Source: a virus
Reading direction: 5' to 3' (one strand)
IMG/VR virus record: IMGVR_UViG_3300023284_000614
Location: 1-29,942 of that record
Length of the DNA stretch: 29,942 nt
Shown here: piece by piece, positions 1 to 29,942 of the stretch
Layout: every line of letters begins with the position of its first letter
Numbering within the stretch: position 1 is the first letter of the stretch
Notes under the pieces: model-generated
What the model was told of the DNA's origin: nothing
The model's input: the letters and a program-made list of their open reading frames with translations, nothing else
Databases searched by the model: none
Translations under genes and position numbers: made by a program

Positions 1-543
1 GTTGCCCTGCGAACGCGGCGGGATCAAACAGCATATCGAGAACAGCGTTGCGCCATGGCTGGCCTCCCATGCCCCGTGGGTCGTTCGGGGGGGGGCCAGA
101 CGATGCTCCGAGGCTGCTATGACCCCTCTGGCGAGACAGGAGAGCAGACAGACATAGATCAGAACCCGGTCGGGACACTGGAAGCGATGCTTCCGGGATT
201 CTGGTCGCCTGGGCCTGTCCCCTGGCCAGCGCGACACCACTCCCTGCTATCAGTGTTCAACAAACATGCGGCTCCAGGCCAACCCGCGTTGCAAATCTGC
301 CCCGTAGGAGGCCGGCCGCTCATCAAGGCGCTGTCGGGCCGGTGGTACTACCAGCAGCGCCGGGACGGTAGCGTGGCCCGCGATCTGCCAAAGAAGCCGA
401 ACCACCCGTGGGAGGACTTGGGCGACGGCTTTATATATATGTTAGACCAGTTGCTCCAGGGACAAACGCCGGTGGAGGCGATTAAGGTGGAGTCGGACTT
501 TGATCCGCGGGGCACGGCATCCGCCCCAATGCTCACACTCTAA
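1..543 (+). CDS. terL: Terminase large subunit, C-terminal part, 5' end outside window, apparent frame break
   Basis: This is the end of the ATP-driven DNA packaging motor's large subunit, including its nuclease domain. From about position 100 one frame gives a recognisable terminase C-terminus: a DPSG motif (CYDPSGETGEQTD), then PALQICP, then KPNHPWEDLGDG with the Asp and Tyr typical of the last nuclease helix. Before position 95 the terminase-like reading (IKQHIENSVAPWLASHAPW) lies in a different frame, starting at base 2. The two join if the ribosome or the true sequence moves back one base at the nine-G run at 87-95. So the gene is either carrying a missing G in this assembly, or is disrupted, or uses a -1 slip. 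An ATG at 55 opens the downstream frame but falls in the middle of the domain and is unlikely to be a real start. The small Pro-rich gene and portal follow directly, as in many podoviruses. Confidence 0.8.
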   Translation, partial: VALRTRRDQTAYREQRCAMAGLPCPVGRSGGGQTMLRGCYDPSGETGEQTDIDQNPVGTLEAMLPGFWSPGPVPWPARHHSLLSVFNKHAAPGQPALQICPVGGRPLIKALSGRWYYQQRRDGSVARDLPKKPNHPWEDLGDGFIYMLDQLLQGQTPVEAIKVESDFDPRGTASAPMLTL

Positions 544-557
544 AGGAGGACACAGAG

Positions 558-782
558 ATGGGTGGCCTTATCAGTAGCATCTTCGGCGGCGGCAGACCCC
601 CGGCTCCGACGATTTTACCGCCCCCGCCTCCGGCACCACAGAAACAGGATCCAGGGGTGCAACGCCGAGCGGGAGAGGCGGCGGCACGGCGACGTCGAGC
701 GCGGGGCTTCCGGTCCACGATCCTGAGTCGGGATTTCGGGGGCGGCGAGAGCCAGGGGCTTCAACAGACGTTGGGAGCGTAG
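558..782 (+). CDS. Small Pro/Arg-rich protein between terminase and portal
   Basis: A 74-residue protein with three parts: a Gly-rich start (MGGLISSIFGGG), a poly-Pro stretch (about residues 13-27), and a basic segment ending in RSTILSRDFGGG and LQQTLGA. Small proteins with this plan (MGG start, poly-Pro, ATIL motif, TLLG-like end) recur between terminase and portal in podoviruses and are usually unannotated virion or head-assembly proteins. A strong ribosome site, AGGAGG, lies about ten bases before the ATG. The stop is immediately followed by the portal start, so the two are probably translated together. Its biochemical role is unknown. Confidence 0.75.
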   Translation: MGGLISSIFGGGRPPAPTILPPPPPAPQKQDPGVQRRAGEAAARRRRARGFRSTILSRDFGGGESQGLQQTLGA

Positions 783-2447
783 ATGCCAGCTAACGGTCCT
801 GCGATCAAAAAACGCTACGAACGCCTGAAAAACGAGCGGTTCCAGTACGACGACCGTTGGGAGCGCATGGCGTCATTCATCGCGCCGTCGCGGGAGGGGA
901 TCCGCGTCCAGTTCATCCCCGGCCATAAACAGGGCCGGAACGTCTATGACTCCACGACGATGATGGCAGCGGAGATTTCGGCCCATTTCATCGCCGGCCA
1001 CGTCATCAATCCAGGGCAACAATGGATGAACCTCCGGATGCGGCAACCCGAGTTTAATCAGGTGGATAGCATCCTGGAATGGCTTGAGGAGGTGCGGGAC
1101 CGGATGCTGCGGCGGTTCGCGTCCTCCATGTTCTACGCGGAAGCGCCCGAGAGCCTCATTGATTATGTGGGGTTCGGCACCGCGAATATGTTGATCGAGG
1201 AACAGCCGCAACCCCCGAATGAAATCCTCACCGGCTTCCGTGGGTTTATGGTCCAGGCCAACAAGATCGGGCGCTACGTCATCGCGGAAGGCCCCGATGG
1301 CATGGTGGATACCATGATGCGGGAGCACAAGTTGACGGCGCGGGCCATCCAGGACCAATGGCCGAATCAGACTTTGCCCATGAACGTCAGGGTGTCCTTG
1401 GAGAAGAACGAGGTCGATAAGCAGTTTACGATTATTCATGCCATCGAGCCCCGGCCGATCGCGGATCAAACGCGGGCCGGCGCTCTCGGGATGCCCTGGC
1501 AGTCCGCCTGGGTCGAGGAGGAGACAAAGCATTTGATTCTGGAGAGCGGCTTTCAGGTCTTTCCGGGTGCGGTCGCCCGCTATCAGAAAACGCCGGGCGA
1601 GGTCTACGGTCGTGGGCGGGGCGACCTGGCGTTTGCCGACACCTGGACCCTCAACACGGCGAAACGCATGGGACTTGAGGATTGGGCACTCAAAATCCGG
1701 CCCCCGATCCTGACCCGGCACGATTCGGTCATCGGCACGCTGCGATTGACGCCGGCCGGCCCGATGAGCGTCAACACCCACGGGGCTCCGATCCGCGATG
1801 TCATCATGCCATTCGAGACAGGATCCCGTCCAGAAGTCTCCCAAATCAAGGAGGAGGAGCTCCGGAAGTCGATCCGGCAAATCTTCTTTGTCGATCAGAT
1901 CCTTGCCCTCATGGAAGTCCAGAAAACGGAGATGACGGCCTTCGAGTTCGCCAAGAAGATCGAACTCCTGTTCCGGTTGCTCGGCCCCGTGTATGGCCGG
2001 CTGGAATGGGAATTTCTCCATCGGATCATTGACATCGCCTTCGAGACAATGCAGGCCGCGGGCGAGTTGCCACCTCCGCCTCCGGAAATCTTCGAGACGG
2101 ACGGCGAAATCGACGTGGAGTTCCAAAATCCCATTGCGAAGGCACAACGGGCGGGTGACGTCGAGGCGATTACGCTGGCGATCAACGACCTGGCCCCGCT
2201 CGCGCAAATCTTTCCCGAGATATGGGACGGCTTCGATCCCGATAAGACCCGTGCCCATGTGTTCGACGTCCGCGGTGTCCCGGCGAAGGTGGCGCGAAAT
2301 GAGGACGAGATCGAGGCCGTTCGCGTTGCGCGGCAGCAGCAACAGGAGCAGGAACAAGCCCTGCAACAAGCCGCGCAAATCAGCGAGGCAGCCAAAAATC
2401 TCGCCCCGATTCTCAAGGTTGGGCAGGGCGACCAAGGCGGGAGGTAG
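783..2447 (+). CDS. Head-to-tail connector (portal) protein
   Basis: This protein forms the twelve-subunit ring at the unique capsid vertex through which DNA enters and leaves and onto which the tail tubular proteins dock. It is 554 residues, the usual size for the podovirus head-tail connecting family (PF12236-like). Landmarks are an N-terminal segment with YERLKNERFQYDDRWERMASFIAP, the loop YGRGRGDLAFADTWTLN near residues 275-290, and MTAFEFAKK near 384-392 (the MTA-E/F motif of the family). A Gln-rich tail follows at about 517-530. It starts right after the preceding stop. A 520-codon open frame runs antisense through it but looks like a composition shadow. Confidence 0.93.
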   Translation: MPANGPAIKKRYERLKNERFQYDDRWERMASFIAPSREGIRVQFIPGHKQGRNVYDSTTMMAAEISAHFIAGHVINPGQQWMNLRMRQPEFNQVDSILEWLEEVRDRMLRRFASSMFYAEAPESLIDYVGFGTANMLIEEQPQPPNEILTGFRGFMVQANKIGRYVIAEGPDGMVDTMMREHKLTARAIQDQWPNQTLPMNVRVSLEKNEVDKQFTIIHAIEPRPIADQTRAGALGMPWQSAWVEEETKHLILESGFQVFPGAVARYQKTPGEVYGRGRGDLAFADTWTLNTAKRMGLEDWALKIRPPILTRHDSVIGTLRLTPAGPMSVNTHGAPIRDVIMPFETGSRPEVSQIKEEELRKSIRQIFFVDQILALMEVQKTEMTAFEFAKKIELLFRLLGPVYGRLEWEFLHRIIDIAFETMQAAGELPPPPPEIFETDGEIDVEFQNPIAKAQRAGDVEAITLAINDLAPLAQIFPEIWDGFDPDKTRAHVFDVRGVPAKVARNEDEIEAVRVARQQQQEQEQALQQAAQISEAAKNLAPILKVGQGDQGGR

Positions 2448-2448
2448 C

Positions 2449-2664
2449 GTGAGCGAATATGCAACAGTAAAGGAACATCCGACGGGATTCGCGTTGGAAT
2501 GTTCGGGCGACGTGGGAAAGGACGCGCTTGAGACGGCTTGCGCTTCTGTGCCATGGCACGCATCATTTGGCTATTACTTTGCCTATGATAACGATAAGAA
2601 CTTCGAGGCGGCAAAAGACATATTGCGAAGGCACGCCGTTGAAATTCGTGAGCAGCAAGAGTGA
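2449..2664 (+). CDS. Small hypothetical protein with GTG start
   Basis: A 71-residue acidic protein that matches no family I recognise. The start is taken as the GTG at 2449 because GGGAGG lies just upstream, overlapping the end of the portal gene; a longer reading inside the portal gene has no support. The protein contains a short aromatic patch (FGYYFAYDNDKNF) followed by a helical C-terminus. Its stop overlaps the GTG start of the next gene, so translational coupling is likely. It sits between portal and scaffold, where small head-assembly accessory proteins are common. Confidence 0.6.
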   Translation: MSEYATVKEHPTGFALECSGDVGKDALETACASVPWHASFGYYFAYDNDKNFEAAKDILRRHAVEIREQQE

Positions 2665-2960
2665 AGCAACGATTTGTTGATTGGCTCATTCAAAAATGGA
2701 CGCGAGAACCAGACGACAACATCAAGGAAGCCTACCGCGTCACGTTCTCGACGTTTCATGGCCGTTTGGTGTTGGACCACCTGATCTCGAACTCTTATGC
2801 CACCATCTATGAAGGAAAGGATCCGATTGAGGCCGCACATCATAACGGAATACGGGCGTGCGTACATCAGATCCTAGAAAACATTGATCGGGGAGAACAT
2901 CCCGAGAAATACGAGATCAAAGTAGAAGAAACCGACGTATTGGAGGTGTTCCATGGATGA
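2661..2960 (+). CDS. Bbp19-like small phage protein
   Basis: A 99-residue protein starting with GTG that overlaps the previous stop by four bases. The stretch YRVTFSTFHGRLVLDHLI followed by DPIEAAHHNGIRACVHQIL fits the layout of Bbp19-type phage proteins: a Y-x3-F-x-T-x2-GR-x-VL-x-DL helix, then an (E)-G-R-x3-x-x-IL helix. That family is found next to portal and scaffold genes in podoviruses, and its role is not established. The C-terminal 20 residues are acidic. The end overlaps the start of the scaffold gene by eight bases. Confidence 0.65.
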   Translation: MKQRFVDWLIQKWTREPDDNIKEAYRVTFSTFHGRLVLDHLISNSYATIYEGKDPIEAAHHNGIRACVHQILENIDRGEHPEKYEIKVEETDVLEVFHG

Positions 2961-3780
2961 ATTTTGGTATAGCCAGCTTCCCGAGACAGCCACGGTCGAT
3001 ATTGGCGGCCAACAGAGTCCTTTACGCGATCAGCCGTTTGTCAAGGAGTCCACGGACCTGGAAGCCTTCGTGCGGAGGGCGTTGGACAGTCATAGCGAGG
3101 TCGGTAGGCGGGTGCCGCTCAAGGCCACGACGCCGGAGGAGCTCGCCAACTGGAAAAACACCAATTTGCCGAAGCTGTACGAGGCCGGGATCCTCGAACG
3201 GCCGCCCGGCACCCCAGGTGACTACGCAATCGCCAAACCGGACATCTTGCCGGAAGGCATCGCGTGGAACGATGACCTGGCGACCCGATTTGCGGGGGCG
3301 CTCCATAAACACGGTGCCCCGAAGGCGCTGGCGACCGAATTGCTGGAGATTTATGGCGATGCGCTCGGTGGCACGCAAAAAGTGCTTGAAACCAACTATG
3401 ACACGGCACTCGCCGCGCTCAAAGAGGAACACGGGGAGCATTACGAGTCGCGGAGGGAAGAGGCGAAACGGTTGACCGCCCTTATATTTAAGACACCGGA
3501 AGAACTGGCCTTTTTTGAGGAGTTGGGCGTTGGCGACCACCCAGCCTTCTTGTCGGTTATGATGCGCCTCGCGCCACTCGCCGCACAGGACAGCAGCTAT
3601 CTCAAGGACGCGCTGTTGACAACGGGCGTCTCGCCGGAGGACGTGCGATCGGAGTTGTCGCGGATAATGACGGATAAGACCCATCCGATGCACGCCGGCT
3701 GGCATCAACGCGATGCGAAGGTCTTGGCGCATGTCGAGGAAATGTATAAGAAAGCCTATCCGGGCACCGTAGAGATATAG
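2953..3780 (+). CDS. Capsid assembly scaffolding protein
   Basis: A 275-residue, charged, mostly helical protein placed between the portal and the capsid protein, where podoviruses encode the scaffold that fills the procapsid and leaves before packaging. The region at residues 55-120 (EELANWKNTNLPKLYEAGIL, then DYAIAKPDILPEGIAWND) is typical of phage scaffold proteins of the 'put protease/scaffold-like' type. The central part (LLEIYGDALGGTQKVLE to EEAKRLTALI) should form long helices. The C-terminus (HPMHAGWHQRDAKVLAHVEEMYKKAYPG) is the sort of short helical segment that contacts the shell. The start has GGAGG upstream and overlaps the preceding gene by eight bases. Confidence 0.82.
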   Translation: MDEFWYSQLPETATVDIGGQQSPLRDQPFVKESTDLEAFVRRALDSHSEVGRRVPLKATTPEELANWKNTNLPKLYEAGILERPPGTPGDYAIAKPDILPEGIAWNDDLATRFAGALHKHGAPKALATELLEIYGDALGGTQKVLETNYDTALAALKEEHGEHYESRREEAKRLTALIFKTPEELAFFEELGVGDHPAFLSVMMRLAPLAAQDSSYLKDALLTTGVSPEDVRSELSRIMTDKTHPMHAGWHQRDAKVLAHVEEMYKKAYPGTVEI

Positions 3781-3782
3781 GC

Positions 3783-3959
3783 ATGGCGGAGCAAAGCAGG
3801 TCGAAAACGGTCCTTCGGTCTATGCTGCGGGAGGTCCATGAGAACGTTCCCTCGACGGTGACTCGCGCTAATGTGACAGGGAAACGGCGCACGGCCATGC
3901 TCACGGCAATCGCGTTTGCCAAGGCCCGCAAGGCCGGGGCACGGTTGCCTAAACGATGA
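3783..3959 (+). CDS. Small basic protein after scaffold (58 aa)
   Basis: A 58-residue very basic protein (MAEQSRSKTVLRSMLREVHE at the start, AIAFAKARKAGARLPKR at the end). In outline it resembles the small DUF6496-type phage proteins, which have a His-Glu pair followed by a helix AIAxAxxxARKAG, but the match is weak. It starts two bases after the scaffold stop. Its stop shares ATGA with the start of the next gene, which supports both being real. The high charge would fit binding nucleic acid or the capsid interior; that is inference. Confidence 0.6.
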   Translation: MAEQSRSKTVLRSMLREVHENVPSTVTRANVTGKRRTAMLTAIAFAKARKAGARLPKR

Positions 3960-4123
3960 CGTTAATACTGCCCAATCCTCGCCGCGTTGATGGTTACATC
4001 AAAAATGGGGTCCGCCTAAAATGGACGGACAAGAAGATTAGACGTGTGCTTGGTGTATCGCAAGAGCGAATCGAAAGAGTGACCCCTGACCGCACGGGGT
4101 CTGAGCGGGCCAGTAACCGTTAA
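3956..4123 (+). CDS. Small basic hypothetical protein (55 aa)
   Basis: A 55-residue protein that starts with the ATGA overlap at the end of the preceding gene. It is rich in Arg and Lys (GYIKNGVRLKWTDKKIRRVL). The segment DKKIRRVLGVSQERIERV could form a helix-turn-helix-like pair. No family is recognised. The overlapping start and the lack of any other gene here argue that it is translated. Confidence 0.5.
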   Translation: MTLILPNPRRVDGYIKNGVRLKWTDKKIRRVLGVSQERIERVTPDRTGSERASNR

Positions 4124-4179
4124 ACTAGATGGCACGCTACGCAGTACCGAGGATCGGGTATAAGCCCGGTCGGGGGATC

Positions 4180-4197
4180 GGGGGGCTTCGGCCCCCC
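4180..4197 (+). other. GC stem-loop with UUCG loop
   Basis: A perfect seven-pair stem GGGGGGC/GCCCCCC closed by a TTCG loop, an extra-stable tetraloop. No T-run follows, so it is not a standard intrinsic terminator; it may slow RNA polymerase or mark an mRNA 3' end. It lies in the roughly 100-base stretch between the 55-residue gene and the helix-turn-helix gene. Apart from a doubtful 31-codon frame, nothing else is seen in that stretch. Confidence 0.55.
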
Positions 4198-4223
4198 ACA
4201 CCCTCATGTCTACGGGGGAAGTG

Positions 4224-4430
4224 ATGGCACGACATAAGGACGTTGACGTAGATCACCCCAGCATTGTAAGTTCGATCAAACGGATGGCCGCGGACGGCAA
4301 AAAGACCGAGGAGATCATGCGGGTCGTCGGGATGCCGGCCGAGGTCGTCCGGAAACATATGGAAGCCGGAGAATCCGAGAAGCCCAAGAAGAAAGGAGTG
4401 CTGGACAAGATCACCGAGAGGGATGAATGA
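4224..4430 (+). CDS. Small helix-turn-helix-like protein
   Basis: A 68-residue charged protein. The central segment GKKTEEIMRVVGMPAEVVRKHM reads like a helix-turn-helix: two short helices around a Gly-Met-Pro turn, as in small sigma-like or resolvase-type DNA-binding folds. A basic tail (KPKKKGVLDKITERDE) follows. I chose the ATG at 4224 because GGGGGAAG lies just upstream; an in-frame ATG at 4206 would add six residues. The stop shares ATGA with the HNH endonuclease start. It might regulate transcription or DNA handling, but the target is unknown. Confidence 0.6.
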   Translation: MARHKDVDVDHPSIVSSIKRMAADGKKTEEIMRVVGMPAEVVRKHMEAGESEKPKKKGVLDKITERDE

Positions 4431-4855
4431 GGACGGCGTTAAAAGAGTGTCGGCATGGCCATCTGTTTGATGTAGGGAATACCATCATCCGAAACGACGG
4501 GAGCCGGAATTGTCGGAAGTGCCGACAGGCGTATCGCCGGAAATATCGGCGGTCGGAACAAGGACGGCCGAAGTGGTGGAAATATTATCTCGCATGGAGT
4601 CGGAGAACGTGGAACGAGCGCAAGTATGGATTAACCCCCGATGCAATGAAGGCCTTGGGTGAGAAACAGCTTGATCTTTGCGCTATCTGTCTTTGCGGTC
4701 TTAATGTGGCAAAGCAGATTCATGTGGACCACGACCATCGCACGGGTCGCGTGCGCGGCTTACTGTGTGGTGATTGTAACCGGGGGTTGGGTGCGTTTCG
4801 AGATAACCCGGATGCGCTCAACCGTGCGATCGAGTATATTGCCTTAAATAAATAG
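4427..4855 (+). CDS. Recombination endonuclease VII-type HNH nuclease
   Basis: A 142-residue nuclease of the phage T4 endonuclease VII-like (PF02945) family, which cuts branched or nicked DNA; many members are free-standing homing-type genes. The core is clear: C85 and C88 (CAIC), then HVDHDHRTGRVRGLLC with His/Asp residues 99-104, then C114 and C117 (CGDCNRGLGAF). The first half adds a zinc-finger-like group (C8, H10/H12, C29, C32) and a basic stretch, likely a DNA-binding addition. The linker YGLTPDAMKAL is typical of the family. It sits between the scaffold cluster and the capsid gene, coupled to the preceding gene by ATGA. It could be a resident resolvase or a mobile intruder. Confidence 0.9.
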   Translation: MRTALKECRHGHLFDVGNTIIRNDGSRNCRKCRQAYRRKYRRSEQGRPKWWKYYLAWSRRTWNERKYGLTPDAMKALGEKQLDLCAICLCGLNVAKQIHVDHDHRTGRVRGLLCGDCNRGLGAFRDNPDALNRAIEYIALNK

Positions 4856-5034
4856 TCCGACCGGATACCACCTCCGTTGAGGTGCCCGGTGAGGCGCAGC
4901 CTAAAGGCTGTCGTTTAGATCCACGTTAAGGATCTAGGCGGGCCTCGCGCAAGCGAGACACCCCTCCGGGCGGTTGCGGTTCCCGCCAAAGTGACCGCAG
5001 CATCGTCAACGTAGCTCAACGGAGGTTTCTTACC
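4856..5034 (+). promoter_or_regulatory. Highly folded non-coding leader of the capsid gene
   Basis: These 179 bases hold no credible gene but several perfect stems in a row. Stem 1 is ACCGG 4860-4864 with CCGGT 4886-4890, enclosing CACCTC 4869-4874 / GAGGTG 4879-4884. Stem 2 is CAGCC 4897-4901 / GGCTG 4906-4910. Stem 3 is TAGATCC 4916-4922 / GGATCTA 4930-4936. Directly stacked on it is GGCGGG 4937-4942 / CCCGCC 4982-4987, which encloses CTCGC 4944-4948, a GCAA (GNRA) loop, and GCGAG 4953-4957. A clear ribosome site (CGGAGG) follows before the capsid ATG. It probably stabilises, processes or tunes the capsid mRNA; no promoter could be identified. Confidence 0.55.
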
Positions 5035-5970
5035 ATGAGTATCACAGTCGATCAGGCATGGGTGTATCGCTTTCACGATATGCTCAATCTGACCTATCAG
5101 CAACAGGGCTCGCTCCTGGAGAACATGATCGCGCCTGAAATGGTCCACCGGGACGTGAGCGCGGCGATCGACTTCCATGAGCGGCTTGGGAACGTCATCG
5201 CCAATGACGTTATCAGCCCGTTCGGACAGACGAAAATCCTCAACCCGGCGCACTCCAGGCGCTCGGCTACGCTGCAAAGCTCTGATGCGGCGGTGCTGAT
5301 CTCGGACGAGAACACCCTCCGGAGCATGGTCAATCCCCAAAACGGCTACACCAACACCATCGTCTTTGCCATGGGGCGGCGGGCCGACAAGCACATCCTT
5401 GACGCCTCTATCGGTACGGCCACGACAGCGGCCGTGACAACCGGAACAGGTGTCATCACGTTCGGCACGCAAGCCATGCTGGCTGCCCATCAGATCGGCG
5501 GCGCAACGGCGATGGACCTGGCGCGGATCATCAACGCTGCCGAGCTCCTAAGCAAAGCCGGCGTCCCGAACGGGCCGAGTGAGCGCATGTTCTGGTACAG
5601 CCCCGGCCAGTTGCGCGACATTCTGGCCATCACTCAGGCGAGCTCGTCCGACTTCACCAGGAACCAGATCCACGATTTCGGCACCATCAACGGCGTGTCA
5701 TGGGAAGGGTTCCGATGGACCGAGATTGCCGATGTGGTGGATCCCTCACTGACCGTCTTGCAACGGATGCTGGCGCTGACAGGGACCACGCGCTCCTGTG
5801 TGGCCGCGCATAAGGCTGCGATCGGGCTCTCGATCGCCCAGGACACCACCACGAAGATCAACGAGCGGCCGGACCTGAACAACAGTATCCAGGTGCGAGC
5901 GGTCAAGAAGATGACGGCCGTGCGTGTGTGGGAAGGCGGCGTCGTGCAGGTGGACGCGCTAGAGAACTAA
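5035..5970 (+). CDS. Major capsid protein
   Basis: A 311-residue shell protein of the podovirus 'phage capsid protein' group (HK97-like fold expected). Recognisable parts are the N-terminal helix region VYRFHDMLNLTYQQQGSLLE with the Q-x-GS-x-L signature, the loop NPAHSRRSATLQSSDAAVLI (the 'H-x-RR' element before a DxAVLI strand), and the helix GYTNTIVFAMGRRADKHIL. The C-terminus is a strand-rich VRAVKKMTAVRVWEGGVVQV. It follows the scaffold at the expected place and has its own folded leader and a strong ribosome site, in keeping with high expression. No decoration or cleavage site is evident. Confidence 0.9.
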   Translation: MSITVDQAWVYRFHDMLNLTYQQQGSLLENMIAPEMVHRDVSAAIDFHERLGNVIANDVISPFGQTKILNPAHSRRSATLQSSDAAVLISDENTLRSMVNPQNGYTNTIVFAMGRRADKHILDASIGTATTAAVTTGTGVITFGTQAMLAAHQIGGATAMDLARIINAAELLSKAGVPNGPSERMFWYSPGQLRDILAITQASSSDFTRNQIHDFGTINGVSWEGFRWTEIADVVDPSLTVLQRMLALTGTTRSCVAAHKAAIGLSIAQDTTTKINERPDLNNSIQVRAVKKMTAVRVWEGGVVQVDALEN

Positions 5971-5994
5971 GGCAGCCTGGAGAACTAAGCCAGC
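5962..5994 (+). repeat. Tandem duplication of the capsid gene end
   Basis: GAGAACTAAGGCAGC at 5962-5976 recurs as GAGAACTAAGCCAGC at 5980-5994, a period of 18 bases with one mismatch. The first copy contains the capsid stop codon; the second duplicates it in the same frame after the stop. It looks like a small slippage duplication. Confidence 0.8.
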
Positions 5995-6003
5995 TAACCA
6001 GCA

Positions 6004-6019
6004 ATAGCCTTCGGGCTAT
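6004..6019 (+). other. UUCG stem-loop after the capsid gene
   Basis: ATAGCC, loop TTCG, GGCTAT: a perfect six-pair hairpin 34 bases after the capsid stop and just before the ribosome site (AGGAGAGG) of the next gene. No T-run follows. It probably protects or ends part of the capsid mRNA rather than stopping all transcription. Confidence 0.6.
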
Positions 6020-6030
6020 GAGGAGAGGAC

Positions 6031-6465
6031 ATGGGTGCGGTTACAAGGGATTCAGTGCTCTTTGCCAGCAAACACACCAACACGGAACTCCGTGATGCCC
6101 GGGACGGGGGGGGGCGTCTGGTTCCTATTCCCTTCGAGCATACGGTGGTGGCGGGTGAGGTGTCTACCGACATCGTGAACCTGGCCGTGTTGCCTGCCAA
6201 CTGTGAAGTGATTTCGATGGAGTTTCAGACTGATGGCGTGGGCGGGACAGGCACGACCATCATAATCGGTGACTCGGCCGACACCAACCGTTTCATGCTC
6301 GCGCTCGACGTCGATACGGAACTGACGGTCGTTCCGCTCATGCCGTTCACGGGGTGGCGGTTTCGACCGACGGCGGATACCACCATCATTTCGACGTGGG
6401 GCGTAGACGATCCGGTCGCAGGGAATATCATTCGAGGGTATTTCCTGATCGTGCCAGGCGCGTAG
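6031..6465 (+). CDS. Probable capsid-associated (decoration-type) virion protein
   Basis: A 144-residue strand-rich protein directly downstream of the capsid gene, where podoviruses often place a head decoration or stabilising protein. The pattern LAVLPANCEVISMEFQTDGVGGTGTTIIIGDSADTNR, then a Leu/Phe/Thr-rich segment and NIIRGYFLIV at the end, matches a widespread unannotated phage beta-sandwich type (a 'LPAG..V......tD..G...T..vGd...~~~R...' layout). A nine-G run at 6106-6114 (coding DGGG) keeps the frame intact, unlike the same-length run in the terminase. The start has AGGAGAGG upstream. The function is inferred from position and fold pattern only. Confidence 0.65.
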   Translation: MGAVTRDSVLFASKHTNTELRDARDGGGRLVPIPFEHTVVAGEVSTDIVNLAVLPANCEVISMEFQTDGVGGTGTTIIIGDSADTNRFMLALDVDTELTVVPLMPFTGWRFRPTADTTIISTWGVDDPVAGNIIRGYFLIVPGA

Positions 6466-6479
6466 TAAACCTAAGCTGT

Positions 6480-6514
6480 GTGGCTGCGGCTCGGAACGCT
6501 CGGGCCGCAGCCAC
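6480..6514 (+). other. Strong stem-loop after the capsid-associated gene
   Basis: An eleven-pair perfect stem GTGGCTGCGGC / GCCGCAGCCAC with a 13-base loop fills most of the gap to the next gene. No T-run follows, only CCGGGG, which serves as the next ribosome site. It resembles a pause or processing site, or a partial terminator lowering expression of the accessory genes after the capsid genes. Confidence 0.6.
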
Positions 6515-6526
6515 CCGGGGATAACT

Positions 6527-6718
6527 ATGGCGGCTTTTGCGACGTTTGCAGCGGCAGAAACGCGGGCCTATGCCCTGGTCCTAGACCACACCTGGAATAA
6601 CGCCCATGCGGCCCGCCAGGTGGACGGCACGGTTGCTGTCCGCGTCCAGAGGTTGATGAGTGCAACGAATCCGGACAATGGAGATTGGGTCGAGATCACC
6701 GACGACGCCACAACCTAA
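6527..6718 (+). CDS. Small hypothetical protein
   Basis: A 63-residue protein (MAAFATFAAAETRAYALVLD at the start) with a GGGG ribosome site upstream. It has an Ala-rich helix followed by a strand-rich half (GTVAVRVQRLMSATNPDNGDWVEITDD). No family is recognised. Its end overlaps the next gene by 59 bases if that gene starts at the GTG at 6660. It is the first gene after a strong stem-loop and opens the accessory island. Confidence 0.5.
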   Translation: MAAFATFAAAETRAYALVLDHTWNNAHAARQVDGTVAVRVQRLMSATNPDNGDWVEITDDATT

Positions 6719-7001
6719 ACTGGTCGGTGACTGTAACCAATGCGGCCTCTGCTGTTATGTCTGGGGCTATCCCTGCATCAATCTCGTCGTCACGGGTATC
6801 CCAGGAGAGCCAGGTGCTACTCGGTGTGGCGTCTATGCCTTTCGGTATGACGGGATGCCGATTAAGTTAGTGGACAAAAAGGGGCGCATCGTTGGTGAGT
6901 CCAAGTGCGCGTTCAAATCGCCTGCTGAAACGGAAACGATCATTCCGCACATTGGCAAAGGGTGCTCGCTGCGTATCGTGTCGAAAGGGGGTCTAAAGTG
7001 A
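6660..7001 (+). CDS. Cys-rich YkgJ-like metal-binding protein
   Basis: A 113-residue protein with eight Cys residues (25, 28, 31, 32, 39, 56, 83, 102). The motif CNQCGLCC is the C-x2-C-G-x-CC signature of YkgJ-type proteins, which are thought to bind zinc or an iron-sulphur cluster. The later pattern of RCGVYAFR and a third Cys group also suits that family. The likely start is GTG 6660, with AGAGG seven bases upstream; ATG 6678 is an alternative. Its stop overlaps the GTG of the exported protein that follows. YkgJ-like genes are uncommon in a virion gene block, and no partner enzyme is seen here. It may be a moron gene. Confidence 0.65.
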   Translation: MQRIRTMEIGSRSPTTPQPKLVGDCNQCGLCCYVWGYPCINLVVTGIPGEPGATRCGVYAFRYDGMPIKLVDKKGRIVGESKCAFKSPAETETIIPHIGKGCSLRIVSKGGLK

Positions 7002-7441
7002 AAAAAGTCCTCACGCTAGTCCTAGCAATACCGTTACTACTTGCCGGCGCGGTCCATGCCCAAATGTATATCCGGGCCGGCCAGCTTTCGCAGAGTTGGA
7101 CATGCTCTCAATCTGGGCTAGTGGCGACACTGACAGAGTGCCAAGCGTTGTCAACCGGCAACCGCCAATATATCACGGATATTGTGGTCCAAACGACGAC
7201 AGGAACGACGGGCACATACGCTATTCAGTCGGGGACGGGTACAAACTGTGCAACGGCCACGACGGCGTTGTTTCCGTCGAGCGGCACGGGCGACAGATTC
7301 AACGCCCCGATCAATACGCAGGCGACAGCGACGATTAGCCTCACAACACCGATTCTACCCACAGTCGGCCACGCGATCTGCGTCATCGGGGTAGCGGTCA
7401 ACACGATAGATATTCAACTTTTCGGTTTCACAGCGCGATAA
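6998..7441 (+). CDS. Sec-exported strand-rich protein
   Basis: A 147-residue protein with a classic signal peptide: MKK, a hydrophobic core VLTLVLAIPLLLAG, and a cleavage site after AVHA near residue 21. The mature part is rich in Thr, Gly and Val and carries four Cys (36, 48, 84, 128), enough for two disulphides, as expected outside the cytoplasm. The segment SGTGTNCATATTALF followed by alternating strands resembles a beta-sandwich type seen in phage and bacterial surface proteins. The GTG start at 6998 overlaps the previous stop and has GAAAGGGGG upstream. A secreted product is odd in a virion operon; it may sit on the host surface or in the periplasm. Confidence 0.7.
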   Translation: MKKVLTLVLAIPLLLAGAVHAQMYIRAGQLSQSWTCSQSGLVATLTECQALSTGNRQYITDIVVQTTTGTTGTYAIQSGTGTNCATATTALFPSSGTGDRFNAPINTQATATISLTTPILPTVGHAICVIGVAVNTIDIQLFGFTAR

Positions 7442-7450
7442 GGAGGAGAG

Positions 7451-7915
7451 ATGGCTGAATTATTGCCCGATGCCCAAGTGTTAAGCGTCCTGAGTCAGCT
7501 TGACGCTGACTTGAATACAATGCTGGCCCAACGCAGGGGCCTCGCACAGGTCAAAGGCGTTATGCTGGCGTACATTGAGGCCAAAAAGACGCTAGAGGCG
7601 CTCGAAACCACGCAGAAAGTCAGAGAGAACGATTTAGCCTCTCTCGATAGCAGGATTCATGAAAAGACCAATGCCCTGACGAAGGTGTACAACGAACGCA
7701 AGGAAAAGTATGAAGGACAGCTAAAAGATTTTCTACAGAAAGTTGAGGAGGCAAGAAATCAAAGCGTGAAAGCGGACGCCGACTTGGCCGCAAAGGAGAC
7801 ATTCACAAAAACCCGGTCTGAACAGTTGAATGAGGAGATCAAGGCGAAGTCAAAGGTGCTTGAGACGTTAAATGTCGATTTGGCCACACTCAAGAAAAGG
7901 CATGCCATAGGGTAA
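7451..7915 (+). CDS. Coiled-coil protein
   Basis: A 154-residue protein with no signal peptide and a strong ribosome site (AAGGAGGAGAG). From about residue 38 to 148 it is almost entirely charged heptads (for example EALETTQKVRENDLASLDSRI and LNEEIKAKSKVLETLNVDLATLKK), so a long coiled coil is expected. No enzymatic motif is seen. It lies between two exported proteins and could be a virion or adaptor rod. The function is unknown. Confidence 0.65.
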   Translation: MAELLPDAQVLSVLSQLDADLNTMLAQRRGLAQVKGVMLAYIEAKKTLEALETTQKVRENDLASLDSRIHEKTNALTKVYNERKEKYEGQLKDFLQKVEEARNQSVKADADLAAKETFTKTRSEQLNEEIKAKSKVLETLNVDLATLKKRHAIG

Positions 7916-7949
7916 CGGTCTTTAATCCACCGCGAGGAAAAGGTAAACT

Positions 7950-9473
7950 ATGCGGAAAAATATGATGCGGTCAGCTTTGGTCGCGCTGGCAATCTTGTGC
8001 CTGCCCTTCGGTGCTGATGCCGTGCCTAACCGCCTCACATGCGAAGGCTACCCGGAACCCCGCGTGTTCCTTGAGGCGCAGGCGTGGTGGACCGAGACGG
8101 GCGTTGTTAATCCCCACTTCCGCGAACATATCCATACTGGCACCTGCTTCCCTCTCTACCAGTCTATGACAGGGGATATGACGTTTGATATCCGCGTAAT
8201 CACGCACAACATAAGTCCGGGGTCGCGTCTCCTGACAACGCGGTTCCACACCCCAAGTGGGTTCTCTATAACCCTACGTTGGGATGCAGACTTACCACCG
8301 GGAAACAACACATTTTGGAAGTCCATCACCTTCAACGCAAACGATTTCAATAGCTCCGGCTATAAAGAAATTCGAATGCTTACCGACGTTCGTCACGCTG
8401 ACGGTGATAGATTCCGCTCCTCGTCTGGCTTGCCGCTTCTGATCGAAAACGGTAAATCTGTGAGCCATGACAGGTCGCAACAGGAACGATTCGTGGCAGG
8501 ACGTGGATGGTATACGAGCCGTGGCTATCAAGCTCCACGACTGGACGACGTTATTCCTGATGTAGTGTCCGGTACGTGGACCCCCCGCGTTAGAATGGTG
8601 AGCGCAAGCGGCGGCACCCCTGATTTCCACCAGGTAGTTGTCGATCCTTTCAACCATTTCGAAGGGTTCGCACTGCTTGTCAAGGAGGGGCCAGGGACAT
8701 TTACTGGCGATGTATCCATTGATACAACGCTACTTTCGAACGGTCTACATAAACTGATGCTTCGCACGGATGACATAGCAACAGGCGGTTCTGAACCAGG
8801 AACACTGAGCGGTGTTATAGTGATACCTTTTACCGTGGATAATGGAGGTGGTTTACCTCCTCCACCACCTCCATCGCCACCGACTGCTGAAGTCTGCAAC
8901 GACGGTCTCGACAACGACGGCGATGGTGCGGTAGACTGCGCCGATGTGGATTGTGCCGCCGACCCTGCCTGTCTGCTTCCTCCCCCACCCCCACCCCCAC
9001 AGGGATTCCCAGTAGACCTCCAAGGGGCCACACCCGAGGAAGCTACGGTTATCCTCACCGTTTCCAAACCTTTGGGCGCGACGATAAGTCAAATCGCCAT
9101 GACGGTCTTTGACCCCGATTTCGCGCATGAAGGGGAGCTATTTATCAACGGGAATGGGCCTATTCTCCTCTTTGGGGATCAAGTTGGAGCGGACAACTCC
9201 ACCACCAGAACCGTTTTTGCCGTGAATCCCGCATGGTGGAATGATGGCGACAACACACTGAGATTCGTCCATACCTCGACGGCAGGGTATATCATCCGAA
9301 ATGCTGTCGTCACATTTGACATCTCACCTCCCCCGCCACCACCTCCACCACCCGTTGATTGTCCGGCTTGTCCCGATCCGCCGCCACTGCCTCAATGTGT
9401 GGACGGTCTCGACAACGACGGTGACGGGTTGATTGATTTCGCAGATCCCTCCTGTAGAAATGCCGCTGAATGA
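7950..9473 (+). CDS. Secreted modular protein with poly-Pro linkers and DxDxDG motifs
   Basis: A 507-residue protein. Residues 1-24 form a signal peptide (core [17 protein letters not shown]). Residues 25-296 are a strand-rich N-terminal domain that I do not recognise ([17 protein letters not shown]). Poly-Pro linkers follow at about 303-311, 344-350 and 460-468. Between them are a motif [15 protein letters not shown] (316-341, with four Cys) and a strand-rich domain (354-458). A second motif, [15 protein letters not shown], lies at 483-502. These Asp/Gly motifs are of the calcium- or metal-binding kind seen in MopE-like and thrombospondin type 3-like repeats of secreted bacterial proteins. 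The ribosome site is GAGGAAAAGG. The architecture looks bacterial rather than viral and suggests capture from a host. A surface or adhesin role is inferred. Confidence 0.75.
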
Positions 9474-9485
9474 GAGAGGCGCGAT

Positions 9486-10043
9486 ATGCCAGAGCAGCGG
9501 TTTGTCCTCATCGAAGTCACACGATTGGCAGACCGCTACTTCCTGCAATATATCAGTGATGGAGGCGCAGAGAGGTTGCGTGAACTTTCCGAGTCTGACC
9601 ACGACTTGATTATACGCTGGCGGGCTGCGGACCAGATAACACCGAGGGTGTTACGTGGAGAGATCACAGTAGATCAAGTAGTTCTACCGTGGCAACGATC
9701 TATCGTTGCTGCCCAGGTCGCTATGAACCCCGGTGCTCGGCAAAATGAGATCCAGCGTGGCCAAGGCATCGAGGCCCGAGAGCATCCGAATCCCCCACAC
9801 CAATGGAGATTTGCGGGGATTTTTGCAGGTGTCCCGACATATAACACGGCATCAAAGGATTTTGAGCCTCACAATATCAGCGTAGAGCCAACTGTTGTCC
9901 TTGTTTGGACCCCCACGATGGACAACGGGGAGGATCTGCTTAGGTCAGAACATGCTGTACAACGAGATGGATTTGGGAAGATTACGCTTGTTCCTGATCC
10001 ATCTGGGTTTCAGGTCATAGCAGGAGAGCTTATATGGCCATAG
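9486..10043 (+). CDS. Hypothetical protein of the accessory island
   Basis: A 185-residue soluble protein with a GAGAGG ribosome site. The first half is acidic and helical (ADRYFLQYISDGGAERLREL, SDHDLIIRWRAADQ). The middle has ARQNEIQRGQGIEAREH. The C-terminus is strand-rich with NISVEPTVVLVWTP. I recognise no family. Its end overlaps the next start by ten bases, suggesting a coupled pair. Position suggests a virion accessory protein, but this is not shown. Confidence 0.5.
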   Translation: MPEQRFVLIEVTRLADRYFLQYISDGGAERLRELSESDHDLIIRWRAADQITPRVLRGEITVDQVVLPWQRSIVAAQVAMNPGARQNEIQRGQGIEAREHPNPPHQWRFAGIFAGVPTYNTASKDFEPHNISVEPTVVLVWTPTMDNGEDLLRSEHAVQRDGFGKITLVPDPSGFQVIAGELIWP

Positions 10044-10753
10044 TCGTAGAGTCCACTCACGGGTTCAACTCCAACGGAACCACCGCAACCACGCATACGA
10101 TGACGGGTGTAACGTCAGCCAATAGTAACAGGTGCTTGGCCGGGGGCGTTGCTATAGGATCAAGAAGTACAACACTCACCAGTTTGGTACGTGGTGGGAC
10201 CGAAACATTCAACATACGAAACGACATAGCAGCCGTTGGCGCTGGTGAGAATGTAAGAACCTATATACTGGATTTCGTAGAGCCAGCAACTTCCGCCGCG
10301 GATGTAGTGGCTACTATTAGTTCAAGTAGGCGAGTTGGTATGGCACTCTTTTCAATGAGTGGAGTGAACCAGACCACCCCATCTGGTACACCGAAAGAGG
10401 CTTCCACTAGTAATGGCAATGTTACATCAGCATCCCTAGATGTCGATTCCGATAGTGATGATCTTGTCATTGACTGTCTCGGTACATTAGGCGATGCCAC
10501 CGCGCATGTAATAGGTTCTGGCCAGGGCAATGAGATAGATGCGGAATCCGATTCTGACTTTACTAGTCGTGTTGACTTGTTCGGTTCCACCGAGGCGCAT
10601 AGTGGTGGTAGTACAACCACCATGAGTTGGACCTGGACTACGGCTACGTCATACGCGCATGAGGGCATGGCAATCAAGGAAGTGGCGGTGGGCGCGGTAA
10701 GTATTCCCGTAGCCATGCACGAATATCGTCAACGACATCAATCGTTAGTGTAA
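10034..10753 (+). CDS. Strand-rich probable virion protein
   Basis: A 239-residue protein rich in Thr, Ser and Gly (VVESTHGFNSNGTTATTHT, then TSANSNRCLAGGVAIG and TTTMSWTWTTATSYAHEGMAIKEV). This is the layout of a phage beta-sandwich domain that often forms tail or baseplate appendages. There is no signal peptide. The last 20 residues (VAMHEYRQRHQSLV) look like an added tail. The start has AGGAGA upstream and overlaps the preceding gene. A receptor- or surface-contact role is likely from its place just before the fibre-like gene, but is not proved. Confidence 0.55.
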   Translation: MAIVVESTHGFNSNGTTATTHTMTGVTSANSNRCLAGGVAIGSRSTTLTSLVRGGTETFNIRNDIAAVGAGENVRTYILDFVEPATSAADVVATISSSRRVGMALFSMSGVNQTTPSGTPKEASTSNGNVTSASLDVDSDSDDLVIDCLGTLGDATAHVIGSGQGNEIDAESDSDFTSRVDLFGSTEAHSGGSTTTMSWTWTTATSYAHEGMAIKEVAVGAVSIPVAMHEYRQRHQSLV

Positions 10754-10764
10754 AGGATTAGGGG

Positions 10765-13332
10765 ATGCCATATTTGCGGCAATCTACATCACAAACAATC
10801 CGCTTCGGGCCGTGTCTCGACAAGACTGACGGTGTGACCGAGGAGACGGCCCTTACCCTTGCTCAAGCTGACATGCGGCTCTCTAAAGACGGCGGGGCGT
10901 TTGCACAGAAAAATGCCTCAGGCAATGCGACCCATGATTCGGACGGGTGGTATTCCACGACTCTGAACACCACGGATACGAACACTGTGGGAGAACTGAT
11001 CCTGAACGTACATCAACCGGCAAATATGCTTCCTGTATGGTTACGATGGTATGTGATTGAGGAGCCCATCTATGATGCGCTCTTTGGCGGTGCTGCTACC
11101 GGCTTCGACGCGAACCAGCGTGTAGATGTGGGCGCGTGGCTAGGACAGGCGGTGCCTACTCCTGCCGTGACAGGCGTGCCGCGGGTAGATACACAACATA
11201 TCAATGGTATTGACAAGGCCGCTGTAGTCCTCGCTGGGTGGCTGAATGAGGGCAAGAATAACGCCGCGGACAGTGGTACGACCACGACACTGGTGGACGC
11301 GGCTAACGACGAGGCCGACGATCATTGGAATGGTACGCTTCTTGTCTTTATATCCGGGACTAACGATGGACGAGCTAGGGTAATTACCGATTTTGATGCC
11401 GCGACTGATACTATTACTTTTACGCCAGCTTTGCCAGACGCAGTTACTACAGAAAGCTATGTTCTTATCCCCGGCCTTTGTCTATCAGACGTACAGGCCT
11501 GGCTCGGAACAGCGCCTGCTACTCCCACCGTGGCGGGCGTGCCGGAAGTTGACGTCACTCACCTGGGAGGAGGCGCGCAATCCGCTACGGATCTCAAAGA
11601 TTTTGCCGATGCGGGCTACGATCCTGCCGCTAACAAAGTTGAAGGCGTCAAGTTGGTCGATACCACGACGGCGAACACCGACATGCGCGGCACGGATAGC
11701 GCGGCACTTGCATCAGTAGCTACCGAGGCGCGTCTTGCAGAGCTCGATCCCGCCAACCTGCCAGCCGATGTCGATGCAATTCTTGTGGATACGGGAACCA
11801 CGCTCGATACCAAGTTAGATGACATCCAAGGCGCGACATTCAGCAGCGCCACGGATTCGCTGGAGGCGATCCGCGATCGTGGTGACGCCGCCTGGACAAC
11901 TGGTGGTGGTACGGGCTTGACGCCACTCGCGTCAGGGACAGCACAGGGCGGTACGGCTTCGACCATTCAGCTTGCGGCCGGCGAGACGTTTGCAGATGAC
12001 GAATTGAATGGCAATGTCGTGAAGATCACCTCGGGAACTGGAGCGGGACAGTCAAGAGTCATTACTGATTATGCTGGTGCGACTGATACGGCCACTATCG
12101 CACCGAACTGGACGACAAATCCAGATGCCACATCCGTCTACGAGGTTGTTGAAGGATCGTCAAATGTCGTGCAGGTTGAAGGCCTTGATGCCACCGACCA
12201 GATCCGCGACTCGATACTAGATGATGCGACTCGCTTCTCGGGAGCCGACATTGATGCTGCGATCACATCAAGGCTCGCTCCAACGGTTGCCGGTCGGACA
12301 TTAGACGTGACTCCTGGGGGCGCAGCCGGGATTGATTGGGCCAATGTTGAGAATCCCACCACGGCGCTTGACTTGTCAGGCACCGACATACAGTTGGTCG
12401 ATACGACCACCATCAATACCGATATGAGAGGCACAGACAGTGCGGCCTTAGCCTCCGTCGTAGGTGCCCTGGCTGATGCGGCGGCAGCAGGCGATCCCAC
12501 CGCGACAGATACGATCGTGGCCTATGTGAAGCAACTGATTAACACGCTTGAAGGGACTACGGGAATCCCCACTTACCCGGCTGCGGCGGATCCGGCCAAC
12601 AACGTGAGCATCGCGGAAGCCATCCGTGCCATTCGGGATGACGTGACAGGGATCGCCGGTGCAGCAATGAGAGGCACGGACAACGCTGCATTGGCATCGG
12701 TCCTTGGCGCTTTAGCGGACGCGGCGGCTGATGGCGACCCAACTGCCGTAGATACGCTGATGCAATACGTCAAACAGTTGGTCAATATCCTGGTCGGGAC
12801 CACAGGGATCGTTACTTTCCCGGCTGAAGCTGCCCCTGCAAACAATGTGTCTCTCGCGGAGGTTATGCGGGCGATTCACGCCGATGTTACCGGCTTGGCC
12901 GGTGCCGCCATGCGGGGTACGGATAGTGCCGCTCTGGCGTCAGTTGCTACGGAGGCACGCTTGGCCGAGTTGGATGCGGCGAATCTTCCGGCTGACGTTG
13001 ACTTAATCTTGGCAGACACGAACGAACTACAGACGGACGATGTGCCTGGCCTGATCGCGGCGTTGAATGATCTCTCGGCCGCACAAGTCAATACGGAAGT
13101 CGCGGATGTCTTAAAGACGGATACTATTGCCGAATTGAGTCAGGCCGCCCCGACAGCAACGCCTAGCTTTGAAGCGGCCCTTATGCTGCTCTACATGGCA
13201 CTCAGAAACAAGCTGGACATTACCGCCGGCTTCAAAGAAGTCCACAACGATGCGGGCACCGTGATTACCAAGAAAGTCCTGTCTGATGACGGGACCACAT
13301 ACTCCGAAGCCGAGATGGTCACTGGTCCCTAA
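10765..13332 (+). CDS. Repeat-rich fibre-like protein
   Basis: An 855-residue protein of the phage fibre or appendage type. Residues 1 to about 110 form a strand-rich N-terminal domain (SQTIRFGPCLDKTDGV, LSKDGGAFAQKN). Two related strand modules lie at about 190-237 and 416-464, each built around a G-x-x-RVITD-x-x-AATDT core. The motif MRGTD(S/N)AALASV occurs at residues 307, 554, 635 and 716; the last three are exactly 81 residues apart. Spacers such as NLPADVD and VKQL(I/V)N are typical of trimeric fibre shafts. The end (MALRNKLDI to NDAGTVITKKVLSDDGTTYSE) is a common C-terminal cap in phage appendages. The start has AGGATTAGGGG upstream. Its binding target is unknown. Confidence 0.75.
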   Translation: MPYLRQSTSQTIRFGPCLDKTDGVTEETALTLAQADMRLSKDGGAFAQKNASGNATHDSDGWYSTTLNTTDTNTVGELILNVHQPANMLPVWLRWYVIEEPIYDALFGGAATGFDANQRVDVGAWLGQAVPTPAVTGVPRVDTQHINGIDKAAVVLAGWLNEGKNNAADSGTTTTLVDAANDEADDHWNGTLLVFISGTNDGRARVITDFDAATDTITFTPALPDAVTTESYVLIPGLCLSDVQAWLGTAPATPTVAGVPEVDVTHLGGGAQSATDLKDFADAGYDPAANKVEGVKLVDTTTANTDMRGTDSAALASVATEARLAELDPANLPADVDAILVDTGTTLDTKLDDIQGATFSSATDSLEAIRDRGDAAWTTGGGTGLTPLASGTAQGGTASTIQLAAGETFADDELNGNVVKITSGTGAGQSRVITDYAGATDTATIAPNWTTNPDATSVYEVVEGSSNVVQVEGLDATDQIRDSILDDATRFSGADIDAAITSRLAPTVAGRTLDVTPGGAAGIDWANVENPTTALDLSGTDIQLVDTTTINTDMRGTDSAALASVVGALADAAAAGDPTATDTIVAYVKQLINTLEGTTGIPTYPAAADPANNVSIAEAIRAIRDDVTGIAGAAMRGTDNAALASVLGALADAAADGDPTAVDTLMQYVKQLVNILVGTTGIVTFPAEAAPANNVSLAEVMRAIHADVTGLAGAAMRGTDSAALASVATEARLAELDAANLPADVDLILADTNELQTDDVPGLIAALNDLSAAQVNTEVADVLKTDTIAELSQAAPTATPSFEAALMLLYMALRNKLDITAGFKEVHNDAGTVITKKVLSDDGTTYSEAEMVTGP
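12424..12909 (+). repeat. Two tandem 81-codon units inside the fibre-like gene
   Basis: Units of 243 bases begin at 12424 and 12667, and a third begins at 12910 but diverges after about 13 codons. Each encodes MRGTD(S/N)AALASV, ALADAA, a YVKQL helix, GTTGI, ANNVS and AxxRAI, ending in AGAA. Codon choice differs between units, so the duplication is not recent at the DNA level. Confidence 0.8.
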
Positions 13333-13334
13333 AG

Positions 13335-13538
13335 ATGGCGATAGACACGGCAGAAAAGCGGCGGTCCATCTCGGGGATTTGGATTCCGTTGATGCCTGGC
13401 GTGACGCCAAACGCGGCCCAGGATCTTCAATGGAGACAAGAATCAGGCTGGTCGTATAGTGGGATACCGCCCACTGGTGCCGTTGTGCAATTACAGAAAG
13501 ATATAAGGCGGGGGTGGTATCGGACGTTTAGAACATAG
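13335..13538 (+). CDS. Small phage protein after the fibre-like gene
   Basis: A 67-residue protein with MAIDTAEKRRSISGIWIPLMPGVTP at the start and WRQESGWSYSGI later. Small proteins with this start (EKR-S), a Pro-Gly-V-T-P element and a YSGI end are common beside phage tail or appendage genes and remain of unknown function. It begins three bases after the preceding stop and probably relies on coupling, as no good ribosome site is seen. Confidence 0.6.
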   Translation: MAIDTAEKRRSISGIWIPLMPGVTPNAAQDLQWRQESGWSYSGIPPTGAVVQLQKDIRRGWYRTFRT

Positions 13539-13547
13539 GAGCGGATC

Positions 13548-13826
13548 ATGGCTAACGATGTGACGAACAGTCCATTTATTATCGACACGCCAGGCGCAGG
13601 GGTCATTTTCGCTCAAGCGATCCGCGTGCGCGGTATTCGATGGGTGGGAGGAACCACAGCCGGCCATCTCGTAAGTGTCACCGATTCAAACGATATTGAA
13701 AAATGGGCTTCAGAGGCGGCCGGCGCAAACCATGTAGAGGCAGATGATATTTACGACGAAAAACTGTGGCAGGGCCTCAAGGTTCCTACTCTCCAATCAG
13801 GGAAACTCTATATCGAATTGTGGTAA
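13548..13826 (+). CDS. Small conserved phage structural-type protein
   Basis: A 92-residue strand-rich protein: MANDVTNSPFIIDTPG, IRVRGIRWVGGTTAGHLVSVTD, and LWQGLKVPTLQSGKLYIELW at the end. This layout (IDTPG, RWxGxTxAGH, GLxVPTLxSGxLYI) recurs in small podovirus proteins next to appendage genes. It is probably a virion accessory. An AGGAGCGG ribosome site supports the start. It directly precedes the tail tubular A cluster. Confidence 0.65.
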   Translation: MANDVTNSPFIIDTPGAGVIFAQAIRVRGIRWVGGTTAGHLVSVTDSNDIEKWASEAAGANHVEADDIYDEKLWQGLKVPTLQSGKLYIELW

Positions 13827-13848
13827 TAGACTGGGGTGACATGAGCCG

Positions 13849-15378
13849 ATGTTCGTCACAGTAGGTACATATGTTGGCACTGGTATTGCCTTCAAAATCC
13901 AATTAACCTTTAAACCTAAAGTCATTCTAACATGGACTGAGGACGAAGGCTCGCCTGACCATCTAGGTTGGAAAACGACGGATATGTCGGGGGCTTTTGG
14001 GATCAACGCTTTTTCCGCGGGTACGGGGCTCGCTGATAATGTCTGCACCATAGAAGATGATGGATTTACTGTAGGTACAGCTATCATTATGAACAGAAAT
14101 ACCGATGTCTATTATTGGATGGCTGTCGGTGGATCTGATGTCTTTGTTACGAGTTATGTCGGTACTGGGCTGGATGATAGGCCGCTTACGGGATTTGGCT
14201 TCAAACCCGATTATGTAATGATTAAGAGAGATGGAGGACTTCCAGTAACGGATTCAGTACCATTTTATACTCTCAAAAGTAATATCGTTGGCGAGGCCAT
14301 GCACTGGGGAGACGTAGGGTTCTTTATTACTGGAGCTATTAAGACGTTGGAGGCTGATGGAGTTACTCTCGGGACTCGTAGTGATGTTAATAAAAGCGGT
14401 GAGCCCTATTTTTTGATGGCCTTCAAAGAAACGCCGGGAGTATTTGAACAAGGATCCTATACTGGGACCGGCATTGCTAGAACTATTTTTCTTAATGATG
14501 CCGCGCTCACTCCTGTTGTCGTTTCCTGTAAGATCAGCCGTACAACGAGTGGTAATCGAAACGTCAAGCACATCAATCTTGCTGGTAATCTAAGTTTCAT
14601 ACTGAGGGCTGGAGATTACAATCCTGGTACGCTAGACATCACAGAGGTAGGACAACTAGGCGAATTTAAAGTTGGCATTGGGTCATTAGCTAATCGCAGT
14701 GGATTTGCCGTCCATTATACTGCTTTTGATGCAACCGCCGCACCACCGATTGTGCCAGCGCCCGCGCCGATCCCCGTTGATAGGACGGAGACTGACATCA
14801 TCAATGATGCACTCGGACAGATCGGTGCAAGGCGCATAACCTTATTGAGCTCTGGCGAGCCCAATGCCAACTTCGCACTCTGTTTCTATGCGACCTTGCG
14901 CGATGACCTGCTCCGATTGTCGCATTGGCGTTTTGCCACAGGGCGCGCTCATCTACCCCAGGATGCCACCACCCCCGCCTTCGAATTTGCCTTTCAATAC
15001 ACCCTTCCGGCCGACTTTATTAAGCTGCGTGAGTATAACGGTGCAAATACGGACACTACGAATCTGAGCCTGTTCGAGAGGTCGCAGATCCCTCGTTTCA
15101 AAGTAGAAGGTCGCAAACTCCTCACCAACGACGGCGAAGTGAAGATCGTTTACACAAAACGAATTACCAACCCGAACCTTTTTGACCCTATGTTTTATCA
15201 AACGCTCTCGACATGGCTGGCGTCAAAGCTGGCGGATGCGATCACGAAAGACAGGGAGAAGTCGGACTCCCTCGTCACGCAGGCCCTTGAGGTTCTCCTC
15301 CCGATGGCCGCTGCTGTCGATGGCCAGGAGGGCAGCGTGGAGCCCTATCGTTCGGACGATTTGATTATAGGAAGATAG
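13849..15378 (+). CDS. Tail tubular protein A fused to a three-repeat lectin-like region (paralogue 1)
   Basis: A 509-residue fusion. Residues 1-295 hold three ~98-residue repeats starting at about 6, 102 and 202, each opening with (T/S)Y-x-GTG; the first two contain F-K-P and a DG-x-T-x-GT element. This resembles the DUF7483-like (concanavalin-type) domain of phage appendages. A Pro/Ala linker (about 296-311) joins it to residues 312-509, a tail tubular A (T7 gp11-type gatekeeper) domain: TETDIINDALGQIG, DDLLRLSHWRFATGRA, QYTLPADFIKLREYN, VYTKRITNP, DGQEGSVEPY. That domain forms the ring between portal and nozzle. GGGGTGAC precedes the start. Hand counts give 43-48% GC in three repeat-region segments and 58% in a C-terminal segment, which hints at separate origins. 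Confidence 0.85.
   Translation: MFVTVGTYVGTGIAFKIQLTFKPKVILTWTEDEGSPDHLGWKTTDMSGAFGINAFSAGTGLADNVCTIEDDGFTVGTAIIMNRNTDVYYWMAVGGSDVFVTSYVGTGLDDRPLTGFGFKPDYVMIKRDGGLPVTDSVPFYTLKSNIVGEAMHWGDVGFFITGAIKTLEADGVTLGTRSDVNKSGEPYFLMAFKETPGVFEQGSYTGTGIARTIFLNDAALTPVVVSCKISRTTSGNRNVKHINLAGNLSFILRAGDYNPGTLDITEVGQLGEFKVGIGSLANRSGFAVHYTAFDATAAPPIVPAPAPIPVDRTETDIINDALGQIGARRITLLSSGEPNANFALCFYATLRDDLLRLSHWRFATGRAHLPQDATTPAFEFAFQYTLPADFIKLREYNGANTDTTNLSLFERSQIPRFKVEGRKLLTNDGEVKIVYTKRITNPNLFDPMFYQTLSTWLASKLADAITKDREKSDSLVTQALEVLLPMAAAVDGQEGSVEPYRSDDLIIGR
14860..14936 (+). repeat. 77-base tract identical to 17014-17090
   Basis: This part of paralogue 1 (encoding the region PNANFALCFYATLRDDLLRLSHWRF) is identical base for base, including all synonymous positions, to the matching part of paralogue 3. 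The flanking bases differ at many third positions. This is the mark of recent gene conversion or recombination. Confidence 0.9.
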
Positions 15379-15379
15379 G

Positions 15380-15979
15380 ATGCCAAGCGAAACCGATCTT
15401 CTTAACGATGCCCTCTGTCAAATTGGCGCAAGTTTTATCGTCGCTATTGACGATGGCACGATCAATGCTATCCATTGTCAGACATTCTATCCGAAGCTGC
15501 GCGATGATCTCTTGCGCTCGGCGCACTGGCGGTTTGCCGCTGCCAGGGAGGAACTCGTCCAGGATGTTGCGAAACCCTTATTTGAGTTCGCGTTCCAGTA
15601 TAGCCTCCCGGCCGATTTCCTCAAGATCCGAGAATACAACGGGGCCAGCCTCGATACGACGAACCTGGCACTTTTCGAGCGGGCAACGGTCAGACGATTC
15701 GAGATCGAGGGCCAGAAGCTAGTCACCAATGATGGAGAGGTTAAAATCGTATTTACCAAACGCATCACCGATCCGAATATCTTTGATTCCTTATTTTATC
15801 AGACATTGACCACCTGGCTCGCCTCCAAGTTGGCCAACGCTATCACCAAGGATACGGAAAGATCCGTTAATCTTCTCAAGAAGGCGATTCAAGTCCTCTT
15901 GCCCATGGCTCTCAACGTAGACGGCCAGGAGGGCAGCGTTGAACCGTATGTTGCGGACGAGTTGGTGAGAGGCAGATGA
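15380..15979 (+). CDS. Tail tubular protein A, stand-alone (paralogue 2)
   Basis: A 199-residue gatekeeper protein, the normal size for the T7 gp11 family. It has the same landmarks as its neighbours: SETDLLNDALCQIG, RDDLLRSAHWRFAAAREEL, QYSLPADFLKIREYNGAS, VFTKRITDPNIFD, NVDGQEGSVEPYVADEL. It is clearly more diverged than the C-terminal domains of paralogues 1 and 3 are from each other. No lectin-like region is attached. The start follows the previous stop by one base and has GGAAGATAGG upstream. It is the best candidate for the ancestral ring subunit. Confidence 0.9.
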   Translation: MPSETDLLNDALCQIGASFIVAIDDGTINAIHCQTFYPKLRDDLLRSAHWRFAAAREELVQDVAKPLFEFAFQYSLPADFLKIREYNGASLDTTNLALFERATVRRFEIEGQKLVTNDGEVKIVFTKRITDPNIFDSLFYQTLTTWLASKLANAITKDTERSVNLLKKAIQVLLPMALNVDGQEGSVEPYVADELVRGR

Positions 15980-15996
15980 TGCGCGGAGAAACCTAA

Positions 15997-17532
15997 TTGA
16001 ACGTCAAGGTTGGCATATACATAGGGAACGCGGCCGCTCGCTCGATTACCGGCATCGGCTTCAAACCAGAAGTCGTATGGCTTATCGAGAAGGAAACTAG
16101 CGGGGATGAACACGGATCTATGGGCTTCCTCACAGCCTCGGCTGCGTCCGTAGTTCTGCTCCAAAACCTTGGATCGGCACCCGCTTTTGATGCTGGTCTA
16201 ATTACGATGGACTCGGATGGGTTCACGCTGACGAGTTCCGTCAAGACCAATACGCTAAATACCACCTACTTCTTCCTTTGTCTTTCCGCTGGTGCCGGAG
16301 GCGATTTCAAACAAGGCACCTACACAGGCGATGGCGCGGGAAGTAAGGTCATTAACGGACTCGGATTCAAGCCGGATTTTGTCTTTATCCGCGGCGATCA
16401 GACCGGCCTGCAGGCCCATTACGCCCTAAAGGATATGCCTGCTGGCGCGGCAAAAGAATTTGGCGGAACCGGCGTGCATCGGTTTCTTATTATCAATACC
16501 CTGGATGCTGACGGCTTTACCGTAGGCACCAGCGATGCGTCAAACAAGATCAATACGGTCTACCACTATTTTGCACTGAAGGTCCAGGCAGGCGTATGCG
16601 ACGTTGGCACTTATACGGGTACGGGCACCCCACACATGGAAAGTCTTAGTGACAGCAACCTTACGCCAGATTGGATGTTGACGTCCTTTTCCTTTCTTGC
16701 CCCTTCCTTTCCGGTTATTGCCACGGTAGATACGGTCGCAACGGGCTTGAGCATTGCATGTAAAAGTACGCTGGAGACAGAAGATTTGACCAACGGCATC
16801 ACGGCATTACTTACTGGGGGGTTCAATATCGGGGGCAATGCGAATGTTAATCGTAACACCTCTGCTTATTTCTACATTGTTCTTGAGAACAACAACGAAA
16901 TTACTCCTCCAACTGGAGTGCCACCTCCCACCGATAGAACGGAAACGGATCTCATCAATGATGCTTTAAGCCAGATCGGCGCGAAGCGGATCACCCTCCT
17001 AAGTTCCGGCGAACCCAATGCCAACTTCGCACTCTGTTTCTATGCGACCTTGCGCGATGACCTGCTCCGATTGTCGCATTGGCGTTTTGCGACCGGGCGG
17101 GCAAATCTGCCCCAGGATGCAACGACGCCGGCGTTTGAGTTTGCGTTTCAATATACGTTGCCGGCTGATTTAATCAAACTGCGGGAATATAATGGCGCAA
17201 ACACCGACAGGACGAATCTTGTCCTCTTTGAGCGGTCACAGCCTGCCCGCTTCAAAATCGAGGGCCGGAAGCTGCTATCAAACGATGGAGAGGTCCACAT
17301 CGTCTATACCAAGCGGATCACCAATCCGAACAAGTTTGATCCGATGTTCTTTCAAGCCCTTGCGACGTGGCTCGCGTCGAAACTGGCCGACGCGATCACA
17401 AAAGACAGGCAGAAGTCTGATGCGCTGATGAGTCAGGCGGTTGAGATTCTGCTTCCAATGGCAGCGGCGGTGGATGGGCAAGAGGGGAGCGTGGAATCTT
17501 ATATCTCTGATGAACTCCTCAGAGGCCGGTAA
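15997..17532 (+). CDS. Tail tubular protein A fused to a three-repeat lectin-like region (paralogue 3)
   Basis: A 511-residue fusion built like paralogue 1. Repeats begin at about residues 6, 107 and 204 with G-x-Y-x-G; two show GFKP(E/D)-x-V and a DGFT element. A Pro-rich linker (about 303-312, TPPTGVPPPT) leads to the tail tubular A domain at 313-511. That domain is about 85% identical to paralogue 1's by eye, while the lectin-like regions have diverged strongly. The start is taken as TTG 15997, with CGGAG upstream; no ATG is suitably placed before the first repeat. The stop overlaps the nozzle start by one base (TAATG). Whether all three paralogues enter one ring is not known. Confidence 0.84.
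   Translation: MNVKVGIYIGNAAARSITGIGFKPEVVWLIEKETSGDEHGSMGFLTASAASVVLLQNLGSAPAFDAGLITMDSDGFTLTSSVKTNTLNTTYFFLCLSAGAGGDFKQGTYTGDGAGSKVINGLGFKPDFVFIRGDQTGLQAHYALKDMPAGAAKEFGGTGVHRFLIINTLDADGFTVGTSDASNKINTVYHYFALKVQAGVCDVGTYTGTGTPHMESLSDSNLTPDWMLTSFSFLAPSFPVIATVDTVATGLSIACKSTLETEDLTNGITALLTGGFNIGGNANVNRNTSAYFYIVLENNNEITPPTGVPPPTDRTETDLINDALSQIGAKRITLLSSGEPNANFALCFYATLRDDLLRLSHWRFATGRANLPQDATTPAFEFAFQYTLPADLIKLREYNGANTDRTNLVLFERSQPARFKIEGRKLLSNDGEVHIVYTKRITNPNKFDPMFFQALATWLASKLADAITKDRQKSDALMSQAVEILLPMAAAVDGQEGSVESYISDELLRGR
17014..17090 (+). repeat. 77-base tract identical to 14860-14936
   Basis: This is the second copy of the conversion-like tract, lying in the gatekeeper domain of paralogue 3. 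The stand-alone paralogue 2 does not share the identity. Confidence 0.9.
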
Positions 17533-19754
17533 TGCCGAAAACCAGACGTCTTTTAACTAATTTTTCTAAGGGAGAGTTGAGTCCCAGGATTGAGGGCCGC
17601 CCCGATCTGGCTGCCTATTTCGAGGGTGCAAACACCATAGAAAACTTTAGGCTCATGCGCCAGGGAGGCCTTGACAGGCGGCCAGGGACGCGGTTCGTCG
17701 CAGAAGTCAAGGATAATGCCAAGGACACGATCATCGTCCGCTTCGAGTTCAGCGTAGCCCAGGCATTTGCGATTGAATTTGGGGAGCTCTATATCCGTTT
17801 TTACAAAAATGGCGCACAGATTATGAGTGGCGGATTACCCTTTGAGATTGCCAGCCCCTATCTCGAAGCGGAGTTGAGGGATCTGCACTTCACACAGTCT
17901 GCCGATATTATTTTTATATTCCATGAAAATCACTTGCAGCGGAAGTTAAGTCGAGTCTCTGACACGAATTGGACTCTGGCGAGTTTCGACGCGAATCCTC
18001 CGCCGTCCTTTGAGTCGGATGTGGACATATCGGGAGGTGGCACGCTCACGCCGGGGGCGACCACGGGATTAGGCGTGACTTTCACGGCTTCTGTCGCCGC
18101 GTTTCTCGCTGCTGATGTTGGGCGACAGATCATCTTTGGTGCGTCCAAAGCAAATATCGTTGGCTTTACGTCCAGCACCGTCGTTACGGCTGATATTATT
18201 GATGATTTTCCAGACACGAACCCGATCCCGAGCGGAAGCTGGTTCTTGCGGCTGTCGCCACAGACGGCACTTACTCCGACGATCAAAGAACCGATAGGGG
18301 CTCAGGTAACACTCACAGCGGCCGCCAACGCTTTTTCGACTTCTGATGTGGGTAAATTTATTACGATCTTCGGCGGTCTTGTGGAGATCACACAACGAAC
18401 CTCGGCCACCGTTATTGTGGGAATAATCCGCACAGTATTGGTAGACGCCGCAACCCCGATTGTCGCGGCACCCGCTGGATCATGGACCCTGGAGGTCAAC
18501 TCCTGGAGCGCGGCCCGCGGATTTCCGCGCACAGGCGAGTTCCATCAGGGGCGACTCGCACAGGCGGCATCGCTGGCGGAACCGACGACGTGGTGGCTTT
18601 CGGCTTCGGACGATTTCGAGAACTATGGCGTCGGAAGCCTCGCGGACAATGCGCTGGAATATACCATTGCCGCCCCCCAGGTCAACAGGATCGAGTGGCT
18701 GGCAGACAATATCGACCTGTTTCTTGGCACAGCCGGCTCAGAGTTCCGAGCCAAAGGCCCCTCCATTGACCAGCCCATCGGCGGCGATGTGCTTCCGCTT
18801 GTCGTCAGGCAGACGACAGAAGGCTGCTCACACATCCAACCTATCGTCATCGGTAGACAGATCATCTTTGTGGATCGCAGTTTCACGCAAATCCTCCAAT
18901 TAGGATTCAGCCTAGAGGCAGATACGTTCATCGCATCCGAGATCACGGATATTGCGGAACAGATCACCGGGTCAGGCATCAGGCTTGGCGGTATTGGGCA
19001 GCAAAAGCGACCGGATCCGATCATCTATTTCGTCAGGCAAGACGGTGAGCTCGTTGTCTTGACCTACTTCCTATCGCAAAAGGTCGTAGGGTTCACGCGA
19101 TATGTCACCGATGGCACATTCGAGTCCGTTGCGGTACTCCCACCGCGAGGAACGACGGTTGAGGATGAAGTATGGGTGATTGTGAAGCGGACCATCAACG
19201 GAGCCACGAAACGGTATGTGGAGTTTTTCGATCATACGCCGAGCGAGTTCCTGACGAGGCCATGGGTGACACTCCAGACGGATTCTGCCTTTATCTTTGA
19301 TGGGGCAGCTACGACGACGATTACCGGCCTGACCCACCTAGAGGGCGAGACAGTGGACGTGGTGGCGGATGATGCGTTTCGCGGAACGAAGGTGGTGGCA
19401 TCCGGCCAGATCACGCTTGATGAGGCGGCCAGCAAAGTCGAGATTGGGCTCCATTATAACTCGAAGCTGGTAACGATGCGGCCCGCTGTCCAGGGCGAAG
19501 TGCTTGAGGGTCTCCCGCGCAGTTGGGACAAACTCTTTGTCAGGCTCCTGGAGACTATTGGCGGCACCGTGAACGGTGAACAACTCAAATATGTGCCCGA
19601 TCCCCTGGACACCAAAACGCTATTTGTCGGTGACAAAGAAGTAACGGGCCTGGGGTGGGACACCGTGGGTCGGATCACGGTCGAACAGTTGCAGCCCTAT
19701 CCGATGAAGCTATTGGCAGTTTTTGGCACGCTGTCGATCGGAGACACGGATTGA
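17532..19754 (+). CDS. Tail tubular protein B (nozzle)
   Basis: A 740-residue T7 gp12-type nozzle protein that forms the hexameric distal tube of the short tail. The N-terminus is diagnostic: LLTNFSKGELSPRIEGRPDLAAYFEGANTIENF then QGGLDRRPGTRFVAEVK, with AFAIEFGELYIRFYKNG next. The middle carries strand-rich beta-propeller-like stretches (for example FPRTGEFHQGRLAQAASLAEPTTWWLSASDDFENY and DGELVVLTYFLSQKVVGFTRY). The C-terminus holds VQGEVLEGLPRSWDKLFVRLLETIGG. The length is close to the family norm. It begins one base inside the preceding stop. Confidence 0.93.
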   Translation: MPKTRRLLTNFSKGELSPRIEGRPDLAAYFEGANTIENFRLMRQGGLDRRPGTRFVAEVKDNAKDTIIVRFEFSVAQAFAIEFGELYIRFYKNGAQIMSGGLPFEIASPYLEAELRDLHFTQSADIIFIFHENHLQRKLSRVSDTNWTLASFDANPPPSFESDVDISGGGTLTPGATTGLGVTFTASVAAFLAADVGRQIIFGASKANIVGFTSSTVVTADIIDDFPDTNPIPSGSWFLRLSPQTALTPTIKEPIGAQVTLTAAANAFSTSDVGKFITIFGGLVEITQRTSATVIVGIIRTVLVDAATPIVAAPAGSWTLEVNSWSAARGFPRTGEFHQGRLAQAASLAEPTTWWLSASDDFENYGVGSLADNALEYTIAAPQVNRIEWLADNIDLFLGTAGSEFRAKGPSIDQPIGGDVLPLVVRQTTEGCSHIQPIVIGRQIIFVDRSFTQILQLGFSLEADTFIASEITDIAEQITGSGIRLGGIGQQKRPDPIIYFVRQDGELVVLTYFLSQKVVGFTRYVTDGTFESVAVLPPRGTTVEDEVWVIVKRTINGATKRYVEFFDHTPSEFLTRPWVTLQTDSAFIFDGAATTTITGLTHLEGETVDVVADDAFRGTKVVASGQITLDEAASKVEIGLHYNSKLVTMRPAVQGEVLEGLPRSWDKLFVRLLETIGGTVNGEQLKYVPDPLDTKTLFVGDKEVTGLGWDTVGRITVEQLQPYPMKLLAVFGTLSIGDTD

Positions 19755-20203
19755 GTGAGCCGCTGCTCATACCGTTTCGCGCCGAACATTTGACGCGCTT
19801 TCTCAACCGCGACGGGCCGCTGGATGAGCAGTTATGGCTTCTCGTCCAGAAAGAGAACCGGGGGCCGTCATGGTCGGTGGTAGTAGACGGCGGGATCATC
19901 GCGTGCGGCGGTGTGGTTATCATTTGGCGTGGCGTAGGGGCAGCCTGGGTCATTTTCAGCGAACAGATGGGCGATCACGGCCTATGGCTTACACGCATGA
20001 CAAAGCGTGTCCTCGAAGATGCCATCCGGATCTACAAATTGCATCGCCTGGAAACGATGGTCGAAACCTCCAATGAGCAATATAGGCGATGGGTCAAGGT
20101 GCTCGGTTTCACTCCCGAGAATGGAGTAGCGAGAGCCTACACGGCAGACAAAAAGGACACCACACGATTCGAGAGGATAATATGGGACCAATCCTTCCCT
20201 TAG
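19751..20203 (+). CDS. GNAT-fold protein, T7 gp13-like position
   Basis: A 150-residue protein with a GNAT (N-acetyltransferase) layout: a strand pair SWSVVVDGGIIACGGVVIIWRGVGAAWVIFS, the acetyl-CoA-side helix TKRVLEDAIRIYKLHRLETMV, then RRWVKVLGFTPENGVARAYTADKKDTTRFERIIW as the typical last strands. In T7-like phages the gene after the nozzle encodes a GNAT-like internal virion protein (gp13), so this may be structural rather than enzymatic. I chose TTG 19751 because it overlaps the previous stop and has GGAGA six bases upstream; upstream in-frame codons lie inside the nozzle gene. Confidence 0.75.
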   Translation: MSEPLLIPFRAEHLTRFLNRDGPLDEQLWLLVQKENRGPSWSVVVDGGIIACGGVVIIWRGVGAAWVIFSEQMGDHGLWLTRMTKRVLEDAIRIYKLHRLETMVETSNEQYRRWVKVLGFTPENGVARAYTADKKDTTRFERIIWDQSFP

Positions 20204-20694
20204 TTGCGCTCGGGCTCGGCCTAGTTGGAACTGCGGGTCAGGTAATTTCAGAAAGGGGGGCTGCTGAATCGGAGGCACAACAAGCGGAGGCACAGGCCCG
20301 CCTGGCTGACATTGAGGCGGGCAGCATCGAGAGTGCCGCACGGGCGGAGGAGGACGCAGATCGTAGGCGCACGGCGAGGATCCTGGGCAAACAGCGGGCC
20401 GTGAGTGGCGCGGCAGGTATTGACATTACCTCCGGCAGTGCCCTGCTCCTTGAACTTGATTCCGCCAAGGAAGCCGAGTTGAGCGCATTGACGATCCGAC
20501 AGAGGGGTGCAGTTGGCGTTAGGGGTAAACGACAAGAGGCCATTTTCGCTCGGCAACAAGCCGGCATCGCACGCGGACGCAAAGGCGCAGCAATCGCAAA
20601 GGGTATATTTCGGGGCGGGAGCCTTTTGACTGAGTTCGCAGGTCCACAATTCTTTAGCGGATCAGCTACCAAGAAAGCGGGGAGGATAAGATAA
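20182..20694 (+). CDS. Internal virion protein, T7 gp14-like
   Basis: A 170-residue Ala/Glu/Arg-rich helical protein. The N-terminus is hydrophobic (ILPLVALGLGLVGTAGQVI) and could insert into a membrane after ejection. Residues 25-80 form a long charged helix (EAQQAEAQARLADIEAGSIE). A Gly/Ser element then follows (GAAGIDITSGSALLLELDSA), which is shared by small internal core proteins of podoviruses. The start at 20182 is preferred: GAGAGG lies just upstream, while the longer reading overlaps the GNAT gene. It overlaps that gene by 22 bases. Confidence 0.7.
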   Translation: MGPILPLVALGLGLVGTAGQVISERGAAESEAQQAEAQARLADIEAGSIESAARAEEDADRRRTARILGKQRAVSGAAGIDITSGSALLLELDSAKEAELSALTIRQRGAVGVRGKRQEAIFARQQAGIARGRKGAAIAKGIFRGGSLLTEFAGPQFFSGSATKKAGRIR

Positions 20695-22367
20695 TGACTC
20701 TCGCCGTACAAGCAGGACGTGATGATTTCATCGGCAACAGCGTTGCTGTTGATTTCACTTTCACCTTTCGGATCCTGACCAGCAGCGGTATATCCGTCTT
20801 TCTCGATGGTGTCGCACAGACGCTCGCCACACATTTTACGCTCTCGGGCGTCGGTGATGCCAGCGGAGGGACGGTCACTTTCATTACCGCACCCGGCAAC
20901 AACGTGGCCGTACTGTTACTGCGAAATCAGGCCTTGGAGCAGTTGAGCAATTACCAACCGAATGAGGACCATCCCGCCGAACGTATCGAGTCGGATTTCG
21001 ATGACCTCACCATGCAGGTCCAGATGCTCCAGGAGGAGGTCGGCCGCTGTATTAAACTCCCGAAGAAATCTTTGCAGAGCGATAAGGATGTAGATGATCT
21101 CGTCGCGGACAAGTTCCTCAAGGTCAAGGCGGCTGCGGCGGGTGTCCAAATGGCCGATCTGGCGGCAGCGGGCGCGATCACGATACCCGTTACGGTTGCG
21201 GAAGGAGGGACAGGTGCAACAACGGCAGCGGCGGCGCGGGACACGCTCTTGGCGGACGAGGACGCCCGAACCAATACGGTTAAGGTTGTCGCCACGAAGA
21301 AAGCCACTACCACCGGCACGCCGGCTGCTGGCATCGGCGTCGGTGACAAATGGCAGGCCGAGAGCGCAGACGAGAATCCGTCAGATTTTGGACAGATTGA
21401 GTTTGCAGCTACGGACGTTACCGCTGCTTCCGAAGATACCTATATGCAGACCTTGCTTAGAGTGGCCGGCGCTGCCCTAGTCTCCTGCTACCGATGGGCT
21501 GCAACGGGAGCCTTTAACGCGATCTTCACTCATGCCAATACCGCTGCCCGGACCTTTACGCTGCCCGACAAAGATGGCATCTTCGCCATGACCAATGATG
21601 TCACGGTCTTGCGCGGCTATCTGTCCGGCCTTGGCATGACGAATAACGCAGTCGATGCAGACCATGATATTGATTTCGCTGTGGGCGTGGCGGTTGATGA
21701 TGCCTTCGCTACGCTCATGTCGCAGGTGACATCGCCCTTAATCAAACAGATCGACAACGGATGGGTGGTGGGCACTAATCAGGGCGGACTCGATACGGGC
21801 GCTGTGGCAGCAGACCTATGGTATCACACCTGGCTTATCCGCCGCTCCGATACTGGTGTGGTTGACTGTCTATTCAGCCTGTCGGCCACCGCGCCCACGC
21901 TGCCCACAAATTACGACGAGAAGCGGCGTATCGGGGCCGTCCTCACGGATGGGAGCTCTAACATCATCGCCTTCAAGCAGAATGGCGACGAGTTCAAGTG
22001 GGATGTGCCAGTTCAGGATCAAAGCGGAACCAATCCAGGCGTCGCCCCGGTGACGGAAACAGTTACAGTGCCGCTTGGCGTGGTGGTTCATGCCATCTGT
22101 GCGTTCCACGCTTCGGATCCAAGTCCAGCAGCGTCAACCTTCCTATTTGTGAGTTCGCTGGATCAAACAGCCACAGCCCCGTCAGCCGCGAACTCCCACC
22201 TACAACTCATCGGGGCTAGTGCGGCGGTGGTGGCAGTTGATTCAACTTTCGCCATCAAAACCGACATCTCGCAACAGTTCCGCACCGAATGGTCTGTCTC
22301 AGATGCAGACCTGACCTTCGAGATAGTGACCCACGGGTGGATCGACCGACGCGGGAGGGATGCCTAA
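20694..22367 (+). CDS. T7-type tail fibre protein
   Basis: A 557-residue fibre. The first ~130 residues follow the T7 gp17 N-terminal plan that attaches to the tail: VDFTFTFRILTSSGISVFLDGVAQ, THFTLSGVGDASGGTVTFITAPG, VAVLLLRNQALEQLSNY, then ERIESDFDDLTMQVQMLQEEV. A shaft element typical of trimeric fibres (VAEGGTGATTAAAARDTLLA) lies at 168-187. The C-terminal half is strand-rich (GYLSGLGMTNNAVDADHDID and DLWYHTWLIRRSDTGVVDC) and probably binds the host. The start overlaps the preceding stop by one base. It lies between core-protein genes rather than after them. Confidence 0.85.
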   Translation: MTLAVQAGRDDFIGNSVAVDFTFTFRILTSSGISVFLDGVAQTLATHFTLSGVGDASGGTVTFITAPGNNVAVLLLRNQALEQLSNYQPNEDHPAERIESDFDDLTMQVQMLQEEVGRCIKLPKKSLQSDKDVDDLVADKFLKVKAAAAGVQMADLAAAGAITIPVTVAEGGTGATTAAAARDTLLADEDARTNTVKVVATKKATTTGTPAAGIGVGDKWQAESADENPSDFGQIEFAATDVTAASEDTYMQTLLRVAGAALVSCYRWAATGAFNAIFTHANTAARTFTLPDKDGIFAMTNDVTVLRGYLSGLGMTNNAVDADHDIDFAVGVAVDDAFATLMSQVTSPLIKQIDNGWVVGTNQGGLDTGAVAADLWYHTWLIRRSDTGVVDCLFSLSATAPTLPTNYDEKRRIGAVLTDGSSNIIAFKQNGDEFKWDVPVQDQSGTNPGVAPVTETVTVPLGVVVHAICAFHASDPSPAASTFLFVSSLDQTATAPSAANSHLQLIGASAAVVAVDSTFAIKTDISQQFRTEWSVSDADLTFEIVTHGWIDRRGRDA

Positions 22368-23866
22368 TGCCGCGCATCCGCCAAGTCGTTTCAGAGCAAC
22401 AGCCCGGAGTGGTCCGGCTGCCGCGCAATATCCCCGTGGCCACGGCTCAGGAGCTCGGCATTGGTGCGGCCCAGGCGGTCGAGCAGTTCGGCGGCCAGTT
22501 GGGCGAAATCGCCAAGAAGGTCCAGGATACGGCAGACGAGCTCGAAGTGAGTCAACGGCGCGGGGAGTACGATGCCGCTGTTGCCGACCTTCAGGAGCAA
22601 GTGAAGCTAGAACCAGACACCTTCGAGCAGCCTGCGATATTCAAGCGCAACCTGGCCGACCTCCAGAACAATATCCTTGAAAACACCGAGCGTGCCCCCG
22701 TCGCGCAAACACTCCAAAAGTATTTCAACCTCACGGGACCGGTCGCCGTCGTTGACGTTCAGGCTACCGCCATCACGATTGCGAATGACAAACAGATTAA
22801 CCTCTTGAACGAGCAGGCAGATAGCCAGAGCAAGATCGCTGCCCGGACGGAGGATCCTGACGAGCGGGGAAAGATCATGGATAGCGTTGCTGCGATTGCG
22901 ACCCGGATGGCAGAGAGAGGCCAAATGAGTTTTGCGGCGGCGGGCAACTTCAAGCGAGGCTTGGCAGAGAGAGTGATCTTGGACCGTATGAAAATTCTGG
23001 CCGAGACGGATCGCCCGAAGCTGCGAGCCGAATCATCGGCCGGCCTGTATGACGCAGCCGATCCGGTCAAGCGCCTTGCGATTCTCAAAATCGCAGACGC
23101 CAACGATGTCCGAGAGGGAGTGCAAGCCAACAAAGCATTGAAAGAAGCCAGGTCCAATGAGCTCCGAGACTTTTATCGGAGGGCTAAATTGCCTGAGTCA
23201 GACGCAAATCATCTTAAACTTGACGACGTGCTGGCCTCGACAACTATAGAGTTCCGGGAGATGGATTTCTTTGACGCCATGCTCAGGAAAACAACGGACC
23301 CCAAGACGGATCGTGGAACCCTGATTAGCATTACCGATCTCCTTGATGCTCGAACCAATAACAGGGAACAAGAAATCGAGAACGCTACCAGAGCGATAGC
23401 TCTTGCCAAGGACGCCTACATAAACAAAGAGACGCTGGCGAAAACAGATACCTTGAACATCATCACGCGAGGAAACAAGATTATCGAGGGCGAAGACCCG
23501 ACGAGAACCCTGTGGTTTAGGCTGGCCAAAGAGTTCCTCAAAAACAAATTTGGCTGGACAGGCGGCGAATTTGGGCAATGGCTTAATCCTGAAAAAGCCG
23601 GGCTCTACTTTGAATTATACAAAACACTTCTTGCAGAGGTAGAGGCCGAGGGCGGCCCCCGTGGGCAGGCTATCCAGGAGAGAGCAGAGGAGTTGGCGCG
23701 GCCTCACATCCTAGACATGCTGGACGAAACGCCGGCGGCGCTGGAACCGGGGGCGGGATTCCCTGACCCTACGACTTACGAACCAAATAGCGAGGGTACT
23801 GACGATGAGGGCAGGGTTTGGACCAATGGTCCAAAGGCTGATAAATGGGTACTAAAGGGACAATAA
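22367..23866 (+). CDS. Internal virion protein, T7 gp15-like position
   Basis: A 499-residue, mainly helical, highly charged protein. The N-terminus (VSEQQPGVVRLPRNIPVATAQELGIGAAQAVEQFGG) and the following helices (LGEIAKKVQDTADELEVSQRRGEYDAAVADLQEQV) are typical of phage internal core proteins that line the channel for DNA ejection. The C-terminal 50 residues are Pro/Gly/Asp-rich and end in GPKADKWVLKGQ. ATG 22367 is chosen because it overlaps the fibre stop by one base; an upstream in-frame codon lies inside the fibre gene. The assignment rests on position, size and composition. Confidence 0.65.
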   Translation: MPRIRQVVSEQQPGVVRLPRNIPVATAQELGIGAAQAVEQFGGQLGEIAKKVQDTADELEVSQRRGEYDAAVADLQEQVKLEPDTFEQPAIFKRNLADLQNNILENTERAPVAQTLQKYFNLTGPVAVVDVQATAITIANDKQINLLNEQADSQSKIAARTEDPDERGKIMDSVAAIATRMAERGQMSFAAAGNFKRGLAERVILDRMKILAETDRPKLRAESSAGLYDAADPVKRLAILKIADANDVREGVQANKALKEARSNELRDFYRRAKLPESDANHLKLDDVLASTTIEFREMDFFDAMLRKTTDPKTDRGTLISITDLLDARTNNREQEIENATRAIALAKDAYINKETLAKTDTLNIITRGNKIIEGEDPTRTLWFRLAKEFLKNKFGWTGGEFGQWLNPEKAGLYFELYKTLLAEVEAEGGPRGQAIQERAEELARPHILDMLDETPAALEPGAGFPDPTTYEPNSEGTDDEGRVWTNGPKADKWVLKGQ

Positions 23867-26800
23867 ATGCCGCTTCGTATAACTAAAGGGGAACGAAAGC
23901 CTCAATTCGCCCACCTCGTAGGGCTAGAGGGCGTCTTTGCCCCCCCCCTGGAGATCCCTGCCGATGACGAGCGTACTGCCAGTTTCTATATCCTTGATCC
24001 TCAGACCGGCCGTGCGATCCCCCAACTGAGGGCTGCAGACGGCCCAGGCATCATCAGTAGGTTCAGGGAGTACCTCGGTATCACTCGGCCAAAAGCGAGG
24101 CCCATAGAGCTCGAAGCGGCCCAAAGAGGCCTTGCCGGGGAGGCTTTCGTCCGTCCCTTCGACATTCGAGCGGAGGTCGTCGGACCCGGCGCAGCGATCG
24201 AGGAGGAAGCGAGACGGGTTCTGATGCAGGGGTTCGAGGGCTTCACGGGAGGAATCCCTGCCCTTCTCAGGGGATACGATGAGAGCCCGGAGACTTTCCC
24301 TGGTGCTATTGCTGGCGGTGTCTTAGGCGTCGGCGGCTTCCTTATTGGCCCGTTCAAAGGCGCGAAGCTAATCACGGGCACGCGGTTGGCCCCGACCGCC
24401 CGAGGGATGCGCGGGATGGCGCAGATCCTCACGGAAGGTGCCGCAAACCTTGGACTTGCCTCGTCTATCGCGGCTATCGCACCGGCGCTCCTGGAAAGCG
24501 ACACGCTGACGGAGCTCACCTTTGAGATCAGCGAAAGCGCGGCCATGGGGGGCCTGATCGGCCTCATATATCCCGCAATGGGCGTCATCCCCAATAAAGT
24601 GCTCCGTGTTGCCGCTACCGTGGCCGTGGTAGATAAGGTCCGGGCAGGGCCGCGCCAATGGTTCACGCTTGACGATGTGATCGTCGGGGTGAAGGACGGC
24701 ACGATCTCCCCGAGAGACTTGGGCCGGGCGACCTTCGGCGTCCTCATGGACACCTACTTTGCCCTCAAGGTGCCCTCCATGCGAAAACAGCTTAAAGCCT
24801 TAGATAATATGTATATCGAGCAGATTGCAAACCTCGATGTGCAGGAGGCAGAAAACACCATCCTTGAAGTGGCGAGGCGTAGCGACCTCCAGGAGCCGAG
24901 GGAAGGCATCTATCCCGAGGATATAAACCGGGCTTACGGGTCGCCCGCGGAGTTTAGTAAAGTCACAGAGTTAGTGGGTATCGCGGCCATACGCCCAGGC
25001 GAGCCCTTGACCGACGCTCAAATATCTGTCGGCAGACAGACCGTTGCGGAGCAACTGGCGGAAAGTGCCGCCGCAACGCTGGAACAGGCAAGAATACCGA
25101 CCGGCAAACTGGTCCCTACGGAGTCCGGGTTTAGGCGAATTAAAGGCTTTAAGGAAATGGCTCTCCAAATGTTTCCGGACCTCCAAGGGATGAAGGAAAG
25201 TCCCGGTAAGATGATTGAGGCCATCCGGAAGGACAAAGAAAATCGGCTCTATCTTGAGATCCTTAAACGGCTAAAACAGGGTGTCACAGAAGCCGACATT
25301 CGCTTTCTTGCTGAACAAGCCGAGCAACCGGGCGAGGAAGGGTTCGCGTTGTTTGAGAAAGCCCTTGAGGAGTTGGCAGAGGTAGAAAACATTGAGCCCG
25401 GAGTGGTCCGTCCAGCCGAGCCTCCTGCACCGCCTGCTCCTCCTGTTGTGCCTCCCAAGGTGCCGCCCCCAGAAGCCTTCCAGGACGCCAAAGCGGTCGA
25501 GGCCATGTTCAACAAGGCCGATGTGGAATTAAGTTGGCTTAGACGCAAGAGCCTGAAACAGATCCGGGATGCCCTCGTTAGGGCGACCGTTGACGTTTCC
25601 GGGCCGGCCAAAAGAAAACTGCTGGAGGCCAGCGGGGATCTTGGCAGAGAGGCCATAATCAATAAAGACCTGATGGCTGGCATGGGGGCCAAGGCCGATG
25701 CCCTGACCACGGAAGCACAGAGAATCATCGAAAAGGATCTTACCAAGGTCGAGGACAAGTTACTGGAGCGGGTTATCCAGGCGAGAAGAACCATTGCCAT
25801 AGACACACATGCTGAGAGGGTTCTCAAATTTGAGAAACAGCGGCTCTTAGAACTTCCCGAGGAACAGAAGCCGGAACAGCTTGAGTTGATTCAGGATCTT
25901 GAGCAGGGAATCAAGCATCCAGATAGGCTAGGTGGTAAGAAGATGCAGAACTATCTCCTGATCGCAGAGAACAGCGAACCGGAGATGTTCGCCAAGGTCA
26001 CGGAGAAATCGGATCTCTATTTTAGTGAGTTTAAGAAAATGCTCGACCTGGCCCTCAAGCATGATCTCATTACGCCCAAGTCACATGAAAACCTTGCGCG
26101 AGTTGGCGACTACTCTCCCCGCCGATTCATTCAACACATCGACCCCAACACCAATTTTCGAGGCTTGGGCGGCAAGATTATTAGTGTGCCGGACAGCGGC
26201 ATCAAACGGCTCGACAAGGGCAGTACGCGAGTGATGGAGAAGAACTGGAGGTTGCTGCTGCGTGATGCCAATAGCCGCCTTCACAAGCGTATCGGAGCTC
26301 AAGAAGCCAACAAGGCGCTGTTTGCCGTCGCCACTCAGATCCCCGAGAATGAGGTGGTGAAACTACATCCGGAGGGGCCTACGCCGGCCGGCTTTCAGGA
26401 ATTAAGTGTGATGATTAAAGGGCAGCGGAACCGGATGATGATGCCGGATGAGTTGGCCCGTGATTGGATTCAACAGGATTCCGCGATTAGCTCGCAAATG
26501 GCAAACTTCATCGGATGGATCTCAGGTGCAGCAATCCTCAAACCAATGGCAACGGGCATCAATCCCGAGTTTGCTCTGACCAACTTTCCCAGGGACGCTA
26601 TGCACGTTTGGATGACGACCAATGAGTTCTCGCCACATTTCCCCAAATTTACCAAGCAATTCACGGAAGCCCTGGCTGCGACTCGACATGGCGCGTTTAC
26701 TCGTACCGGCTGGTATGTTGACGCAATAAACGAAGGGCTCGGCATGAACTTCTTGACACATCAGGGCCTCACCAAGGGGCTCACCGGTCCATTTGCCGAC

Positions 26801-28138
26801 GCGCAAAGATTCCTGTCTTATGCCGGAGAAACATCAGAACTGTGGGTGCGCGGGGCGGTACGACATCAGGCATTACTCAACGGCAAATCGCCGCGTGAAG
26901 CGACATGGATTGCGAGAAACTACATGGATTTCGCACAAGGTGGCTGGCTGACCAAGGGCGCGGACACCGCGATCCCTTACCTGAACGCTAGGATAGTGGC
27001 CACACGCGGTATCTTCCGTGCGGCAAAGCAGCGTCCAGGACAGACGATGTATAAGTTTGCACAGGTCGGCTCGATGGCGATGGGCCTCTATCTCGCCAAT
27101 CGGTACATCAATGAGGACGCCTGGAACGCCACGAAGGCCAGGGAGAAAGTCAATAACTGGATCCTCACCATGCCAAGTTTCTTTGATTTCGAGGATGAGT
27201 TTGGAGCTACACGACATATTGCTTTTCAGGTAGCCAAGGACCAATCTCAGCGCATTGTCGCCACAGTCTTTGAGGCGATGGTTGCGAAGGCTCTCGGGGA
27301 TCCGGTGGACGTGGATCAAGTGGTACAGGCGGCTCAAGACTTTATCCCGTTTATCCCAACGGACACCATGCCGCCAGCCATGACCGCTTTCTTTGGCTAT
27401 ATGGGGAATGTAGATTTTTGGCGTAACGAACCGGCCTGGCGGGGTACAAAAAGATCGGCCAGGCTCGAATATACCAAATACACGCACCCTGCTTTGATCG
27501 AGGTTGGCAGGATCGGCCTGAGTCCTGATCGAACGGCATTTGCGCTCAAATCACTATTCACCTACGGGAACATCTATACCTCGATGGTGGGATCAGGGAC
27601 CAGGTTTATCATGGAAGCCGCTGGCAAAGCGGAGCCAAGAGACTCAACAACACGGGATTTTCTCGCCGCTCCGGGTATGCGCCGGCTGTTCCTGGTGACA
27701 GACCCGTTCGAGCCATTCCGCAAGGAGATCGAGGATGTCCGCATTAAGAGTCAGGACGAAATCGTGGAAACCCACATGGAGCTAGACAAGCTCAGCGAGA
27801 AATTCTATCGGGCAAAGAAAGCCGGCACGGAAATAGCAACGGCAAGGCGTGATGTGCGACAATTCATCCGAGCACAAGAGGATTTTAGGCAGAAGCCCTT
27901 GCTTGAACGGTTCAAATTCATGGGCCAAGTGTTCGAGCTCAAAGAAAGACGTTTTTGGCTCACCCTCCGGGCCATGCAGCCCGAGGCCAGGGCAACGGTG
28001 TTCTGGACCCGATGGAACCAGACCGCCCCCAAAGACCGACGTGAGTTCTTGGAACAAGCGAGCAAGCTGGACGGTATCGGGGGCGACAGGTTCTTTGCGA
28101 TGTTGAACAAACTCAGGAAAAGAAAGATTCCTGAGTAA
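23867..28138 (+). CDS. Giant polyvalent internal virion protein with LPD38-like region
   Basis: A 1423-residue protein at the place of T7 gp16, the largest ejected core protein. Residues ~145-265 include several hydrophobic, Gly/Ala-rich stretches (AIAGGVLGVGGFLIGPF, MGGLIGLIYPAMGVIP) that could cross a membrane. A Pro-rich hinge lies near 519-535. A long helical region follows (about 540-870). Residues ~870-1250 match the large polyvalent protein-associated domain 38 type: GINPEFALTNFPRDAMHVW, RNYMDFAQGGWLTKGADTAI, ANRYINEDAWN. The C-terminus is helical and charged. I see no lysozyme motif inside it; a lysozyme-like protein is encoded immediately after. A role in DNA ejection is inferred. 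Confidence 0.8.
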   Translation: MPLRITKGERKPQFAHLVGLEGVFAPPLEIPADDERTASFYILDPQTGRAIPQLRAADGPGIISRFREYLGITRPKARPIELEAAQRGLAGEAFVRPFDIRAEVVGPGAAIEEEARRVLMQGFEGFTGGIPALLRGYDESPETFPGAIAGGVLGVGGFLIGPFKGAKLITGTRLAPTARGMRGMAQILTEGAANLGLASSIAAIAPALLESDTLTELTFEISESAAMGGLIGLIYPAMGVIPNKVLRVAATVAVVDKVRAGPRQWFTLDDVIVGVKDGTISPRDLGRATFGVLMDTYFALKVPSMRKQLKALDNMYIEQIANLDVQEAENTILEVARRSDLQEPREGIYPEDINRAYGSPAEFSKVTELVGIAAIRPGEPLTDAQISVGRQTVAEQLAESAAATLEQARIPTGKLVPTESGFRRIKGFKEMALQMFPDLQGMKESPGKMIEAIRKDKENRLYLEILKRLKQGVTEADIRFLAEQAEQPGEEGFALFEKALEELAEVENIEPGVVRPAEPPAPPAPPVVPPKVPPPEAFQDAKAVEAMFNKADVELSWLRRKSLKQIRDALVRATVDVSGPAKRKLLEASGDLGREAIINKDLMAGMGAKADALTTEAQRIIEKDLTKVEDKLLERVIQARRTIAIDTHAERVLKFEKQRLLELPEEQKPEQLELIQDLEQGIKHPDRLGGKKMQNYLLIAENSEPEMFAKVTEKSDLYFSEFKKMLDLALKHDLITPKSHENLARVGDYSPRRFIQHIDPNTNFRGLGGKIISVPDSGIKRLDKGSTRVMEKNWRLLLRDANSRLHKRIGAQEANKALFAVATQIPENEVVKLHPEGPTPAGFQELSVMIKGQRNRMMMPDELARDWIQQDSAISSQMANFIGWISGAAILKPMATGINPEFALTNFPRDAMHVWMTTNEFSPHFPKFTKQFTEALAATRHGAFTRTGWYVDAINEGLGMNFLTHQGLTKGLTGPFADAQRFLSYAGETSELWVRGAVRHQALLNGKSPREATWIARNYMDFAQGGWLTKGADTAIPYLNARIVATRGIFRAAKQRPGQTMYKFAQVGSMAMGLYLANRYINEDAWNATKAREKVNNWILTMPSFFDFEDEFGATRHIAFQVAKDQSQRIVATVFEAMVAKALGDPVDVDQVVQAAQDFIPFIPTDTMPPAMTAFFGYMGNVDFWRNEPAWRGTKRSARLEYTKYTHPALIEVGRIGLSPDRTAFALKSLFTYGNIYTSMVGSGTRFIMEAAGKAEPRDSTTRDFLAAPGMRRLFLVTDPFEPFRKEIEDVRIKSQDEIVETHMELDKLSEKFYRAKKAGTEIATARRDVRQFIRAQEDFRQKPLLERFKFMGQVFELKERRFWLTLRAMQPEARATVFWTRWNQTAPKDRREFLEQASKLDGIGGDRFFAMLNKLRKRKIPE

Positions 28139-28605
28139 TGGGCATCCTCTGCAAAGACCTCCGAGAAGTCGTGATCCAGCCCGCGCTCAAGAAGCTAAAC
28201 CTGTGGTCGGAGTCGGCCGAGAACTTATTACTTGGAACTGCTGCCCAGGAGAGCCAGATGGGGAGGTATCTGCGGCAGATCAACGGCCCCGCTTTGGGGA
28301 TTTTTCAAATGGAGCCGAGCGACCACAACGATATTTGGAGTAATTATTTAATGTACCGCGGGGAACTCATGTCGGTCATATTGAAGTTGACCGTTCCAAA
28401 CATGATGAGGACGGAACAGCTTTGCTGGAACCTCAGATATGCCGCCGCGATGTGTAGGATCCATTATCTCCGTGTACCTGAACCGTTGCCTCATGCTGAT
28501 GATACCGCGGGCCTTGGCTGTTACTGGAAGAACCACTACAACACGCATGAAGGGAAAGGGACGGTAGAGGAATGGGTCAAAAACTACACGGCGATGGTGG
28601 TATGA
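28138..28605 (+). CDS. Lysozyme-like / transglycosylase-type protein
   Basis: A 155-residue peptidoglycan-degrading candidate. The stretch LLLGTAAQESQMGRYLRQ followed by GPALGIFQMEPSDHNDIWSNYL is a recurrent phage lysozyme-superfamily motif; E38 in AAQES is the likely catalytic acid and GIFQMEP matches the following core. The end (GCYWKNHYNTHEGKGTVEEWVKNY) also fits. It overlaps the giant protein by one base and precedes the membrane genes, so it could be either a virion lysozyme split from the gp16-like protein or the endolysin. No signal peptide is seen. Confidence 0.8.
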   Translation: MGILCKDLREVVIQPALKKLNLWSESAENLLLGTAAQESQMGRYLRQINGPALGIFQMEPSDHNDIWSNYLMYRGELMSVILKLTVPNMMRTEQLCWNLRYAAAMCRIHYLRVPEPLPHADDTAGLGCYWKNHYNTHEGKGTVEEWVKNYTAMVV

Positions 28606-28633
28606 GTCCAACAAAGAGCCAGGAGGGAGGCAC

Positions 28634-28825
28634 TTGGGGCAAGCAAACATCGTCTGGTTCGTCGTTCTTGGAATTTGTGGACTTCTGCAGACACTCATTA
28701 CGGCAGGCATCTTCGGACTTTTCAGGAAGCTGCTTGATCTTGAGCACCGGCTATCAATGTTGGAAGGAATTTGTGAAGAACGGTGGCGCAGTCAACAATC
28801 CGAGCGAAAAGACACAGTGGGGTGA
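28634..28825 (+). CDS. Small one-TM membrane protein, holin or accessory lysis candidate
   Basis: A 63-residue protein with one strong membrane segment (NIVWFVVLGICGLLQTLITAGIFGLF) followed by a charged helix (RKLLDLEHRLSMLEGICEERW). It uses a TTG start at 28634 with a near-perfect ribosome site (AGGAGGGAGG) just upstream. Small one-TM proteins with a coiled tail are common in phage lysis cassettes. An overlapping frame from 28572 gives an unremarkable polar peptide and was set aside. Confidence 0.65.
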   Translation: MGQANIVWFVVLGICGLLQTLITAGIFGLFRKLLDLEHRLSMLEGICEERWRSQQSERKDTVG

Positions 28826-28829
28826 TTAG

Positions 28830-29009
28830 GTGGACACCAACGATTTCAGGATGTTTGTCAGGGGTGGCATTGCGCTTATAAGTGTGGTTGCACTAATCCT
28901 GCTGACTGCCTTTGCCGTTATTGATCCGAAACTAGGTGGGGGCGCGATCATCTCCATTGCCAGTAGCGCCGTTTCTTACTATTACGCATCAAAAAAGGAG
29001 GAGCTATGA
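28830..29009 (+). CDS. Small two-TM protein, holin candidate
   Basis: A 59-residue protein with two hydrophobic segments (GIALISVVALILLTAFAVI and AIISIASSAVSYYYA) and a basic-acidic end (SKKEEL), which is the layout of a two-TM holin. Holins form the membrane holes that time lysis. The start is GTG at 28830 with GGGGTGA just upstream; ATG 28851 is an alternative. Its stop shares bases with the start of the lipoprotein gene (ATGA), so the two are coupled. Confidence 0.65.
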   Translation: MDTNDFRMFVRGGIALISVVALILLTAFAVIDPKLGGGAIISIASSAVSYYYASKKEEL

Positions 29010-29287
29010 GGCGTACAGGAAGGGCCTACTTTCCTATTTGGCTTATCGCATTAGCCTTTCTGGTAAGTGGCTGCGTCAGTTCTCTAGCCGGCGCAGCGAT
29101 GCTTGATCCCGAAGATGTGGGTGAAATGGTTACGCTGATGAAAGAATCTGGTATGAATGGATGCACATGGCTTCGGGGCCGTGGCAACCCACCAGCGGGT
29201 CAGGTAGAGCTAGACATGATATTCGCGTATGGGGAAATCAACTCTCTGGAGTGTCTCAAAACAATCAACGGACGGTCTGGGCAATAA
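29006..29287 (+). CDS. Small lipoprotein, possible outer-membrane spanin subunit
   Basis: A 93-residue protein with a lipoprotein signal: a basic start (MRRTGR), a hydrophobic core (IWLIALAFLV) and a lipobox VSGC, with C23 the expected lipid-modified residue. The mature part is short and contains two further Cys (53 and 83). Phage lysis cassettes of Gram-negative hosts often encode an outer-membrane lipoprotein that pairs with an inner-membrane coiled-coil protein. Here the lipoprotein comes first and is coupled to the membrane gene before it by ATGA. Most o-spanins are Pro-rich, which this is not, so the role is uncertain. Its stop overlaps the next start by one base. Confidence 0.6.
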   Translation: MRRTGRAYFPIWLIALAFLVSGCVSSLAGAAMLDPEDVGEMVTLMKESGMNGCTWLRGRGNPPAGQVELDMIFAYGEINSLECLKTINGRSGQ

Positions 29288-29589
29288 TGAACTGGCCTCG
29301 CGTCTTTGCTTACATCGCAGCTATTATCTTGGTCGGGGGTGGAGCGTTCGGCTTCGTCCAAGGCTGGGAATGGCTTGATGACCGACACAATCAGACTGTT
29401 GAAGTCGTCTCAATGGACGAGAAGATTCAAAGCACACAGCAGCGCCTCGACTTTATTGACCTGATCCAAGCCGTCGAAGTGGCGAACAAGATGTGCGAAC
29501 TAGCGGAAAGGAATCAGGAATTGCAGCCGGAGTGCGTGAAGGCCCAGCATCAGGTCGAACAGATTAGGTTGCGGCTTCCGAAGAAGTAA
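29287..29589 (+). CDS. TM-anchored coiled-coil protein, possible inner-membrane spanin subunit
   Basis: A 100-residue protein with one N-terminal membrane segment (YIAAIILVGGGAFGFVQGW, residues 9-27) and then a charged helical region (SMDEKIQSTQQRLDFIDLIQ to KAQHQVEQIRLRLPKK) expected to lie in the periplasm as a coiled coil. That topology is the i-spanin plan. ATG 29287 is chosen because it overlaps the lipoprotein stop by one base; a longer reading inside the lipoprotein gene has no support. It is the last plus-strand gene and its end overlaps the convergent gene by 26 bases. Confidence 0.6.
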   Translation: MNWPRVFAYIAAIILVGGGAFGFVQGWEWLDDRHNQTVEVVSMDEKIQSTQQRLDFIDLIQAVEVANKMCELAERNQELQPECVKAQHQVEQIRLRLPKK

Positions 29590-29926
29590 CAATGAGCTCG
29601 TCGCCCCCCTCCTTGGTCGTGCTGGCGCGGATGTCCCACGCCATGTGATACAAGCAATACTCTTTCGGGTCATCGCTGTCATTGAGGCGGCAGGGACGAT
29701 TATCGGAGCCGCTCATACACGATCCGTTCTCCCTGATGAATTGCCATAGGTCTGTGACGGGCTGTAACGCCTCCCGCTCCGCTTGGACGGCGGCAGCCCT
29801 ATCTTCACGGATGCAAGCTACCAGCGTGTCGTGTGCAATAAGACTTAATGAGGCAGACTCATCAATCTGAGCCATGCACTGATACCAACGACCAATCAAA
29901 GGCTCGTACATATTGGGATCGCTCAT
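29564..29926 (-). CDS. Hypothetical protein on the opposite strand
   Basis: A 120-residue acidic protein on the minus strand, with a perfect GGAGG about eight bases before its ATG at 29926. It contains ACIREDRAAAVQAEREALQPV, the Arg/Glu/Ala-rich helix often seen in small early phage proteins, and four to five Cys with a DNRPCRLNDSDDPKEYCLYH segment. No family is recognised. It is the only convergent gene in the window and marks the end of the late operon; its last 26 bases overlap the spanin-like gene on the plus strand. Confidence 0.6.
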   Translation of the reverse strand: MSDPNMYEPLIGRWYQCMAQIDESASLSLIAHDTLVACIREDRAAAVQAEREALQPVTDLWQFIRENGSCMSGSDNRPCRLNDSDDPKEYCLYHMAWDIRASTTKEGGDELIVTSSEAAT

Positions 29927-29942
29927 TGCGGGGCCTCCGCGG

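Follow-up and report, generated by a model that had tools for sequence, protein, structure and literature searches.

Three tandem gatekeeper genes, two with N-terminal DUF7483 arms, in an environmental podovirus: candidate stacked and decorated adaptor rings

The virus record IMGVR_UViG_3300023284_000614, analysed here over its full 29,942 bases (the window), encodes a podovirus structural module in which three gatekeeper (adaptor) genes lie side by side. The portal (head-tail adaptor, phrog_332, E 6.3e-114; 783..2447), the major head protein (phrog_3437, E 2.9e-51; 5035..5970), the gatekeeper block (13849-17532) and a T7 gp12-type nozzle (phrog_376, E 1.5e-161; 17532..19754) follow one another on the plus strand in portal-capsid-adaptor-nozzle order, with the nozzle gene adjoining the last gatekeeper downstream. 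Next in the module come an acetyltransferase-like gene, an internal virion protein and a tail-fibre-like protein (20694..22367, plus strand), the first ~115 residues of which match podovirus tail/tail-fibre PHROGs (phrog_1640, E 1.2e-19); judged from these matches, the phage has a fibre that is separate from the gatekeeper arms described below.

All three gatekeeper genes are on the plus strand with open frames, and comprise gkA (13849..15378, 509 aa), in which three DUF7483 repeats and a linker precede the gatekeeper domain, the plain gkB (15380..15979, 199 aa) and the second fused gene, gkC (15997..17532, 511 aa). A PHROG profile search found three phrog_394 ('tail protein') domains in the record, spanning residues 313-508 of gkA (E 1.5e-38), 1-198 of gkB (E 7.9e-40) and 315-509 of gkC (E 4.4e-40), and the domain is thus C-terminal in both long proteins (14785..15375 in gkA, 16939..17529 in gkC). 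These matches and the 63-86% amino acid identity between the copies are not due to chance, and bear out the fused-plain-fused series of tandem paralogues proposed in a preliminary description of this DNA. The start codon of gkC is TTG, directly after an in-frame TAA and downstream of a GGAG-like sequence, and ribosome-binding-like stretches precede both gkB and gkC.

The N-termini of gkA and gkC were identified as DUF7483 (PF24299), scoring 33.8 and 71.1 bits respectively against a Pfam gathering cut-off of 27 bits. Each holds three mutually alignable repeats of ~98 aa, in which Y, G, P and N are invariant, located at about 13855-14142, 14134-14436 and 14437-14754 in gkA (13855..14754) and at 16000-16293, 16297-16587 and 16588-16899 in gkC (16000..16899); a profile made from these same repeats gave exactly three matches per fused protein. 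Both proteins also carry a Pro-rich linker (AAPPIVPAPAPIPVDRTETD and EITPPTGVPPPTDRTETD), mapped to 14743..14784 in gkA (AAPPIVPAPAPIPVDR) and 16903..16938 in gkC (EITPPTGVPPPTDR), and the triple repeat and linker reported earlier for each fusion were therefore confirmed. Repeats and gatekeepers were aligned separately; a joint alignment with DUF7483 proteins had placed repeats onto gatekeepers. At 28% identity, the repeat regions of gkA and gkC are far less alike than their gatekeeper domains.

Modelled alone with DUF7483 relatives, the gkC repeat region was predicted by AlphaFold2 to form three beta units (pTM 0.76). The best structural match was the end of a phage tailspike (Z 5.8), with sialidase/pseudaminidase, discoidin and galectin at 5.0-5.7, all within the noise range. 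A sequence comparison of the repeat alignment with solved structures returned only designed propellers and phosphate-binding proteins (E 0.01-0.02), which were taken as chance, and Foldseek matches were set aside owing to poor TM and mostly high rmsd. The predicted fold is consistent with beta-rich, surface-type domains and points weakly to lectins; since the lectin-flavoured matches lie at noise level, the 'lectin-like' label of the preliminary description is unproven and is withheld here. The same repeat family was found in many other phage contigs, within large multi-repeat proteins that have no gatekeeper domain, and DUF7483 was not mentioned in the literature searched.

Across most of the gkC gatekeeper domain, the AlphaFold2 model reached a pLDDT of about 90. 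Its matches among solved structures included the Carin 1 connector (8ck1, Z 18.0), the LME-1 phage portal-tail complex (Z 15.6), T7 gp11 (6r21, Z 13.4) and 5mu4 (Z 12.6), the superposition on 8ck1 and 6r21 having an rmsd of 3.2-3.4 over 161-173 residues; many further podovirus adaptors were among the matches, and crAss001 structures gave weaker ones, at Z 6.5 (7qoj_F) and 7.6 (7qog_B), which neither establish nor exclude a common arrangement. By sequence family and predicted gkC fold, the three proteins are T7 gp11-type adaptor homologues. With T7 gp11 and KP32 TTPA they share the gatekeeper fold, the location between capsid and nozzle genes and a C-terminal arm ending in Arg; whereas T7-type phages have a single gene of ~190-200 aa, the window has three, two of them 509-511 aa long and carrying 300-aa N-terminal arms. 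This number and length make the locus a less 'standard' gp11, leaving adaptor homology unaffected. KP32 TTPA has itself been described with a lectin-like beta-sheet (PMC5440376).

Amino acid identity between gatekeeper domains was 86% for gkA/gkC, while gkB was 65% and 63% identical to gkA and gkC respectively. In a phylogenetic tree, the three copies formed one clade (92/86) relative to the single-copy relatives L008, L010 and L011. Synonymous sites of the gkA and gkC gatekeeper domains were saturated (pS 0.76) against a pN of 0.085, indicating that the duplication is old and that both copies are constrained; taken with the single clade, the duplications most likely took place within this lineage. 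On these rates, purifying selection holds both fused gatekeeper domains while the arms have diversified. Gatekeeper codons 24-56 depart from this pattern, with only 5 third-position differences between gkA and gkC across 33 codons compared with 110/197 overall (permutation p 5e-5), suggesting a later exchange between the two genes.

Podovirus tails are usually regarded as having an invariable adaptor ring encoded by one gene, and our searches agreed with the earlier statement that the gatekeeper is normally one gene. Every phage record surveyed had one gatekeeper place (113/113 and 119/119), as did 79/80 loci in an unseeded viral scan, leaving multi-gatekeeper loci at 1/80. Clustered at 90% identity, multi-gatekeeper loci accounted for 6/105 clusters, window included, a frequency inflated by the use of tandem proteins as seeds in two of the scans. 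In further scans, repeated gatekeepers were detected in five other environmental phage groups from IMG/VR (L053, L167, L209, L219 and L242). The most extreme is L219, where a single 938-aa ORF upstream of a nozzle comprises five gatekeeper domains (phrog_394, E 6e-173 over five stretches); two domains share one ORF in L053 (365 aa) and in L209, where the ORF is cut by the contig end. In L167 a fused gatekeeper of 308 aa precedes a plain one of 187 aa; in L242 the fused gatekeeper has 309 aa and is followed by a second copy, 260 aa long, that contains an insertion. L264 and L265 duplicate the contigs of L219 and L242. L052 was rejected as a two-copy locus, its one gatekeeper being broken by a stop.

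Like the window, L167 and L242 have an N-terminally fused copy ahead of a second copy, although their N-terminal domain belongs to another family; neither DUF7483 nor the fused-plain-fused order was present in L219, L209, L053, L167 or L242. The search for the fused architecture in other phages, as initially proposed, thus recovered N-terminal fusions of a different kind, and no other DUF7483-gatekeeper fusion was seen with the patterns used among 80 DUF7483-led loci or the listed phage records. The close relatives L008-L012 each encode one plain gatekeeper. Pfam assigned no family to the additional sequence present in the L008 and L011 nozzles.

Each ingredient of the locus has a precedent. 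In crAss001, five stacked dodecameric rings are built from four paralogous ring proteins (gp43, gp40, gp35 and gp34) that are 15-31% identical (PMC10172136); that phage likewise has multiple paralogous gatekeeper-fold genes, but these do not form one tandem block of three, and DUF7483-type arms have not been described for them. Tails of Gram-negative podophages have been reported to contain 'one to three dodecameric adaptors' (2024; PMC11784390). Decoration with a beta domain is known from the gp83 adaptor of Pseudomonas phage DEV, in which a 101-aa, outward-facing lectin-binding domain is inserted between helices 2 and 3 (PMC10925440), in contrast to the window a single gene with one inserted domain rather than three N-terminal repeats. 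Fusion to surface-binding-type domains was also found in the 'tail tubular protein' of Vibrio phages VP2/VP5 (phrog_9239, 741 aa), where phrog_394 at residues 1-189 is followed by Ig domains around 220-385 and a Gly-rich domain; this is a C-terminal fusion to Ig instead of DUF7483, in one gene, and no plain gatekeeper partner was seen in these phages, which had one gatekeeper place per record. The preliminary description knew of no described case. That holds for the exact combination of a triplicated, fused-plain-fused gatekeeper with N-terminal DUF7483 arms, which we did not find elsewhere, but not for multi-ring, insertion-bearing or Ig-fused adaptors individually.

Residues expected to face the nozzle separate the plain copy from the fused ones. 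T7 gp11 contacts the nozzle through acidic residues in its alpha1-alpha2 loop and holds the portal with a C-terminal embracing helix, and neighbouring subunits alternate between two loop conformations on gp12, matching the six-fold nozzle (PMC6702177). The counterpart loop of gkB (ASFIVAIDDGTIN; 15428..15466) retains the near-invariant acidic residue at alignment position 25, where column analysis of single-copy gatekeepers gave a weighted D or E frequency of 93%; the residue is D in gkB and S in gkA and gkC, where an E follows two positions later. The C-terminal Arg (78% of single-copy gatekeepers) and C-terminal stretch are retained in all three copies. The loop difference fits a stack with gkB at the nozzle and gkA and gkC elsewhere, and fits alternating positions in one ring.

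We tentatively favour stacked, decorated adaptor rings over one mixed ring, giving this arrangement close to an even chance. The three genes would supply three adaptor subunits of one short-tailed virion, each forming its own dodecameric ring, with the rings piled, as in crAss001, from the portal down to the nozzle. The nozzle would sit on a ring of plain gkB, and gkA and gkC would make up the ring or rings above; these two could share one ring, their 86% identity being far above that of the crAss001 paralogues. Their triple-repeat arms would lie outside the ring on flexible Pro-rich linkers, up to 12 per decorated ring; the neck would then carry as many as 72 beta domains, belonging to two diverged kinds, which may serve as auxiliary surface-binding (perhaps glycan-binding) domains alongside the separate tail fibre. 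Stacking is preferred because the solved multi-paralogue case, crAss001, stacks its rings, and because twelve positions cannot be filled evenly by chains of five domains such as that of L219, although the short inter-domain link of that chain could suit lateral neighbours as much as stacked ones. In either form, the genes probably specify a tail neck built of rings, whether lengthened or of mixed composition, with extra surface-binding arms.

The adaptor ring is duplicated, decorated and under selection in this phage, and other environmental phages repeat it, with up to five domains per chain. It is conceivable, at somewhat less than an even chance, that this represents a recurrent, undescribed route to longer short tails outside Crassvirales, in which the adaptor domain is multiplied, as separate genes or within one chain (as many as five domains), and stacked as a barrel; in the window, two of three ring types would additionally bear diverged triple-repeat receptor-binding arms. 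How a 12-fold ring protein lengthens a short tail, and whether the head-tail junction can bear receptor-binding domains, are testable questions raised by these genomes.

The alternative that retains most credibility, while less likely than stacking, is the mixed ring suggested in the preliminary description, in which plain and fused subunits would be built into the same dodecamer, for instance in alternation to fit the six-fold nozzle, with arms at some positions only. The close similarity of the gatekeeper domains (86% identity for gkA/gkC, 63-65% to gkB) and the portal arm common to all three copies would suit subunits of one ring, and the two loop sequences could mark its alternating positions, by analogy with the two conformations of T7 gp11. 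The low-difference tract of gkA and gkC suggests homogenisation, as would be expected of interchangeable subunits. Weighing against this arrangement, the multiple paralogues of crAss001 stack, the L219 chain is ill-suited to a 12-fold ring, a half-decorated symmetry would not require three genes, and the literature searched contained no solved structure of a mixed adaptor ring.

We regard as improbable a virion with one working adaptor, probably gkB, in which the fused copies would be virion or secreted adhesins anchored elsewhere, such as on the tail exterior, or alternative subunits in a minority of virions. It would account for retention of the acidic nozzle-loop residue in gkB only, a single plain gatekeeper suffices in L008-L012, and DUF7483 repeats are widespread in phage proteins that lack gatekeeper domains; however, strong purifying selection extends across the whole fused gatekeeper domain, and ring-core and arm residues are retained in the fused copies. 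Mis-assembly, strain mixing or decaying duplicates are nearly excluded: the record is a metagenomic virus fragment, and the preliminary description had named an assembly artefact as an outcome that would count against it, but almost all synonymous sites differ between the copies while the fused gatekeeper domains remain 86% identical, which argues against both artefact and decay, the frames and gene order are intact, gkB and gkC are preceded by ribosome-binding-like stretches, and repeated gatekeepers occur in other phages as well.

Between gkA and gkC, the two fused genes of the gatekeeper trio, gatekeeper codons 24-56 (window 14854-14952 and 17008-17106) form a similar tract, with 5 third-position differences compared with 110 of 197 overall (p = 5e-5). 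This tract likely arose through gene conversion or recombination.

Repeated gatekeepers were also found in other uncultured phage loci, including tandem pairs in L242 (L242:2702-4414) and L167 (L167:1532-3022), the first gatekeeper of both pairs carrying an N-terminal domain of approximately 125 aa with no family assigned. A 76-aa insertion interrupts the second L242 copy, and its location roughly matches that of the lectin-type insertion in the adaptor of Pseudomonas phage DEV. In L219 (same contig as L264), five tandem gatekeeper domains lie within a single 938-aa ORF (L219:6001-8817), the fifth with an insertion of approximately 80 aa and the nozzle gene immediately following, and this ORF possibly encodes a covalently linked multi-ring tail barrel.

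The nozzle gene is divided between two ORFs in L008 (L008:3229-6310), a relative with a single plain gatekeeper, and also in L009. The L008 ORFs cover phrog_376 (nozzle family) positions 1-445 and 452-711, and the second begins with approximately 280 additional residues, for which Pfam gave no name.

Elsewhere in the window, a fibre-like ORF (20694-22367) and a 525-aa ORF without a family match (22289-23866) share 79 bases (22289-22367) in different frames. The stretch between the capsid and gatekeeper genes (window 5970-13826) is long, with many proteins lacking a family match (including ones of 507 and 855 aa), and is likewise long and variable in relatives L009, L012 and L014, where by eye it appears to contain glycosyltransferase-type genes.
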